A stretch of 64,000 nt of DNA, from assembly GCF_014904695.1 (NCBI RefSeq), contig NZ_JACXXN010000005.1, positions 1 to 64,000 on the forward strand. Reading direction: 5' to 3'. Source of the DNA: Nostoc sp. MG11 (lineage in GTDB: Bacteria; Cyanobacteriota; Cyanobacteriia; Cyanobacteriales; Nostocaceae). This document shows, piece by piece, positions 1-64,000 of the stretch. How positions within the stretch are numbered: position 1 is the stretch's first letter; each line of letters begins with the position of its first letter. The position numbers were made by a program, and so were the translations under genes. The notes beneath the pieces are model-generated. The model saw only the letters and a list, made by a program, of their open reading frames with translations, was not told the origin of the DNA and searched no databases.

Positions 1-229
1 TGTTGTTTCCGTAGATTAATGAACCTGCTACTGGTTCGCGGATGCCGTCGATGTCTACGGGGGGAGCGGCGATGAAGGCGATGATGAAGCAGGTGGTTGC
101 TGCTAGTAGGGTGGGGATCATGAGAACGCCGAACCAACCGATGTATAAACGGTTGTTGGTGCTGGTGATCCACTCACAGAATTTGTCCCATACGTTGGCG
201 CTGGAGCGCTGTTGTAAGGTTGCTGTCAT
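1..229 (-). CDS. psbA: Photosystem II D1 protein, N-terminal part
   Basis: The 76 visible codons read [20 protein letters not shown] and continue through the first transmembrane helix to the [15 protein letters not shown] region typical of D1. D1 binds P680, pheophytin and the QB quinone in the thylakoid membrane and is the subunit turned over after photodamage. The gene runs off the left edge, so the residue-130 Glu/Gln difference between D1 forms cannot be read. The start ATG is at 229 with a promoter-like pair upstream. Cyanobacteria usually carry several psbA copies; which one this is cannot be told. Confidence 0.97.
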
Positions 230-262
230 GGTTTTATAAGTGCGTTTGGTTGTGAATGAATT

Positions 263-284
263 AGGTAGGCAAATTTGCTTACCT
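263..284. promoter_or_regulatory. Inverted repeat in psbA leader
   Basis: AGGTAGGCAAA and TTTGCTTACCT form adjacent 11-nt arms with one mismatch, so the psbA 5' untranslated RNA could fold into a hairpin 34 bp before the start codon. psbA leaders are known sites of control of transcript stability and translation in cyanobacteria; a role for this one is inference. Confidence 0.45.
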
Positions 285-293
285 ATGTTTATT

Positions 294-322
294 ACATTAG
301 AAGCAAAATTGATATTTGTAAA
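294..322 (-). promoter_or_regulatory. Candidate psbA promoter
   Basis: On the minus strand TTTACA (317-322) and TAATGT (294-299) are separated by 17 bp, a sigma-70-like arrangement about 65-95 bp upstream of the psbA ATG. The -35 box matches TTGACA at five of six positions; the -10 box is a weak match. This is a reading by eye and no transcript start is known here. Confidence 0.4.
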
Positions 323-404
323 GAAATATTACATAGGTATTAATTATGAGAGTGATTCATTTACGTGATGAATCGCATCTCTAAACGCGATTCATCAGGT
401 TTTA

Positions 405-761
<357 letters not shown>

Positions 762-810
762 TTACCAATTCATCTGCTAGAGATTCTAAAGGTTTAGGGC
801 TGTAGAAGAA

Positions 811-2343
811 ATGCTTGCCAGAGTTTGGAGTGCATCAATTGTGGGCATCGATGCCGTTAAAGTGGGTGTGGAAGTCGATATATCAGGGGGACTACCAGGA
901 ATTGTTGTCTTAGGATTACCAGATTCAGCGATTCAGGAATCTAGAGAGAGAGTCAAGGCAACACTGAAGAATGCAGGCTTTGCCTTTCCGATGCGAAAGA
1001 TTGTGATTAATTTAACTCCAGCTGATTTACGCAAGGAAGGCCCCTGTTTTGATTTACCAATTAGTGTGGGAATTTTAGCGGCTTCTGAGCAAGTTAGTGC
1101 TGATTTGTTGGGAGATTATCTATTTTTAGGGGAAGTTTCTCTGGATGGGACTCTAAGGCCTGTGGCTGGCGTCCTACCGATCGCTGCTAATGCTCAAAAG
1201 ATGGGAATTGCAGGTTTAGTTCTTCCTGCTGATAATGCACAAGAAGCTTCAGTAGTGCAAGGATTAGCTGTTTACGGCTGCAAACATCTGTCTGATGTAG
1301 TTAATTTTTTAAGTAATCCAGGACGTTACAAACCTGTGCAGATGGATGACACTGTAGAGACGTTACATATAACGTCTCTACATTCCGCAGATTTACAAGA
1401 TGTGAAAGGACAAGCTCATGCTCGACGTGCTTTAGAAATTGCTGCTGCTGGCGGACATAATTTAATTTTTGTGGGGCCGCCTGGTAGTGGCAAAACGATG
1501 CTAGCGCGACGCTTACCAGGAATTCTGCCGCCTTTGTCATTTGCTGAATCTTTGGAAGTGACTCGTATTCACTCGGTGGCTGGTTTATTGAAAAATCGCG
1601 GTTCATTGGTACGCGATCGCCCTTTTCGCAGTCCGCACCACTCAGCATCCGGGCCATCTCTGGTCGGTGGTGGTACTTTCCCACGTCCTGGAGAAATCTC
1701 ATTATCTCACCGAGGTATTCTTTTTCTTGATGAACTCACGGAATTTAAACGCGATGTGCTGGAATTTCTGCGCCAGCCTTTAGAAGATGGCTACGTAACG
1801 ATTTCCCGCACTAAACAATCAGTAATGTTTCCCGCTCAGTTTACTTTGGTGGCGAGTACCAATCCTTGTCCTTGCGGTTACTATGGCGATACCATTCAAC
1901 AGTGTACTTGTTCACCACGACAACGTGAGCAATATTGGGCAAAGCTTTCTGGGCCGTTAATGGATCGAATTGATTTGCAAGTGGCGGTGAATCGCTTGAA
2001 ACCAGAGGAAATTACCCAACAACCTACAGGAGAAGCATCAATATCAGTGCGTCAACGAGTACAACAAGCACGCGATCGCGCAATTACTCGTTTCCAAGAA
2101 GAAGTAAATCTGCGTTGCAATGCCCAAATGCAAAGTCGTCATCTCCAAAAGTGGTGTAAGCTTGATGACGCTAGTCGCAATTTATTAGAAGCAGCAATTA
2201 GAAAATTAGGTTTATCAGCAAGAGCTAGCGATCGCGTTCTCAAAGTAGGGCGTACTATTGCAGATTTAGCTGGAGAAGATGAGCTAAAAGCCAATCATGT
2301 GGCGGAAGCAATCCAGTATCGCACAATCGATAGAATGCAGTAA
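811..2343 (+). CDS. comM: ComM/YifB family Mg-chelatase-like AAA+ ATPase
   Basis: A 510-residue protein with the N-terminal S5/Lon-protease-like fold (about 1-170), a short linker, and a MoxR/Mg-chelatase-type AAA+ domain with Walker A GPPGSGKT (about 225-232), Walker B ILFLDELTEF and the cysteine-rich PCPCGYYGD segment, then a C-terminal helical domain. The family includes ComM, a hexameric helicase that drives branch migration during natural transformation; other members are uncharacterised. Codons 182-191, in the linker, are made by a palindromic dispersed repeat (see 1354-1381). Start ATG at 811 gives the conserved MLARVWSASIVGIDA opening. No obvious operon partner. Confidence 0.92.
   Translation: MLARVWSASIVGIDAVKVGVEVDISGGLPGIVVLGLPDSAIQESRERVKATLKNAGFAFPMRKIVINLTPADLRKEGPCFDLPISVGILAASEQVSADLLGDYLFLGEVSLDGTLRPVAGVLPIAANAQKMGIAGLVLPADNAQEASVVQGLAVYGCKHLSDVVNFLSNPGRYKPVQMDDTVETLHITSLHSADLQDVKGQAHARRALEIAAAGGHNLIFVGPPGSGKTMLARRLPGILPPLSFAESLEVTRIHSVAGLLKNRGSLVRDRPFRSPHHSASGPSLVGGGTFPRPGEISLSHRGILFLDELTEFKRDVLEFLRQPLEDGYVTISRTKQSVMFPAQFTLVASTNPCPCGYYGDTIQQCTCSPRQREQYWAKLSGPLMDRIDLQVAVNRLKPEEITQQPTGEASISVRQRVQQARDRAITRFQEEVNLRCNAQMQSRHLQKWCKLDDASRNLLEAAIRKLGLSARASDRVLKVGRTIADLAGEDELKANHVAEAIQYRTIDRMQ
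1354..1381. repeat. Small dispersed palindrome inside comM
   Basis: Arms GTAGAGACGTTA and TAACGTCTCTAC (12 nt each, perfect) flank a 4-nt loop CATA. The element lies in frame in comM and encodes VETLHITSL in the linker between the Lon-like and AAA+ domains. A closely related palindrome sits in intergenic DNA at 40442-40470, so this is a mobile-type small repeat that has been tolerated within a coding sequence. Confidence 0.85.
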
Positions 2344-2474
2344 AAGCATAGACTCTACTAAATTCTTCCTCAAGGAAGCTACACAAACACCCTTGGGATG
2401 ATGACACAACTTATGAGATCAGTATCAAATATATCAGGAAGTAAGCGAAATTCCCTGAGAAGGAGACTGATTGG

Positions 2475-3491
2475 ATGAGTTTGCAGGCAATTTGGAAGTT
2501 GTTACAAGAAACATTTAAGGAATGGAATGAGGATAAAGCCTCACGATTAGCGGCAGCACTTGCTTATTACACGATTTTTTCTATCGCACCGTTGCTAATT
2601 ATTGTAATTGCGATCGCAGGCGCAGTATTTGGAGAAGAAGCAGCTAGAGGCGAAATTGTTCAACAAATTCAAGGTTTAGTCGGCAGAGACGGAGCAGAGT
2701 TTATCGAAACAGCCATCCAAAATGCTAACAAACCACAGACAGGAGCGATCGCCTCCATCATTAGTTTTTTAGTTTTGATATTAGGTGCTACTGGTTTATT
2801 TACCGAGTTGCAAGATTCCCTTAACACAATTTGGGAAGTAAAACCTAAACCTGAACGCGGTATTGTCAACATCTTTCGCCAACGCTTTTTATCATTCACA
2901 ATGGTTATAGGTATTGGCTTTTTGCTTTTAGTATCACTGGTAATTAGTACAGCATTAACAGCGCTGGTGACATACTTTAGTAACATGATACCTGGTGTTG
3001 ATTTCATATGGCAGATAGTCAACTTTATCGTTTCCTTTGCTATAACTACATTGCTGTTCGGATCAATATTCAAAGTTCTGCCAGATGTCAAAATTACTTG
3101 GAGTGATGTTTTAATTGGATCTGTTATTACTTCAATTTTGTTCTCAATTGGTAGGTTTTTATTAGGACAATATCTAGGTAATGGTAGTTTTGGTTCAACC
3201 TACGGCGCTGCTGGTTCACTGGTAGTTATCTTAGCCTGGGTTAACTATGCCGCGCAGATTCTTTTCTTTGGTGCAGAATTTACCCAAGTGTATGCCAGAA
3301 GATACGGAAGTGGCATAGTCCCAACTAAGAATGCCATGCCTATCTCAAATAACACTAAACCCAATGATAATAACCAGAAGGAACAGCCTCCTTCTAATAA
3401 AAAGCCATCTTCTAGCTTGATTAACCGCTTAATCCGGTATTTTCGCAAACCCAAGCGTTCAAAACAAAAAAGGAAAAATCAACGATTTTAA
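2475..3491 (+). CDS. YihY/BrkB family inner membrane protein
   Basis: A 338-residue polytopic membrane protein. It has the family opening with SRLAAALAYYTIFSIAPLLIIVIAIAG, about six hydrophobic segments, and the conserved NGSFGSTYGAAGSLVVILAWVNYAAQILFFGAEFTQVYA region near 235-275, then a basic, polar cytosolic tail rich in Lys, Asn and Pro. The family was once called ribonuclease BN because of a mistaken assignment; its true function, possibly transport, is not settled. An AAGGAGA ribosome-binding site precedes the ATG. Stand-alone gene. Confidence 0.88.
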   Translation: MSLQAIWKLLQETFKEWNEDKASRLAAALAYYTIFSIAPLLIIVIAIAGAVFGEEAARGEIVQQIQGLVGRDGAEFIETAIQNANKPQTGAIASIISFLVLILGATGLFTELQDSLNTIWEVKPKPERGIVNIFRQRFLSFTMVIGIGFLLLVSLVISTALTALVTYFSNMIPGVDFIWQIVNFIVSFAITTLLFGSIFKVLPDVKITWSDVLIGSVITSILFSIGRFLLGQYLGNGSFGSTYGAAGSLVVILAWVNYAAQILFFGAEFTQVYARRYGSGIVPTKNAMPISNNTKPNDNNQKEQPPSNKKPSSSLINRLIRYFRKPKRSKQKRKNQRF

Positions 3492-3641
3492 TTACTAAAT
3501 GCTAGATATTGATGTTTCCCTAATCGGTGAATATTGAATGATTCAATTTCTTGCAAAATTTAGTTATGTGATCAAATCACAGATAATCTCATCCCGGATT
3601 TTGACCAAAACTTTATTCCAGAATGAATAAAATAATCGCTA

Positions 3642-4193
3642 ATGGAAAAATGGTTGTTTATTGATTGGCAGGCTATCTTTATTCCTAGCATCAGTGTTTT
3701 TGAGTTAATTATACGCGGGTCGCTAGTCTACTTGGCGCTGTTCTCAGTGCTACGTGTGCTTCCTAGCCGACAACTAGGAACCCTAGGAATTACTGATTTA
3801 CTTGTAGTTGTGTTATTTGCAGAAGCCGCCCAAAATGCAATGGCTAGTAACTATACATCGATTACGGAAGGCGCTATTTTGGTAGGAACTGTGATTTTTT
3901 GGAGCTACTTACTTAACTGGTTAGGCTATAAACTACCTCAGTTTCAGCGTTTTCTCAATCAACCACCACTGCTGCTGGTAAAAAATGGTCGGATGATTGA
4001 GCGCCATCTCCAAAAAGAATTGATCACCGAAGATGAGCTAATGAGCAAATTACGTCAGCAAGGTGTGGAATTTTTGGCTGAGGTAAAGTTTGCATATATG
4101 GAGGCTGACGGTAGCATTAGTATCATTACATCTGATTTAAAAACTAGTTCCATAGCTAAGCCAAAAGCAGAGTTAAAAAGTGATGTACATTAA
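3642..4193 (+). CDS. DUF421 (YetF-type) membrane protein
   Basis: A 183-residue protein with two or three transmembrane segments (about 18-100) followed by a soluble domain with the PPLLLVKNGRMIERHLQKELITEDELMSKLRQQGV signature of the DUF421/YetF family. Family members occur in many bacteria, often linked to cell-envelope or spore functions, without an established activity. The gene stands 40 bp before purB in the same direction, so co-transcription is possible but no functional link is apparent. Confidence 0.85.
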   Translation: MEKWLFIDWQAIFIPSISVFELIIRGSLVYLALFSVLRVLPSRQLGTLGITDLLVVVLFAEAAQNAMASNYTSITEGAILVGTVIFWSYLLNWLGYKLPQFQRFLNQPPLLLVKNGRMIERHLQKELITEDELMSKLRQQGVEFLAEVKFAYMEADGSISIITSDLKTSSIAKPKAELKSDVH

Positions 4194-4233
4194 TTAGACT
4201 GTAAAATATGACGGTTGTATTCTGTGCCGAACT

Positions 4234-5529
4234 GTGATTGAGCGTTATACTTTGCCTGAAATGGGTAATCTGTGGAGTGAAGCCTATAAGCTAAAAACTT
4301 GGCTGCAAGTAGAAATTGCTGTTTGTGAGGCTCAAGCTGAACTAGGTTACATTCCATCTCAGGCGGTTGAGGAAATTAAGACCAAGGCAGATTTTGACCC
4401 GAAACGGGTGTTAGAAATTGAGGCTGAAGTCCGTCACGATGTAATCGCTTTCTTGACAAATGTCAATGAATATGTCGGTGATGCAGGACGCTATATTCAC
4501 CTGGGTTTAACCAGTTCGGATGTGCTGGATACGGCTTTAGGACTACAATTGGTTGCCAGTCTGGATGTGTTGTTGCAACGCCTGGAAGATTTGATTAAGG
4601 CGATTCGCCACAAGGCACAGGAACATCGTCATACAGTAATGACTGGCCGATCGCATGGAATTCATGCTGAACCAATCACCTTTGGTTTCAAGCTGGCTGG
4701 ATGGTTGGCAGAAGTGTTGCGACACCAAGAACGCCTGAAAATTCTGCGCGAAACTATTGCTGTAGGTAAGATTTCCGGTGCGGTGGGAACCTATGCCAAT
4801 ATTGAACCACGTGTGGAAGCGATCGCCTGCCAAAAACTCGGACTCAAACCCGATACGGCCTCAACACAAGTCATTTCCCGCGATCGCCATGCCGACTACG
4901 TGCAACAATTAGCCTTAGTAGCGGCATCCATTGAGCGCTTTGCCGTAGAAATTCGCAATCTGCAAAAAACAGACGTTCTGGAAGTTGAAGAATTCTTCGC
5001 CAAAGGTCAAAAAGGCTCCAGTGCCATGCCACATAAGCGCAACCCCATTCGTTCCGAACGGCTGACGGGAATGGCGCGACTTGTCAGAAGTCATGCCGGT
5101 GCAGCTTTAGAAAACATCGCACTTTGGCACGAGAGAGACATTTCTCACAGTTCTGTAGAACGGGTGATTTTGCCAGATGCTTGCATTCTGACGCACTTTA
5201 TGTTGGTAGAAATAACCGATTTGGTGAAAAACCTGCTGGTCTATCCTGAGAACATGGAACGAAATCTCAACTGCTATGGTGGTGTCGTCTTCAGCCAGAA
5301 AGTGCTACTCGCTTTGATAGACAAGGGAAGCAGCCGCGAAGAAGCTTATGCGATCGTCCAGCAAAACGCTCATGCTGCTTGGAACAAGCCAGAAGGCGAT
5401 TTCCATGATTTGGTTAGTAAAGACCCACGTGTTACCCAAAAGTTGTCTCCAGCAGAAATAGAGTTGTGTTTTGACCCCCAGCAACATCTACGGCATTTAG
5501 AAGAGGTTTACAAAAGACTAGAAATTTGA
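4234..5529 (+). CDS. purB: Adenylosuccinate lyase
   Basis: A 431-residue member of the fumarase/aspartase superfamily. It carries the signature GSSAMPHKRNPI at about 265, and the family-typical TSSDVLDTA and GRSHGIHAEP blocks. PurB cleaves SAICAR and adenylosuccinate to release fumarate in de novo purine synthesis, acting as a cytosolic homotetramer. The start is a GTG at 4234, chosen because it gives the conserved opening MIERYTLPEMGNLWS; no in-frame ATG lies close upstream. A 34-nt perfect palindrome follows 13 bp after the stop. Confidence 0.97.
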   Translation: MIERYTLPEMGNLWSEAYKLKTWLQVEIAVCEAQAELGYIPSQAVEEIKTKADFDPKRVLEIEAEVRHDVIAFLTNVNEYVGDAGRYIHLGLTSSDVLDTALGLQLVASLDVLLQRLEDLIKAIRHKAQEHRHTVMTGRSHGIHAEPITFGFKLAGWLAEVLRHQERLKILRETIAVGKISGAVGTYANIEPRVEAIACQKLGLKPDTASTQVISRDRHADYVQQLALVAASIERFAVEIRNLQKTDVLEVEEFFAKGQKGSSAMPHKRNPIRSERLTGMARLVRSHAGAALENIALWHERDISHSSVERVILPDACILTHFMLVEITDLVKNLLVYPENMERNLNCYGGVVFSQKVLLALIDKGSSREEAYAIVQQNAHAAWNKPEGDFHDLVSKDPRVTQKLSPAEIELCFDPQQHLRHLEEVYKRLEI

Positions 5530-5542
5530 GATTAATTTGCTT

Positions 5543-5576
5543 GTAGTGAGCGCTTAAGCGCTTAAGCGCTCACTAC
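5543..5576. repeat. Perfect 34-nt palindrome after purB
   Basis: Two 17-nt halves, GTAGTGAGCGCTTAAGC and its exact complement, abut with no loop. There is no following T-run, so a simple intrinsic terminator is unlikely; it looks like a dispersed palindromic repeat that could still stabilise or end the purB transcript. Confidence 0.85.
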
Positions 5577-5675
5577 TAACTTAAGACTTATCTTAATTTG
5601 TGCTGGAAAAATTACAAACAATGGGTAGTATAAATAACAAATCTTGGCTTATTTGTTAGCCTTTAGGATGCCCTG

Positions 5676-6218
5676 ATGATTGAAATCCTAGCAACACTTT
5701 CTGCTTCTGCGGCAGCAGGAATGAGAATAGGCATACCTCTGCTGATTATTGGACTGTTGCAGGGCAGTAACTTTTGGTCGCAAGTTCCAATCTTATCTCA
5801 CATTTCCCCACCAGTCTTGTTAGGCTTGCTAACTAGTTGGTCGTTAGTTGAATTATTTGCCTCAAAAAAGCTAGTGGGGCAGAGAGTAATCCAACTGATT
5901 CAATTATTATTATCTCCCCTAGCAGGGGCAATTATGGGGTTAGCAGTAGCTTCGGCAACAGCAACGCCAAACTGGCTAATTGCCTGTATTGGGGGTTTGT
6001 TGGCTTTGGTACTCCAGCTAGTTCAAGTCGGTTGGTTCTATCGTTTGCGTGGCTTACCATTGTGGGCAGTCTTCCTTCAAGATACCTTGGGTGTTGCTCT
6101 AGTGCTTTTTGCCTTTGATGCTCCGTGGCAAGGAGGATTAATTGCTTTAATCCTGCTGTGGTTTGCAGTTCGTAGTGCTAAGCAGTGGTATGACTGGTAT
6201 TGGCAAAAGAAAAGTTAA
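5676..6218 (+). CDS. DUF4126 membrane protein
   Basis: A 180-residue, very hydrophobic protein with about five membrane segments. The opening MIEILATLSASAAAGMRIGIPLLIIGLL and the later SPLAGAIMGLAVASA stretch fit DUF4126 proteins. No catalytic motif is visible and the function is unknown. The gene stands alone, downstream of the purB palindrome; a degraded stretch with gene fragments follows it. Confidence 0.75.
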   Translation: MIEILATLSASAAAGMRIGIPLLIIGLLQGSNFWSQVPILSHISPPVLLGLLTSWSLVELFASKKLVGQRVIQLIQLLLSPLAGAIMGLAVASATATPNWLIACIGGLLALVLQLVQVGWFYRLRGLPLWAVFLQDTLGVALVLFAFDAPWQGGLIALILLWFAVRSAKQWYDWYWQKKS

Positions 6219-6275
6219 GAATGAGCATCCGTGGCAAGTTGAAAACGAGTACTTGTTGTTAATGAGTTAAGAATA

Positions 6276-6353
6276 GTGAGTCGAATAGTTTTAACAACGA
6301 TTGGTAGCCTTGGCGACCTTCATCCTAAAATTGCGATCGCATATTGGTGCTGA
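6276..6353 (+). pseudogene. 5' remnant of a family 28-type glycosyltransferase gene
   Basis: From a GTG at 6276 the reading is (V/M)SRIVLTTIGSLGDLHPKIAIA and then a stop after three unrelated residues. This is the opening strand and glycine loop of sterol/rhamnosyl-type glycosyltransferases (TIGSLGDLHP), which normally continue for about 400 residues. The homology ends exactly at a HIP1 octamer (GCGATCGC, 6332-6339). No ribosome-binding site was checked beyond the weak purine-rich upstream. A broken gene start is the best explanation. Confidence 0.6.
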
Positions 6354-6468
6354 TGGTTTGTGGCGGGTAACTTATGTAAAAGAGGAATTTCGCTCAAATA
6401 ATTTAGAATCTGTGCGGCGGTTGGGAACCAGAGGATATCAGCAAAAATCAGGATGGCAGTGGTTTTGA
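6295..6468 (+). pseudogene. Possible 3' remnant of an unidentified gene
   Basis: In another frame the codons from 6295 to the TGA at 6466-6468 are open and read a hydrophilic stretch (about 6343-6465: GADGLWRVTYVKEEFRSNN onward, ending GWQWF) that looks like a real protein C-terminus. It has no plausible start codon, and overlaps the glycosyltransferase remnant at the HIP1 site. I do not recognise the family. It may be the end of a gene whose start was lost in the same deletion. Confidence 0.35.
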
Positions 6469-6557
6469 TATGTATTTCATCCCCTTTTATTGTGGTGTAG
6501 AACAAAATGGATATAGGTTTGTAGACCAGCCAGCGAACAAAAACGGGAGATACTGCT

Positions 6558-7133
6558 ATGACAGCACTTACATTAAACCTCAATTCTGTAATTAAACTGA
6601 CAAGAGAGCAGTTTTATCAATTATGTAAAGAAAATCCCGATTTAAAATTAGAACGCAATGCCCAAGGAGAGTTGATTATAATGCCACCTACGGGAGGGGA
6701 AACAGGAAAAAGTAATTCTACTATTAACGCTCAAATATGGTTCTGGAACGATCAAAATCAATTAGGCGAAGTTTTTGATTCATCAACTGGATTTACTTTA
6801 CCTTCGGGGGCTGACCGTTCTCCTGATGTTTCTTGGGTAGAAAAATCTCGTTGGGATGCTTTGAATAAAGAACAAAAAGAAAAATTTATTCCTCTATGCC
6901 CTGATTTTGTTATCGAGATACTTTCACCTAATGACAGCTTGAAGAAAACTCAAAATAAGATGCAAGAGTATATCGAAAATGGTTGTCGTCTAGGTTGGTT
7001 GATCAACCGAAAGAAACAGGAAGTAGAAATTTATCGTCCAGGACAAGATGTGGAAGTTTTAAAATTTCCTCAAACTATTTCCGGGGAAAGTATCTTACCT
7101 GGTTTTGTACTCAATATACAACGAATTTGGTAA
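6558..7133 (+). CDS. Uma2 family (DUF820) endonuclease-like protein
   Basis: A 191-residue PD-(D/E)XK-fold protein of the Uma2 family, which is expanded in filamentous cyanobacteria. Visible family blocks are LTREQFYQLCKENPDLKLERNAQGELIIMPPTGGETG near the start, GADRSPDVSWV (catalytic Asp region), FVIEILSPND (Glu of the PD-ExK core) and the MQEYIENGCRLGWLINRKKQEVEIYRPG tail. A nuclease activity is predicted from the fold; biological roles are poorly known and mobile-element association is common. It lies in a stretch of gene remnants. Confidence 0.88.
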   Translation: MTALTLNLNSVIKLTREQFYQLCKENPDLKLERNAQGELIIMPPTGGETGKSNSTINAQIWFWNDQNQLGEVFDSSTGFTLPSGADRSPDVSWVEKSRWDALNKEQKEKFIPLCPDFVIEILSPNDSLKKTQNKMQEYIENGCRLGWLINRKKQEVEIYRPGQDVEVLKFPQTISGESILPGFVLNIQRIW

Positions 7134-7227
7134 AAGTTCGTAGTGTAAACTTCTGTCATCATATACTTATAAAAAAGATAAGGACTAAAGTCTTTACTAT
7201 AAACGTTTACTAAATAGCAATAAACCA

Positions 7228-7299
7228 ATGACAGACCATCGGCTAATTGAAGGCTTTATTCCCATACGTGAAATTTCTATTGAAGCAGCATGAGAAAAA
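7228..7299 (+). pseudogene. 5' remnant of a DUF1156 DNA methylase gene
   Basis: MTDHRLIEGFIPIREISIEAA then TGA resembles the start of DUF1156-containing adenine-specific methylases, which usually run RLIE..PIREVS.E..REKS. If two bases are restored after codon 21 the reading continues EAAREKN up to 7299, where a MITE-like element begins. So the gene has both a 2-base deletion and an abrupt end. Identification rests on a short stretch and is tentative. Confidence 0.5.
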
Positions 7300-7406
7300 T
7301 AGACCTCTTGCAAAAGTATGTATATTTTTACACTTTTGGGGAAAAGGAGAGAGGTTAAAGGGAAAAGGGACTCACAACCTTTACCCTGATTTTTGCAATA
7401 AGTCTA
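7300..7406. mobile_element. MITE-like element, about 107 bp
   Basis: Terminal inverted repeats TAGACCTCTTGCAAAA (7300-7315) and TTTTGCAATAAGTCTA (7391-7406) match at 14 of 16 positions. The interior is short, purine-rich and noncoding. It starts where the homology of the DUF1156 remnant ends. No transposase is present, so it would have to be mobilised in trans. Target duplication is not obvious. Confidence 0.6.
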
Positions 7407-7462
7407 ATCTATTAGAAAAGGTCATATTTATACACTACATTTATGGTATGCAAGACGACCTT

Positions 7463-7585
7463 ATGACTATCAGAATTGAAGTGCAGGCAAATACGCAAGA
7501 TAAATTTGATCTAAACTCGATACATAATGCTATTGAAGAACGACTAGATGAAATGGATATTCAAGCTTCTACACGTTTGGAATAA
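7463..7585 (+). CDS. Small hypothetical protein
   Basis: A 40-codon reading MTIRIEVQANTQDKFDLNSI then a charged helix ending TRLE. It could also start at the ATG at 7448. The composition is protein-like, but there is no recognised family and it follows a MITE-like element and gene remnants, so it may itself be a fragment. No clear ribosome-binding site was seen. Confidence 0.3.
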   Translation: MTIRIEVQANTQDKFDLNSIHNAIEERLDEMDIQASTRLE

Positions 7586-7687
7586 GAAAGACGTTCTTGC
7601 TATTAACTACACTTTGTGCAGAAACTTCCTATATGGCAGTGAGGAGCTAGGAGTTAATTATTAGAAACTCCTAACTCCTCAAAGCTT

Positions 7688-8851
7688 TTACAACAGTCCA
7701 ATCATGTGCAGCAGACCTTGGCCAGTAATTAGCTCAATGATCAAAGCAATGAAGCCCAGCATGGCAATACGACCATTCCATACTTCAGCGCTAGTAGTCA
7801 AACCCCATTCCCAACGCTCTTGGGGATACATTTTCACCCTTTTCTTCATTTGAGCAGCTTGGGAAAGCTTGAAACTGGGGTTTTTCAGTGCATCAATCAC
7901 TAAGTCTGCCAGTGCATTAATAAATACTGGATGAGTGTTGGGAGCAGGTACGCGACGGAAGTTGTGAATTCCTGATTCTTCAGCTACTTCCCGATATTCA
8001 ATATCAATTTCTTGTAATGTCTCGATGTGTTCTGAAACAAAACTGATGGGGACGACAACCAAATCTTTAACACCTTGTGCGCCTAGTTCTTTCAGCGCAT
8101 CCTCGGTATAAGGTTGGAGCCATTCTACTGGGCCGACGCGACTTTGGTAAGCCAAGGTGTGGGCGTTAGGTCGATTGAGGGTCTGCATAATCAGCGCAGT
8201 ACATTCCTCAATTTCTTGCTGGTAGGGATCGCCTGCTTCTTCAACGTAGCTTTTAGGAACACCGTGAGCGCTGAAAAAGATATGAACCTCATCGGGATTA
8301 GGAAACTGATCAAGTTCTTGAGCTACGAGTTCCGCCATCGCTTGCAGATAACCTGGTTGCTTGTACCAAGAAGGAATGACGGTGTATTCAATGCGTTGAA
8401 GTTTAGGGTCTTCTTGCCAAAGTTTTTCTAAAAGCCGGAAGCTAGAACCACTAGTACTGATAGAAAATTGGGGGTACAGTGGCAGAATCACTAGACGTTC
8501 GATGTTATCTTGGGTAAGTTGAGCGATCGCTTCTTCGGTATAGGGATGCCAATAACGCATTCCCACGTAAATATTGGCTTCTTGCCCCAAATCACTTAAC
8601 TGTTCTTTTAGGGCTTCTCCTTGCGCTTCTGTGATCCTTCGCAGTGGAGAGCCGCCGCCGATTTGTTTATAGTTTTCTTGGGATGTTTTGGTTCGCCGCG
8701 AGGCAATGAACCAAGCTAAGGGTTTTTGCAACCAGCGAAATGGTAGGCGAATAATTTCCGGATCAGAAAATAGGTTATATAAAAACGGACCGACATCCTC
8801 TAATTTGTCGGGGCCACCGAGATTGAGTAATAAGACGCCTACACGACCCAT
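7688..8851 (-). CDS. hemH: Ferrochelatase with C-terminal CAB-like helix
   Basis: A 387-residue enzyme inserting Fe2+ into protoporphyrin IX to make haem. The core (about 1-320) shows [20 protein letters not shown], the [12 protein letters not shown] catalytic histidine block and [15 protein letters not shown]. The last 40 residues form a chlorophyll a/b-binding-type helix, [18 protein letters not shown], as found in cyanobacterial and plastid type I ferrochelatases, where it is membrane-anchoring and pigment-binding. ATG at 8851 is preferred over the upstream one because it gives [14 protein letters not shown]. Divergent from the methyltransferase gene at 8943. Confidence 0.96.
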
Positions 8852-8942
8852 AGCAATTATTTTCCCCAAATCTTATCAGCTTTTTTACTAATGTTAACAA
8901 TATATCTTTATTAAATAAAGTTAAACGGGGAGGCAAGATGCA

Positions 8943-9566
8943 ATGGCAACAATATTAAGAGACTGGAGTTACCAATATCAGTGGTTATATGATGCAATCT
9001 CACGTTTAGCAGCCTTAATTGTAGGTGGTGAAGCCCGTTTTCGGGAACTAGCTTTACAAGGCTTAACGATTCACTCAGATACTCAGATTTTAGATTTGTG
9101 CTGCGGTAGTGGGCAAGCGACGCAATTTTTAGTGAAATATTCAGAAAATGTAACGGGATTGGATGCTTCGCCCAAGTCTTTGCAACGAGCGCGGCGGAAT
9201 GCACCTGAAGCTGACTATGTGGAGGCTTTCGCGGAGGAGATGCCGTTTGCAGATCATCTATTTGATGTGGTACATACCAGCACTGCATTACACGAGATGC
9301 AACCTGAGCAATTGCGAAAAATTATTAAAGAGGTTTATAGGGTATTGAAGCCAGGAGGGATATTTGTGTTGGTGGATTTTCATGCTCCTACTAATCCTGT
9401 CTTTTGGCCTGGATTATCACTGTTTTTGCTGTTGTTTGAAACACAAACAGCTTGGCAGTTGTTGAAAACTGATTTAGCTGAATTGTTAACTGAGACTGGG
9501 TTTGAGGTAGATAAATCAACTTTGTTTGCAGGTGGAAGTCTGCAAGTCATACAAGCGTGTAAATAG
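8943..9566 (+). CDS. Class I SAM-dependent methyltransferase
   Basis: A 207-residue Rossmann-fold methyltransferase of the Methyltransf_11 type: motif I ILDLCCGSGQATQFL (about 46-60), the acidic end of strand 2 in VTGLDASP, and EEVYRVLKPGGIFVLVDFH (motif post-II/III). A hydrophobic stretch near 160-175 may give membrane contact. The substrate is unknown; ubiE-like quinone methylases share this pattern, but the match is not specific. A GGGGAGG sequence lies about 10 bp upstream of the ATG. Confidence 0.8.
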   Translation: MATILRDWSYQYQWLYDAISRLAALIVGGEARFRELALQGLTIHSDTQILDLCCGSGQATQFLVKYSENVTGLDASPKSLQRARRNAPEADYVEAFAEEMPFADHLFDVVHTSTALHEMQPEQLRKIIKEVYRVLKPGGIFVLVDFHAPTNPVFWPGLSLFLLLFETQTAWQLLKTDLAELLTETGFEVDKSTLFAGGSLQVIQACK

Positions 9567-9628
9567 AGAGAAGGGCAGAGGGGTAGGGGGGCAGAGGAGC
9601 AGAGGGGCAGGGGGCAATGAGAAAATTA

Positions 9629-9663
9629 TTGACTCTTGACTCTTGACTCTTGACTCCTGACTC
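9629..9663. repeat. Heptanucleotide tandem repeat (STRR)
   Basis: Four copies of TTGACTC followed by one variant CTGACTC, 35 bp, between the methyltransferase and the kinase gene. Just before it lies a purine-rich, AGGGGC-type low-complexity stretch (9570-9615). Short tandem heptamers of this kind are typical of Nostoc and Anabaena intergenic DNA. Confidence 0.9.
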
Positions 9664-9668
9664 AGCAC

Positions 9669-10925
9669 TCATTTCTCCACTCCCCGCATCGCCAACAAAG
9701 CCGTTCCGTAAGCTGCTTCTGTATAAACCGACACTGCTACAGGAACTTGCAAATGACGTGCTCTAATTGCAGTCCAAGTGTCATTTGCCGCGCCACCCCC
9801 AGCAGTATAAACACGGCTCAACTTGTCAGCGCCCATTTTTTGCAATAATTCATACCCTTGTGTCTCTATACGGGCGATGCTTTCTAGTAAACCATGCAGA
9901 AATTCAACGGAATTATTTGGGCGTGTTTCCAAGCGTGGGGGCAGATTGGGGTCGTTAATTGGAAAGCGATCGCCTACTTTCAACAATGGATAATAATCTA
10001 ACTCGCTAGCTTTTGATCCATCAATTTCACGGCTAAGGCTTTCTAACTCAACATCACTAAAGAAGTGCTTGAGTACTGCACCCCCTGTATTAGAAGCACC
10101 GCCAGTTAGCCACAAATCACCCAATCGATGACTGTAAATTCCATATCGCGCATCTTCAATACAAGTATGACTCAAAAGTTTTAGTACCAACGTTGAACCC
10201 AAGGAAGTCACTGCCTCACCAGGCAATTTTGCACCACTGGCCAGAAAAGCAGCAATACTATCAGTCGTACCAGCACATACCAGGCAATCATGACGCAAAC
10301 CAAATTTAGCTGCAATTTCAAAACGCACTTCACTAATTGGAGTACCAGGAGGTAAAACTTTAGGTAGCTGAATTGATAGTTGCATCTTTTCCAGCCATTC
10401 CGGGTATTTTAACTGTTCCACGTCATAACCCAGCTTTAAAGCATTGTGGTAGTCACTAACACCTAAATACCCATGCAAAAGAAACGCCAGCCAGTCGGCT
10501 TGATGTAGAAAATATTTAGCTTCGTTAAAAGAGGGTAATTGCCTCATCCACAAAAGTTTGACAAGGCTGGAGGTGGCGCTTAACACGTTATGATTGGGGG
10601 GTGCTACGCTCCTCAACTGCTCTCGCATAGATGAACCCCGCGCATCGTCATACAACAGTGGTGCATCTACAGGCTTACCAATAGCATCACATACCAACAC
10701 TGTAGAGGATGTACCATTGATTGCGATCGCCCTAATTTCTCGCCGCAATTCTTGAGGTATTTGCTCTAAAAGCTCAAATAAAGCTTTCTGCCAAAAGTCT
10801 GGCATGTCACAGATAGATGAATCCTCAAAGGCATAACGTACCTCAACCTGGATACAAGCTTCATCGTCAATCACTATACCGCGTGCGCCAGACGTCCCGA
10901 AGTCGATACCCAGATACATATCCAT
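9669..10925 (-). CDS. FGGY-family carbohydrate kinase (ribulokinase-like)
   Basis: A 418-residue sugar kinase of the FGGY family. It opens with YLGIDFGTSGARGIVIDD (phosphate-1 loop), carries AINGTSSTVLVCD and LLYDDARG, TTDSIAAFLASG, and ends with a GGGAANDTWTAIRARHLQVPV adenosine-binding block. Length is shorter than the usual 500 residues, as in the cyanobacterial and plant subgroup whose Synechococcus member was reported to phosphorylate D-ribulose; that substrate is assigned by family only. Translation may begin at either of two closely spaced ATGs (10925 or 10919). No sugar-uptake genes are adjacent. Confidence 0.85.
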   Translation of the reverse strand: MDMYLGIDFGTSGARGIVIDDEACIQVEVRYAFEDSSICDMPDFWQKALFELLEQIPQELRREIRAIAINGTSSTVLVCDAIGKPVDAPLLYDDARGSSMREQLRSVAPPNHNVLSATSSLVKLLWMRQLPSFNEAKYFLHQADWLAFLLHGYLGVSDYHNALKLGYDVEQLKYPEWLEKMQLSIQLPKVLPPGTPISEVRFEIAAKFGLRHDCLVCAGTTDSIAAFLASGAKLPGEAVTSLGSTLVLKLLSHTCIEDARYGIYSHRLGDLWLTGGASNTGGAVLKHFFSDVELESLSREIDGSKASELDYYPLLKVGDRFPINDPNLPPRLETRPNNSVEFLHGLLESIARIETQGYELLQKMGADKLSRVYTAGGGAANDTWTAIRARHLQVPVAVSVYTEAAYGTALLAMRGVEK

Positions 10926-11069
10926 GAGTTTGATAAATTTTGCTAATAAAGAATAACTGGTGACTACAGATTAAATAACTGCTTTTGTTGCATCTTGTAA
11001 CAAGATATTCCCCAATCTTGGCAAAACAAGGAAAAGTAGTAAACGAACTGTTCAAAATCTATTCAGTTT

Positions 11070-11075
11070 AGGAGG
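11070..11075 (+). promoter_or_regulatory. Strong ribosome-binding site of psaM
   Basis: AGGAGG lies 9 bp before the ATG at 11085. It supports the longer psaM reading of 43 codons rather than an internal start at the usual 30-residue length. Confidence 0.75.
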
Positions 11076-11084
11076 TTTCAAACC

Positions 11085-11216
11085 ATGCCTATTTTAGATA
11101 CTTTGTACCTCGCTCAAGTGTCTTCCATATCAGATACTCAAGTGTACATCGCTTTAGTTGTGGCGCTGATCCCAGGAGTTTTGGCTTGGCGGTTAGCTAC
11201 AGAACTTTACAAATAA
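11085..11216 (+). CDS. psaM: Photosystem I subunit XII (PsaM), N-terminally extended
   Basis: A 43-codon gene. Its last 29 residues, ISDTQVYIALVVALIPGVLA then WRLATELYK, are the single transmembrane PsaM polypeptide of photosystem I, which sits near the trimer interface. PsaM is usually about 30-31 residues; here 13 residues (MPILDTLYLAQVSS region) precede the conserved part and a strong AGGAGG supports the upstream start. Whether the extension is kept in the mature subunit cannot be told. Confidence 0.93.
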   Translation: MPILDTLYLAQVSSISDTQVYIALVVALIPGVLAWRLATELYK

Positions 11217-11466
11217 CGCCCAATGTAAAACGGTTATAAAACCAATCATCCTGGCAGTACGGGGTGCATCCAGACACTTGTGGCTTTATGTCGTAAGTTA
11301 TGCTGAAAAACTTGCACGTACGTAGGCCAGGTTCTTTTTAAAATCATGCGATACGTGTAGCAATTTCCAAAAAATGAAGTAATATGGCTGCTAAATCAAG
11401 CAGTAATTAGTGCCAGGGTGCTTTTTACCGTGCTTCCCTTGACTCAGAGAGGCTTTTTTTAGCATC

Positions 11467-11874
11467 ATGAACGCGATTCAACCGTCCAGACCCCCAGTAA
11501 AACCTATACAAAAACGTCGGGTTGTTCCTCGACCAAAGCGCCACCTTCGTCAACGTTCTTACCAAGTAATGGCACTGGAAGGTACAGCAAAGATAGCGGT
11601 TAACCTTGTAATTACAGCAGCAGCAGCGTCCGCCCTAGCGCAACTTTTACCTTATCACTGGTTACAGCAAGGCAAGTTGCGAGAAATCCAGACTGAAGTC
11701 AAGCTGATGGAAGGACGTGTCAATAATCTACAGGCGCAATTTAGCCGTAACTTTGATCCGCACCAGGCTAAAAGTATTATGCAAGAACAGAGCTACCGTT
11801 TCGACCCTAATCAGCGTCGGATTGCTTTTCCTAAAGAGACGACAGAAGTTGAATCAACAGAGTCATCACCCTAA
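11467..11874 (+). CDS. Small single-span membrane protein with coiled coil
   Basis: A 135-residue protein: a Pro/Arg/Lys-rich N-terminus (1-35), one hydrophobic segment AKIAVNLVITAAAASALAQL (about 41-60), then a heptad-like helix LREIQTEVKLMEGRVNNLQAQF. This layout resembles FtsB/FtsL/DivIC-type division proteins, but no family motif is certain. It probably belongs to a conserved cyanobacterial hypothetical family. It stands alone with a 250-bp leader that follows psaM. Confidence 0.6.
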   Translation: MNAIQPSRPPVKPIQKRRVVPRPKRHLRQRSYQVMALEGTAKIAVNLVITAAAASALAQLLPYHWLQQGKLREIQTEVKLMEGRVNNLQAQFSRNFDPHQAKSIMQEQSYRFDPNQRRIAFPKETTEVESTESSP

Positions 11875-12265
11875 AGAAAATATTAAATTTGGATTTGAAG
11901 TTGTTTAGGTTTCTGTGATTCTGGCTACGTATGTAGCGTTTCCCAGCCGACTGAGGTATAAATCTATCTGTGGTTAATTATTTCTTCTGTGTATATCATT
12001 GAAGTGAGAACCGCTATAAGCTGGGTGTAATTTATATAATTGCTAATAAGTAATAGTTAGTAGCTAATTTTTGAGTAGCTATGCAGTTATCATCTATTAG
12101 CCATCAGCGATAAAATGTCACTGTGCTACCGCAGTTCAAAACCCATAGACGCAGTTAAGCCGTGTCCCCGTAGCTTATCTCGTAAGGGTACAGCTCAGTC
12201 TCTCCAATTTAAAATCCAAAATAAAGAATCACTTTTTTGAATCTTGAATGCTTAAAGAGGTTAAT
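11875..12265. other. Gene-free spacer
   Basis: About 390 bp between two convergent genes. It holds AT-rich DNA and a stretch near 12150-12200 similar in style to the CGTAGCTT..CCCCGTA dispersed repeats elsewhere in the window. No ORF with protein-like composition, tRNA or clear terminator was seen. Confidence 0.5.
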
Positions 12266-12991
12266 CTACGAGTTGGAATGCTGAGGAGATAGCAGCTCGT
12301 TGAGCCAACTTTCGAGTTGTAAATGCAAGCGATAACTAGTAACATCCCTACTGTTGTCAGCGCAGGACAGTTGAGTAAGAGCGCGATAATAATCAGCGAT
12401 CGCAAAATTCCAGTCACCCCAAAGATGATAAGTCCTACCGCGTTCTGCCCAAATATGACCTTCTAGTTGACCAAAAAGCAGTGCTATCTCAAAATTCTCA
12501 ATAGCTTCTTCGTATTGCCCTAAGTCACGTAAGGTAATACCTCGGTTAATCCACGCCCGAACATGGCTAGGATTCAAGTCTAGCGCCTGATCGTAGTCGG
12601 CGATCGCTGCTGCTAATTCACCACAGGCTGCGTAGTAATTTGCCCGATTATTATAAGCACTAGCCAACTTGGGATTAAGTTGTAGTGCGGTGTTGTAGTC
12701 ACAAAACGCTTTTTGTGTATCACCACTTTGAAAATAAATCAGCCCGCGGTTGTTGTAATCAACAGCATTGTGAGGACGGCGGTGAATTAGTTGGTTTAAG
12801 AGTGCGATCGCCTCAGTATAATCTCCTTGTTGAGCTGACCTCAAAGCACGAGAGCGTAAGTAACTGTCTTTTGAAGCAGATTCGCCGCTACTGTTTGCCC
12901 CATTCTTTTGAAGATTATTTGTATGATTTGTAACAAATTTATAATAGTCACTTTGCGGGACACCAGAAGCTAAAAATGAGTGATTATTCAT
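12266..12991 (-). CDS. TPR-repeat protein
   Basis: A 241-residue soluble protein. After a polar, Ser/Asn-rich N-terminus (1-45) come about five 34-residue tetratricopeptide repeats, for example GDYTEAIALLNQLIHRRPHN, GDTQKAFCDYNTALQLNPKL and GQYEEAIENFEIALLFGQ. TPRs build a superhelical scaffold for protein binding. No catalytic domain or membrane segment is present. Partner and process are unknown. Confidence 0.88.
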   Translation of the reverse strand: MNNHSFLASGVPQSDYYKFVTNHTNNLQKNGANSSGESASKDSYLRSRALRSAQQGDYTEAIALLNQLIHRRPHNAVDYNNRGLIYFQSGDTQKAFCDYNTALQLNPKLASAYNNRANYYAACGELAAAIADYDQALDLNPSHVRAWINRGITLRDLGQYEEAIENFEIALLFGQLEGHIWAERGRTYHLWGDWNFAIADYYRALTQLSCADNSRDVTSYRLHLQLESWLNELLSPQHSNS

Positions 12992-13464
12992 ATTATCTTG
13001 CCTGATTTACCTACTCTGTGAAATCAAACTGTAGTTTTTTCCGGCTCGTGGTTTTACCACTTTCTTAAACTTATAAAGTATTTTTCACTACTTAAAACCT
13101 ATCTTAATGCTGAGTTTAATTGCTCAAATTAGTTGAGGTCTTCGCTGCACATAAACAATTGATCCTCCAACCTAGTAATAGATACTTCATCCCCAAGTTG
13201 AATTCCAGAAATAGCAAATATCAATCTTAAAGACTAGTCAATTAGTAAGAGCGACAACTTGGTAGAATGCCAACAAGCCGTTCATTAGAGATTGAAAAGA
13301 GAACACAGGGGCAAGGGAACACGGAGAATGCAAAAATCATCTCTGTGCTTTCCCTAGTCTCCCTAACCACGCCAGTTAAACACCACTACCCTATGGGATC
13401 TCTGTGCAACATGGTGGATCCTATCTACTGAATTTTAATTTTTTAAGTTTTGAGAATTTTTCTT
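12992..13464. other. Gene-free spacer between divergent genes
   Basis: About 470 bp of AT-rich DNA between the TPR gene and the gene at 13465, expected to hold both promoters. A low-complexity patch (about 13295-13330) resembles scattered repeat sequence. I see no ORF worth calling and no RNA gene. Confidence 0.5.
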
Positions 13465-13929
13465 ATGACAACTACAATTTCTTATCCCAATGCCCCCGAT
13501 TTAGCAGCTGATGATTATATTGCGATCGGCTTGGCGACTTGCTTCGTCAAGGAAGATGGAGAAGTTCATCAAATCGAAGTTATAGAACCTATCCCCTCCG
13601 CAGCTTTGGAAGCACTGTTAAAGGGCATTCCTACGTCCTATAAGCTGGCTTTTGCAACAACTTTGGGAGATGTACTAGACAGCGATACACTGCACTTACC
13701 AGATGGTTTTCCAGAGTCGGCTCAGTTCGGGGAAGAATTTGTACCACGAGCGTTTGCAGCAGCTCGTACCTACAAGCGTCGTGAATCTGCAAAATCTCTG
13801 ATTCCCTTGGGTACAACCTACTCTGAGTTTAAGTATTCCATTGAGCGCAAACGAGTGCTAAATGCTGCTAGAGTTGTTACCAAAGAAGACAACGTTAAGC
13901 AGCATTCCCACACTCACAAAGTTCTTTAG
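13465..13929 (+). CDS. Conserved hypothetical protein
   Basis: A 154-residue soluble protein starting MTTTISYPNAPDLAADDYIA; the ATG at 13465 is preferred to one 15 bp upstream because the extra residues are not protein-like. It contains IGLATCFVKEDGEVHQIEVIEPIPSAALEALL and a basic middle (RTYKRRESAKSL), and ends in a His-rich tail HSHTHKVL. I do not recognise a family. It lies 12 bp before the GST gene, so the two are likely co-transcribed. Confidence 0.65.
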   Translation: MTTTISYPNAPDLAADDYIAIGLATCFVKEDGEVHQIEVIEPIPSAALEALLKGIPTSYKLAFATTLGDVLDSDTLHLPDGFPESAQFGEEFVPRAFAAARTYKRRESAKSLIPLGTTYSEFKYSIERKRVLNAARVVTKEDNVKQHSHTHKVL

Positions 13930-13941
13930 TTCTAAGTAATT

Positions 13942-14496
13942 ATGCTGAAACTATATGGCGGCGCTCGTAGTCGCGCATCAATTGTTCACTGGTATTTAGA
14001 GGAACTAAAAGTTCCTTACGAATTTGTCAAGCTGGATATGCAAGCAGGTGAACATCGGCAACCTGAGTATTTAGCAATTAACCCCATTGGTAAAGTGCCA
14101 GCAATTGTTGATGGAGACTTTAAACTTTGGGAATCAGGAGCAATTTTGCTGTATCTTGCCGATAAGTATGGTAATCCAGTTTCGCCAGAGGAGCGGGCTG
14201 TATTTTCTCAATGGGTATTGTTTGCCAATGCTACTCTTGGCCCAGGGATTTTTACGGAAGCAAATCGGGAGCGGGAAATGCCCATCTTGTTAACTGCGTT
14301 AAATAAAATTCTCGGACAGCAACCTTTTTTACTGGGCAATGAATTTACTGTTGTTGATGTGGCAGTGGGGTCTATCCTGAGTTACATTCCCATCATGCTG
14401 AATCTAGACCTCAGTTCTTACCCAGCCGTGTTGAACTATATCAGGCGAATGTCTGAGCGTCCGGCATTTCAAAAGAGTATTGGTGCAAAGGCATAA
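13942..14496 (+). CDS. Glutathione S-transferase family protein
   Basis: A 184-residue GST. The thioredoxin-like N-terminal domain has LYGGARSRASIVHWYLEELKVPYEFV, the cis-Pro block NPIGKVPAIVDGDFKLWESGAILLYLADKYG, and a short all-helical C-terminal domain with FLLGNEFTVVDVAVGSIL (N-capping box). GSTs conjugate glutathione or act as peroxidases or isomerases; substrate unknown. The C-terminal domain is somewhat shorter than usual. Likely second gene of an operon with the 13465 gene. Confidence 0.92.
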   Translation: MLKLYGGARSRASIVHWYLEELKVPYEFVKLDMQAGEHRQPEYLAINPIGKVPAIVDGDFKLWESGAILLYLADKYGNPVSPEERAVFSQWVLFANATLGPGIFTEANREREMPILLTALNKILGQQPFLLGNEFTVVDVAVGSILSYIPIMLNLDLSSYPAVLNYIRRMSERPAFQKSIGAKA

Positions 14497-14540
14497 TTAA
14501 TTGATGGAATTGGTGGGCAATTGCCCACCCTACAGATTTT

Positions 14541-15032
14541 TTAACGATAATTTGTAAACTGCAAAGCAACAGGGAAGTCTTCTTGCTTTAGCCGCTGGAT
14601 GACAGTTTGTAAGTCATCTTTATCTTTGGCAGAAACCCGCACAACATCGCCTTGAATTGAGGCTTGTACCTTTTTGAATTCGTCGCGAATCAATTTGGAA
14701 ATTTGCTTGGCAATTTCCTGGCTGATACCTTTTTTGAGTTTGATTTCTTGACGCACGCGATTACCGCTGGCCGATTCAACTTTGCCAAAATCAAAGATTT
14801 TTTGGGACAGATTCCGCTTGGCGGCTTTTTCCCGCAGGATGTTGTGGACAGACTCTAAGGTAAACTCGCTGTCGGTGCTAACATTAATGCTTTGTTCAGC
14901 TAACTCGACAGTAGTTTTAGTATCTTTGAGGTCGTAACGGCTTTTAATGTCACGCGCAACTTGGTCAACAGCGTTAACCAATTCTTGTTGGTCAAAGTCG
15001 CTCACAATGTCAAAGGAATAAGTAGAAGCCAT
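14541..15032 (-). CDS. YajQ family nucleotide-binding protein
   Basis: A 163-residue protein of two ferredoxin-like halves. Typical blocks are [22 protein letters not shown] at the start, [31 protein letters not shown]-type middle and [22 protein letters not shown] near the end. YajQ proteins bind nucleic acids, and some bind cyclic di-GMP and act with transcription factors. It is monocistronic here; its partner cannot be inferred. Confidence 0.94.
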
Positions 15033-15179
15033 AGCAAATGTTGGATTATTTAGATGTTGGATTTTGAATAGGGACTAAGATATAGGCGTTGGCAATAATC
15101 CCATTCCCCAGTCACCCTTCTCTACGAGAGGCTGCGCCAAAGGGTTCGCAGTCGCCTGGGTCGGGAAACCCTCCCCGAA

Positions 15180-15210
15180 GTTTGGAGCGGAGGCTTCCTC
15201 CGATCCAAAC
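15180..15210. repeat. Hairpin in a dispersed repeat block
   Basis: GTTTGGAGCGGAGG and CCTCCGATCCAAAC (14-nt arms, one mismatch, 3-nt loop) lie in a 15080-15250 intergenic block that also contains CTCTACGAGAGGCTGCGCC, related to the repeats at 46247 and 54067. This is repeat sequence rather than coding DNA. Confidence 0.7.
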
Positions 15211-15257
15211 TTCTCTTCGCAGCGATGTCTCACCAGTCCCCAATTCCCAGTCCCCAA

Positions 15258-15653
15258 TTAACTAGTGGCTTGGATGATGCTCAGAAGGATAAGAGTGCCA
15301 GAGCTCAGAGAGCCAATGGCAAACATGAGCGATCGCAAAAGGGGTATATTCACAATATAAAAAATCGAGTATAACAAGCGAGCTGCAACAAAGGCGATCG
15401 CAGCCACGGCTGCTGTAGAAGAATTTACACTCGTTACATAAGCCATTAATGCAGCTGCGGCAAAAATCATAAATGCTTCAAAGGAGTTCTGATGTGCCCA
15501 GGTAGCTCGTTGAGCGTATGGTGGCAATTTATCAAACATAGCGCGAGGAGCAGAGGTATCATACCCAACACGCGCACGGGCATAACCTACTACCAAAAAT
15601 GGTAGATATATCAAAACGGCAGCAGCAGCAATAGAATACAAAAAAATTATCAT
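15258..15653 (-). CDS. MAPEG family membrane protein
   Basis: A 131-residue protein with four hydrophobic helices. The block YAQRATWAHQNSFEAFMIFAAA is the family signature around helix 2, with conserved Asn and Glu contributing to glutathione binding in characterised relatives. MAPEG proteins are membrane-embedded glutathione transferases or peroxidases; short bacterial members are mostly uncharacterised. It is followed by repeat-rich DNA. Confidence 0.85.
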   Translation of the reverse strand: MIIFLYSIAAAAVLIYLPFLVVGYARARVGYDTSAPRAMFDKLPPYAQRATWAHQNSFEAFMIFAAAALMAYVTSVNSSTAAVAAIAFVAARLLYSIFYIVNIPLLRSLMFAIGSLSSGTLILLSIIQATS

Positions 15654-15655
15654 TA

Positions 15656-15712
15656 GTTATTAGTCATGGGTTACTAGTCATTGGTCATTAGTCATTGTCA
15701 TTGGTCAAACAC
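15656..15712. repeat. Heptamer-like tandem repeats (STRR)
   Basis: Imperfect alternating copies of ATTGGTC and ATTAGTC, for example CATTGGTCATTAGTCATTG, between the MAPEG and DprA-like genes. Short tandem repeats of this kind recur in several spacers of this window. Confidence 0.8.
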
Positions 15713-15766
15713 ATAGACACACCAGCGGTTTCCCGCAGGGTAAGACAAAAGACAAATAATAAATGA

Positions 15767-16270
15767 CTAATCAAAGTAGAAAAGCGTCACCACTTTTCTT
15801 TGTTCTTCTGCATCTTGGCAAGTTTGCAATAGAGTGCGACTGTCGTGAAATGCAAAGCAGATTAGTTGCTGGCAGCGGGAAACAATCTCCTTATTGCACA
15901 GGTAACTAGCTTCAGCAAGGGACAGATTATCATTACTGGGATTTTCCACTAAATGCATTACCTGTTCTAGTTGCTGGCGCGATTCCAAAGGCTGGCGTTC
16001 CAAGCTTTGGGGTAGGATTACCGTTAACAAATTGGCATCAGCCCGCATAGCTCCCTTGATGGCAGCTGAATTAGTACCGATAGCCCCGGAGGTAATGACC
16101 CGATTCCCTGACAAAACGAGGGCATAGGTCATCATTTCAATTAGATTCTGATGTGTAATCGGCACATGGCGAGAACCCAGCAAGGCAATTCGTTTAGAAC
16201 CTGTTTGCTGGATTGTCGCTAGTTCTTGCGCTAATGTATCGAGGTTAATAAGGTCTATTGACTGGCTCAA
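15767..16270 (-). CDS. DprA/Smf-like Rossmann protein
   Basis: A 167-residue protein with a DprA/LOG-like nucleotide-binding core: RIALLGSRHVPITHQN, VLSGNRVITSGAIGTNSAAIKGAM and a later CNKEIVSRCQQLICFAF. The GSR and SGAxGT blocks correspond to the substrate-binding loops of DNA-processing protein A. At 167 residues it lacks the SAM and winged-helix ends of full DprA (about 370), so a direct role in transformation is uncertain. comM, another competence-linked family, is 13 kb away but not linked. Confidence 0.7.
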   Translation of the reverse strand: MSQSIDLINLDTLAQELATIQQTGSKRIALLGSRHVPITHQNLIEMMTYALVLSGNRVITSGAIGTNSAAIKGAMRADANLLTVILPQSLERQPLESRQQLEQVMHLVENPSNDNLSLAEASYLCNKEIVSRCQQLICFAFHDSRTLLQTCQDAEEQRKVVTLFYFD

Positions 16271-16351
16271 TGATGAACATAATCAGATTAAACGACCCAG
16301 ATATTTTACCAAACAGCGTGTAGGTGCGAAGCCAACCTGAGTTAGACAATG

Positions 16352-16900
16352 CTACAATTTCTCGATTGTTCTGCTCAGTAACCGGATTGCTTGGTCACAC
16401 CAAGTCAGCCAATACGTTTCATAAGCAATGCCATTCAGCAGAGTTAGATACTGAAACCTTGCAGGTTCTGGCAGTTCTTGCGGATTCTGAAAATAACGCT
16501 GTTCTAAATTTTTGTAAGTAGACAATTTTTCTTGATGGGCTTTTTGATGATGCTCTAGCTCCGCCAAGATAATCTGGCTAGGAGCAATATACCCAGCAAA
16601 GATTTTAACAAGTAAATCATCTTTAATCGGTGTGGGTTCACAAGGTTGAGCAATCCACTCTTTTAATTGCTGTGCTCCCAAATCTGTAACTCTGTAGAGC
16701 TTTTTATCTGGGCGTGCCACTTGGAGAATCGTCTCGCAACTAATCCACCCTTGATCTTCTAGCTTCGACAACTCTCGATAAATCTGCTGGTGACTTGCTG
16801 ACCAGAAAAAGCCTACAGAGCCATCGAATCGCTTTGCTAAATCATACCCACTACATGGAGCTTCAACCAAAGCAGCCAGTATTGCGTGCGCTAAAGCCAT
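16352..16900 (-). CDS. PadR family transcriptional regulator
   Basis: A 182-residue regulator with a winged-helix domain, MALAHAILAALVEAPCSGYDLAKRF then QQIYRELSKLEDQGWI and YRVTDLGAQQLKEWI, and a C-terminal helical dimerisation region typical of PadR subfamily-2 (Vir_act_alpha_C) proteins. The ATG at 16900 is preferred because upstream codons fall in the operator-like palindrome. Divergent from the DUF4188 gene with a 100-bp shared control region, so it most likely represses that gene and itself. Confidence 0.9.
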   Translation of the reverse strand: MALAHAILAALVEAPCSGYDLAKRFDGSVGFFWSASHQQIYRELSKLEDQGWISCETILQVARPDKKLYRVTDLGAQQLKEWIAQPCEPTPIKDDLLVKIFAGYIAPSQIILAELEHHQKAHQEKLSTYKNLEQRYFQNPQELPEPARFQYLTLLNGIAYETYWLTWCDQAIRLLSRTIEKL

Positions 16901-16922
16901 AATTTTTAATTCACTACTTGAC

Positions 16923-16942
16923 TTATGCAATTAATTGCATAA
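16923..16942. promoter_or_regulatory. Candidate PadR operator
   Basis: TTATGCAATTAATTGCATAA is a perfect 20-nt palindrome in the 100-bp gap between padR-type and DUF4188 genes. A second, shorter palindrome, CAACTAGTTG, at 16956-16965 is followed by CATAT and shares the TTGCATA element. Paired sites between divergent genes fit an autoregulated repressor. Binding is inferred. Confidence 0.6.
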
Positions 16943-17000
16943 CAATATTTATATTCAACTAGTTGCATATTAAACTAAAACAGTAAGGAGTCAATAGTAT

Positions 17001-17522
17001 ATGCCTCAAGTAATACCAGGGCGATTTACTGCCGAGATTGACGAACCCTTTGTCATATTTTTGATTGGGATGCGAATCAATAAATTTTTTGCTTTCTCCA
17101 AATGGATTCCCACAGCGAGGGCGATGTCACCGATGCTACGCAGCCTTCGTCAGAATCCAGACAAGGGGTTTTTAGGGGGAGAAACGTTTATCTACTGGCG
17201 AGGCGTGGGATTGATTCAGTATTGGCGATCGTTCGAGGATTTGGAGCGTTTTGCTAGAAATCCATCTGAAACACATCTAGAAGCTTGGCAAAGGTTTAAT
17301 CGAGCTATTGGTGCTGATGGCAGTGTCGGCATTTGGCACGAAACTTATTTAATCGAGCCGGGAAGATATGAGGCGATTTATGGTAATATGCCTGTTTTTG
17401 GGTTAGCTGCTGCAACTAAGCACGTTCCAGCTATGGGGCAAAGAGAAACAGCACGCCGTCGCCTAGGAGGTGACAACGTGCCAGCTGTACCCTCACCGCC
17501 AACAGAGCCTTTTGATAACTGA
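17001..17522 (+). CDS. DUF4188 protein (monooxygenase-like)
   Basis: A 173-residue protein resembling DUF4188 proteins: FVIFLIGMRINKFFAFSKW, the GFLGGETFIYWRGVGLIQYWRSFEDLERFAR core, and WHETYLIEPGRYEAIYGNMPVFGL. The fold is predicted as a dimeric alpha-beta barrel like small haem or antibiotic monooxygenases. A role in detoxification under control of the divergent PadR regulator is plausible but not shown. Ribosome-binding site TAAGGAG upstream of the ATG. Confidence 0.85.
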   Translation: MPQVIPGRFTAEIDEPFVIFLIGMRINKFFAFSKWIPTARAMSPMLRSLRQNPDKGFLGGETFIYWRGVGLIQYWRSFEDLERFARNPSETHLEAWQRFNRAIGADGSVGIWHETYLIEPGRYEAIYGNMPVFGLAAATKHVPAMGQRETARRRLGGDNVPAVPSPPTEPFDN

Positions 17523-17556
17523 GCATGGATGCTCTCAATTGTTTGAATTGATTGGG

Positions 17557-18651
17557 CTAAGGTAAGGCTGCTGCGGGAGTTAGACCTAATTTAGATAACA
17601 GGCGGTCAATGTCAAAATGCTCACTCATCAACTGGCGAATGCACTGAACTTTAATTGGCTCGTGGACACGCACTTGACCAAAAGTGCGATCAACGATTTC
17701 GACAGTGGTGAGGGTATCGAGGTCAACAGACAAAATGGGGATTTCTAGTTCTTCAGCGCGACTGAGAATGAATGGGGGAGGTGGTAGTTGCCCGGTGAGG
17801 ATCAGGCATTGGGTAGAAGTTTCCAAAGCAGCTTGCTGAATTTCCACGCGATCGCCCCCTGTCACCACTGCCATATTCCGGCGTTTGCGGAAATACTTGA
17901 CAGCAGAGTTGACATTCATCGCGCCAATTGCTAGACTTTCCACCATCAAATCCAGGCGATCATTGCGACACAGAACATCGGCATTTAACTGCTTTACCAG
18001 TTCGCCAACGCTGACGCTGCGGAGCAAATCACTGTTTGGCAGCATTGCCAGCACAGGAATACCCTGCTGTTCCAAAAACGGGCGCAAGAGAGTGTCAACG
18101 GCTTCCAGTTGTTTGGTGGGGATATCATTGATCACAACACCAATCAAGCGATCGCCCACACGCTGTTTCGCAGATAATAGTGCCTCAACTGAAAGCAGCG
18201 ATTTGTAACGGGCTACTAAAAGCACAGCAGCATCCAATACCTCAGCCACTTGCAGCAAAGACAAGTCAAACAAATTGCCTTCTGACAAATCGCCAGGCCC
18301 CTCTAGCAAGACCAAATCTCCTCGGCACATTTGCAAATATTGCCGGATGAGGGACTGCTGATAATCGGTTTTGTCTTCGCCGTATAAGCGTTTTTGCACA
18401 TTGGCTTCATCTAAAGCCAGCATTATGGGTGCAATGCGGTTTTCCGGCAGATTGAGACTAGAAGCAATGAACTGGACATCTTCCTCAATTACGCTTCCAT
18501 CAGATGCATTTAAACAAGTACCTAGCGGTTTACCGTAAGCAATGTCCAGTCCTTTTTGCTGTAGCTGATGAGACAAACCCAGAACAGTTGCAGATTTACC
18601 GCTGTAAGTCTCGGTTGATCCAATCAGCAAATATTTAGGGGATTTTGGCAC
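17557..18651 (-). CDS. BioD-like P-loop plus DRTGG protein (phosphotransacetylase family)
   Basis: A 364-residue protein with an N-terminal dethiobiotin-synthetase-like ATPase domain: modified P-loop STETYSGKSAT (about 12-22), LVLLEGPGDLSEG (Walker B-like), and VVINDIP; then a DRTGG-type domain at about 215-320 with MAVVTGGDRVEIQQAAL. This is the N-terminal architecture of long phosphate acetyltransferases, but the catalytic acetyltransferase domain is absent. Function is unknown; a nucleotide-sensing or regulatory role is likely. Annotated widely in cyanobacteria as a phosphotransacetylase family protein. Confidence 0.82.
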   Translation of the reverse strand: MPKSPKYLLIGSTETYSGKSATVLGLSHQLQQKGLDIAYGKPLGTCLNASDGSVIEEDVQFIASSLNLPENRIAPIMLALDEANVQKRLYGEDKTDYQQSLIRQYLQMCRGDLVLLEGPGDLSEGNLFDLSLLQVAEVLDAAVLLVARYKSLLSVEALLSAKQRVGDRLIGVVINDIPTKQLEAVDTLLRPFLEQQGIPVLAMLPNSDLLRSVSVGELVKQLNADVLCRNDRLDLMVESLAIGAMNVNSAVKYFRKRRNMAVVTGGDRVEIQQAALETSTQCLILTGQLPPPPFILSRAEELEIPILSVDLDTLTTVEIVDRTFGQVRVHEPIKVQCIRQLMSEHFDIDRLLSKLGLTPAAALP

Positions 18652-18802
18652 ACATGCACTCCTAATTTCAAAAGTCAGAAGAACCCAGTTCGGTGTTTAC
18701 TAATTCTAGTTTGTTCTGGCGAAAGCCTTCTGCTCTGCAAACCGGGAGTAGAATGGAACTTTCATTAATCAAGAAAGCGATCGCTTCAGAATTTCCCAAT
18801 GT

Positions 18803-19180
18803 TTAAGCCACCATACCTATATGGGCAGCGACGATATGCCAAGTTCCGCTCGAAGAGACAGCCCAAACTCGCGTGAAACGAAAGTCACCATTTGCAGGGC
18901 TGCCATTATAACTACCAGACAATTGCATTCGGACTGAAATGATCGCCACCTCTCCATGTATTTGAATATACTGCTCAGAAGGTTTCAACTCGTGTATCTT
19001 AATCAAACCGGATTCATGGGCGGCTAGATCATCTTGTTTTCCTAATAATTCTCCAAGATGACTGATGATGATAATTTCGGGGGCTAGTAGTTCATTCAAA
19101 ACGCTGACATCAGAAGCAAGCATTGCCTGTCTGAGCTGTTTTTCGACGTTGATAATCTGAGTTTCAACTGTTTCAGTCAT
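18803..19180 (-). CDS. NTF2-like (SnoaL/DUF4440 type) protein
   Basis: A 125-residue single-domain protein. The pattern ETQIINVEKQLRQAMLASDVSVLNELLAPEIIIISHLGELLGKQ and the closing RFTRVWAVSSSGTWHIVAAHIG match the cone-shaped NTF2 fold used by DUF4440 proteins. Members bind small ligands or act as isomerases; no specific function can be given. The ATG at 19180 is preferred over one 45 bp upstream, since MTETVETQI matches the expected N-terminal helix. Confidence 0.78.
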   Translation of the reverse strand: MTETVETQIINVEKQLRQAMLASDVSVLNELLAPEIIIISHLGELLGKQDDLAAHESGLIKIHELKPSEQYIQIHGEVAIISVRMQLSGSYNGSPANGDFRFTRVWAVSSSGTWHIVAAHIGMVA

Positions 19181-19354
19181 GGTGCTTCTAACTTGAAAAT
19201 CAACAAACTTGCCTTGCGATCTCACCCCGACCGAGGACTCGCGGTATAACTATTAAATCTGCTTGCTCTGTAGATTCTTTCTAGTAATTTCTTAACAAAC
19301 CAAATACAGCAGCAAACACCATACACCAAAAAAACTTTTTAGTTCTTCCATAAC

Positions 19355-19393
19355 TACTTAAAAAAGTAATATGATACATTGCTTTTTTAAGTA
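19355..19393. terminator. Possible A/T-rich terminator hairpin
   Basis: TACTTAAAAAAG (19355-19366) and CTTTTTTAAGTA (19382-19393) are perfect 12-nt arms around a 15-nt loop, downstream of the minus-strand gene ending at 19486. The stem is almost all A/T and only weakly like an intrinsic terminator. Confidence 0.35.
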
Positions 19394-19485
19394 ATGATGA
19401 ATCACAGGAATTGGAGTTAGTTGAGAGGTTACAGGTTACAGATGGTCGGAAATAATCTGTCCCTTATAACCTGTACTCTATTCCC

Positions 19486-19860
19486 TTATTCTTCTATACG
19501 CAGTAGTTTGCGGTAAAACCCTTGTGAAAAATCAGTTATGCGATGGCGCTTATAGTTGTCCATAAGTTCAATTAAAAAATTAATAAACTCGAAACTGGCC
19601 ATCATCAGTTCGTAGTTAAGGTCAGCATTACCATCAAACTGAACTCGGCAACGCGTCAAGTCTGACGGTAGAGTTGCAACATTCCAGGTAGCAACAAAGG
19701 GAATATGCTCACTGGCTTCTATTTTTCGATGCCCTTCCAAGACACCTTTTTGATAAAGACTGATGGCATAGGGTAAGAAATTGCGCCTAGCGCCCTGAAT
19801 GTAAGGTAAGTAGACACTAGCTTGTTGTTGAGTGGCTGGCTGGATTTGCTCTATAGACAT
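19486..19860 (-). CDS. Conserved cyanobacterial protein, possibly EbsA-like
   Basis: A 124-residue soluble protein, MSIEQIQPATQQQASVYLPY then RRNFLPYAISLYQKGVLEGHRKIEASEHIPFVATWNVATLPSDLTRCRVQFDGNADL. The pattern is that of a small family confined to cyanobacteria. I think of EbsA, a protein tied to type IV pili and biofilm control in Synechococcus, but cannot confirm this without a search. No neighbouring pilus genes are present. Confidence 0.5.
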   Translation of the reverse strand: MSIEQIQPATQQQASVYLPYIQGARRNFLPYAISLYQKGVLEGHRKIEASEHIPFVATWNVATLPSDLTRCRVQFDGNADLNYELMMASFEFINFLIELMDNYKRHRITDFSQGFYRKLLRIEE

Positions 19861-20414
19861 TGTTGAATATTCCTCAAGTTATTTGACAACTGGGGATATT
19901 AGTAGTTCTCAATAGTGTTCCCAAAAAATGTGTATTTGCACACAGCCCAGGGAAGAGAGTAGAGGAGTACAGAGAAGTTCGATCAGAACTTCGCAGGTGG
20001 CATAGAGGCAGGGAGTAAATAAATACTGACTTTTAGCTCTTGACTTTTGATACCAATGACTAATTACTGAAGTTACTACTAAGAAATATAAAAATGTCGG
20101 TTACAATAAGGCTTGCATTGGCTTTTATCGAAGCTAGGGGTAATGACGCTAAAAACCTTCGCTGAAAAACGATGGGTATTGTTATTACTTTATATCCCAA
20201 CAGCAAGCTACTGCTACCTTGCTATAACTTTGCCTAACCCAGATTTCCCAATTAATGGGCGACTTTACTAGGTTTATCGTGATTTTAGGAGGTAAACAAT
20301 TATCACCAATCTCACGAAGGTTAAAAGTTTGTGAAGGTTGCAAAACTTGGTGTTGTATAATTTCTAGCTTCTTTATGGGTGTAGACTAATACTGCTTTTT
20401 GCATCAAGTAACCT
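19861..20414. other. Long leader upstream of the mgdA-like gene
   Basis: About 550 bp without a gene. It contains repeat-like patches (GAAGAGAGTAGAGGAG near 19950; degenerate TTGACTTTT/TAGCTC heptamers near 20030-20075) and AT-rich DNA. Promoters for the two divergent genes should lie here. No RNA gene was recognised. Confidence 0.5.
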
Positions 20415-21821
20415 ATGCCAGCGAATTCCTGGCCCGAAAAAGATTCTTACAAAGAGCTTGATCCGCTCAACTCCTTGTTGTCTGACCTATCAGCAGATGA
20501 GGAGTCAATGATAGAGACAGATACCGTGTCTCTAACATCCCGGTTTCAAGGTCGTAGACGTAAAGCCGCTCTAGTTTTGACAATCGTCTGGAGTGGCACG
20601 ATCGCACTGCATTTAGCTTCTTGGGGTTCTATATTTATCTTGGGATTAACCACCATTTTAGGACTTCATGCCTTAGTGGTAGTGTTTACCAGACCTCGCC
20701 ATTATCCTAAAGAAATGCAAGGAGATTTGCCTTATGTTTCTTTATTAGTGGCAGCAAAAAACGAGGAAGCGGTAATTGCTAAATTAGTCAAAAATCTCTG
20801 TAATCTGGAATATCCAGATGGGCAGTACGAAGTATGGATAATTGATGATTACAGCACCGACAGCACGCCACAGTTATTAGCAGAACTGGAGCAGCAATAC
20901 GACCGACTTAAGGTACTTAGGCGCTCAGCCGAAGCAAGTGGCGGCAAGTCGGGGGCTTTGAATCAGGTACTCCCCCAGACAAAAGGCGACATTATAGCAG
21001 TGTTTGATGCTGATGCCCAAGTGACACCAGACTTATTACTACAAGTAATACCTTTATTTCAAAGAGAAAAGGTGGGGGCGGTGCAGGTGCGAAAAGCGAT
21101 CGCCAACGCCAAAGAAAATTTTTGGACTAAGGGTCAAATGGCAGAAATGGCACTTGATACCTGGTTTCAACAACAGCGGACTGCCCTTGGTGGAATCGGC
21201 GAACTACGGGGCAATGGTCAATTTGTGAGACGCTCAGCTTTAGATAGCTGCGGTGGTTGGAATGAGGAAACCATCACCGATGATTTGGATTTGACAATCC
21301 GCTTGCATTTGGAGAAATGGGATATTGAATGTGTGTTCTATCCAGCGGTGCAAGAAGAAGGAGTGACGACGGCGATCGCACTCTGGCATCAGCGTAACCG
21401 TTGGGCAGAAGGCGGATATCAGCGCTATTTGGATTACTGGGGTTTGATTCTCAAAAACCGCATGGGAGGGCACAAAACCTGGGATCTGTTAATGTTTATG
21501 CTGATTATGTATATCTTGCCCACAGCAACAGTACCAGATTTATTAATGGCGATCGCCCGGCATCGTCCCCCAATGCTCACTCCAGTAACTAGCTTATCAG
21601 TCACTATGTCAATGGTCGGGATGTATACAGGTCTGAAGCGGATACGTCAAGATCAGAAATTCCAGGTTTATACGTACTTTCTGTTGCTGCTTCAGACACT
21701 ACGTGGTAATTTATATATGTTGCACTGGTTATTGGTTATGAGCAGTACCACAGCCAGGATGTCGGTAAGACCAAAGCGGTTGAAATGGGTGAAAACTGTG
21801 CATACGGGGACTGAGAATTAG
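20415..21821 (+). CDS. mgdA: Family 2 glycosyltransferase, monoglucosyldiacylglycerol synthase
   Basis: A 468-residue membrane glycosyltransferase. After a polar N-terminus come two hydrophobic helices (about 48-85), then the GT-A domain with VSLLVAAKNEEAVIAK, EVWIIDDYSTDST, FDADAQ (metal-binding DxD), an ITDDLDLTIRL acidic block and QRNRW, the (Q/R)xxRW motif of processive-type GT2 enzymes; the C-terminus has two or three more helices. It fits the cyanobacterial enzyme that puts glucose on diacylglycerol, the first step of galactolipid synthesis. The GT2 assignment is certain; the MgdA identity is from remembered family features. Convergent with dnaX. Confidence 0.78.
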   Translation: MPANSWPEKDSYKELDPLNSLLSDLSADEESMIETDTVSLTSRFQGRRRKAALVLTIVWSGTIALHLASWGSIFILGLTTILGLHALVVVFTRPRHYPKEMQGDLPYVSLLVAAKNEEAVIAKLVKNLCNLEYPDGQYEVWIIDDYSTDSTPQLLAELEQQYDRLKVLRRSAEASGGKSGALNQVLPQTKGDIIAVFDADAQVTPDLLLQVIPLFQREKVGAVQVRKAIANAKENFWTKGQMAEMALDTWFQQQRTALGGIGELRGNGQFVRRSALDSCGGWNEETITDDLDLTIRLHLEKWDIECVFYPAVQEEGVTTAIALWHQRNRWAEGGYQRYLDYWGLILKNRMGGHKTWDLLMFMLIMYILPTATVPDLLMAIARHRPPMLTPVTSLSVTMSMVGMYTGLKRIRQDQKFQVYTYFLLLLQTLRGNLYMLHWLLVMSSTTARMSVRPKRLKWVKTVHTGTEN

Positions 21822-21910
21822 GGACTGACGACTGGGGACTAGGCAAGAAGCAGAGGAGCAAAAGAATAATTTTCTTTCCCAATACCCAGTTCCTAGTCAC
21901 CAATGCCCTT

Positions 21911-23917
21911 TTACTCGTCATCAACTTCTGATTCCTCTGCCCACTCAGGTGTAGTCATGGAGTCAGAAAATTCTGTGGTATCTTCTGTGAAGCGGATGAC
22001 TTGTCCGTTGAAAAATTCTGCTAAGCGCTGAGCTGCGATCGCTACTTCGTCAGGTTCCCAATTAGCAGGGGGTGTTTGGGGTTGCGCTTGCGGCAAAGTT
22101 TTTATTGCACTTCCACCATTTATCGCCATCGGCTCAGTTATTGTTGATGCTTGCTTGGCTGGTTGCGGTACTGGTGCTGGAGGCGGGATTTGACTGTCGT
22201 AACTGGGAGTAGGTGGTTGCTGAACACGAGTAGAGTCTTTTGGTAGAGGCTCTTTTCTGGCTGAGGTAGAGGTCGAAGAAATTCCTTTTTCTAGATTTAC
22301 CTTGACTTCATGTTGGAAAGTCTGCTGAAAAGCCGCCACAATCATCGGTAGATCAGATTTAACTTTTTCATACCATACTTGTTTGACCGCAATACAAGCT
22401 ACAGCACCATCAAACTCAATGAGATGGCACATTTGACGTAGCAGTTCTCGCCTTGAGATTGGCTGGAGGTTAGTAAGCACCTGTTGCCAAACCTGAGTTA
22501 AGTCATATTGTGATGTCTCAACCACTTCTGAGATTACTGGTTCAATTCTTGCAGGTGGCGGAGGAACAGATACAGGTTCTAGGCTTGGTAGTGATGAGTT
22601 ACCAGCATTGTGATTTGTTTGCGGCTCATCTGGGAGAGATGAAGTTACAGGGTGATTTTGGGCAACTGCTAGATGATGGTTTAGGGATGCAGAATTGTGA
22701 TTTGTTTGCGTCTCATTTAAAGGCAAAGAAGAGACTGCGTGATTTTTAGCAACTGCTGGAGGAGATGAAGATACAGCAGGTGTATTGACTCGCGGTGAAA
22801 TACTTGAGACTTGTGGCTGAATATTCGTTGCACTGGGTAACAATCCGAGTAATGTTACCTCTAACCATAAACGTGGCTGGGTGGTGTTTTTAATTTGTAC
22901 TTCAGCTGTTCGCAGGTGTTGCTGTCCCGCCAAAATTGCACTCATGTCCAACTTTTTGGCAAACTCAACCAGTGCTGTCCAGGTTTGGCGAGTGCAAGCA
23001 ACTAAATCGTGGCGGTTAGGTGCAGTTTGAGCAATCAGTAAATCGCGGTAGAATGCGGCGAGATTTTGGAGAATAGTTAACGGTTCTCGACCAAGATCTA
23101 GGATTTTACGGGTGCAGTCCAGAACGGCTTCTGGATTATTTTGAGCGATCGCATCTAAAAGCGCTAGTAAGTCCCGTTCGCTGACTGTACCGACTAAATC
23201 CCAAACTCGGTCTGGTGTCACCTCACCCGAAAACAAAGCTAATTGATCGAGTAGACTTTCAGCATCCCGCAATCCTCCCTGAGCAATTTGCCCTACCAAG
23301 GTAACAGCGTCAGGCGAAATAGTAATGTTTTCTTTAAGAGCGATCGCGCTTAAATGTCTCACCATCGCTTCTAATTGAATACGTCTAAAATCAAACCGCT
23401 GACAGCGCGAAATAATAGTTGGTAATACTCGCTGGGGATCGGTTGTCGCCAATACAAAAACTACATGCCTCGGTGGTTCTTCTAGTGTTTTTAGTAACGC
23501 ATTGAATGCCTGGGTACTGAGCATGTGGCATTCATCTACCACATAAACCTTGTAGCGACACTGCACAGGAGCAAACTGCGCCTTTTCAATTAGTTCGCGG
23601 ATGTTATCGACACCAGTATTGCTGGCGGCGTCGATTTCAATTACATCTAGGGAGTAACCCTTGGTGATTCCCTGACAAACATCGCACACGCCGCAGGGTT
23701 CAGCAGTAGGCTTGTCACTTTTCAAACAATTGAGAGATTTGGCCAAAATGCGGGCACTAGAAGTTTTCCCTGTACCTCTGGGGCCAGTGAACAAATAGGC
23801 AGGGGCGATTTTGGCTGTACGAATTGCGTTGGTGAGGGTGGTAGCGATCGCCTCTTGGCCCACCAGTTCAGCAAAACTCTTGGGGCGATACTTGTGGTGC
23901 AGGGGTTCGTAAGACAT
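21911..23917 (-). CDS. dnaX: DNA polymerase III subunits gamma/tau
   Basis: A 668-residue clamp-loader ATPase. The AAA+ part shows Walker A GPRGTGKTSSA, a four-Cys zinc site (CLKS..CGVCDVC), YVVDECHMLS, and the SRC motif ISRCQRFDF. Domain III follows, then a long Pro/Ser/Gln-rich linker (about 370-620) with many repeated SSLP and PPP stretches. The Pro-rich C-terminus is typical of tau. No intein interrupts the ATPase, unlike some cyanobacterial dnaX genes. ATG at 23917 gives MSYEPLHHKYRPKSF, the conserved start. Confidence 0.96.
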   Translation of the reverse strand: MSYEPLHHKYRPKSFAELVGQEAIATTLTNAIRTAKIAPAYLFTGPRGTGKTSSARILAKSLNCLKSDKPTAEPCGVCDVCQGITKGYSLDVIEIDAASNTGVDNIRELIEKAQFAPVQCRYKVYVVDECHMLSTQAFNALLKTLEEPPRHVVFVLATTDPQRVLPTIISRCQRFDFRRIQLEAMVRHLSAIALKENITISPDAVTLVGQIAQGGLRDAESLLDQLALFSGEVTPDRVWDLVGTVSERDLLALLDAIAQNNPEAVLDCTRKILDLGREPLTILQNLAAFYRDLLIAQTAPNRHDLVACTRQTWTALVEFAKKLDMSAILAGQQHLRTAEVQIKNTTQPRLWLEVTLLGLLPSATNIQPQVSSISPRVNTPAVSSSPPAVAKNHAVSSLPLNETQTNHNSASLNHHLAVAQNHPVTSSLPDEPQTNHNAGNSSLPSLEPVSVPPPPARIEPVISEVVETSQYDLTQVWQQVLTNLQPISRRELLRQMCHLIEFDGAVACIAVKQVWYEKVKSDLPMIVAAFQQTFQHEVKVNLEKGISSTSTSARKEPLPKDSTRVQQPPTPSYDSQIPPPAPVPQPAKQASTITEPMAINGGSAIKTLPQAQPQTPPANWEPDEVAIAAQRLAEFFNGQVIRFTEDTTEFSDSMTTPEWAEESEVDDE

Positions 23918-24159
23918 GGAGAAATTGACTTCAATGCCTTTTAACGTGTTGATTAGTAGCACCGAGTCGAGTTTGGTATTGCACTATTTTAACTAATTCC
24001 ACCAGAAGTCTGCCGCTATAAATATACTCACTTGGCGCTGCTTTGTAGATGTTGTCATACCCTAGAAGAGATCAGGAAATTTCCGTCTACACATTTTATT
24101 GACGGGAGTAAGGTTATGATACATTGCGATCGCTACAATCTTAGGGTAAGCAATACTCA

Positions 24160-24855
24160 ATGGTGCAGCAAATGCTCAGGCGGCTAGTTCAGTGGCTCAA
24201 AAGGCTTTTTCAACGCTTGTTTGGTAAAAAACAGACTGCCTCGAAAGTTAGGAGGGATGTGCAAAGAGAACCAGCACCACCTCTAACTGATACAGATTTG
24301 GAATTTCTTTTCAATGAACTTCTACAAGGAGTACATCAGGCAAGAGGACAAGCGTGGGCACTGAAGTGGCTGCATAATATTGAACATCGCATTCCAACTG
24401 AACGGTGGGTCGAATGGTTACGGCGCTTTGGTGAAAGATTGCTAGCATCACCCACGCCTAATAATGAAATAGCTGCGCGGTTGGTGCAACTGGGCGAGTT
24501 GAGCATCGGCGAAATCGGAGACGTTGCCTATGATATTGGTATGCAAATGCTGACGCGTAATCAAAGCGAACCAATTTGGGAATACGAAGGCCCAGATCAT
24601 CTCAGCATGATGCCGCTTGAAGAAACCTCACCAGTAATCACTGAGATAGATGGTACAGAAAACCTACCAGAGGAAGAATACCAAAGCGTCACCCTAGAAG
24701 AATTATTTATGATGTTGCAGCAAGATGAGAACTTACGCCAGCAGATGGCCCAACAACTAGCAATTGAGACAGATGATCCACAAATTATTGTCGATGCATT
24801 GTTGAATCAGTTCTATACTGCTGGCCAATCAACTACAGAGCAAACAGAAACTTGA
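24160..24855 (+). CDS. Free-standing N-module of the TPR-CHAT neighbour
   Basis: A 231-residue soluble protein. It starts with a basic amphipathic helix, MLRRLVQWLKRLFQRLFGKK, then a helical domain (about 40-140) containing GVHQARGQAWALKWL, RIPTERWVEWLRRFGERLL and QLGELSIGEIGDVAYDIGMQML. The neighbour at 25133 has the same domain at its N-terminus (LEGVHQERGQQWVLSYL, VPAERWIDWLQMFGEKLL, QLGELDVGRIGDLAYDIG). Its tail also matches the stretch just before the neighbour's TPRs (LEELFMML..AQQLAIET). No catalytic motif. The family is not one I recognise; a partner, regulator or decoy of the TPR-CHAT protein is inferred. Confidence 0.75.
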   Translation: MVQQMLRRLVQWLKRLFQRLFGKKQTASKVRRDVQREPAPPLTDTDLEFLFNELLQGVHQARGQAWALKWLHNIEHRIPTERWVEWLRRFGERLLASPTPNNEIAARLVQLGELSIGEIGDVAYDIGMQMLTRNQSEPIWEYEGPDHLSMMPLEETSPVITEIDGTENLPEEEYQSVTLEELFMMLQQDENLRQQMAQQLAIETDDPQIIVDALLNQFYTAGQSTTEQTET

Positions 24856-24890
24856 CCAAATCGGTGAACGTTTAGGAGTGCTGAGTTAGG

Positions 24891-24924
24891 AGTGCTGAAG
24901 CGCAGTAGCGAGGCGTTTAGCCCG
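24891..24924 (-). repeat. Dispersed 34-nt repeat, copy 1
   Basis: AGTGCTGAAGCGCAGTAGCG followed by AGGCGTTTAGCCCG. The same sequence, with one mismatch, lies in the opposite orientation at 30481-30514. Both copies are intergenic and flank the CHAT/CAAD block. Confidence 0.85.
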
Positions 24925-25132
24925 TCCTGAGTCAGTATTTATTCTCCCCCTGCCCTCTTGCCCCCTTGCCCACTGCTCCCCTGCTCCCCTCAGCAGGACG
25001 ACTACTAATTAAGTTTTGTGTATTTTTTGCCAGTTATGATGACAGCGTTGTCCATATATAGTGGGTTTTTACGTAATTCATGATTTTTTTAACACAACGA
25101 TGGCTACAATCTAGTAGAAACAAAATCCAAGA

Positions 25133-28100
25133 GTGCGGCAGATGCTCAGGCGGCTATTGCATTGGCTTAATAGATATTGGAAGCGCCCCTTTGGCAGTAA
25201 GCAGACTCGTTCTCTAAAGGGTGCAAGGCGGCACAAGCTCGTAAGATCACTACCAGAACTAACCAATGCGGATCTGGAACAATTGTTTGCCCAGTTGTTG
25301 GAAGGCGTGCATCAAGAACGAGGACAGCAATGGGTATTGAGTTATCTGCGGCGATTAGAAAATCGCGTTCCGGCTGAGCGCTGGATAGATTGGTTGCAGA
25401 TGTTTGGCGAAAAATTGCTAAATTCATCTACACCAAATCATCAGTTAGCAACGCGGATGGTGCAATTGGGTGAATTAGACGTTGGTAGAATAGGCGACCT
25501 TGCCTATGACATTGGTACACGGTTATTAATGCAAAACTTACCCGCAGAAAACTTACTACCTATAGAGTATGAAAACCATGAGGCGCAAGATAGTGTCGCA
25601 ACCACTATGCCTGAAGATACCCTGTCTAGCTCTCCTGGGCAAGAATTGATCCGGAACTTGGGCGAACAATCATGGGAATATGATGAGCAGGATGATGTTG
25701 TCGAAACCATAGCGCCTGAAGAAATCCTGCCAACATCTCCTGGGCAAGAACTGATTCGCAACTTAGGCGAACAGTTATGGGAATATGATGATCAAGTTGC
25801 CGAGACAGTAGCATCAGCACCAGAAAACACTGCTGTTGAGGAAAGATTGACCGATAACTTGGAAAAAGTAAGAGGGGAGTATGAACAGAAAGATGCCCAA
25901 ACTACAGAACCAGCAGGTTTCCTCGTCCCAGCACAAGAAGATTCAATCACCAACTTAGGCGAACTCAGGTGGGGATACGAAGAAGAGAATACCCCAACTA
26001 CAAGATCAACAAAAGCAGCAAATCTCATTACTCCCACTGAGCCAATCTGGGATAACTCATTGGTAAATTTAGAACCAGATGTAGCGTACACTTTAGATGA
26101 GTTGTGGATAAGGTTAGATCAGAGTACGAATTTAGTCCAACAACTGGCTTCTAATCTGGCAATTCAAACAGGCAATACCCCAAGTATAGTTGAGCGACAA
26201 ACTCATCAATCAAATGCGGTTGCACCAGATCAAGCATGGTTTTACCAAGGTCTTCAGCAAGCTAAAACTGGCGATTTGTTGGGAGCGATCGCCTCTTACG
26301 ACAAAGCTATAGAACTTCAGCCAAATTATCACGAATATTGGTTTAATCGAGGCTTAACGCTATTTCATTTAGAACGTTTTACCGAAGCGATCACGGCCTA
26401 CGAAACAGCCATAGAACTGAAACCCGATTTTTACAAAGCTTGGCACAAACATGGCGGAACTCTGGGAGAATTAGGAAACTTTGAAGAAGCGATCGCCTCG
26501 TTTGATAAAGCCATAGAAATCAAGCCGGATTATCAAGAAGCTTGGTCTAGTCGGGGTTTAGCACTGCTGAAATTAGGATGGTTGAGAGAGGCAATTTCTA
26601 GTTATGACCAAGCCCTAAATCTGCAACCAGAAGACCAAGAAAACTGGTATTACCGGGGTATCGCCTTGGCTGTAGGCGAGCAATATGAAGAAGCGATCGC
26701 ATCTTACGACAGAGCGCTAGAACTTCAACCGGAATTCCACGAAGTTTGGATAGACCGGGGTGTAGTACTGTTTAATTTAGGGAAATGGTCAGAAGCGATC
26801 GCCTCTTGGGACAGAGCGCTCTCAGACCAACCCGACTTCTACTTAGCTTGGTTTAACAGAGGTATAGCTTTAGACAACTTGGGACGCCGTGAAGAAGCGA
26901 TCGCCTCCTATCGCAAAGCTATAGAAATTAAACCCGACTTTCACTTGGCTTGGTATAACCAGGCGATCGCCCTGTTTCATTTAGAACAATATGCCGAAGC
27001 GATCGCCTGCTATGACAGCGCTTTGCAAATCAAACAGGACTATTGGGAAGCTTGGATTGGTCGAGGAACTGCTGCGGGACATTTAGTTAATCCCGACGGG
27101 AGTACCGCCCTGCAACAGGGTGGCTATGAGGGAAAATTAGCCAGCTACGAGGAAGGATTGAAACATCTGCGCCCAGATACCCACCCAGAAGGTTGGGGTA
27201 GATTGCATCTGGCGATCGGCAATACTTACTACGAACAAGGAAAGAAAAATCCTAAACCCCGCGATGATTGGCGCAAAGCTGTAGCTGAATATCACCAGGC
27301 GTTGTTAACCCTCACATCAGAAGATTTTGCTCCGTTGCATCTGGAGGTTTTGCAATCTCTGAGCAAAGTGCTTGTGGGTTTGGGACAAACAACACAAGTA
27401 CCAGAATTACAACAACGCGGCACAGATTTATTGCAACAATTGCTAAGTGAAGCAACTCGCTCTGATGAAAGTAAAAAACAACTAGCTTTGAAATTTTCAG
27501 GCTTTGGTCAATTAGCAGTTGATTTAGCTGTGGAGTCGGGCGATTTAGTCGAAGCTTGGGAAATGGCAGAACAAGGCAAAAATTCTTGTTTAAACTGGCT
27601 ACTTTTTGGTTGGAGTAACGAGATTTCCTCACTCAATTATGGTGCAGTTCAACAACTACTCAATCCCACAACAGCAATTGTTTACTGGCATATCAGCCCA
27701 GCTGCCTTACACACTTTCATTCTCAAAGATGGAGCGCCATCACCAATTTTACTCTTTACACCCATACAAGATGTAGGAACAATATCTTCAGGTGAAACTG
27801 CTGTACGTCTCAATGAATTGCCCCTACCCGAAGCGGCGCGACGTTTAGTTGAATTTGAAGATTGGCTGGAAGATTGGCATCAACAATACCAGGGATATAA
27901 TACCGCTCAAGATAAAGAAAGTAAAGCTAAGCATTCTTGGCGAGTGGATATGGAACAAAAGCTGTTGCAGCTGAAAAACATCCTGAATATTTCCACAATT
28001 GTACAAGAACTTGAAGGTGTCACCCAACTGATTTTAATTCTCCACCGCGACTTGCACAGATTGCCTATTCACGTACTTTTCCATCTCTCTTCTCCATCTC

Positions 28101-28915
28101 AGGAAGAGTTACCGAATATGGGGGCGAATTTTACAATTACTTATTTGCCTAGCGCTCAAGTAGGTTTATCAATCAAAACCGAAGATATTAAACAGTGGCA
28201 TAATCAGTTGTTACTTAGTGTTGAATATCCCGATAGTGTTGGTTATTCTCAACTTAAGTTTGCTAAACTTGAATCTGAAATTGTTAGTCAGATGTTCGAT
28301 AATACCCAGCGAATCCAGGGAACACAAGCCACAAAAAATATTGTAGAAAATGCTTTTGCTGATTACAACATATTTCATTTTACTGGTCATGTCACTAACA
28401 ATTTGAGTGAGCCTAAAAAATCAGCATTGGTCTTAGCAGGTGAAGACAAACTAACTTTAGAAGAAATCCATCAAAAAAATCTCGCAAGTTTTAACCTTGT
28501 TACCCTGTCTGCTTGTGAAAATATAAGTACTATTAACCACAATATCAGCACTGAATATGTAGGTTTAGTCAGTAGTTTTCTGAGTGGAGGAGTTCCTCAT
28601 ATCGTTAGTACCCTTTGGACTGTAGAATCATCTGCTAGCGCCTTGGTGATGATAGAGTTTTACCGAAAGTTACAGCCAAATAAATCGGCAACTACTGCCT
28701 TAGCAGAAGCAACAATATGGCTGAAAGAACTAACTGCTGGAGAACTGACAAAATGGTATGAGGATTTATTGAATAATCTGCAACCAGAGGAGTTAAGAAT
28801 TAAAGCTTACTTGGCAACCCAGTTATATAGAAGTAGTAAAATGGTATTAGAGAAAAAGCTTTATAATCATCCTTACTACTGGGCAGCATTTATAATCACG
28901 GGTAAGCCGAATTAA
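25133..28915 (+). CDS. TPR-CHAT protease candidate
   Basis: A 1260-residue protein. Residues 1-145 repeat the module of the upstream gene; 150-330 is an acidic linker with four degenerate repeats around LIRNLGEQ.WEYD; about nine 34-residue TPRs fill 365-660 (for example AIASYDKAIELQPNYHEYWF); a helical part with SWR and Trp-rich stretches follows; the CHAT (caspase-HetF) domain occupies about 900-1260, with the catalytic pair His1086 (FHFTGH) and Cys1128 (LSACE) and the LSGGVPHIVSTLW block. CHAT domains are caspase-like cysteine proteases found in defence and cell-death systems. GTG at 25133 is preferred because it aligns with the start of the paralogue; ATG 25142 is possible. Confidence 0.85.
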   Translation: MRQMLRRLLHWLNRYWKRPFGSKQTRSLKGARRHKLVRSLPELTNADLEQLFAQLLEGVHQERGQQWVLSYLRRLENRVPAERWIDWLQMFGEKLLNSSTPNHQLATRMVQLGELDVGRIGDLAYDIGTRLLMQNLPAENLLPIEYENHEAQDSVATTMPEDTLSSSPGQELIRNLGEQSWEYDEQDDVVETIAPEEILPTSPGQELIRNLGEQLWEYDDQVAETVASAPENTAVEERLTDNLEKVRGEYEQKDAQTTEPAGFLVPAQEDSITNLGELRWGYEEENTPTTRSTKAANLITPTEPIWDNSLVNLEPDVAYTLDELWIRLDQSTNLVQQLASNLAIQTGNTPSIVERQTHQSNAVAPDQAWFYQGLQQAKTGDLLGAIASYDKAIELQPNYHEYWFNRGLTLFHLERFTEAITAYETAIELKPDFYKAWHKHGGTLGELGNFEEAIASFDKAIEIKPDYQEAWSSRGLALLKLGWLREAISSYDQALNLQPEDQENWYYRGIALAVGEQYEEAIASYDRALELQPEFHEVWIDRGVVLFNLGKWSEAIASWDRALSDQPDFYLAWFNRGIALDNLGRREEAIASYRKAIEIKPDFHLAWYNQAIALFHLEQYAEAIACYDSALQIKQDYWEAWIGRGTAAGHLVNPDGSTALQQGGYEGKLASYEEGLKHLRPDTHPEGWGRLHLAIGNTYYEQGKKNPKPRDDWRKAVAEYHQALLTLTSEDFAPLHLEVLQSLSKVLVGLGQTTQVPELQQRGTDLLQQLLSEATRSDESKKQLALKFSGFGQLAVDLAVESGDLVEAWEMAEQGKNSCLNWLLFGWSNEISSLNYGAVQQLLNPTTAIVYWHISPAALHTFILKDGAPSPILLFTPIQDVGTISSGETAVRLNELPLPEAARRLVEFEDWLEDWHQQYQGYNTAQDKESKAKHSWRVDMEQKLLQLKNILNISTIVQELEGVTQLILILHRDLHRLPIHVLFHLSSPSQEELPNMGANFTITYLPSAQVGLSIKTEDIKQWHNQLLLSVEYPDSVGYSQLKFAKLESEIVSQMFDNTQRIQGTQATKNIVENAFADYNIFHFTGHVTNNLSEPKKSALVLAGEDKLTLEEIHQKNLASFNLVTLSACENISTINHNISTEYVGLVSSFLSGGVPHIVSTLWTVESSASALVMIEFYRKLQPNKSATTALAEATIWLKELTAGELTKWYEDLLNNLQPEELRIKAYLATQLYRSSKMVLEKKLYNHPYYWAAFIITGKPN

Positions 28916-29344
28916 AGTTTTTAGATGTTAAATAGCGGTTAAAAATTTGAAAACTGTTAAATTTAATCGTGTTAAATTCTTCCAGTCTCAAATGTGATAA
29001 AGAATAATCTCCACCTATATAACTTTACAGAATATTACGCTATGTTAAATATTCCTGTTGTGTCACCACAGGCTAGCAATAAACATGAAATCAAAAAAAA
29101 TAACGAAAACCAATAAAAGACACTATTTATATGTATTATTTTAGACAATATATCTAAAATAAACTACAATCTAAACTTTTAATTTTTTTGTTCATTTAAA
29201 ATTAAAATTTGAAAAGTTTTCTCCTATAACTTTTGAGAGAGACAAAACTTATTCCAAGAGGCTGATGAGAATTAGAGTAAAAAATGTAGAAATGGTATTA
29301 TTACATTTGTACATTTGTGAAGAAATAGTTTTTTCTTATAACCT
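28916..29344. other. AT-rich spacer
   Basis: About 430 bp of very AT-rich DNA between the TPR-CHAT and CAAD genes, low in HIP1 sites. It should hold the CAAD promoter. No ORF, hairpin with T-run or repeat array of note. Confidence 0.5.
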
Positions 29345-29800
29345 ATGGAAAGCCAAGTACAACAATCAGAATTCGTCGATGTTACCTCACCAAAGAGTAT
29401 GACAATGGTTCAAACTTCAGAACCAGGAAATTTGTCAACACTACCAAGTGCTAATAAATCTAGCGATAAAGCGTCAGAAATAGGCAGAAAAATTTCTAAC
29501 TTTTTGGAACGCTTACCGGAATACGTAGTCAACTTCTTCAATGAATACAAGTTACCAGTTATTAGCTTTGCTTTGCTTGTGGTGGGGGTTACTGGACTCA
29601 GGGTACTATTGGCAATAGTAGATGCAATAAATGATATTCCGCTTGTGTGTCCATTTTTTGAGTTGATTGGAATTGGTTACGTAACTTGGTCTGTTTTTCG
29701 CTATTTTCTCAAAGCTTCTACTCGCCAAGAATTAGCCGCAGAAATGCGCTCTATTAAAGAGCAAATTGCAGGCGAAAATGTCTCAGAGCCAATGAGTTAA
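29345..29800 (+). CDS. Stand-alone CAAD-domain membrane protein
   Basis: A 151-residue protein: a polar N-terminus (1-60), then the cyanobacterial aminoacyl-tRNA synthetase appended domain with two membrane helices, VISFALLVVGVTGLRVLLAIVDAINDIPLVCPFFELIGIGYVTWSVFRYFL, and a charged tail. The same domain is inserted into valS at 47085 ([21 protein letters not shown]). CAAD anchors some synthetases to thylakoids in Anabaena-type cyanobacteria; plant CURT1 proteins are related and shape thylakoid membranes. This copy has no synthetase, so a membrane-curving or scaffolding role is more likely. Confidence 0.88.
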   Translation: MESQVQQSEFVDVTSPKSMTMVQTSEPGNLSTLPSANKSSDKASEIGRKISNFLERLPEYVVNFFNEYKLPVISFALLVVGVTGLRVLLAIVDAINDIPLVCPFFELIGIGYVTWSVFRYFLKASTRQELAAEMRSIKEQIAGENVSEPMS

Positions 29801-30273
29801 ACGTAGCATGGTAGTGACTAAAAAAGTTTGTACTTTTTTGCAAAGTTTCTCTGTATATAATTGCTGCGAAATCTGGTTGAAAATGGCAGTCAATAAAGCA
29901 TGTCTACCTTAGAAGCTTGGTAAATGAGCTGGGTTGACGTGCTTTTGTATCTGTTTTATTGAAAGTAGATTACTAATTGCGATCTCGCCATATCTGCATT
30001 TAGCTGCTTCGTTTCAGGATAGTGTTTTGCTCACTAGCAATTTGCAGAAATTAGGTTTTGGGTTTTAGTCTCGAATTTTGGCATTGCTGATTGAGAAGAT
30101 GGATTTTGTCTCACACAGAGGCGCAGCGAAAAGTATGTAGCAAGTGGCTTCTGGCGATAGCGTAGCGGTAGCGAGTCATCGTACTACGCCTTGCTTGGTC
30201 TTGTAGAGAAGGACTCATAGACGCGGTAGCGGCTTGCCCCAGGGTAGGACGCAAAGAGAAGCAAGAAATCAGA

Positions 30274-30381
30274 ACTTACGCACTCAGATCCCCCAACCCC
30301 CTTTTTAAGGGGGCTTTACACGTTCCCCCCTTAAAAAGGGGGGTTAGGGGGGATCAGGGTTTCAGGCTTCAGTGCGTAAGT
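30274..30381. mobile_element. MITE-like element, 108 bp
   Basis: Ends are perfect 11-nt inverted repeats ACTTACGCACT and AGTGCGTAAGT. Inside them are longer imperfect arms, GATCCCCCAACCCCC with CTTTTTAAGGGGG and their complements, so the whole element folds into one long hairpin. It encodes nothing. No target-site duplication is obvious. Confidence 0.8.
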
Positions 30382-30480
30382 CCTAGAAATGCTTAACTGA
30401 ACTGTATTGAGATATAGCCGTAGTCACATAGGTTATGACTGTGTTGATTGCAACAGAGCAATAAGGCAACTAGGTTTATA

Positions 30481-30514
30481 CGGGCTAAACGCCCCGCTAC
30501 TGCGCTTCAGCACT
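30481..30514 (+). repeat. Dispersed 34-nt repeat, copy 2
   Basis: CGGGCTAAACGCC then CCGCTACTGCGCTTCAGCACT; the inverse of 24891-24924 with one mismatch. Confidence 0.85.
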
Positions 30515-30628
30515 AGTACCTCAACAGATTAGGAAATGCTATATATGATTCTGACTTAAGAAAGACGCTAAAAATATTATTAAATTACAAAATATTTTTA
30601 TTAATTTATAGTATAGGAACTCCCTTCA

Positions 30629-32308
30629 ATGGGTGAAACACAAAGTTTAATTGAATTTAAGTTGTTTGCTCCTCGGAATCAGGGAGCAAATTTAATTGGG
30701 TATTTTTCTAGTTGGCAAGAAATACCAATGCAAAAGGGTGAAGATGGGTATTTTCGGACTCAAGTAAAACTAGAAGACGGCGTTTATGAATACAAGTTTC
30801 GCGTTCAAAGCAAAAGTCCAAATTTTGCACCTGATGAATGGGTAGATGTGATTGACCCCAACACAACAGATGTTAATGAACAAAAAAAACTTGGACTATT
30901 GCGGATAAAAGATGGGCAACGCATTGTTGATACTTACATTTGGCAGCACGACGAAACATCGTTACCTGATAATCGAGAATTAGTTATATATGAAATGCAC
31001 GTTGCAGATTTTACAGGTGATGAGGTTGATCCAGACAAACGAGGTAAATATTTAGGAGTAATTGAAAAGTTAGATTATCTCTGTGAATTGGGAATTAACG
31101 CAATTGAATTAATGCCAGTCAATGAGTACCCTGGTGATTATAGCTGGGGTTATAAAGTGCGTCACTTCTTCGCTACAGAATCTAGTTATGGTTCAACAGA
31201 AGATTTAAAGCAGTTGATTGACGAGTGTCATGGTAGAGGCATTCGCGTTTTCATGGATGGAATTTATAACCATACAGATGAAGAATGCCCTTTAATGTTG
31301 ATTGATCAGAATTACTGGTACTATGAACATAAACATTATCCAGAAGACCCAGATAATTACTGGGGCCCAGAGTTTAACTATAATAATTACGATGAAAAAT
31401 TAGATGTTAAGCCTGCATGGAAATATGTTGGGGACGTAGTGCAATTTTGGATTCAGGAGTATCACATTGATGGAATTCGTTTTGATGCAGTCAGCCAATT
31501 AGCTAACTTTGAATTTTTAGACTGGCTGGCTAAGCAAGCGAAAAACCACGCAGCACCCAAGCAGTTTTATAATATTGCCGAACGTATTCCCGATACAAGT
31601 ACTGTAGTCAAGCCAGACGGCCCCCTAGATGCTTGTTGGCATGAGAGTTTTCACTACTTTATAGTGCCACTGATTTGTGGAGAAAAATTTGAATTAGAAC
31701 AACTCAAGCAGGTTTTAGATCCCAAACAGCAAGGATATGCGATCGCCCTAAATGTGATAAATTATTTGGCAACCCACGATCGCCAGCGTCTATTTCGAGA
31801 ATTAGGCAATCATGGTGTCTTTGATGCAGCTGCGTTTGGGCGAGCGAAGTTAGCAGCCATCCTCTTAATGACAGCGATGGGTATACCAATGCTGTGGATG
31901 GGAGAAGAGTTTGGCGAACACCAACCCAAAAGCGAAAGTGTGACTAAGCCGCAGAAAATTACTTGGTCTTTGTTGGAAGACAAGCAGAATCGAGATTTAC
32001 TTGAGTTTTACAAAAAACTTATTGCTTTACGCAAAGAAAATTTAGCCCTGCAAAGTGACAATATAGAATTTTTCCACGAAAACACCGATGCTAAAGTGCT
32101 AGCGTACGCCCGCTGGGATGAGCAGGATTCTTATGTTGTCGTCGTAGCAAATTTCTCCGACCAAAATTTAAATAAATATGAAATTTCAGACTTCCCAACA
32201 GCTGAATACTGGCGAGACTGGTTTGGGAACTGTGAAGTAGAAGCTGGGGAGGATTGTCTAATCACAAACTTGCCAAGTTATACAGCCAAGATATTTGTTT
32301 CTCAGTAG
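30629..32308 (+). CDS. GH13 alpha-amylase family enzyme
   Basis: A 559-residue glycoside hydrolase. An N-terminal CBM48/E-set domain (about 1-95, YFSSWQEIPMQKGEDGYFRT, YEYKFRV) is followed by the TIM barrel with conserved regions VFMDGIYNHT, GIRFDAVSQL (nucleophile Asp286), NIAERIP (acid/base Glu318) and NYLATHDRQR (Asp384), and a C-terminal beta domain. The layout resembles glycogen-branching or trehalohydrolase-type enzymes but is shorter than GlgB, so alpha-glucan hydrolysis or transfer is certain while the exact specificity is not. Monocistronic, after a repeat-rich spacer. Confidence 0.88.
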   Translation: MGETQSLIEFKLFAPRNQGANLIGYFSSWQEIPMQKGEDGYFRTQVKLEDGVYEYKFRVQSKSPNFAPDEWVDVIDPNTTDVNEQKKLGLLRIKDGQRIVDTYIWQHDETSLPDNRELVIYEMHVADFTGDEVDPDKRGKYLGVIEKLDYLCELGINAIELMPVNEYPGDYSWGYKVRHFFATESSYGSTEDLKQLIDECHGRGIRVFMDGIYNHTDEECPLMLIDQNYWYYEHKHYPEDPDNYWGPEFNYNNYDEKLDVKPAWKYVGDVVQFWIQEYHIDGIRFDAVSQLANFEFLDWLAKQAKNHAAPKQFYNIAERIPDTSTVVKPDGPLDACWHESFHYFIVPLICGEKFELEQLKQVLDPKQQGYAIALNVINYLATHDRQRLFRELGNHGVFDAAAFGRAKLAAILLMTAMGIPMLWMGEEFGEHQPKSESVTKPQKITWSLLEDKQNRDLLEFYKKLIALRKENLALQSDNIEFFHENTDAKVLAYARWDEQDSYVVVVANFSDQNLNKYEISDFPTAEYWRDWFGNCEVEAGEDCLITNLPSYTAKIFVSQ

Positions 32309-32400
32309 TAGCAACAAAGTTGATTCCACATCCAGCTTGAGGGCTGTGATATTATGGGAGACTGCTGCATACATTTAGAAAACTAGAAATTAAATCGATC

Positions 32401-32670
32401 ATGGCTCTGACGCAACTGCGAAAACAGGAAATAATCTCCAACTACCAAGTTCACGAAACCGATACCGGCTCTGCCGAAGTCCAGGTTGCCATGTTAACTG
32501 AGCGTATCAACCGCCTCAGCGAACATCTCCAAGCAAACAAGAAAGACCATTCTTCCCGGCGGGGACTTTTAAAGCTAATTGGTCAGCGCAAGAGTCTTCT
32601 AGCTTATATCCAGCAAGGAAGCCGGGAAAAGTATCTAGCTTTAATTGCTCGTCTCGGTATTCGTGGATAG
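32401..32670 (+). CDS. rpsO: 30S ribosomal protein S15
   Basis: An 89-residue protein, the normal length. [61 protein letters not shown] and the [12 protein letters not shown] ending are all conserved. S15 binds 16S rRNA early in small-subunit assembly and in other bacteria represses its own translation; an AT-rich leader lies upstream. It is followed by the PAM68 gene 12 bp later, and a hairpin after that ends the unit. Confidence 0.98.
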
Positions 32671-32682
32671 GAGCGAAAGCTT

Positions 32683-33153
32683 ATGTCTACTGAAGAATCT
32701 GAACGCAGTCGCTTGCCTTTTGAACCAAATAAAAAGCGCCAAAAACCCGCAAAAACTCAAAATAAGCCCCCAGCAAAGTTAAAGACTTCTGAGGAACAGG
32801 CTCGCAAGCAACCGCCTTACACCAAAGAAGAAATGACAATCCCCCAAGTCGTCAGTCAACGGATGATTCGACGAGTGGCTGGATTCTGTGGTATCCCAAC
32901 AGCTTTGGGCATTACTACCCTAGTTGTCAGCTATCTACTTGCCATCTACTCTGACATCACACTACCTCCCATCGCCGTGTTGTTGGTCAATATGGGATTA
33001 TTTGGTTTGGGGGTGTTAGGGATAACTTACGGCGTTCTCTCTGCCTCTTGGGATGAAGAAAGAGTTGGAAGTCTAATGGGTTTTGGCGAATTCAGCATCA
33101 ATTGGGGACGAATGGTGGCAGTTTGGCGCGAAACTCGGCAAAAGAAAGTATAG
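32683..33153 (+). CDS. PAM68-type photosystem assembly protein
   Basis: A 156-residue protein: a charged, Lys/Pro/Gln-rich N-terminus (1-60), then IPQVVSQRMIRRVAGFCGIPTALG leading to two membrane helices (about 70-92 and 100-122) and a conserved end SASWDEERVGSLMGFGEFSINWGRM. These features match the PAM68 family (Synechocystis Sll0933), which helps photosystem II assembly near CP47 in thylakoids. Co-transcribed with rpsO, 12 bp downstream of its stop. Confidence 0.88.
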   Translation: MSTEESERSRLPFEPNKKRQKPAKTQNKPPAKLKTSEEQARKQPPYTKEEMTIPQVVSQRMIRRVAGFCGIPTALGITTLVVSYLLAIYSDITLPPIAVLLVNMGLFGLGVLGITYGVLSASWDEERVGSLMGFGEFSINWGRMVAVWRETRQKKV

Positions 33154-33205
33154 TTACCAGCGCTCAGGCATCAATTAACTGCGAGATTGGGTAAATTTTA
33201 AAGTG

Positions 33206-33239
33206 AATGTTGAAGTTGAAACCTTATAACTTCAACATT
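33206..33239 (+). terminator. Candidate terminator of rpsO-PAM68
   Basis: AATGTTGAAGTT and AACTTCAACATT (12-nt perfect arms, 10-nt loop) are followed by an AT-rich stretch (GCTAATTAAAATTTT). The T-run is short, so efficiency is uncertain. Confidence 0.55.
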
Positions 33240-33405
33240 GCTAATTAAAATTTTATAATTATTTTTGTACCCAATATTCAGTTACTAAGTATTAAAGTGA
33301 CTGAGCGCTGTATCTTATTTTAATTATTTGTAATTAAGCAGATAGGCAACAATAAAGTTATGCCTCTTTACTAAAGAATTTACTTTAATAATTAGGAACT
33401 TTCGT

Positions 33406-34464
33406 ATGATTGTCGTAATGAAAAGTGGTTCCCCTGAAGCGGAAATAAATCGCATTAGCGAGGAACTGACCAGCTGGGGATTAACACCAGAAAAAATTGT
33501 TGGTCAACACAAAGTAGTGATTGGTCTAGTAGGTGAAACCGCTAGCTTAGACCCGCTACAAATTCAGGAAGTTAGCCCCTGGATTGAGCAAGTATTGCGG
33601 GTAGAGCAACCTTACAAACGGGTTAGCCGCCAGTTCCGCCACGGGGAAGCTTCTGAAGTTGTGGTTGACACTCCCAATGGAGTAGTTGTATTTGGTGAAC
33701 ACCACCCTTTGGTAGTCGTTGCAGGCCCCTGCTCCGTAGAAAATGAAGAAATGATTGTAGAGACGGCGCGGCGCGTCAAGACAGCTGGAGCAAAATTTTT
33801 GCGGGGTGGGGCATACAAACCCCGAACTTCTCCTTACGCCTTTCAAGGACATGGCGAGAGTGCTCTGGAATTATTGGCGATCGCACGAGAAGTCAGCGGA
33901 CTAGGTATTATTACAGAAGTGATGGACGCCACCGACCTAGATAAAATCGCAGAAATTGCTGATATCATCCAGGTAGGCGCAAGGAATATGCAGAATTTCT
34001 CCATGCTGAAAAAGGTGGGAGCGCAGTCCAAACCAGTTCTCTTGAAGCGGGGAATGGCGGCTACCATTGAAGACTGGTTGATGGCAGCAGAGTATATTCT
34101 GGCAGCGGGAAATCCCAATGTAATTTTATGTGAACGGGGAATTCGCACCTTTGATCGCCAGTATACTAGAAATACACTGGATATATCAGTAGTACCAGTG
34201 TTGCGAAAGCTAACTCACCTGCCAATCATGATTGACCCCAGCCACGGCACAGGCTGGTCTGAGTTTGTACCTTCAATGGCAATGGCTGCGATCGCAGCTG
34301 GCACTGATTCCCTGATGATTGAGGTTCACCCCAATCCCGCTAAAGCCTTATCCGATGGGCCGCAATCTTTGACACCAGACCGTTTCGACAACCTGATGCC
34401 AGAATTAGCAGTGATTGCTAAAGCAGTAGGACGCTGGCAACAACCAGCGGTGGCGATCGCTTAA
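33406..34464 (+). CDS. aroF: 3-deoxy-7-phosphoheptulonate synthase (DAHP synthase)
   Basis: A 352-residue type I-beta DAHP synthase: an N-terminal ferredoxin-like regulatory domain (about 1-75), then the TIM barrel with VVAGPCSVENEEMIVETA, KFLRGGAYKPRTSPYAFQG, KPVLLKRGM and the closing PIMIDPSHGTG. It condenses phosphoenolpyruvate and erythrose 4-phosphate, the first step of the shikimate pathway. The ferredoxin-like domain usually carries feedback inhibition by aromatic amino acids. Monocistronic; an intrinsic terminator lies downstream at 34503. Confidence 0.96.
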   Translation: MIVVMKSGSPEAEINRISEELTSWGLTPEKIVGQHKVVIGLVGETASLDPLQIQEVSPWIEQVLRVEQPYKRVSRQFRHGEASEVVVDTPNGVVVFGEHHPLVVVAGPCSVENEEMIVETARRVKTAGAKFLRGGAYKPRTSPYAFQGHGESALELLAIAREVSGLGIITEVMDATDLDKIAEIADIIQVGARNMQNFSMLKKVGAQSKPVLLKRGMAATIEDWLMAAEYILAAGNPNVILCERGIRTFDRQYTRNTLDISVVPVLRKLTHLPIMIDPSHGTGWSEFVPSMAMAAIAAGTDSLMIEVHPNPAKALSDGPQSLTPDRFDNLMPELAVIAKAVGRWQQPAVAIA

Positions 34465-34502
34465 AATTCGGTGAGTAACTTCATTTATAAAGCTAATTAA
34501 GG

Positions 34503-34528
34503 AGCATCTATCATGCTAGATGCTTTTT
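34503..34528 (+). terminator. Intrinsic terminator of aroF
   Basis: AGCATCTA and TAGATGCT (8-nt arms, 6-nt loop) are followed directly by TTTT and ATAATTTT, about 40 bp after the aroF stop. Confidence 0.7.
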
Positions 34529-34603
34529 ATAATTTTGGTTAGAACAGACAACATCTTGCACCAAGAGCTAATTAAATCTACTAGTTTATATGAAACTTGA
34601 GAA

Positions 34604-35023
34604 CTAACCCCAGGCAATAACAATAAAAACGGCAATTAGCGAAACCAAACCAAATAGAATAATTGAACCAACAGTAATGGTCATCAGATTATACGAGCGA
34701 ATTGGTCTATATAAATAGTCATTTCGCTTCAGTGATTGAACCGCCACCAGGTATATAAATATAGCTATAATTAACAGAAAAATGCCTAAAGCAATTACAC
34801 TCAAACCAATGATGTGAGTCCATCTTGCGTTAATAACTGTACTATTATCAGGAAACGCTTGATGGAGCGCACTAAAAATCCGATCAAAAGCAATACCAAA
34901 TCCAATCAAAGATAAGCAATTCTGAATCCAGCTTGTTAAGGTTCGTTCAGCAGCAGCGCGATTGCGCTCTTTAGCTAATTCGTTAGTGAGATTAGTGAGT
35001 TTCTTGAAAGGGTTAGAACTCAT
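34604..35023 (-). CDS. DUF202 membrane protein (YidH-like), copy 1
   Basis: A 139-residue protein beginning with a charged stretch LAKERNRAAAERTLTSWIQNCLSLIGFGIAFDRI, the DUF202 signature, and three membrane helices. The gene after it on the same strand (35082) is a paralogue with LAKERNRAAAERTLMAWIRTCLTLISFGF. DUF202 proteins share the YidH fold and have no established role. The divergent charged N-termini suggest a cytosolic end. Tandem duplication is likely. Confidence 0.88.
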   Translation of the reverse strand: MSSNPFKKLTNLTNELAKERNRAAAERTLTSWIQNCLSLIGFGIAFDRIFSALHQAFPDNSTVINARWTHIIGLSVIALGIFLLIIAIFIYLVAVQSLKRNDYLYRPIRSYNLMTITVGSIILFGLVSLIAVFIVIAWG

Positions 35024-35081
35024 GAGCAGCTTTTTGGACTGAGCAGAATTGATAGCAAACGTAAGAATTCCATAAGCAAAA

Positions 35082-35495
35082 TTAAAAAGTTGCCTTTACC
35101 AAAATCCCCACAAATGCAAAAATACCAATGCAGACTAGTGCGATCGCAACAGTCAATCCCAAAGAGCGGCGAGGGTTATAAAGATATTCCTCGTGACTCT
35201 GGATATGACGTAGTTCTTTACCGTGTTCTATTGCTGCAACGATCATGGCATACGTACCCAGAATAATAAAAGCAATACTCAAAATACGAGAAAGACGCAC
35301 AGGATTGATGTTTTTAGCCACTTCCAAGCTATAGACAGCACTCACTATCGCATCAATCCCAAAGCCAAAGCTGATTAGGGTAAGACAGGTGCGAATCCAT
35401 GCCATCAAAGTACGCTCAGCCGCAGCTCGGTTGCGCTCTTTGGCAAGTTCAGCTTGAATATTAATTGGTTTGCGAGTAGGGATAGGATCATTCAT
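35082..35495 (-). CDS. DUF202 membrane protein (YidH-like), copy 2
   Basis: A 137-residue paralogue of the preceding gene: three hydrophobic segments, the RTLMAWIRTCLTLISFGFGID block with conserved Arg and Trp, and a short polar loop HGKELRHIQSHEEYLYNPRRSLGL. The two genes are in the same direction with 58 bp between them, the downstream copy (34604) starting just after this one ends, so they are probably co-transcribed. Function unknown. Confidence 0.88.
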   Translation of the reverse strand: MNDPIPTRKPINIQAELAKERNRAAAERTLMAWIRTCLTLISFGFGIDAIVSAVYSLEVAKNINPVRLSRILSIAFIILGTYAMIVAAIEHGKELRHIQSHEEYLYNPRRSLGLTVAIALVCIGIFAFVGILVKATF

Positions 35496-35920
35496 TTTGA
35501 ATCAGCTAAATTTTAGCAAATTTCCTCACATTTTATCTCTCATGAAAACATAAATATAATCTATTAAATATTGGAAGAATTAATTTCAGTTTGAATTAAT
35601 TATTATAGAGATTTAGTAACTGTATAACTTATTTTTTTTATCTATATTTTGTCAATTTACGTCCTACTTAAACTCTTTTGTAGACTTTGAACCAATACTG
35701 TGTAATAAATATTAACGTATGCGTTAAAACAATTATGAAGTTACTGATTTACTTTGTAACAACCGTAACAAAATCGATGTCACTTAATAAAGGAAAATCT
35801 GTTTGATAATCTGCAAACACCTGCATAATTTTTTGACCTTCGAGCGATCAATCAATACAATACCCATGTGCATGAGAAGCTTTACCTAGGCTGTCATGCA
35901 ACAACATTGAGGAATGCACA
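35496..35920. other. AT-rich regulatory spacer
   Basis: About 425 bp between the divergent DUF202 pair and sucrose-phosphate synthase. It is AT-rich and contains the motif TTGTAACAACCGTAACAAAA near 35757-35776. Promoters for both sides are expected. No ORF or RNA gene was seen. Confidence 0.5.
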
Positions 35921-38122
35921 ATGTCAAATAGCCCAGGGTTGTATATTCTACTAGTTAGTGTTCACGGTTTAATTCGCGGTAACAATTTAGAATTAGGACG
36001 AGATGCTGACACCGGCGGACAAACGAAATATGTGCTAGAACTCGCTCAAGCCTTAGCCGCAAATCCACAAGTAGAGCGTGTAGACCTAGTAACCCGTTTA
36101 GTTAACGATCCAAAAGTTAGTCCTGACTACGCCCAACCTCTAGAAATTCTTTCTGACAAAGCTAGAATTATTCGCCTTAATTGCGGCCCGCGTCGCTATC
36201 TCCGCAAGGAAGTTTTGTGGCCACATTTAGATAACTTTGCAGACGAGTTACTCAAGCACCTACGCCAAATTGGAAAATTACCCCATATAATTCATACCCA
36301 TTACGCCGATGCTGGATATGTGGGTTGTCGGGTTGCTGGTTGGTTAGGCATACCACTTGTGCATACTGGTCACTCTCTCGGACGTGTGAAACAACAACGA
36401 CTGTTAGAACACGGAACCAAATCGGAAACTATTGAAAATAATTTTCATATTAGTACCCGAATAGAAGCCGAAGAAACTACGCTGGCGAGTGCATCATTGA
36501 TCATTGCCAGTACTCATCAAGAAGTGACGCAGCAGTACGGTATTTACGACCACTATCAGCCAGAACGCATGGTTGTTATTCCTCCTGGGGTAGCCTTAGA
36601 ACGCTTCTACCCAGTCCCAAAAAATTGGCAGGAACCACCCATCTATGAGCAATTAAAAAGATTTCTCATAGACCCTCAAAAGCCAATTATTATGGCGCTT
36701 TCTCGTGCAGCGATGCGTAAAAATGTTGGCACTCTTGTTAAAGCCTATGGCGAAGATTCACAGTTGCGTCACTTGGCTAACTTAGTCCTCGTGCTAGGAA
36801 ACCGAGATGACATCACCACGATGGAATCAGGCCCGCGCCAGGTACTTACAGAAATCTTCCAGCTGATAGATCGCTACGACCTTTATGGATACGTTGCTTA
36901 TCCCAAGCATCATAGCGCCGACGAGGTGCCTGAGTTATATCGATTGATGGCCAAAACACGGGGAGTTTTTATCAACCCGGCATTAACCGAGCCATTTGGT
37001 TTGACCTTAATTGAGGCTACAGCTTGTGGCGTGCCAATTATTGCCACATCAGATGGTGGGCCGCGAGATATCCTAGCGGCTTGTAATAATGGGATGCTAA
37101 TTGACCCTCTCAATATAAAACAGATCCAAGATGCTCTAAAAATAGCGCTAACTGATACAGAACAATGGCAACGTTGGTCTACTAATGGCTTGAATAGTGT
37201 GCAACAACATTTTTCTTGGGATAGTCATGTAGAGAAATATCTTGAACAGGTGTTGCAATTGCCGCAACGACGAGTCCAACCTCGACTCAGTCCCCTACCA
37301 AAAGCTCCAGCAGCCGACCTACCTGATTGGAATGTACCTGATAAAAACCGCTTACCAACCGCAGATCGTTTTCTCGTTTGCGAAATCGATAATACTCTAT
37401 TAGGCGACCAGGAAGCTCTGCAAAAATTAATCGAGCAACTGCGTAATAAAGGCAACAATATCGGTATGGGAATTGCTACTGGGAGAAACCTGCAAAGTTC
37501 TTTACAGATGTTAGAAGAATGGCGGTTCCCAATGCCAGATTTACTAATTGTTTCGACAGGTAGCGAAATCTACTACGGGCCTCAGATAGTCACAGATACG
37601 AACTGGCAAAGACACATTAGTTACCATTGGCAAGCTGACGCTGTTCGCAAAGCCATGGAGGAACTGCCTGGAGTGGCAATGCAACCCCCGGAAGTCCAAG
37701 GTAAGTTCAAACTTAGCTACTTTATTGATGAAACCAAATCAATCAGCTTTAAGGAAATCATGCGTCATCTGCGACGGCATCAACTCCACGTTAAAGGCAT
37801 ATACAGCCATAATATGTATCTTGACCTGTTACCAATCCGAGCTTCCAAAGGAGACGCCATTCGTTATTGTGCCTTGAAGTGGGGATTGCCAATCAAACGT
37901 TTTTTAGTGGCAGGTGCATCAGGTAATGATGAATCAATGCTGGCTGGGAATACGCTAGGTGTAGTTGTGAGCAACTACAGTCAAGAAATTGAAAAGTTAC
38001 GTAATTATCCACAAGTTTACTTTGCTCAAGGACAGTACGCATGGGGAATTTTGGAAGCACTAGATCGCTATGACTTTTTTGGTACTCTATCTCACACAGA
38101 ATCGGAAATGATAGCAGTGTAA
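35921..38122 (+). CDS. Sucrose-phosphate synthase with degenerate HAD domain
   Basis: A 733-residue fusion. Residues 1-450 form a GT4 glucosyltransferase: YILLVSVHGLIRGNNLELGRDADTGGQTKYV, HTHYADAGYVG, HTGHSLGRVKQQRLL, and ALTEPFGLTLIEATACGVPII (nucleotide-sugar binding Glu-x7-Glu). It joins UDP- or ADP-glucose to fructose 6-phosphate to make sucrose 6-phosphate. Residues 480-720 are a sucrose-phosphatase-type HAD domain, but the nucleophile is Glu488 (CEIDNTLLGD) rather than Asp and motif IV is GASGNDE with Ala666 in place of Asp. The phosphatase is therefore likely inactive. Convergent with topA, only 8 bp apart. Confidence 0.94.
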   Translation: MSNSPGLYILLVSVHGLIRGNNLELGRDADTGGQTKYVLELAQALAANPQVERVDLVTRLVNDPKVSPDYAQPLEILSDKARIIRLNCGPRRYLRKEVLWPHLDNFADELLKHLRQIGKLPHIIHTHYADAGYVGCRVAGWLGIPLVHTGHSLGRVKQQRLLEHGTKSETIENNFHISTRIEAEETTLASASLIIASTHQEVTQQYGIYDHYQPERMVVIPPGVALERFYPVPKNWQEPPIYEQLKRFLIDPQKPIIMALSRAAMRKNVGTLVKAYGEDSQLRHLANLVLVLGNRDDITTMESGPRQVLTEIFQLIDRYDLYGYVAYPKHHSADEVPELYRLMAKTRGVFINPALTEPFGLTLIEATACGVPIIATSDGGPRDILAACNNGMLIDPLNIKQIQDALKIALTDTEQWQRWSTNGLNSVQQHFSWDSHVEKYLEQVLQLPQRRVQPRLSPLPKAPAADLPDWNVPDKNRLPTADRFLVCEIDNTLLGDQEALQKLIEQLRNKGNNIGMGIATGRNLQSSLQMLEEWRFPMPDLLIVSTGSEIYYGPQIVTDTNWQRHISYHWQADAVRKAMEELPGVAMQPPEVQGKFKLSYFIDETKSISFKEIMRHLRRHQLHVKGIYSHNMYLDLLPIRASKGDAIRYCALKWGLPIKRFLVAGASGNDESMLAGNTLGVVVSNYSQEIEKLRNYPQVYFAQGQYAWGILEALDRYDFFGTLSHTESEMIAV

Positions 38123-38130
38123 AAAAATTT

Positions 38131-40293
38131 TCACTTTAACTCGCCAAACTTGGGACTCCACCAGCCTTTCGCTGTAGTGAAATAAACTGCATCTTGATGC
38201 TTTCGGTCATTCCGGGACTGAGGATCAGAACACCGGAGCATTGTTTTGCTCTGTCCTTCTTTGGCGTAGCTATACTCCTCCAAGGGTTTCTTACATACTG
38301 GACAGGGATATTTTGTGAGCTTGACTGGAAGCTTTTGAGGATTTTCACTCTTAGCTGCCTTAGATCGAGGTGGTTCCCAAGTTTTGTTGAGATCGCTCCA
38401 AAATAAGACAGTATCTTCACAGCCGCTAATACATTTGAGAAAGTATTTCTTTTTGACCTTAGTGCTGGGAATTTTGGCTAGAAAGTTGTTGCATTGTTGG
38501 CAGCGAGTCTTAGAAGTTTCATATTTGCGCTCTCCTACTGGTGAAGCTTTTTTGGGATCTGAGGAACTAATAACCACAGTCTTGGCTTTTGCTAAAGCTG
38601 GCGCAAAGTAATTTTGATTCCAATCTGTAAGGTAATGCTGCCAAGAGTGTTTTCCTTGGGCGATCGCATCTAGGGCATCCTCCATCTTGGCAGTAAATTC
38701 TGCCTCCAGCAAATCCGGTAATGCCTTGACCAAAAAAGCATCAACTTCTAACCCCAAAGTTGTTGGTTGTAAATGTTCTTTTGTTAACTGCACATAACCA
38801 CGATTTTTGAGAGTTGAGACAGTTGGTGCATAGGTACTAGGGCGACCAATTCCTTTACGTTCCATTAGCTGCACCAGTTTGGGTTCACTGTAACGGGGTG
38901 GTGGCTGTGTCTGTTTTTGCTCATGTCCGGCATTTTCCAGAGTGAGCGCCTGCCCTTGCTGCAAGGAAGGTAGAATCGTATCTTTACTGAGGTTATTCCA
39001 ATACCGAGCATAACCAAGAAACTCTACCACTTGCCCACGAGCAAGCCACAGCAAAGAACCAGATTGAGTAATCACTTGAGTTTTACGCAGTTGAGCAGCA
39101 CGACACTGAGAAGCAACTGCCCGTTTCCAAATCATGACGTATAAATTAAATTCCGAAGCCGAAAGTTCCTCTCGCAATTCGGCTGAAGGACGAAATACAT
39201 CTGTGGGGCGAATCGCTTCGTGTGCTTCCTGCGCTGTTTTGGCACTGCGATGTTTAGCAACCTGCTGCGGTACATTTTGCGGATCATGCTGTTCCAACCA
39301 CTGTTTGACACTGGCACAAAACTCTGGACTCAGCATTACTGAGTCTGTCCGCATATATGTAATTAATCCTGCCTCATACAGCTTTTGGGCTAAAAGCATG
39401 GTTTGATCTGGAGCAAATCTCAGCTTTGAACCGGCTGCTTGTTGAAGAGTGGAGGTGGTAAAAGGTGGAGGTGGTTGGCGAGGAACAACTTTTCCTTCAA
39501 CCTGAATTACTTGATGAGGATAGCGCCGTGCTTCCTCAACTAAGCGTGTTGCTTCTGCTGCCGAAAGAATCCGTTTGGACTCTGGTGCATCCTTGCTATT
39601 ACTCGCTGCATCATCATGAGCTTCTACTTCTTGCTCCGGTGCATCTGAGCGAGTATTTACCGTTCCTTTGTAAAAAGCACGGAACCCCAGAGCGTAATCT
39701 ACCCAAACACTCCAGTAGTCTTGAGGGACAAAAGTCAAAATCTCTGTTTCTCGCTGACAAATTAGGTGTAATGTTGCACTTTGAACTCTTCCAACACTTT
39801 TAGCCCCGTTGTTTAGCGCCCAGACTAGGGGGCTTCCTTTGTACCCAACCAACTTGTCCAGACAATCTCGGCACAATCCCGCACCTACCAAGTTGAGGTC
39901 AAGCTTTCTCGGATTGGCGATCGCTCCTCGAACCGCTGATGCGGTAATTTCAGTATAGATAACTCGTTTGGGTTCTCTTAAACCCAGCACCTCTTTAAGA
40001 TGCCAAGCGATGGTTTCTCCTTCCCGATCTGGGTCGGTTGCTAATACAACCTCATCAACCTGCTTGGTAACTGCCTTTAGTTGCTGAATCGTTTCCTTGG
40101 CTCGTTGATCACGAGGGACATAATTGCATCGTATACTCCTGCCATCCATAGTGAAGCCTAATGAAGACTCACCCTCATCACTGAGTTCTCGGATGTGTCC
40201 ACAACTGGCACGCACAATCCACTCTGAACCCAGAATTTGACTGAGCTTTTTGACTTTACCAGGAGATTCAACGACTAAAAGGCGTTTCGGCAT
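38131..40293 (-). CDS. topA: Type IA DNA topoisomerase, atypical
   Basis: A 720-residue enzyme. The TOPRIM domain has VVESPGKVKKLSQIL and ATDPDREGETIAWHL; the active Tyr is about residue 313 in ITYMRTDS. The usual QQARRxLDRLVGYK..SPLLW block reads AGLCRDCLDKLVGYKGSPLVW, and the protein ends with two Cys-rich patches (CQQCNNFL..CISGC and CPVC..MLRC). Substitutions in normally invariant Gln/Ala/Arg positions suggest a second, specialised topoisomerase rather than the main TopA. The symbol is by family. Its long A/T leader is shared with the 40641 remnant. Confidence 0.82.
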   Translation of the reverse strand: MPKRLLVVESPGKVKKLSQILGSEWIVRASCGHIRELSDEGESSLGFTMDGRSIRCNYVPRDQRAKETIQQLKAVTKQVDEVVLATDPDREGETIAWHLKEVLGLREPKRVIYTEITASAVRGAIANPRKLDLNLVGAGLCRDCLDKLVGYKGSPLVWALNNGAKSVGRVQSATLHLICQRETEILTFVPQDYWSVWVDYALGFRAFYKGTVNTRSDAPEQEVEAHDDAASNSKDAPESKRILSAAEATRLVEEARRYPHQVIQVEGKVVPRQPPPPFTTSTLQQAAGSKLRFAPDQTMLLAQKLYEAGLITYMRTDSVMLSPEFCASVKQWLEQHDPQNVPQQVAKHRSAKTAQEAHEAIRPTDVFRPSAELREELSASEFNLYVMIWKRAVASQCRAAQLRKTQVITQSGSLLWLARGQVVEFLGYARYWNNLSKDTILPSLQQGQALTLENAGHEQKQTQPPPRYSEPKLVQLMERKGIGRPSTYAPTVSTLKNRGYVQLTKEHLQPTTLGLEVDAFLVKALPDLLEAEFTAKMEDALDAIAQGKHSWQHYLTDWNQNYFAPALAKAKTVVISSSDPKKASPVGERKYETSKTRCQQCNNFLAKIPSTKVKKKYFLKCISGCEDTVLFWSDLNKTWEPPRSKAAKSENPQKLPVKLTKYPCPVCKKPLEEYSYAKEGQSKTMLRCSDPQSRNDRKHQDAVYFTTAKGWWSPKFGELK

Positions 40294-40640
40294 AGCACCT
40301 GCTTTTTGGGATGTTAGATAAAAGTAGGTAATTAACTATTTATAGTACACTTTAGTATTTATGTACTACAAAAAACACGTTTTTATGACCTAGAATACCG
40401 ATTCAGTATTCAAGATAGGGGCGAGAAAAACCGATTATTTCGTAGAGACGTTGCAATGCAACGTCTCTACAGTCAATGAGAATTGGTCGTTTTACCGAAA
40501 ATAAATCGGGTTTTTGCAATTACTGAATCGATGCTCTAGGATAAGAAAAAAATATCCGAATTCCCAGGTTAATACTGTAATATTTAAAACTTAGTATTCG
40601 ATTTTTAAACTTACCATGCAATAGACATCTATGAGCAAAA
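40294..40640. other. Leader of topA-type gene with dispersed repeat
   Basis: About 350 bp between topA and a histidine-kinase fragment. It holds the palindrome at 40442-40470. Promoters of the minus-strand topoisomerase are expected near 40300-40400. No ORF seen. Confidence 0.5.
40442..40470. repeat. Small dispersed palindrome, intergenic copy
   Basis: Arms GTAGAGACGTTGCA and TGCAACGTCTCTAC are perfect 14-nt complements around one A. It is the same family as the copy inside comM (1354-1381), whose arms differ after the first 11 bases. Confidence 0.88.
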
Positions 40641-40916
40641 GTGTTTATTAATATTGTCCGTAATGCGTGCGAGGCAGTTACAGCTGGAGATGTCGTCAAG
40701 TTGCAAGTAAATGGCTCTCTAGCAGATCAAGTCTCCATTCATGTCAACAATGGCGGAGAACCTATTCCCGCAGAAGTTCTTGCTAAGCTTTCACAGCCGT
40801 TTTTCTCTACCAAACCTTGTGGCACTGGACTAGGACTTGCTATTACCAAACGCATGGCGTTGCTGAATCCAGGTATGAATCTATCTCACGCAGAGACGCA
40901 GAGGCGCAGAGAGTAA
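40641..40916 (+). pseudogene. Histidine kinase C-terminal fragment
   Basis: The reading (V)FINIVRNACEAVTAGD carries an N-box (NIVRNACEA), and later GGEPIPAEVLAKLSQPFFSTKPCGTGLGLAITKRM the G1/F/G2 boxes of a HATPase_c domain. The DHp and sensor parts that should precede it are missing, and after residue 76 the reading runs into a CTCACGCAGAGACGCAGAGG-type repeat (40885-40913). So both ends are lost. A short ATP-binding stub is not expected to function. Confidence 0.7.
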
Positions 40917-41027
40917 GAGTTTAAGATGTTAAGTTTTTAAATTTCATACTTCAATTCAGCAATGCCATTTTATTTAATGTTTACTTGAACACTGCTAATA
41001 TATTTCACTATGCCGGAAGGGAAAGAA

Positions 41028-41930
41028 ATGGCGCAAGGGAAAATATTGCTGAAACCTGGCACTTTGTGGACAAGTGTTAAAGAGCGAACTAAACATGCTT
41101 TGCAATGCGGAGCACTGCTGTCAATACCAACAGAGTTTGAATTTGTAGAACAGGATGAAGTACGCTTTTTGGTGCGAATTTTATCCAATCTTGCTCGTAA
41201 GGATGCAGCTAAGCAGAAACAGAAAAAACAAACTGTTTCCTCTGGCAAAGACTTCAATCCATTTCTTCCCTACGAGGAGGATTTGTTTGTTGCGGATATT
41301 TCCGATACTCATGTATGTATTTTAAATAAATTTAATGTTGTTGAATATCACTTACTAATTATTACTCGTGTCTTTGAGGAACAGGAAAGCTTACTCACGG
41401 TAGAGGATTTTGTAGCTATGTTGGCGTGTTTGGCTGATTTCGATGGTTTAGCATTTTACAATAGTGGCAAAATTGCAGGTGCTAGTCAGCGACACAAGCA
41501 CTTACAAATTGTACCTTTACCACTGACACCATCAGGAGTGCAGATACCCATTGAACCGCTCTTAGCATCGGCAAATCAGGACTTGATCGCAACTATACCA
41601 GTATTTCCTTTTGTACACGCTTTTGCAACTATAAACCCCCATTGGGTAAAGTCTCCGTTAACAACGGCTGAGGCAACTTTGGAGTGTTATCACAAGTTAT
41701 TACGTGCTGTGGGTTTAGATGCAGTTGATGGCAAATCTGGTGCTTACAATCTTTTAGTGACGAGAGAATGGATGTTGATTGTACCGCGATCGCAAGAGCA
41801 TTTCCTGTCTATATCTGTTAATTCATTAGGATTTGCGGGTGCTTTGCTAGTACGAAATGAGCAACAAATGCAGATTCTCAAAGACCAAGGGCCAATGACT
41901 ATACTCAAGAATGTTGCTTTCTCAACTTAA
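41028..41930 (+). CDS. Ap4A phosphorylase (ATP adenylyltransferase)
   Basis: About 300 residues of the HIT-superfamily diadenosine tetraphosphate phosphorylase type. Typical are NPFLPYEEDLFVADIS, NVVEYHLLIITRVFEEQ, and ASQRHKHLQIVPLPL, the HxHxQ triad-like catalytic motif with its conserved histidine. It splits Ap4A with phosphate to ADP and ATP, or runs in reverse. An ATG at 41010 exists, but the one at 41028 starts MAQGKILLKPGTLW, which is more typical. Stand-alone gene. Confidence 0.87.
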   Translation: MAQGKILLKPGTLWTSVKERTKHALQCGALLSIPTEFEFVEQDEVRFLVRILSNLARKDAAKQKQKKQTVSSGKDFNPFLPYEEDLFVADISDTHVCILNKFNVVEYHLLIITRVFEEQESLLTVEDFVAMLACLADFDGLAFYNSGKIAGASQRHKHLQIVPLPLTPSGVQIPIEPLLASANQDLIATIPVFPFVHAFATINPHWVKSPLTTAEATLECYHKLLRAVGLDAVDGKSGAYNLLVTREWMLIVPRSQEHFLSISVNSLGFAGALLVRNEQQMQILKDQGPMTILKNVAFST

Positions 41931-41961
41931 TAGGCGATGCTGTTGGTTTAGATATTGTATT

Positions 41962-41986
41962 ACCACAAAGACACTAAGACACTAAG
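41962..41986 (+). repeat. Direct repeat, left copy, beside GxxExxY fragment
   Basis: ACCACAAAGACACTAAGACA followed by CTAAG; 22 of 25 bases match the right copy at 42194-42218. It brackets the GxxExxY remnant. Confidence 0.7.
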
Positions 41987-41989
41987 AAT

Positions 41990-42187
41990 TTAAAGAATCA
42001 GGCGTTGAATGCCGTCTTTGATGAGAGGAACATTGAAGTTGATTAGTAGACCAAGACGATAACCAGAGAGCTTCAGATATGTCAAAAGCTGGGCTTTGTG
42101 AACTGGAATGAGTGCTTCTACAGCTTTAAGTTCCACAACCACAGATTGCTCAACTAGCAAATCCAGCCGAAAGCCACCATATAAAGT
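41990..42187 (-). pseudogene. 3' fragment of a GxxExxY gene
   Basis: The reading [20 protein letters not shown] then [40 protein letters not shown] matches the C-terminal half of the intact GxxExxY protein at 50208 ([40 protein letters not shown]). The N-terminal half, with the GxxExxY motif, is absent. It lies between two direct repeats, the right one abutting the recN stop codon. Confidence 0.8.
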
Positions 42188-42193
42188 ATTAAA

Positions 42194-42218
42194 ACCACGA
42201 AGACACGAAGACACAAAG
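42194..42218 (+). repeat. Direct repeat, right copy, flush with recN stop
   Basis: ACCACGAAGACACGAAGACA followed by CAAAG. Its last base is directly followed by the complement of the recN stop codon (42219-42221). Confidence 0.7.
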
Positions 42219-43967
42219 TTAACTTTCCTCTTGGCGACGGTGGTTAGCAGCTTGTAATAACAGAGATTCGGCAAAAGCGATCGCATCTGTTGCAGATTTA
42301 CCACCAGCTAACTGCGCTAGTTCTTCCCGGCGAGTGGTTAAATTATCTAAAGTAGTGACTCGCACAACGGTACGCTGTTCACCGTTACCATTGTTAGCTT
42401 TTTTACCCTTACTTTGATTGATAGTTTGCTTATCCACACGGAAATGACGGTCTGCCATTGCAGCAACTAAGGGCTGGTGGGTAACACATAATACTTGATT
42501 GCGCTGACTCAGTTGATGTAATTTTTCGGCGATCGCCTGGGCTACTCGTCCCGAAACCCCGACATCAATTTCATCAAATACCATTGTCCCAGCAGTACTG
42601 GCTTGAGAAAAACAAGCTTTCAGTGCTAGTAAAAAGCGGCTCATTTCACCACCAGAAGCAATTTCTGTCAAAGGTTGTAGCGGTTCTCCGGGGTTAGGAC
42701 TAAATATAAAAGTAATTTTGTCTGCTCCTGTAGCAGTTGGAGAAGTAGGCAGAATCTCTACTTGAAACTGTACCTTTTCCATCGCTAGGGGTTTGAGTTC
42801 GGACAGCAATCGTGATTCTAAATTAGCAGCAGCTTGACGACGTAATTGAGTTAACTGATCGCTGGCTTGGGTAAGTTTTTCAAAACACGCCTTTTCTTGC
42901 TGTTCCAAATTTTCGATAGATTGTTCACTATCGTTTAGTTCCGCTAATTCTGCTTGGATTCTTTGGTAGTAGGCGATCGCTTCTGTAAGAGTTGGGCCAT
43001 ACTTGCGGCAAATTTGTTTTAATTCCTGAATTCTTTCTTCTACTTCCTCCAATCGCTGAGGATCGGCTTCTAAATCTTCTCCATAAGCATTAATCTGTCT
43101 TCCCACTTCCATCACCGCAGTTTGAGCGTCTCTCACCAAATCCAACAGCGGTTGCAGTTGAGCATCGTACTCCACCATGTCATTTAATGTAACTTCGCTG
43201 TCACCTAACAAATCAGCTGCGGCTGGAGTTTCATGATCATTTTGATACAAAGCCTGGTAAACTTTGTAACTCATCTGTTGCAAATCAACGACATGATTCA
43301 GGCGTTCCCGTTCTTGCGCCAATTGTTCCAATTCATTAGGTTCGCTGAGGTTCGCGGCTGCCAATTCTTGAACTTGATAGGTGAGTAAGTCGAATTGTTG
43401 TAAACGTTCTCGTTCTGATGTCCGGCGTTTTTCTAGTGCTAGATGGGCTTGTTGGTAAGAAGTGAAGCTAGTGGCTACCTTTTGGCGTTGCTGCATCGGG
43501 GCATTACCGCCATATAAGTCTAACCAGTCGCGGACTTGGGCTGATTGTCCCACTTGTACAGTTTGACCTTGGGCTGTGATTTCTACCAGGCGATCGCGTA
43601 GTCCACCCATAATCTGGCGATTTACCAACACACCATTTACCCGCGATCGACTGCGGATATTACTAGCGGTGGCTGTGATTTCCCGGCTGATAACTACGGA
43701 ATTCTCATCGAGCAAATCAATTTCCTGTTCGCTCAACCAAGCAGTTAAGGGGGGATTTGAGGTGAAGGTGGCTTCTACCATTGCCCGACTTGTCCCAGTA
43801 CGGATCACTCGACTGGAGACTTTACCGCCCAAAACAGCATCAATCGCATCTAGGATAATCGACTTTCCGGCGCCGGTTTCACCTGTCAATACATTTAATC
43901 CAGCGCCAAATTCTAATTCCAGTTGGTCAATCAGAGCAAAGTTTTCAATCCGTAGGCAAAGCAACAT
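42219..43967 (-). CDS. recN: DNA repair protein RecN
   Basis: A 582-residue SMC-like ATPase. It has Walker [24 protein letters not shown] near the N-terminus, long coiled-coil arms (about 170-390), the ABC-type signature [15 protein letters not shown], and Walker [21 protein letters not shown]. RecN holds DNA ends during double-strand break repair. ATG at 43967 gives [20 protein letters not shown], the conserved start; upstream codons are poor. The last codon is directly followed by a dispersed repeat and a GxxExxY fragment. Confidence 0.95.
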
Positions 43968-44226
43968 CAAGCCTAATTCTCCGTGAGGGCAGATGCCGAA
44001 TACTTCTAACTTACAGGACAATAAGTATAATCTTTCATCAACTAGCAATACCTACTACTATTGGACTAATACATCCATTGATAAGTTTAGCAAACCTCTT
44101 GATATTGGGAGCTGGGAAGAGACAAGGTAGAGACTTGTTCAATGATTCCTCCTTGTCCCCAATCCCCAGTTCTTCATCATATTGTTACAATACTTAACAT
44201 GATCGTTCTGACCGGTGGCTTTCTTC

Positions 44227-46215
44227 ATGATTGTTAAGACACTTCCCCCTAGTTCCCGACCGATTCAGGAAGACAGTCGTGGCGGCACAGACCGCCCAGA
44301 CGAACTGTATGATACTGAAGTAGTTCCACAAAATGGTACACAGACTTTAGTCGTGAGATCGCCAAGACTCTTGGCTACTCAAAATCTCACGACAATAGCC
44401 GAACCTGAGACGCGTTACGATCCCGTAGAGATAAAGGCGTATTACCAAAATAGACCCCTGCAAGTTTTGCGGCGGATTTTCGCAGTTTTGGGGCCAACGC
44501 TCTCCTTAGCTTTTGGACTGTGGTGGGATAGCCGTCGGGGAATTGTCGTCAAAAATGACCGCCGCCGAGCCAATCAGCTACGAGAATTGCTGACACAACT
44601 GGGGCCTGCTTACATCAAGATTGGACAAGCTTTGTCCACTAGACCAGATTTAGTTCCTCCCGTGTACTTGGAAGAACTAACTAGGCTACAAGACCAATTA
44701 CCGCCTTTTCCCAACGAAATAGCTTACCAGTTTATCAAAGAAGAATTAGGAGCGCCTCCAGAAGAAGTTTACGCCGAACTTTCGCCTCAGCCAATTGCGG
44801 CTGCCTCCTTGGGACAAGTCTACAAAGGTAAGTTAAAAACTGGTGAGGAAGTCGCCGTTAAAGTACAACGCCCCGACTTAAGAGAGCGGATCACTATTGA
44901 CTTGTACATCTTGCGCCACCTCGCTGCCTGGGTGCAGAGAAAAGTCAAACGAGTACGGAGTGACTTAGTTGGTATCTTGGATGAATTGGGCGATCGCATC
45001 TTTGAAGAAATGGATTACATCCATGAGGGCGAAAACGCCGAGCGTTTTTTCCAGCTATATGGACATATAAAAGACATATATGTTCCGAAAATATACTGGG
45101 AATACACCAATCGTCGTGTCTTGACGATGGAGTGGATTAACGGCACAAAATTAACCCAGACAGAAGAAATTCGCGCCCAAGGTATAGATGCTCGTTATTT
45201 GATTGAAGTGGGTGTGCAATGTTCCTTGCGCCAGTTGCTAGAACATGGATTTTTCCACGCCGATCCTCACCCTGGTAATTTATTAGCCATGCCTGATGGT
45301 AAATTGGCTTATCTCGACTTTGGGATGATGAGTGAGATTAAACCACCGCAGCGTTATGGTTTAATTGAGGCGATCGTCCACGTCGTTAACCGTGACTTTG
45401 AAGGTCTAGCAAAAGACTACGTTAAGTTAGATTTCTTATCTCCAGAAACAGACTTAACACCAATTATCCCAGCTTTTTCGAGAGTGTTTGCTGATGCTCA
45501 AGGAGCCAGCGTAGCCGAACTCAATATCAAAAGCATCACTGATGAACTATCGGCTTTAATGTATGAGTATCCTTTCCGTGTACCTCCCTACTACGCTTTA
45601 ATTATTCGCTCTCTGGTAACGCTGGAAGGTATCGCCATATATATAGATCCCAACTTTAAAGTCCTTAGTGAAGCTTACCCCTACGTTTCTAAACGCCTGT
45701 TAACCGATCCTGCACCGCAATTAAGAGCATCGCTACAGGATTTGTTGTTTAAAGATGGGAGATTCCGCTGGAATCGTTTGGAAAACTTGTTACGTAATGC
45801 CCGTAATAGCCAAGACTACGACTTAAACTTGGTGTTGAATCAGGGAATAGACTTTTTGGCTTCCGAACGCGGCGCTTTTATTCGTGACAAGCTAGTAGAT
45901 GAATCTGTTAATGGACTCGATGCTTTAGGTAAAAACGTTTTGCATAACTTCACCTATTTGCTGCGGGAACGGGTAGGCTTGACAGCAGTCAACGCAACTC
46001 CTGCGGCGACAGTCGAGCAACAACAAACCTTGGAGCATATTAAACGTATCTTGACTATTCTCCAAGAAACTCGTGGCTTTGACCCAGCACAACTTGCACC
46101 TCAAGTTGCTCAGTTATTGGTAAATCCAGGTGTGCAGCGTTTGGGTCAACAAGTTGCTAGCCGCTTCACGCAAAAAGCTGTAGCAAGGTTAATTCGACAA
46201 TTGTTGGCGGCATAA
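44227..46215 (+). CDS. ABC1/UbiB (AarF) family kinase-like protein
   Basis: A 662-residue protein-kinase-like family member. The ABC1 motifs are clear: AYIKIGQALSTRPDLVPP (KxGQ), QPIAAASLGQVYKG (Ala-rich loop), EMDYIHEGENAERF, FHADPHPGN and YLDFGMMSE; the C-terminal half is helical with a possible membrane stretch. Members regulate isoprenoid quinone and tocopherol metabolism and stress responses in cyanobacteria and plastids. The ATG at 44227 is preferred over a GTG 12 bp upstream. Function of this paralogue cannot be specified. Confidence 0.92.
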   Translation: MIVKTLPPSSRPIQEDSRGGTDRPDELYDTEVVPQNGTQTLVVRSPRLLATQNLTTIAEPETRYDPVEIKAYYQNRPLQVLRRIFAVLGPTLSLAFGLWWDSRRGIVVKNDRRRANQLRELLTQLGPAYIKIGQALSTRPDLVPPVYLEELTRLQDQLPPFPNEIAYQFIKEELGAPPEEVYAELSPQPIAAASLGQVYKGKLKTGEEVAVKVQRPDLRERITIDLYILRHLAAWVQRKVKRVRSDLVGILDELGDRIFEEMDYIHEGENAERFFQLYGHIKDIYVPKIYWEYTNRRVLTMEWINGTKLTQTEEIRAQGIDARYLIEVGVQCSLRQLLEHGFFHADPHPGNLLAMPDGKLAYLDFGMMSEIKPPQRYGLIEAIVHVVNRDFEGLAKDYVKLDFLSPETDLTPIIPAFSRVFADAQGASVAELNIKSITDELSALMYEYPFRVPPYYALIIRSLVTLEGIAIYIDPNFKVLSEAYPYVSKRLLTDPAPQLRASLQDLLFKDGRFRWNRLENLLRNARNSQDYDLNLVLNQGIDFLASERGAFIRDKLVDESVNGLDALGKNVLHNFTYLLRERVGLTAVNATPAATVEQQQTLEHIKRILTILQETRGFDPAQLAPQVAQLLVNPGVQRLGQQVASRFTQKAVARLIRQLLAA

Positions 46216-46246
46216 TAATTCGTCATTCGCAATGACGCTCGTTCCT

Positions 46247-46291
46247 CTCTACGAGATGCTGCGCGTAGCTTGCTTCCCCGTAGGGGTACGC
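46247..46291 (+). repeat. Dispersed 45-nt repeat, copy 1
   Basis: Begins CTCTACGAGATGCTGCGCGT and continues AGCTTGCTTCCCCGTAGGGG; matches the inverse of 54067-54111 at 41 of 45 bases. It sits in an inverted-repeat-rich tail after the ABC1 gene (46216-46370) that also contains GCTACCGCTTCGCTCTAAGC. Confidence 0.85.
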
Positions 46292-46398
46292 TACCGCTTC
46301 GCTCTAAGCGAAGCTATGCCGCAGGCTTTACGTAATTTGTAATTAGGGGTTTTAATTACGAATTATTGGGTGAAAGAGATGCAAGAGCGCTTTTTGCT

Positions 46399-46833
46399 TC
46401 ATGCTTCATCTTTGTGATAACCATTTTTATCGCGTTTTAGGGTTTCCTCTAGGGCTTGAATTTGTTCCCGACGGGCTTCTAATTCCAAGGAACGACGCGC
46501 CAAGTCTTGGTTTTGTAACGTCAGAGATTGTCGCCAATGTTCCGCTCGCTCGGCTTCTTGCTGCAAGAATTCTGGAGTAATGCCGGTCGTGAGGTAATTT
46601 TCTATTAGACCGAGTACCCAGCCGGTAGCGTCTTCTATTCTTTCAATATCGCCTGTAGGGGAAAGTTCTACTAAAACAAGTAATTTCTCACTCATGGTGT
46701 TTCCTTTGCCCAGTAAAATGAAAGCCTCTTCTGGAATTATGACCCAGAAGTTTTCGGCTTCCTGACGCGCCAACAAGCGTAACTGGTGTTGGTCTAAAAA
46801 ATCGTTTTTACGCACCTGGGCTAGATATAGCAT
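46399..46833 (-). CDS. Conserved hypothetical protein with coiled coil
   Basis: A 144-residue soluble protein: a globular first half (MLYLAQVRKNDFLDQHQLRLLA, EAENFWVIIPEEAFILLGKGN), then a long Glu/Arg/Gln-rich helix from about 95 (EFLQQEAERAEHWRQSLTLQ.. EARREQIQALEETL) likely to form a coiled coil. ATG at 46833 is chosen over one 75 bp upstream because it gives an ordinary start. I do not recognise a family; probably restricted to cyanobacteria. Confidence 0.68.
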   Translation of the reverse strand: MLYLAQVRKNDFLDQHQLRLLARQEAENFWVIIPEEAFILLGKGNTMSEKLLVLVELSPTGDIERIEDATGWVLGLIENYLTTGITPEFLQQEAERAEHWRQSLTLQNQDLARRSLELEARREQIQALEETLKRDKNGYHKDEA

Positions 46834-47084
46834 GACAGTCGTGCTCCAATTCAAAATTCGTCTAGGAAAGTTGAGTGAGACAGAAACCGACATCGCCCAA
46901 CTTTCCACAAAATTAAAAAAGATTTTTAATTTATTTTTTGGGGATAGTTAATTTGTAATGGGTAATTGGTAATCAAATTATGAATTATTAATGATGAAGT
47001 ATAAATCTAATTCATAATTCAGCATTTATAGTTCATATTTTTACTTTTACCCATTGCAACTATCCTAAACTACGTAGTCAATGC

Positions 47085-50069
47085 CTACACCAGCCCCTTG
47101 AGGCGATCGCGCAAAATTTCTGCTTGTTTTTCAGCTTCTACTAGAGCGTCCCGCGTTGCTTGCACTACATCAGCAGGTGCTTGTTCAACAAACTTAGGAT
47201 TGCTTAATCTGGCACGTAGCCCGTTAATTTCTGCTTCTACTTTGCTGATGCGTTTTTGCAGTTTGGCACTGACTGCTTCGATATCTACCACACCAGCCAG
47301 GGGAATTAGCACTTGGATTGTACCAATTACACCAGCGATCACATTTTCCGGTTCTTGTAGTTGTTGTGATTCTGTCTGTGGGAAGAACTGTCTCCAGAAC
47401 TTTTGTCTAGCTTCTGTACTCAATAAATTTTGGCTTACAAACCAAGCTGTGTAACCAAAACCAATTATTTCAAAGAAAGTTCCTACAACAGGAATATCAT
47501 CAATTGCATTCCCCGCAGCTAAGCCCAACCTAGCAAAGACAATCCCCACAATAATCAAGCCAATTGTCTTCAAACCCTTCTGAGGTTTTTTAGCAGCAAC
47601 CGTTTGACTCTGTGGTTCGGCGGTAATGGTTAAAGTCTCGACCTTAGCCAAATCTTTAATGTAAGATTGTCCCGCTGTAAGGATTTGCTGTTCTTTTTCG
47701 CTTGCAGTTTGCAAATTTGCTGTCACTTTTACCCCTGGCTTGATATCCGCCTCAGCTCGTAAGTTCCGAATTGTGCGGATAGTACCAATCAGCAATTCAA
47801 ACTGTTCTTCTAGCGCTATATTAATTATGTTTGCATCTATCTGGGGATAGATTTGCAATGGTAAAGTTTGCTGAGCATCTGCTGGTTGTTGAGTGAGAGT
47901 CTGCCAAATTTCTTCGGTAATGTGCGGCATAAAGGGATGAAGTAGTTTCAAAATCCCTTCCAGCACGTAGGCGAGGGTTTGCTGTGCTGCCTTTCGGGAT
48001 GCGGGATCTGCATCGTTTTGGAGGCGAGATTTAACAAGTTCAATATACTGGTCGCAGAAATCACCCCAAATAAATTCGTACAATCCCTTGGCTGCTTCCC
48101 CTAGACCGTAGTTGTCAATGTAATTAGTGGTTTGCTTAACAACTTGATGATACCGCGAGAGAATCCAGCGATCGCTCAATTCGTTGCTGAATGGTTGACC
48201 CAATTGTTGTGGCGTCTGTCCATCCAAATTCATCATCACAAAGCGGGCGGCATTCCACAACTTATTAGCAAAGTTACGGGACGCTTCCACTGAAGATGAT
48301 TCATCCTTTTTGCGATCATACTCCAACCGGATATCTTGACCTGCGCCAGCTACTTCTCTAATTAGGGTGTAGCGCAGGGCATCAGTACCATATTTGTCAA
48401 TCAATAACAGCGGGTCAATGCCATTACCTTTGGTTTTAGACATCTTCTGACCTTTTTCATCCAACACCAAGCCGTGGATGTAAACTGTTTGGAAAGGCAT
48501 TTCACCCGTAAAATGCCCACCCATCATCGTCATTCTGGCAACCCAGAAAAAGATGATGTCAAAGCCTGTTACCAAGGTAGTGGTGGGGTAGTAAGTCGCT
48601 AAATCTTGAGTTTGTTCCGGCCAGCCCAAAGTCGAAAACGGCCAGAGTCCAGAAGAAAACCAGGTATCTAGCACATCTGGATCTTGTTCTAACTTGACAT
48701 TTTCCCCAAAATGTGATTTGGCTTTTTCCCAAGCTTCAGCTTCATTTTGCGCTACGACAAACGGTGTGTTATCGGTAATTTGCCCACCCGTTTCACTCAC
48801 AGCATACCAAGCAGGGATTTGGTGTCCCCACCACAGTTGGCGAGAGATACACCAATCTTTGAGTTTTACCAGCCAATCACGATAGACCTTTGTCCAGCGC
48901 TGGGGGACAAACTCTGGAGAATTTTTCTGGTCGAGGAATTCTAGAGTTTTGTCAGCTAGGGGGCGAATTTTGACAAACCACTGAGTAGAAAGGAGGGGTT
49001 CAATGGGTACTTTACCGCGATCGCTATGAGGAACGCTATGCTTATAATCTTCTATCTTCACCAAAAAGCCATCTGTTTCTAGGCGAGAAACCACATTCTT
49101 TCTAGCAACAAAGCGGTCTTGTCCTTGAAACTCCTGAGCATTTTCGTTGAGCGTGCCGTCTTTATTCATAATATTGATCAACGGCAGATTGTGACGCTTA
49201 CCCATTTCAAAATCGTTGAGGTCATGGGCAGGTGTCACCTTCACGCAACCTGTGCCGAAAGTGGGGTCAACAAATTCATCGCCAATGATGGGAATTTCTC
49301 GGTGTAAAATTGGCAGAGTTACAGTTTTGCCAATTAGGTGTTTGTAGCGATCGTCATTGGGATTAACTGCCACCCCAGTATCGCCCAGCATTGTTTCTGG
49401 TCGAGTTGTCGCCACCTCCACATAGCCAGAACCGTCCGTTAGGGGATAGCGGAAGTGCCAAAGATTACCATTGACCTCTTGTGTTTCCACCTCCACATCA
49501 GACACAGCCGACTGAGTAGCCGGACACCAGTTAACCAAATACTCACCACGATAAATTAAGCCTTCTTCATAAAGGCGAGCAAATGCTTCTACAACAGCTT
49601 TGGATAAACCCTCATCTAGGGTAAACCTCTCCCGTGACCAGTCTACCGATACGCCCAAGCGTCGCAGCTGATTAAGAATAGTTCCCTCAGACTCCGCCTT
49701 CCACTGCCAAGCACGTTCTAGGAATTTCTCGCGTCCTAACTCGCTACGAGTTTTCCCCTCTTTCTTGAGTTGCCTTTCCAGCATCGTATGCACAGCAATA
49801 CTGGCGTGGTCAGTTCCGGGCAGCCACAGGGTATTACACCCCTGCATCCGGTGGTAGCGTACGAGGGTATCAATCAACGCACTCTCAAAAGCGTGACCCA
49901 TGTGCAAACTGCCAGTGACATTAGGCGGTGGAATGACGATGCAATACGGTTCACCACCTTTGTTGGGGTCAGCTTTGTAAACTTGGTTTTCTTCCCAGAA
50001 TTTTTGCCATTTGGCTTCTGTGGAAAAGGGGTCGTAGAGGCTGGGGAGATTGGGGATATTTGCGGACAT
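47085..50069 (-). CDS. valS: Valyl-tRNA synthetase with CAAD membrane insert
   Basis: A 994-residue class I synthetase. The HIGH motif (SLHMGHA, about residue 55) and the KMSKS motif (QKMSKTKGN) are intact, as are editing-domain blocks ([17 protein letters not shown]). Near the C-terminus a CAAD domain with two membrane helices (about 830-900; [31 protein letters not shown]) interrupts the coiled-coil arm, which resumes and ends in GLV. CAAD tethers such synthetases to thylakoids in some filamentous cyanobacteria. ATG at 50069 gives [15 protein letters not shown], preferred over one 9 bp upstream. Confidence 0.96.
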
Positions 50070-50207
50070 GCGGGGCAAACTAACTATGGAAGGACTCTAA
50101 TAAATTTTGCCACAGGGTTGGAGAGGGTTTGATGGGAACGAACCGCAGAGGCGCAGCGTTTCGCAGAAAATGACGCAAAGTACACAAAGGAAGAGGAGGA
50201 AGGTAAG

Positions 50208-50597
50208 ATGAGGCAACCAAGTGTTCAACTAGAAAACTTGGCTTATGGGGTGATTGGGGCGGCGATTGAGGTACATCAAGTACTAGGGGCTGGGTTTTTG
50301 GAGGAAGTGTATCACAAGGCGCTTAGAGAAGAATTTCTGATGCGCGAGATACCTCATAAGTTTGAGCATCGAGTACAAGTACACTACAAAGGTCGTCCCC
50401 TAGGTGAAGGCAAATTAGATTTTTTGGTTGGAAACTCTCTAATTATTGAATTAAAAGCTGTGCAAAATTTAATTCCCATTCATGAAGCTCAAGTCCTCTC
50501 CTACCTTAAAATGACTCATTACTCCCTAGCCCTCCTCATCAACTTTAACGTCCCCCTCCTCAAAGACGGCATCAAACGTATTATCCTCTCTTCTTAA
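50208..50597 (+). CDS. GxxExxY family protein
   Basis: A 129-residue small protein of the GxxExxY family, which is common in repeat-rich bacterial genomes. The family motif is GAGFLEEVYHKAL, and the rest ([39 protein letters not shown]) resembles a PD-(D/E)XK nuclease core. Function is unknown. The upstream spacer (50140-50170) has GAACCGCAGAGGCGCAGC-type sequence and the downstream one (50605-50635) the inverse CTTTGCGTCCTTTGCGGTTCG, so the gene is flanked by inverted short repeats. Confidence 0.9.
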   Translation: MRQPSVQLENLAYGVIGAAIEVHQVLGAGFLEEVYHKALREEFLMREIPHKFEHRVQVHYKGRPLGEGKLDFLVGNSLIIELKAVQNLIPIHEAQVLSYLKMTHYSLALLINFNVPLLKDGIKRIILSS

Positions 50598-50643
50598 TCT
50601 TCTTTGCGCCCTTTGCGTCCTTTGCGGTTCGTTTACCCAATCT

Positions 50644-51909
50644 ATGCAAAACCAAACAACCTCTCCTTTTACTTTCATCCCCACCCTATACTTCGCCTCC
50701 GGCATACCCTACGTCATCATCAACACAGTTTCCGTTATCTTCTACAAAAAACTAGGAATAGATAACACTCAAATCGCCTTATGGACAAGTTTCCTCTACC
50801 TACCCTGGGTCATCAAAATGTTTTGGGGCCCAATTGTCGATATCTACTCTACCAAACGCAAATGGATACTTTATACCCAATTTGCCACATTCTGCTGTTT
50901 AGGTTTAGTAGCTTTCTGCTTACAACTACCAAATTTCTTTTTCATCTCCCTCACAGCATTGACAATAGGAGCATTTATTTCCGCAACTTATGATATTGCC
51001 ACAGATGGCTTTTACCTACTAGCTTTAAACCCAGAACAACAAGCCTTCTTTGTTGGTATTCGCTCACTTTTTTACAGACTTGCTGTTATCTTTGGCTCTG
51101 GAATTTTAGTAGTCTTAGCTGGTCAGCTTGAGGTATCTCTCAACAACATTCCTTTAAGCTGGACTCTAGCTATTGGCTTCTCATCTTTAATTTTAGCAAT
51201 ACTTTTTGTCTTCCACCGCCTAATCTTACCTTTACCTGAATTAGATCACCAAAGGCAATCACAAATTACAGAAAAGATACCATTTTGGTCAATTATTACT
51301 TCATATTTTACTCAGCCTAAAATTACAGCTATCCTAGCATTCATCTTGCTCTACCGGCTTGGCGAAGCAATGCTTGTCAAGATGGCCTCTCTATTTTTAT
51401 TGGACAAACCAGAAGTAGGTGGCTTAGGTCTATCAACATCAGATGTTGGATTAGTTTACGGAACATTTGGAGTACTTTCCTTAATTTGCGGCGGTATTTT
51501 AGGAGGATTGCTGATTTCTAAATATGGGTTAAAAAAATGTCTATTCCCTATGGCTTTAGCGTTAAATTTACCTAACGTGTTCTATGTATATATGGCTTAC
51601 ACAAAACCGTCACTTACATTAGTGTATCCTTTGGTTTCTTTAGAGCAATTTGGATATGGTTTTGGGTTTACAGCTTTTAGTGTTTATTTAATGTATATTT
51701 GCCACGGCGAATATAAAACTTCTCATTTTGCTATATCTACTGGCATCATGGCTTTAGGTATGATGCTTCCAGGATTAGTTAGTGGTTATCTGCAAAAAGC
51801 ACTTGGATACCCATTATTTTTTGTCTTAGTCTGTTTACTCACTATTCCTGGTATGATTGCTCTCTTTTTTATTCCTTTAAAAGAAGAATCGAAGTATCAA
51901 AATAATTAA
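50644..51909 (+). CDS. AmpG-like major facilitator permease
   Basis: A 421-residue MFS transporter with about 12 membrane helices. The opening YFASGIPYVIINTVSVIFYKKLGID and SFLYLPWVIKMFWGPIVDIYSTKRKW match the AmpG/BT1-like permease pattern. AmpG imports N-acetylglucosaminyl anhydromuropeptides for cell-wall recycling. The N-acetylglucosamine kinase gene starts 14 bp after this one, which strengthens that reading, but substrate specificity is inferred. Downstream of the GxxExxY gene by 46 bp. Confidence 0.8.
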   Translation: MQNQTTSPFTFIPTLYFASGIPYVIINTVSVIFYKKLGIDNTQIALWTSFLYLPWVIKMFWGPIVDIYSTKRKWILYTQFATFCCLGLVAFCLQLPNFFFISLTALTIGAFISATYDIATDGFYLLALNPEQQAFFVGIRSLFYRLAVIFGSGILVVLAGQLEVSLNNIPLSWTLAIGFSSLILAILFVFHRLILPLPELDHQRQSQITEKIPFWSIITSYFTQPKITAILAFILLYRLGEAMLVKMASLFLLDKPEVGGLGLSTSDVGLVYGTFGVLSLICGGILGGLLISKYGLKKCLFPMALALNLPNVFYVYMAYTKPSLTLVYPLVSLEQFGYGFGFTAFSVYLMYICHGEYKTSHFAISTGIMALGMMLPGLVSGYLQKALGYPLFFVLVCLLTIPGMIALFFIPLKEESKYQNN

Positions 51910-51923
51910 TATTAATCCAGTTT

Positions 51924-52886
51924 ATGAGTTATGTTTTGGGAATAGATGGCGGCGGTAGTAAGACTGTTTGCGTGTTGATGGATGATTTGCATAAGATACT
52001 AGGTCGCGGTGAAGCAGGCCCATCTAATTATCAGAGTATAGGCATTAAAGCAACTTTACAATCAATTGAATCTGCTATTTATTCTGCTGTAAATCAGGCA
52101 GTAGAAATTACAAAATTTATAAGAGTTGAAGCGATATGCTTAGGTTTAGCAGGTGTAAGCCGTGTAGCAGATATCGAAGTAGCAAAAGGTTTAGTTCAAC
52201 AGTTACAAAATAGCAAAATTTTGCCTATGATCTGGGCATTAAAACCATCTAATATTGTTATTTGTAACGATGCCTTGATTGCTTTAGTGGGTGGAATTGG
52301 TCATGATGTGGGAATTGTAGTTGCCGTAGGCACTGGTTCGATAGTTCTCGGACGAAATCATCAGGGGAATACCAAGCGAGTTGGCGGCTGGGGGTATATT
52401 TTAGGAGATGAAGGTAGTGCCTATAAAATTGCTGTTGCTGGTATGCAAGCAGCATTAAAAGCTCATGACGGGCGTGAGATACCAACTAATTTGATAGAAG
52501 TTTTTAAACAGTATCTTGGTTTGAAGAATATTGAAGATTTAATAGAAGTAATATATCGGCGGGGATGGGGAGTTAAACAGATAGCTGCCTTAGCACCAAT
52601 TATAGATTTTGCCGCAGCGGAAGGAGATGAATCAGCTAATAAAATTATTGATGATGCCGTGCAAGATTTGGTAAAAGCGACTTCTACAGTAATTGATACT
52701 ATTTTTATTTATGACTCAGCATTAGAAGTAGTCACAACTGGAAGTGTATGGAAGGGAAGATCCAAGATACATGAGAGATTTGCAGCATTTCTTATTAAGA
52801 AGTTTCCTGATGTAAAAGTGATTTTTCCGAGGTATGAACCTGCTTATGGTGCTGGTTTATTGGCGTTGCATAGGCTAGTGGAGTAA
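51924..52886 (+). CDS. N-acetylglucosamine kinase, BadF/BcrD family
   Basis: A 320-residue ASKHA-fold kinase. The phosphate loop is VLGIDGGGSKTVCVLMD, the glycine-rich adenosine region VVAVGTGSIVLG, and the sugar-side block GGWGYILGDEGSAYKIAVAGMQAAL is the hallmark of bacterial GlcNAc kinases. It phosphorylates GlcNAc (or a related amino sugar) at C6. Its start is 14 bp after the stop of the AmpG-like permease, so together they probably recycle cell-wall sugars. Ribosome-binding sequence is weak. Confidence 0.85.
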   Translation: MSYVLGIDGGGSKTVCVLMDDLHKILGRGEAGPSNYQSIGIKATLQSIESAIYSAVNQAVEITKFIRVEAICLGLAGVSRVADIEVAKGLVQQLQNSKILPMIWALKPSNIVICNDALIALVGGIGHDVGIVVAVGTGSIVLGRNHQGNTKRVGGWGYILGDEGSAYKIAVAGMQAALKAHDGREIPTNLIEVFKQYLGLKNIEDLIEVIYRRGWGVKQIAALAPIIDFAAAEGDESANKIIDDAVQDLVKATSTVIDTIFIYDSALEVVTTGSVWKGRSKIHERFAAFLIKKFPDVKVIFPRYEPAYGAGLLALHRLVE

Positions 52887-53024
52887 GGAAAATGAGAAAG
52901 CGATGTCTGACAACAAACCCCCAAATAAAAAAATTTACGTATAATACTTTGACTGAGCAGTCAAGACTTTATACTTAGATGTAACTGCGATCGCACTTGC
53001 TTGATTACTGCTAAAATTTGCAGA

Positions 53025-53963
53025 ATGCGAGAACTTTATCCAGCGCTCAAACCTTATTTAGAAGATAGTTTACAGGTTTCCGACCTTCATACTATCCATT
53101 TTGAAGAGTCTGGCAACCCATTAGGCCAGCCAATCGTTTTACTGCATGGTGGCCCCGGTGGTGGATGTCCACCCTTTTATCGACAATATTTTCACCCAGA
53201 AAAATGGCGGTTAGTCATGTTTGATCAACGTGGTTGTGGTCAAAGTACACCCCATGCTGAACTACGAGAAAACACCACTTGGGATTTAGTAAATGATATT
53301 GAAAAACTGCGCGAACATTTAGATATAGAAAAGTGGGTCGTCTTCGGTGGCAGTTGGGGCAGCACTTTATCATTAGCCTATAGTCAAACCCATCCCTCTC
53401 GATGCGCGGGATTAATTCTTCGTGGCATCTTTATGCTGAGACAAAAAGAGTTGCGATGGTTCTATCAAGAAGGTGCTAGCTATATTTTTCCTGAAGCCTG
53501 GGAAGAATATTTAAAACCAATTCCCATTGCTGAGCGGGATGATTTGATTACTGCATATTACAAACACTTAACCAGTCCAGATTTAGAAATTCAATTGGCA
53601 GCAGCACGTGCTTGGTCAATTTGGGAAGCTAGTACAAGTAGACTTTTTTTAGATCCAGATCTCATGCAAAAGTTTGGTGAGAGTGAATTTGCCTCAGCTT
53701 TTGCGCGAATTGAATGCCATTATTTTATTAACAAGGGATTTTTTGAAACAGAAAATCAATTACTTTTAAATATCGACCGCATCCGCCATATTCCTGCTGT
53801 AATTGTTCAGGGACGTTATGATGTAGTTTGTCCGATGATATCAGCTTGGGAATTACATCGCGTTTGGCCGGAAGCAGAATTTATTGTAGTTCCTGATGCC
53901 GGACATTCCATGAGTGAACCAGGAATTACTAGTGCCTTAATTGAGGCAACTGATAACTTTTAA
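53025..53963 (+). CDS. pip: Prolyl aminopeptidase
   Basis: A 312-residue alpha/beta-hydrolase of peptidase family S33. The oxyanion block HGGPGGGCPP, the nucleophile elbow GGSWGSTLSLAY, and the catalytic His in PDAGHSMSEPG are all present, with DQRGCGQS and ALRAARAWSIWEAS as further family marks. It removes N-terminal Pro residues in the cytosol. ATG at 53025 gives MRELYPALKPYLED, the conserved start. An unrelated GCGATCGC lies just upstream. Confidence 0.94.
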   Translation: MRELYPALKPYLEDSLQVSDLHTIHFEESGNPLGQPIVLLHGGPGGGCPPFYRQYFHPEKWRLVMFDQRGCGQSTPHAELRENTTWDLVNDIEKLREHLDIEKWVVFGGSWGSTLSLAYSQTHPSRCAGLILRGIFMLRQKELRWFYQEGASYIFPEAWEEYLKPIPIAERDDLITAYYKHLTSPDLEIQLAAARAWSIWEASTSRLFLDPDLMQKFGESEFASAFARIECHYFINKGFFETENQLLLNIDRIRHIPAVIVQGRYDVVCPMISAWELHRVWPEAEFIVVPDAGHSMSEPGITSALIEATDNF

Positions 53964-53984
53964 CTCCTAGTTTGGAAAGTGCTG

Positions 53985-54181
53985 AGTCAAGAGTCAAGGG
54001 TCAAGGGTCATTAATTATTCTCTCCCTCTGCTCCCCCTGCTCCGGTTGTTGAGCGGCTTGTCCTGAGCGTACTCCTACGGGGAAGCAAGCTAGGCGTAGC
54101 GTCTCGTAGAGAAGCCAGCCGTTGGTGTTGGCAAAGCCTCTCGTAGAGAAGCCTCCCATAGGGAAGGAAGTCGAAACACTG
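53985..54181. repeat. Composite repeat-rich intergenic stretch
   Basis: It holds degenerate heptamers AGTCAAG/GGTCAAG (53985-54012), a C/T-rich tract (CTCCCTCTGCTCCCCCTGCT), the second copy of the 45-nt repeat (54067-54111), and CTCTCGTAGAGAAGCCTCCC. No gene is present in this 230-bp gap. Confidence 0.8.
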
Positions 54182-54193
54182 CTTCCCTGTCTC

Positions 54194-55651
54194 CTAACTC
54201 ATAACTCCTGACTTCTGCTGACTGCTAACTTCTAAAGGCAAGAAAATAGTCAACACTTCGCCATAGTGTGGACGCTGGCGTACAATGAGTTTTCCGCCGA
54301 TCGCCTGAAAAAGATGCTTAGTGGCAGCAATATTTAAACTAATCGTACCTGTTTCCGGTTGGAACATCAGCAGTTGACCAAGAGCTTTACGAATTGGCGG
54401 CGGTGCGGGTGTAGCAGGTTTACTTGTGTCTTTGCACTGGAGAGGCGATAGTTGTAACTTTAGTTGATCTCCGGCTGGGATAACCTGAACTTGAATATGG
54501 CTACCAGATGGTAAACTGCGGGTAAAATTCTCCATCAAACCAGTGAGTACCTGATCTAGCATGGTGGGATTGCTCACCACCGTCGGTAGTTGTTGAGGTA
54601 AAACAACATCCAAAGTCAAGTTTCGCCGATGTGCTGCTTGTTGCCAACGGGGGATGCTCTGCTGTAACACTTGATCCAAAGACATTGGTGTGAGTTGAGT
54701 TCTTGAAGATTTTGTTGAGGCAGAAGTTTCCAGTTCCGCGGCTTTAAACAGCAACTCCATCCGGTCAATTTGCTCAGTACACTCGTGATCAATTATCTCT
54801 AAGCGACTCAGCACATTTGCAGGTAAGTCCCGCCGTTTCAGCAGTAGGCGAGTCATGGTACGAATCGTTGTTAAAGGGGTGCGAACTTCGTGAGCAAAGG
54901 CTTGGAGCAATTCGACATCAGGACGAGGAGAGGAGTGAGAGGAGAGGGAGACAGGGGGAAGAGGAGAAGGGGGGACATTCCCGGTGTCGGCTTCTGGTTC
55001 TGGTAATTGTTGAAGTAGTAATTGACTAAACTGGATTACAGTACGGTAATCTGGTGCGACTGGGCAATACTTTTGTACTAGTGTATCTAAATCGACAAAA
55101 AATTCTGGATTAGTCAGCATGACCCGCGCTCCTAGTGATCGCCACGCCTGCTGTACTACTTCTGGCTCAAAGGAAAATGAAAACGTTTTTTTGCCGTTTC
55201 TGTGTTCTGCTAAAACTAGCACTAATCTAAATTTTTCTGTAAAAACTAAGCAAAACTGCTCAGACGCCAATGGATCGGCAGGTAATAAACCGAGTACCGA
55301 TTCTTGAGGAGCTATTTCATCTACAGTTGCGTTGGCGTAGCCTACCGCAGGCATTGCAACTGGCATTTGAAATGGCATTAGTGCCAAGGGGTTAAATGGT
55401 TTTGCTGTAAAAGTTACCGTCTGCAAGCTTTGAGTCAATTTTGGCTGACTAAACAGGGGTGCTGGTGCAGTTAAAACTAATCCTTGGGTGGCGTCAGGTG
55501 AAACAGTTGCTAAAGTATTTAATAGCAGATGTTCTGTCGCTGCTAGGCTAATGCGCCATTGTTGCTCTGCTTTAGCAGATGAACATTCAACCACGCTTGA
55601 TTGACTTTCGGCTAAAACTTCACTCAGACTCGGCAATATCCATTGGTACAC
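54194..55651 (-). CDS. Histidine kinase-like protein with degenerate ATPase
   Basis: A 485-residue protein. An N-terminal domain of about 230 residues without recognised motifs leads through a Pro/Ser-rich linker to a DHp block with a normal H-box FAHEVRTPLTTIRTMTRLLL. The HATPase domain is poor: the N-box is loosely present (TGLMENFTRSLPSG), but the DxGxG and GxGLGL glycine boxes are not clearly there (TGTISLNIA). It may be a phosphatase, a regulator without kinase activity or a distant kinase. The start is a GTG at 55651. Divergent from xseA. Confidence 0.78.
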   Translation of the reverse strand: MYQWILPSLSEVLAESQSSVVECSSAKAEQQWRISLAATEHLLLNTLATVSPDATQGLVLTAPAPLFSQPKLTQSLQTVTFTAKPFNPLALMPFQMPVAMPAVGYANATVDEIAPQESVLGLLPADPLASEQFCLVFTEKFRLVLVLAEHRNGKKTFSFSFEPEVVQQAWRSLGARVMLTNPEFFVDLDTLVQKYCPVAPDYRTVIQFSQLLLQQLPEPEADTGNVPPSPLPPVSLSSHSSPRPDVELLQAFAHEVRTPLTTIRTMTRLLLKRRDLPANVLSRLEIIDHECTEQIDRMELLFKAAELETSASTKSSRTQLTPMSLDQVLQQSIPRWQQAAHRRNLTLDVVLPQQLPTVVSNPTMLDQVLTGLMENFTRSLPSGSHIQVQVIPAGDQLKLQLSPLQCKDTSKPATPAPPPIRKALGQLLMFQPETGTISLNIAATKHLFQAIGGKLIVRQRPHYGEVLTIFLPLEVSSQQKSGVMS

Positions 55652-55917
55652 AGATTTTCACCCCTTGACTCAACAGCGGCTAACAGCATATAGGGTAGGC
55701 ATTTCACTACTACTTATGAGGTTATAGTCATTTGTGTACTCGTGACAGTCGTAGAACCGAACAATTCGGGCGCAATTTCCCCTGTTATTAATCATTAGTC
55801 CAAAGTTCATTGAAAGCGGCGCTAAAGCTCCTCTGTTTGTGAGCATGGGACATGGGGCATGTTTTTTGATTAAAAATGCTAAAATCGCTCCAGCACTAAT
55901 GCTTTCAGGCATCTTTG

Positions 55918-57150
55918 ATGACTTTCGACGTTCCCGAATCCCTTATTTTCGATACCGCGCTTTCAGTAGCCGGGTTAACTGACTATATCCGCCTGCTGTT
56001 AGAGCAAGATGAGCAGCTACGGCAAGTTTGGGTTACTGGCGAAGTTTCTAGTGCTAACCACCATCGCAGTGGGTTATTTTTTACGCTGCAAGATACTGAT
56101 GGAACAGCAGGAATTAAGTGTGTGGTGTGGAATAGCCAAGTAACAAAACTCGCGCAAATGCCGATTCCTGGTGAGCAGTTAATTATCTTGGGTAGTATCC
56201 GAGTATATCCACAAAGGGGAGAATATCAGTTATCAGTTTGGCAGGCTTTACCCGCTGGTGTTGGTTTGCAAGCGTTGCGTTATCAACAACTGAAAAATCG
56301 CTTGTTAGCTGAGGGGTTGTTTGACGCTCAAAGAAAGCGATCGCTCCCAACCCACCCCCAAACGATCGCCGTCGTCACTTCACCGACTGCTGCGGCTTGG
56401 GGTGATATTCAAAAAACCCTCAAGCAAAGGTATCCCGGTTTACACGTTTTATTTTCTCCCGCTACAGTACAAGGCGAGCAAGCACCAGAATCTATAGTGA
56501 AAGCAGTTGAGCGGGTAGAACGAGATGGACGCGCCGAGGTGCTAATTTTATCGCGGGGAGGTGGTGCAGTTGAAGAATTAGCTTGCTTTAATGATGAGCG
56601 GGTGGTGCGATCGGTTGCTAATTGTTCGATTCCGGTAATTACTGGTATTGGTCATCAACGGGATGAGTCTTTGGTAGATTTAGTTGCAGATGCGTGTGTG
56701 CATACACCAACTGCGGCGGCGGAGAAGGTTGTACCGGCACTCTCAGAGTTGTATGCTGAGCATCGGCAGCGAGTTGCGGCTTTGCATCACGCGATGCTTT
56801 TCTCTGAGGAAACTGCTCTTAATCAACTGCAAGTGTTACGCAACCGTTTGCGACGTTTGCGTTTAGATCGACAAGTGCAGCAAGAGGCGCAGCAGCTAGC
56901 TTGGAAGCGTCAGCAATTGGTGCAAACGACAATGGGGCGATCGCAGCAAGCAACACAACATTTAGAAATGTTGCGGCAAAAGTTGGCAAGTCTTGACCCG
57001 AAAGCAGTCTTACAGCGTGGTTATGCGGTGGTAAGACAGGAAGATGGGGCGATCGCTCGTTCTGCTGCTGAGTTGGCTGTGGGGCAAGATTTGTTGATTC
57101 AATTGGCACAAGGTGAGGTTAAAGTGAAAGTTACGGAAGTTAAGAATTAA
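55918..57150 (+). CDS. xseA: Exodeoxyribonuclease VII large subunit
   Basis: A 410-residue protein: an OB domain (WVTGEVSSANHHRSGLFFTLQDTDGTAGIKCVVW), then the exonuclease VII core with AVVTSPTAAAWGDI, ILSRGGGAVEEL and ITGIGHQRDESLVDLVAD, and a coiled-coil C-terminus. ExoVII degrades single-stranded DNA from both ends. The ATG at 55918 is chosen because an ATG one codon upstream is really TTG. xseB follows 69 bp later, separated by a hairpin repeat at 57161. Confidence 0.95.
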   Translation: MTFDVPESLIFDTALSVAGLTDYIRLLLEQDEQLRQVWVTGEVSSANHHRSGLFFTLQDTDGTAGIKCVVWNSQVTKLAQMPIPGEQLIILGSIRVYPQRGEYQLSVWQALPAGVGLQALRYQQLKNRLLAEGLFDAQRKRSLPTHPQTIAVVTSPTAAAWGDIQKTLKQRYPGLHVLFSPATVQGEQAPESIVKAVERVERDGRAEVLILSRGGGAVEELACFNDERVVRSVANCSIPVITGIGHQRDESLVDLVADACVHTPTAAAEKVVPALSELYAEHRQRVAALHHAMLFSEETALNQLQVLRNRLRRLRLDRQVQQEAQQLAWKRQQLVQTTMGRSQQATQHLEMLRQKLASLDPKAVLQRGYAVVRQEDGAIARSAAELAVGQDLLIQLAQGEVKVKVTEVKN

Positions 57151-57160
57151 TTCGCCGCCA

Positions 57161-57193
57161 TCGCGCAGCGTCTGTCTGCGACACGCTGCGCGA
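57161..57193. repeat. Hairpin repeat between xseA and xseB
   Basis: TCGCGCAGCGT and ACGCTGCGCGA are perfect 11-nt arms around an 11-nt loop. It interrupts an expected operon and resembles the CGCAGCGT-type dispersed repeats of this window. It has no T-run, so read-through is likely. Confidence 0.75.
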
Positions 57194-57219
57194 ACGTAAA
57201 GAAGGATGCCAAGGGTTGA

Positions 57220-57453
57220 ATGGTTAAACGTAAGAGTGCTGCAAGTTCTGATTCAATGGAGGGTTGGAATTATGAAGCTAAGGTGGTAGAAATAGAAGCA
57301 ATCATTGCTCGCATTGAAGCGGGTGAGTTGGAACTTGCAGAGGTGTTTGACCAATTTGCGAACGCTGTTGAGTATTTACGTCAATGTGAAACCTTTTTGC
57401 AGCAGCGACAGCAGCAGGTAAATTTGTTGATGGAAACGTTGAGCGATGAGTAG
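57220..57453 (+). CDS. xseB: Exodeoxyribonuclease VII small subunit
   Basis: A 77-residue helical protein. After a 15-residue basic start comes [59 protein letters not shown], the family's amphipathic helix pattern. Several small subunits bind each large subunit in exonuclease VII. It follows xseA by 69 bp across a hairpin repeat. The usual length is 60-80 residues. Confidence 0.9.
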
Positions 57454-57505
57454 AGATATTCTAGTTACTTTTCAACCAGCGATTATTCTATTTGCTAAAA
57501 CTCAA

Positions 57506-58240
57506 TTAAGCTGCTAAAACTTGGATTTCTTCAAGTTGATTAATTACTACGTCTGCACCTTGGACATTCTCTGACTTACCTACCCAAGTGATACCAATAC
57601 AACCTGCGGCTTTGGCGTTACGCGTCATTTGCATGTCCCCAACAGAATCTCCTACCATCAATGTAGCGCCCGGTTCAACCCCTAAAGCTTGACAAGCTTG
57701 CAAAAATAGTCTGGGGTCTGGTTTACTCGGCCCCTCATCTACTCCCATCTCCAGCTGGATGTAATCACTTAATTGGTGATCTGCAACAAACTTACGCACT
57801 TCCTGAGTTGTCGCCGCTGAGAGGATGCCAAGTTTGAGTCCTCTTTCCCGGAGATATTTCAACACCTCCAAGCTACCTACAAACAGAGGTGAAGGAGTTC
57901 TTCCAATGTATTTTTCAGCTTCATCCAAAGCTTGACGAGCTATTTTTAATGACTCAAACCATCCCCTACCAGTTTCAGCAATATATGCCGCAGCAGCAAC
58001 TTCAGTTTCACGACGACTCGCCACCGAGATTAAACCCGCTGGATCTAAATTATTAGCATTGATGCCGAATGCCATTAATAGGGGTTCGCCAATTCCAGGA
58101 ATTTGAGCATCTATTAACCGTGCTGCTTTTTGTGCGAGCGATCGCAAATACGTTTCTGAATCTTCTAGAGTACCGTTTTTATCAAACAAAATTGCCTGGA
58201 TATTTGAAAACGTGATCTTTCCACATTTAATAGTTACCAA
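57506..58240 (-). CDS. HAD-superfamily protein, atypical motif I
   Basis: A 244-residue HAD protein of the phosphoglycolate-phosphatase-like class. Motif I is ILFDKNGTLEDSE, motif II LGILSAAT, motif III KPDP (SKPDPRLFLQAC), and motif IV LMVGDSVGDMQMTRNA. The second Asp of DxDGT is Asn here, which should hamper the acid-base step. It could act on a different substrate or be a weak phosphatase. It is convergent with xseB; the rpsA terminator lies just beyond its start. Confidence 0.85.
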   Translation of the reverse strand: MVTIKCGKITFSNIQAILFDKNGTLEDSETYLRSLAQKAARLIDAQIPGIGEPLLMAFGINANNLDPAGLISVASRRETEVAAAAYIAETGRGWFESLKIARQALDEAEKYIGRTPSPLFVGSLEVLKYLRERGLKLGILSAATTQEVRKFVADHQLSDYIQLEMGVDEGPSKPDPRLFLQACQALGVEPGATLMVGDSVGDMQMTRNAKAAGCIGITWVGKSENVQGADVVINQLEEIQVLAA

Positions 58241-58304
58241 AAGATTCTACCCCGCTGATTAATTTATAAGGTTTTATTCCTAATTTTTAACAATTTTATA
58301 TCAT

Positions 58305-58329
58305 AAAAAAAGAGGGTAAATCCCTCTTT
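58305..58329 (-). terminator. Intrinsic terminator of rpsA
   Basis: On the minus strand AAAGAGGG and CCCTCTTT form an 8-bp stem with a 5-nt loop, followed by a run of T (complement of 58303-58310). It lies about 50 bp after the rpsA stop codon and 60 bp before the HAD gene. Confidence 0.85.
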
Positions 58330-58379
58330 CTACTATGTTTTGATACTTTTAATTACAGACAAGTAAAACTATAAATGTA

Positions 58380-59585
58380 TTACTCTTCAATAGCTACTGG
58401 AATTTCTTCTTCAGTTTCGGTTGCAGTTGGAATTTTTTCAATAGCTACTGGAATTTCTTCTTCAGTTTCGGTTGCAGTTGGAATTTCTTCAATAGCTACT
58501 GCTGAAATATTTTCTTCAGTTTCGGTTGCAGTTGGAATTTCTTCAATAGCTACTGCTGAAATATTTTCTTCAGTTTCGGTTGCAGTTGGAACTTCTTCTT
58601 CAACTTCTTCCATTGCAGATGGAATATCTTCTTCAGCGATAGCGTCAGCTTCCGCAGGTGCAGCAGGTGTAGCTGTAGTACCTTGCTGTTTAGCTAGCAG
58701 CTGTTCCCGATACTTAGCAGCCATTTCTTCGGCTTTATCATAAACCAAATCGCGGTTCTTAATCATGTCACCGGGTTCTGGTTCTAACTGCTTGGTAGAA
58801 AGGGAAATTCGACCTCTCTCTGCATCTAAGTCAATGATCATCACTTTTACTTCATCATTGACATTGAATACGCTGTGAGGTGTATCAATATGTTCGTGAG
58901 AAATTTCAGAGATGTGCAGTAGACCACTGACACCGCCAATATCAATAAACGCACCGTATGGTTTGATGCCACGAACCGTACCAATTACTACTTCGCCGAC
59001 TTCCAAGCGGTTCATCTTGCGCTCAACTAACGCCCGACGATGAGATAGAACTAGGCGGTTACGTTCTTCGTCTACTTCTAGGAATTTTAATGGTAGTTCT
59101 TCACCTACCAATTCTTCTTTAGGTTTGCGAGTGCTGATGTGAGAACCGGGGATAAAGCCACGTAAACCCTCAATTCTTACCAATGCTCCCCCACGATTGG
59201 TAGCAAACACGCCAGAACGGACAGTCGCATCTTCTGCTTGTAACTGCCTTACGCGCTCCCAAGCCCGCATGTATTCAATACGGCGAATGGAAAGGGTTAA
59301 TTGACCATCTTCGTTTTCATCGGTGAGAATGAAAAATTCTCGCGTTTCGTTCGACTGTAAAACTTCTTCCGGGCTGTCTACCCGGTTAATAGACATTTCC
59401 TGTATAGGTATATATGCTGCTGTTTTAGCACCAATGTCAATCAGAGCGCCGCGCGGCTCTATACTGAAAACTGTTCCTGGCACTATATCACCAGGGCTAA
59501 AATGATAGTCGTATTTGTCAAGTAGAGCAGCGAAATCTTCGTGAGTAAATCCAATTTCTGTAGCGGTTAAATTCTGATTGACCAT
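58380..59585 (-). CDS. rpsA: 30S ribosomal protein S1 with acidic repeated tail
   Basis: A 401-residue S1. Three S1 (OB) domains occupy about 30-270 (GDIVPGTVFSIEPRGALIDIGAKTAAYIP, GGALVRIEGLRGFIPGSHIS, GEVVIGTVRGIKPYGAFIDIGGVSGLLHISEIS), the short number typical of cyanobacterial S1. After residue 320 an acidic, low-complexity tail of about four 17-18 residue repeats (EEIPTATETEE) follows. S1 unwinds mRNA at the 30S entry site. The tail is unlikely to bind RNA, and its function is unknown. A terminator is at 58305. Confidence 0.95.
   Translation of the reverse strand: MVNQNLTATEIGFTHEDFAALLDKYDYHFSPGDIVPGTVFSIEPRGALIDIGAKTAAYIPIQEMSINRVDSPEEVLQSNETREFFILTDENEDGQLTLSIRRIEYMRAWERVRQLQAEDATVRSGVFATNRGGALVRIEGLRGFIPGSHISTRKPKEELVGEELPLKFLEVDEERNRLVLSHRRALVERKMNRLEVGEVVIGTVRGIKPYGAFIDIGGVSGLLHISEISHEHIDTPHSVFNVNDEVKVMIIDLDAERGRISLSTKQLEPEPGDMIKNRDLVYDKAEEMAAKYREQLLAKQQGTTATPAAPAEADAIAEEDIPSAMEEVEEEVPTATETEENISAVAIEEIPTATETEENISAVAIEEIPTATETEEEIPVAIEKIPTATETEEEIPVAIEE
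58386..58595 (-). repeat. Tandem DNA repeats coding for the rpsA tail
   Basis: Successive units start at 58386, 58437, 58488 and 58542, so the period is 51, 51 and 54 bp. They share TTCAATAGCTAC and CTTCAGTTTCGGTTGCAGTT blocks. Repeat number may vary between strains because the unit length is always a multiple of three. Confidence 0.9.
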
Positions 59586-59817
59586 GCTGATTTGTTCCCG
59601 GTTCTAGTCTCCGTAAAGGTTGTGTAACAAGCGCTATGTATATGCAAGCGTCTTTATGGTAGTCTACACTCACATCTTTTTCCATCCTAGCGCACAAAGG
59701 CTAGTATTAACACATAATAACTCCCAGATGGAAAATTATATCACATATCAAATGATTGCTCGTTGGTTAGTAGTTAGTAGTTACAACTAAACAAACGACC
59801 AAAAATGACATAAATAA

Positions 59818-59857
59818 AAATATCCGCTGCTACAACAATTAATAGCAGCGGATATTT
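59818..59857 (-). terminator. Terminator of the psbB-psbT operon
   Basis: AAATATCCGCTGCTA and TAGCAGCGGATATTT are perfect 15-nt arms with a 10-nt loop, 32 bp past the psbT stop. On the minus strand it is followed by TTTATTTATG, a partial T-run. Confidence 0.8.
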
Positions 59858-59889
59858 ATAGATTCGCTTAAAAATTTGGCAATAGAGAA

Positions 59890-59994
59890 TTATTTATCTT
59901 TCTTTTCAAAGCGGGGGGGTTCGCGAAATGCGATCGCAAAAAAGAGAACTCCTATTGCCAAGGTCAAAATCAAAATGTATGCAACGCTTTCCAT
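59890..59994 (-). CDS. psbT: Photosystem II protein T
   Basis: A 34-residue gene, short enough to be missed easily. [21 protein letters not shown] continues to [12 protein letters not shown], the typical single-helix PsbT with its basic tail. PsbT lies at the photosystem II dimer interface near QA and helps recovery after photodamage. It follows psbB by about 130 bp, with a heptamer repeat in the gap, and precedes a terminator. Confidence 0.96.
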
Positions 59995-60050
59995 ATTACA
60001 AGTTCCTACCTATCCAGCCAGTAATGATATTGTACCAAGCTAGGGGATTA

Positions 60051-60078
60051 GGTATTGGGTATTGGGTACTGGGTATTG
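60051..60078. repeat. Heptamer tandem repeat between psbB and psbT
   Basis: GGTATTG occurs twice, then GGTACTG, then GGTATTG: four units of an STRR-type repeat inside a photosystem II operon spacer. Confidence 0.85.
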
Positions 60079-60122
60079 GTAAAGAGCTTTTTCCCCAATC
60101 CCCAGTCCTCAGTCCCCAATAA

Positions 60123-61652
60123 TTAGAGAGCTTCCTTCCGGCGGGTTGACTTATCACCCACTTTCTGGAACAGACCCCACTCTACTTGTTCTTCTAGATC
60201 CGCATCAACACCAGCAAACACGTCTCGGTAGATTGTCCGAGCGCCATGCCAGAGATGACCAAAGAAGAATAACAGAGCGAATACGGCATGTCCGAAGGTA
60301 AACCAACCTCTAGGACTGGTGCGGAATACACCGTCAGAGTTCAAAGTTTCCCGGTCAAATTCAAAGATTTCACCGCCTTGAGCCTTACGAGCATATTTCT
60401 TCACATCAGCCGGCTCTGTAAAGGTTTGACCATTCAGATTACCGCCATAAAAGCTAACGGTAACACCAGATTGCTCAAAGCTGTACTTAGATTCTGCCCG
60501 ACGGAAAGGAATATCAGCGCGGACAACTCCATCCGCATCAGTCAAGATTACTGGGAAAGTTTCAAAGAAGTTGGGGAGACGACGCACGGTCAATTCCCGT
60601 CCTTCCGAATCTTTGAACACTGCGTGTCCTTGCCAAGACTGGGCAATACCATCACCCTTGTCCATAGCACCTGTACGGAATAGACCACCTTTGGCAGGGC
60701 TATTGCCGACATAATCAAAGAAAGCTAGTTTTTCAGGAATCTGCGACCAAGCTTGAGAAAGAGTTGCACCTTGGGCAACACTAGTTTGGACGCGGCGCTC
60801 TATTTCCTGACGGAAGTAGCTTTGATCCCATTGGTAGCGGGTAGGGCCAAATAGTTCAATGGGGGTGGTAGCGTTGCCGTACCACATAGTACCCGCTACG
60901 ACAAAAGCGGCAAAGAATACTGCGGCAATACTGCTAGAAAGTACAGTTTCAATGTTCCCCATCCGCAGGGCTTTGTAGAGCCGTTCGGGGGGTCGTACTG
61001 TGAGGTGGAATAAGCCTGCAATAATACCAACAACGCCAGCAGCAATGTGGTGAGCCACAACGCCACCAGGGTTATATGGGTTAAACCCATCTGGGCCCCA
61101 TTCTGGTGCTACTGCCTGGATGCTGCCAGTGACTCCATAGGGGTCAGAAACCCACATTCCCGGGCCAAATAGTCCGGTAAGGTGAAAAGCACCAAAACCA
61201 AAACAAAGTAGACCAGATAAGAACAAGTGAATGCCAAACATCTTTGGCAAATCTAGGGCGGGTTCACCAGTCCGAGGATCTCTAAAGAGTTCCAAATCCC
61301 AGTAAACCCAGTGCCAGACGGCAGCTAGGAATAATAGACCTGAAAGAACAATGTGAGCTGCGGCGACGCCTTCAAATGACCAGAAACCTGGGTCGGTTGC
61401 TGGGCCACCAGTAACGTTCCAACCACCCCATGATTGGGTAACGCCTAAACGTGCCATGAAGGGCAGCACGAACATTCCTTGTCGCCACATTGGATTGAGA
61501 ACAGCATCGCTGGGGTCAAAAACGGCCAGTTCGTACAGTGCCATTGAACCAGCCCAGCCTGCCACCAACGCTGTGTGCATCAAGTGTACAGAAATCAGTC
61601 GCCCCGGATCGTTCAGAACTACTGTATGTACTCGGTACCAGGGTAGTCCCAT
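60123..61652 (-). CDS. psbB: Photosystem II CP47 chlorophyll protein
   Basis: A 509-residue core antenna, exactly the family length. [21 protein letters not shown] opens it, six transmembrane helices with many His ligands follow (for example [39 protein letters not shown]), there is a large lumenal loop between helices 5 and 6, and [47 protein letters not shown] near the end. CP47 passes excitation energy to the reaction centre. psbT follows on the same strand. Confidence 0.98.
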
Positions 61653-62215
61653 CGACTACGCTCCTCCTCGATGAGTTAGTTTACAAAGCAATTTTCTTAC
61701 TGAGGCTATAAGTAACGAAAGCCGTCACTCATAAAACTCTCTCTTGTTTTTTGTTATTGCCACCAGAGTCTTACCACAACTTAGTCTTAATAAGTTAGAC
61801 AGTGTGGGTAGTTTGGCAACGCTTTACTCGCTTCGGGAGTTATACCCCGTAGGGTAGCCATCGCCAAGCAAAAATGAGAATGTTTTAAAAAGTGTAACTA
61901 TTGATGGAACTGTTTGCAAGCGTGTAAATTGATGCGATCGCGTAGCATGTTCCTGATATTTCGCTACCCGTCCCAGTTCAAGATCTAATTTGCGTATGTT
62001 TACGGGGATGATTAAAGGGAGGCAGAGGGGCAGAGGAGCAAGGGGGAAAAGGTGAGGCCAGTGCTGCGGGAGGGTTAGCCAGACCCAGGCAATTGGCGTT
62101 AGCGTTCGCATCTCGGAGAGAGGAACGAGCGTCCGTAGGAGCGTCACCCGAAGGATTAAAGGTTAAGGGGATGGTTTTTTCCTTTACCCTTTCCCTTTCC
62201 TCAATGCCCCATCTC
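61653..62215. other. psbB upstream region, repeat-bearing
   Basis: About 560 bp. The psbB promoter should lie near 61660-61800, but I could not pick a convincing pair of boxes. From 62010 onward the DNA is repeat-like: GCAGAGGGGCAGAGGAGC (62023 on) and GAGAGAGGAACGAGCGTCC near 62115. A long minus-strand reading frame here (61824-62147) looks non-coding. Confidence 0.5.
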
Positions 62216-62542
62216 TCACTGAACCACTGATTGAATATTTTGCAAATGACACTTCGTCTCAGCCGTACCTAGGCGTTCAATTACCTGTTCGGCACTCATT
62301 AGACGCTTAAGTACTACTTGACCAATGGTCTTACTGGCGATTACTGGTGTTGTTGGCTTCACTTCAACGGTTAAAATAGCCTCTTCGACTCGATAAAGCC
62401 ATAACAATTCGTTTTGTTCTACTAAGCAAATATTCATTCGCTGAATATCTGGTTGGCGTCGCCATGCAGTGATTTGCCAGAGTCCATCAGACGCCCATAC
62501 TCTGGCAACTGTCCATCCCTCAGATAGAAAGAAATACTTCAC
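62216..62542 (-). CDS. Conserved hypothetical protein
   Basis: A 108-residue soluble protein, MKYFFLSEGWTVARVWASDG then WRRQPDIQRMNICLVEQNELLWLYRVEEAILTVEVKP, ending in VLKRLMSAEQVIERLGTAE. The sequence has normal codon and residue use, so it is likely real. It is probably restricted to cyanobacteria; I recognise no domain. It lies 560 bp upstream of psbB in the same direction but behind repeats, so co-transcription is doubtful. Confidence 0.65.
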   Translation of the reverse strand: MKYFFLSEGWTVARVWASDGLWQITAWRRQPDIQRMNICLVEQNELLWLYRVEEAILTVEVKPTTPVIASKTIGQVVLKRLMSAEQVIERLGTAETKCHLQNIQSVVQ

Positions 62543-63220
62543 GGTCTTAATCCCACTATGTTAGACTTTCAATCTGTTGTTCACAATATATATCGCGATC
62601 GCTTCAATCACTGATGTATAAACACGATATTTGTAAGTAAAGTCATGCAGCCGACGCTCTCTATGAGAAACTGTCTTGTGGATGACACTGCGTTGATTTG
62701 AAGAAATCTGAGTACCGGAGGCTGGCGCTCAGAAACTCGGATTAAAAAAGTTTAGGCAAGTGTCCGTGGCGTCTACGCCCAAGCAAGCTGCAACAGGCAA
62801 AATTTTAATGTAAATTACTTGGGTTACGGTCAAAGCTTAACAAAGCTATTCCCCAGTAATTATGAATTTACGATAAATTTAATTAATATTTGAGATTTTA
62901 ATAAATAAAAATGTTTACGTGCTCAATAAATATAAAACTCTATATTTTTGTCAATGTTTTTTTGTAACAAAATAGTACTATCTCCTAATGGGAATAAGCT
63001 TGACTAGGAATTTTAATATCCACGAAAAATCTTTGATTTAGACATCTAAACTCTATAAATAAAATAGTGTAGAAAAATTTCTCTCTACCAAGGGCAAGTT
63101 ATATTTATTTCTACGTATCTGCTTACCCCCAGGTATTACTGAAATTAATTGTAAAAATTTAACATGATGGACAAAAACATAATATAATTGCTGACCGCTA
63201 ATTTCAAAAATCTTGATGAT
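62543..63220. other. Gene-free spacer upstream of lipoprotein gene
   Basis: About 680 bp. The left part contains CGTGGCGTCTACGCCCAAGC-type repeat sequence (62770-62790); from 62860 to 63110 the DNA is very AT-rich. The lipoprotein gene promoter should be in the right part. No RNA gene, hairpin with T-run or convincing ORF found; the minus-strand frames here are not protein-like. Confidence 0.5.
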
Positions 63221-64000
63221 ATGACCTGGTTTTCCTTGTCCGTAAGACAGTGGGGTCGGATTACACAATTCCTATCTTTGTTCTGTCTATGTTTATTGTT
63301 AGTTGTAAGTTGCGCTCCTCGCCCACAGACAACTACCTCACCTTCTGGTTCTGTGAGTAGCCCTACAGGTGACGGTCGCATTACTGTAGGTACAACAGCG
63401 AAGCCGAGAACCCTCGATCCGGCGGATGCTTATGAGTTGGGATCTTTGGGTTTAGTATTTAATATGAGCGATCGCCTCTATACTTACGAACCAGGAAGCA
63501 CCGAAATAAAGCCTCAACTAGCTACAGCGTTACCAAAAGTAAGTCAAGATAGTTTAACTTATACTATCCCCCTACGTAAGGAAGTAGTTTTCCACGACGG
63601 GACTCCCTTTAACGCCAAAGCAATGGAGTTTAGTATCCAGCGCTTTATCGAAAATAAGGGTAAACCTTCCTTCTTACTTGCTGATACAGTGGACTCAGTG
63701 AAAGCCACAGGTGAGTCTGAGTTAACAATTAAGTTGAAAAAGCCTTTTGCTGCCTTTCCCTCACTGTTAGCGTTTTCTGGAGTATGTGCAGTTTCGCCCA
63801 AAGCTTATGAAATTGGCGCGGGTAAATTTAAGCCAAATATTTTTGTAGGGACTGGGCCTTACAAGTTAGCGCAGTATGGCACTGATTCACTACGATTTGA
63901 TGTGTTTGACAAGTATTGGGGAGAAAAACCAGCTAACAAAGGTATTAACGTCCAAATCCAGACTAGTCCAGTTAATTTATTTAATGCCTTCCGTACAGGT
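63221..64000 (+). CDS. Family 5 solute-binding lipoprotein, N-terminal part
   Basis: The first 260 codons of a substrate-binding protein of a peptide/nickel-type ABC transporter. MTWFSLSVRQWGR leads a hydrophobic signal (FLSLFCLCLLLVVSC) with the lipobox Cys at residue 31, then a Ser/Thr/Pro-rich linker and the typical start of the mature domain ITVGTTAKPRTLDPADAYE, LTYTIPLRKEVVFHDGTPFNAKAM and FVGTGPYKLAQYG. The protein is exported and lipid-anchored and delivers oligopeptides or similar to a permease. It runs off the right edge; ligand unknown. Confidence 0.93.
   Translation, partial: MTWFSLSVRQWGRITQFLSLFCLCLLLVVSCAPRPQTTTSPSGSVSSPTGDGRITVGTTAKPRTLDPADAYELGSLGLVFNMSDRLYTYEPGSTEIKPQLATALPKVSQDSLTYTIPLRKEVVFHDGTPFNAKAMEFSIQRFIENKGKPSFLLADTVDSVKATGESELTIKLKKPFAAFPSLLAFSGVCAVSPKAYEIGAGKFKPNIFVGTGPYKLAQYGTDSLRFDVFDKYWGEKPANKGINVQIQTSPVNLFNAFRTG

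What the first reader, a model, noticed from the sequence alone, without database searches (positions are those of the whole stretch)
24160..28915. A free-standing module paired with a TPR-CHAT protease candidate that carries the same module
The 231-residue protein matches the N-terminus of the 1260-residue protein along its whole length: basic opening helix, the GVHQxRGQxW..ERWxxWL..QLGEL..GDxAYDIG domain and the later LEELF/LDELW segment. The long protein then adds TPRs and a CHAT domain with an intact His1086/Cys1128 pair. The upstream sequence also looks shared (GCTACAATCT before both genes). A shared interaction module suggests the small protein docks on, restrains or feeds the protease. 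CHAT proteases take part in cell-death and defence systems, so a small sensor-plus-protease pair is plausible; that is inference.
Basis: partly seen in the sequence, partly recalled or inferred. Interest (0 to 1): 0.72.

Follow-up and report, generated by a model that had tools for sequence, protein, structure and literature searches.

The report
Conserved gene pair with failing protease
Two neighbouring genes shared by nearly all heterocyst-forming cyanobacteria examined arose by an old duplication, and the larger one carries a protease-type domain whose shape is kept while its catalytic residues are lost again and again.

Summary
In detail: the 231-aa protein and the N-terminus of the 1260-aa TPR-CHAT protein share a module (55% over 135 residues), and the window copy has His1086/Cys1128. 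The interpretation mostly does not.

The pair is not an accessory defence cassette. It is old, vertical and near-universal in its family (module in 214 of 217 genomes; small gene followed by the large one in 74 of 80 loci), beside dnaX. Outside the family, single-copy module genes without CHAT sit beside dnaX in 9 of 20 loci, so the pair is one old tandem duplication.

In the large gene the catalytic pair is repeatedly lost: 37 of 82 rows keep both residues, 16 changes on the tree, at least 9 on strong branches. Yet the CHAT region stays under purifying selection, and two control CHAT families kept both residues in every row checked.

Best reading: a probably membrane-surface scaffold pair whose CHAT domain acts mainly without catalysis. 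The large protein's linker repeats a peptide found once in the small protein, suggesting docking. Membrane binding, docking and pathway are inference.

The parts
24160..24855 (+). small gene, 231 aa: free-standing module protein without TPRs
24166..24222 (+). N-terminal cationic amphipathic helix of the small protein (residues 3-21)
   Evidence: helix in the AF2 model at pLDDT about 62; hydrophobic moment 0.86, charge +5 (best of 12 offsets, so optimistic)
24289..24564 (+). five-helix core of the shared N-module (residues 44-135)
   Evidence: AF2 helices 44-59, 63-75, 80-96, 102-113, 117-135, block pLDDT mostly 85-95; alignment A1; no Pfam family at E <= 1
24538..24597 (+). helix-5/WEY tail peptide GMQMLTRNQSEPI-WEYEGPD (residues 127-146), one copy
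   Evidence: motif once in 87 of 91 small proteins; a WEY-type motif after the module in 9 of 30 extra-family rows
24685..24831 (+). segment II, three helices (residues 176-224)
   Evidence: also seen in single-copy relatives with and without TPRs
24132..24141 (+). conserved upstream element GCTACAATCT with -10-like TACAAT, small gene
25103..25112 (+). the same element upstream of the large gene
25133..28915 (+). large gene, 1260 aa: module + linker + TPRs + CHAT
25133..25537 (+). N-module of the large protein (residues 1-135)
25634..25690 (+). linker peptide repeat 1 (PGQELIRNLGEQS-WEYDEQ, W181)
25739..25795 (+). linker peptide repeat 2 (PGQELIRNLGEQL-WEYDDQ, W216)
25931..25987 (+). degenerate linker motif (W280); score to the small profile only 0.1
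26084..26194 (+). segment II-like stretch (residues 318-354)
26228..27112 (+). TPR array (approximately residues 366-660)
27113..28912 (+). C-terminal 600 residues: helical part plus CHAT, folding like Csx29 and separase
   Evidence: AF2 pLDDT 83, pTM 0.87; Foldseek best 8eex_B Csx29 E 5.7e-13, separases from E 3e-10
27971..28903 (+). CHAT domain (residues 947-1257)
   Evidence: E 5e-40
28388..28390 (+). codon of His1086, catalytic position; intact here, in 37 of 77 orthologous CHATs
28514..28516 (+). codon of Cys1128, catalytic position; intact here, in 63 of 77 orthologous CHATs
21911..23962 (-). dnaX (DNA polymerase III gamma/tau; name recalled from the sequence, no family search run), divergent neighbour

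Best explanation
The two genes are an old tandem-duplicate pair that descends from a dnaX-linked module gene of the order Cyanobacteriales. Today's single-copy relatives at that place encode N-module + linker + segment II, some with TPRs and some without, and no CHAT. Before the heterocyst-forming family diversified the gene existed in two copies: one without TPRs (the small protein) and one with TPRs and a C-terminal CHAT. Shown here: shared ancestry, near-universal retention, purifying selection on both genes, repeated loss of the CHAT catalytic residues with retention of the CHAT region, and several copies in the large protein's linker of a peptide that the small protein carries once. Inferred: both proteins sit on a membrane surface through the cationic amphipathic helix; module and WEY-type peptides let the small protein, or a common third partner, dock on the large one; and the CHAT domain serves mainly as a non-catalytic binding or scaffold domain, with protease activity optional and lineage-specific (the window copy may still be active). 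The pathway is unknown; a housekeeping role fits the distribution better than phage defence. Where the CHAT part came from, and whether TPRs were lost by the small copy or gained by the large one, is not resolved.
For: Distribution: 214 of 217 family genomes match the small protein, 210 of them at least twice by my count; exactly two matches in the window's own genome. Adjacency, same strand: 74 of 80 loci. Locus: dnaX in 70 of 80 family loci; the divergent neighbour of the module gene in 9 of 20 other loci, in two with a 99-aa ORF between. Single-copy or dnaX-side relatives: 15 distinct proteins scanned, 10 with TPRs, 5 without, 0 with CHAT. Tree: small and large modules form one clade (100/99); large 100/93, small 85/84. 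Selection: CHAT C-half dN/dS 0.08-0.36 (median 0.175) in 10 pairs that both lack the dyad, 0.06-0.35 (median 0.13) in 9 that both keep it. Dyad: 82 rows = 37 with H and C, 26 lacking only H, 14 lacking both, 5 without the catalytic half; 16 changes, at least 9 forced by strong branches. His1086 column 48% conserved, 9th percentile of 415 CHAT columns; flanking H1082, F1083, G1085 in 74, 76, 75 of 77. Control: His and Cys in 31 of 31 rows of each of two other CHAT families. Fold: C-terminal part models as Csx29/separase type. Amphipathic helix significant in 89 of 90 small and 78 of 82 large proteins. Linker motifs: 206, mean score to the small-protein profile 7.9 against -10.8 (sd 8.2) shuffled.
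Against: Cys1128 is kept in 63 of 77 CHATs, better than His, though this is only the 55th percentile of CHAT columns. 37 of 82 rows, the window included, keep an intact dyad, so some lineages may use protease activity. CHAT N-half dN/dS reaches 0.50 in one dyad-less pair. Linker motifs are absent in 17 of 83 large proteins and about half of the motifs do not exceed the 99th percentile of linker 13-mers. The control rows are the 30 best-scoring of 60 genomes, nearest homologs rather than proven orthologs. No interaction, membrane association or complex was tested. The small protein survives without the large one in G177. G176, G191 and G208 showed no module, though G208 has a CHAT-half match; G103 has only a divergent module-CHAT gene (L183). 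The module tree joins the family pair to other module-CHAT genes rather than to single-copy genes, on a very short branch (91/82, length 0.007), so CHAT fusion may be older than the family.
Confidence: 0.6

Rival explanations
1. One reading: a small sensor or inhibitor restrains or feeds an active TPR-CHAT protease in a cell-death or defence system.
For: Intact His/Cys in the window and in 37 of 82 rows. The fold is that of active proteases, Csx29 and separase. Module-bearing TPR-CHAT proteins elsewhere (L183, L184, L187, L189, L190) are followed by a ~140-aa protein and a ~450-aa coiled-coil protein with hydrophobic C-terminal stretches, which looks like a protease plus membrane effector.
Against: Near-universal vertical retention beside dnaX; dyad lost many times with both genes kept; no match in the phage collection and only three weak partial plasmid matches; no specific defence-family match; none of the window's ORFs just downstream matches the effector-type partners (0 of 11).
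Confidence: 0.12
2. A HetF-PatU3-like regulatory pair: the small protein is a substrate or activator of the protease in lineages with an intact dyad, tied to cell division or heterocyst development.
For: HetF is a CHAT protein reported to cleave PatU3 (passages of PMC12288457). The pair is near-universal in the heterocyst-forming family. A CHAT gene of Nostoc 7120, all2170, is implicated in heterocyst formation (passages of PMC10811720), but I could not establish whether it is this gene.
Against: Dyad or CHAT loss in genomes that keep hetR: hetR was found in all 10 family genomes tested whatever their CHAT state (hetR alone does not prove heterocysts). HetF has its CHAT within residues 1-555; here CHAT is C-terminal.
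Confidence: 0.15
3. The CHAT domain is simply decaying after loss of function, and only the module and TPRs matter.
For: No strong match to the catalytic half in 16 of 16 genomes of genus g18; CHAT partial in L172, L175, L176 and absent in L173, L174; a C-terminal remnant lies behind the stop in L175.
Against: In dyad-less pairs CHAT dN/dS stays low (C-half median 0.175), and mean column conservation of CHAT (0.757) exceeds that of the N-module (0.725) over 77 rows.
Confidence: 0.13

Closest known systems
TPR-CHAT proteins (PF12770), above all Csx29 of type III-E Craspase
   Same: TPRs followed by a C-terminal CHAT; nearest solved fold (8eex_B, Foldseek E 5.7e-13); Csx29 model matches weakly by sequence (32.5 bits, E 4e-8).
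   Different: Far below the Csx29 cutoff (300 bits); extra N-module; repeated loss of the dyad among orthologs.
Separase
   Same: Second group of fold matches (from E 3e-10).
   Different: No detectable sequence relation (no PDB hit at E <= 0.01); no securin-like partner known here.
HetF of Anabaena PCC 7120 (CHAT protein, divisome component; acts on PatU3)
   Same: CHAT and TPR protein of heterocyst formers.
   Different: HetF's CHAT is within residues 1-555, with TM and TPR regions also named (passages of PMC8406250); here CHAT is C-terminal and the N-module is extra.
Pseudo-orthocaspases of cyanobacteria (PMC6426788, abstract and outline)
   Same: Caspase-like fold kept with the catalytic His/Cys replaced (there by Tyr/Ser); here Tyr is the commonest His replacement (15 of 40).
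   Different: p20 orthocaspase family, not TPR-CHAT; no paired module protein mentioned in what I saw.
Inactive caspase-like domains in the effector position of MoxR-vWA conflict systems (passage of PMC7159879)
   Same: The authors report about 70% of those caspase domains inactive and suggest regulatory or peptide-binding roles.
   Different: Accessory, variable systems; this pair is core and conserved.
Three-gene TPR-CHAT / ~140 aa / ~450 aa coiled-coil loci seen here (L184, L187, L189 etc.)
   Same: Some of their CHAT proteins carry the same N-module.
   Different: Not beside dnaX in the stretches read; dyad intact in 6 of 7 aligned (L186, with a weak ~159-aa partner match, aligns Pro/Cys); separate clade in the module tree.

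Membership tests
CHAT domain family (PF12770) | Pfam match above the gathering cutoff | tested here: met
   138.2 bits against 24
Csx29/separase-type fold | structural match of the C-terminal part | tested here: met
   AF2 pTM 0.87; 41 PDB matches at E <= 0.001, the best being Csx29 and separase chains
CHAT peptidases (active) | His/Cys dyad in this protein | tested here: met
   H1086, C1128
CHAT peptidases (active) | dyad conserved among orthologs, as expected if catalysis is the selected function | tested here: not met
   37 of 82 rows keep both; controls 31 of 31 rows each
CHAT peptidases (active) | proteolytic activity | not testable with these tools
   needs assay
Csx29 / Craspase | Csx29 model above cutoff | tested here: not met
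   32.5 bits against 300
HetF | CHAT at the N-terminal side | tested here: not met
   CHAT is at residues 947-1257 of 1260; HetF layout from passages of PMC8406250
HetF-PatU3 type protease-substrate pair | cleavage of the partner | not testable with these tools
   needs assay
Anti-phage defence system in PADLOC-DB | specific defence model match | tested here: not met
   small protein none; large only two TPR models at E <= 0.01
Three-gene TPR-CHAT / 140 aa / 450 aa system | the two partner genes downstream | tested here: not met
   0 of 11 ORFs in window 28916-36000 match either partner

The most novel reading that the evidence does not exclude
A module widespread in one cyanobacterial order and absent from the curated families searched (cationic membrane helix + five-helix domain + WEY tail peptide) anchors a core scaffold. 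In heterocyst formers it is split into a small module protein and a TPR-pseudoCHAT partner that displays several mimics of the small protein's tail peptide. The CHAT domain is then a conserved pseudoprotease, a peptide-binding regulator kept for its fold while catalysis is repeatedly switched off. The same module is also carried by apparently active three-gene CHAT systems, perhaps as a bait or guard for the core scaffold.
Probability: 0.3. Interest if true: 0.72.

Novelty: new variant of a known kind. Interest (0 to 1): 0.55.

Why it matters
CHAT proteins are usually read as proteases of defence or development. Here is a pair kept by nearly all heterocyst-forming genomes searched in which that reading fails on evolutionary grounds: the fold is under selection, the active site much less so. 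It gives a natural series (intact dyad, His lost, both lost, domain removed) for asking what a CHAT domain does without catalysis, in genetically tractable cyanobacteria. It also points to a module found in most sampled genomes of the order that I could not match to a curated family, and to a concrete docking hypothesis. It warns against calling defence systems from domain names.

Tried and rejected
Recent truncated duplicate under relaxed selection: rejected. Mobile or defence island: rejected (dnaX-linked, vertical; phage collection no match; plasmids 3 weak partial matches). Known fold for the module: Foldseek against PDB gave nothing at E <= 0.001 (best 0.57, generic helical and TPR designs); sequence profile against PDB best E 0.046 to a Ter macrodomain protein, not credible. 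CHAT region by sequence against PDB: none at E <= 0.01. Link to heterocyst loss: not supported, G176 and G177 keep hetR. Mapping all2170 of Nostoc 7120 onto this gene: failed, no annotated PCC 7120 chromosome in reach. Alternative catalytic His: H1082 is in 74 of 77 rows, but it is the first His of the H-x-x-x-H motif that both controls also show, so I do not count it as a replacement (inference).

Mended on checking: I first held that the ancestor was module + TPR and that the small copy lost its TPRs. A scan of six dnaX-side genes outside the family found TPRs in one and none in five. My labels wrongly put family rows (L174, L175, L178, L181) under 'ext'; the tree itself is unaffected. L178, cut by its contig end, was counted as without CHAT; without it the tree still needs 16 changes.

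Papers: PMC8406250, PMC8195603, PMC7159879, PMC10811720, PMC12507012, PMC7517822 and PMC12288457 seen as found passages; PMC6426788 as abstract and outline; PMC7283527 searched for dnaX, no hit. That I found no paper on this gene pair rests on the searches in an open-licence library only.
Full report
OBSERVATION. Both ORFs are at the stated coordinates. The small protein matches the large one at 55% over residues 2-134 and again at 46% over 37 residues further on. Pfam has no family for the small protein at E <= 1 and NCBIfam only two matches far below cutoff; the large one has TPRs and a CHAT domain at 947-1257. H1086 and C1128 are present. GCTACAATCT precedes both genes; TACAATCT lies in the last 90 bases upstream in 42 of 81 small and 54 of 74 large genes, about 0.2 in base shuffles (rows related). 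Each gene thus seems to keep its own promoter-like element; the gap between the genes was 140-2266 bases in 73 loci.

SPREAD AND AGE. The window's genome has two matches to the small protein. In its GTDB family 214 of 217 genomes match, 210 at least twice by my count; G103, G141, G177 and G179 match once, G176, G191 and G208 not at all. G103's match is a divergent module-CHAT gene (L183) and G141's is a large gene near a contig start. Of 80 loci with the small gene (the tool kept the best 80 of 87), 74 have a same-strand large gene downstream, L109 with module and CHAT in separate ORFs. Two lack it at a contig end (L081, L095) and four within the 7 kb held (L091, L092, L093, L099). The large protein's module (160 aa) was found in 326 of 388 sampled genomes of the order, and the module profile in 79 of 292 of the phylum, of which only G553 and G737 lie outside the order. 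Outside the family it is often a single gene, in some genomes up to six or seven. It is retained in two genomes of 1.4-1.5 Mb (G467, G476), which argues for a housekeeping role.

LOCUS AND ANCESTRY. dnaX (name recalled) is recognised in 70 of 80 family loci and is the divergent neighbour of the module gene in 9 of 20 other loci (L224-L230, L234, L236; in L227 and L229 a 99-aa ORF lies between). Of those nine, four have TPRs (L225, L227, L230, L236) and five do not (L224, L226, L228, L229, L234), ending like the small protein with a disordered-looking linker and segment II. None of the 15 distinct single-copy or dnaX-side proteins that I scanned has CHAT. In the module tree (90 rows, 144 columns, weak in detail) the family's small and large modules form one clade (100/99) that splits into large (100/93) and small (85/84): one old tandem duplication at the dnaX place. 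The pair joins other module-CHAT genes rather than single-copy genes, but on a branch of 0.007 (91/82), so the origin of the CHAT fusion is open. G248 has a module-TPR gene followed by a module-TPR-CHAT gene near dnaX (L185); those two pair with each other (96/67), possibly an independent repeat.

THE PROTEASE READING FAILS. I aligned 83 large proteins of the family. L178 is cut by its contig end; of the other 82, 37 keep H and C, 26 lack only the His, 14 lack both and 5 lack the catalytic half. The tree needs 16 changes between intact and lost, at least 9 forced by strong branches, with or without L178; some could be regains. His is replaced by Y, R, Q, N, S, A or V; 36 of 40 replacements are one base from a His codon. 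H1082, F1083 and G1085 are in 74, 76 and 75 of 77 rows, H1086 in 37 (9th percentile of 415 CHAT columns), C1128 in 63 (55th percentile). Control: two other CHAT families of the same bacterial family, mean column conservation 0.82 and 0.72 (0.757 here), keep His and Cys in 31 of 31 rows each. Each set is the query plus the 30 best-scoring of 60 genomes, one being the query's own genome, and nearest homologs rather than proven orthologs. A search of 208 family genomes with the catalytic half gave E below 1e-49 in 182 (my count; threshold chosen afterwards). All 16 genomes of genus g18 are among the other 26, though all 16 have at least two module matches; G096 and G097 are too, but the locus of G097 shows a diverged CHAT with V/Q (L180). 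L173 and L174 stop after the TPRs; L172, L175 and L176 hold part of CHAT; only L175 has a clear remnant downstream.

BUT THE FOLD IS KEPT. Pairwise dN/dS over 20 species pairs (some share a species): small gene 0.06-0.38. CHAT C-half 0.08-0.36 (median 0.175) in the 10 pairs where both lack the dyad and 0.06-0.35 (median 0.13) in the 9 where both have it; CHAT N-half 0.12-0.50 and 0.12-0.36; one pair is mixed. These are counting estimates at low divergence, so single values are noisy, but they do not look like a decaying domain outside g18 and G195. An AlphaFold2 model of the window's last 600 residues (pLDDT 83, pTM 0.87) matches Csx29 (best E 5.7e-13) and separases (from 3e-10) in the PDB, with low TM-scores (about 0.4) over the full length.

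ANATOMY OF THE SHARED MODULE. AlphaFold2 on 60 sequences gives a helix at 3-21, a five-helix domain at 44-135 (block pLDDT mostly 85-95), a disordered stretch and a three-helix segment at 179-224; overall pLDDT 71, pTM 0.44. No PDB fold match. The first helix is cationic and amphipathic in 89 of 90 small and 78 of 82 large proteins, 18 of 20 and 10 of 10 outside (best of 12 offsets against shuffles, so optimistic). Membrane-surface binding is a fair inference. The small protein has one WEY-type motif in 87 of 91 rows. The large protein's linker has 1-6 in 66 of 83 rows and none in 17, and the TPR region none. The 13 residues before the W resemble the small protein's tail (206 motifs, mean score 7.9 against -10.8, sd 8.2, shuffled; 51% above the 99th percentile of linker 13-mers). 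Outside the family 9 of 30 rows show such a motif after the module. Motifs within a protein and related species are not independent. I read this as amplified docking peptides; that is inference.

MECHANISM. Most likely: a membrane-surface scaffold made of two proteins, docking through module or peptide, with a CHAT domain used chiefly as a binding domain. Shown: ancestry, retention, selection, dyad loss, peptide amplification. Inferred: membrane, docking, pathway. The small protein persists without the large one in the single-contig genome G177 (L177; one module match), so it is not merely a brake on the large one. The window copy, with its dyad, may still cleave something.

LITERATURE. HetF is the known CHAT protein of this group, a divisome component (passages of PMC8406250), reported to cleave PatU3 (passages of PMC12288457). 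Pseudo-orthocaspases are a precedent for inactive caspase-like proteins in cyanobacteria (abstract of PMC6426788); inactive caspase domains with suggested regulatory roles are reported in conflict systems (passage of PMC7159879). A CHAT gene all2170 of Nostoc 7120 was mutated, with a second mutation, in a phage-resistant strain that made no heterocysts (passages of PMC10811720) and appears again in PMC12507012 (passage); whether it is this gene is open.

SIDE FINDING. Some module-bearing TPR-CHAT proteins away from dnaX sit in an operon with a ~140-aa and a ~450-aa protein; 6 of 7 aligned keep the dyad. The 450-aa family occurs in 176 of 320 order genomes. Of 30 of its loci read with about 1.5 kb flanks, 18 have a CHAT ORF beside it, 15 the full three-gene set and 2 an ORF with the N-module. 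This may be the real protease-effector system of the neighbourhood.

Noticed in passing
L184:2185-7024, L187:1911-6966, L189:2166-7260, L190:2081-7001; also L239-L265: Three-gene operon: TPR-CHAT, a ~140-aa protein, and a ~450-aa coiled-coil protein with hydrophobic C-terminal stretches; the last is found in 176 of 320 genomes of the order. Looks like a protease plus membrane effector system; no credible Pfam match for the two partners.
   Followed up: partly
L185:2652-6871 (genome G248): Outside the family, a module-TPR gene is followed directly by a module-TPR-CHAT gene near dnaX; the module tree pairs them (96/67), hinting at an independent repeat of the same duplication.
   Followed up: partly
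L226:4795-5898: TPR-less dnaX-side module protein whose linker holds about four tandem repeats of its own (SPQVIYVDAEK..DPWND), different from the WEY repeats of the window protein.
   Followed up: no
L218:4318-5436 and L219:4701-5795: The module-TPR protein is retained in two genomes of only 1.4-1.5 Mb, suggesting an important function.
   Followed up: no
window's genome G000: 26 CHAT-domain matches in one genome; only one lies on a protein with the N-module, since the genome has just two module matches.
   Followed up: partly
L175:2923-5535 and downstream: CHAT truncated by a stop with a recognisable C-terminal remnant right behind it, while congener genome G196 has a full-length match: recent erosion.
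   Followed up: partly
window 24950-25010: C-rich short repeat-like stretch between the two genes.
   Followed up: no
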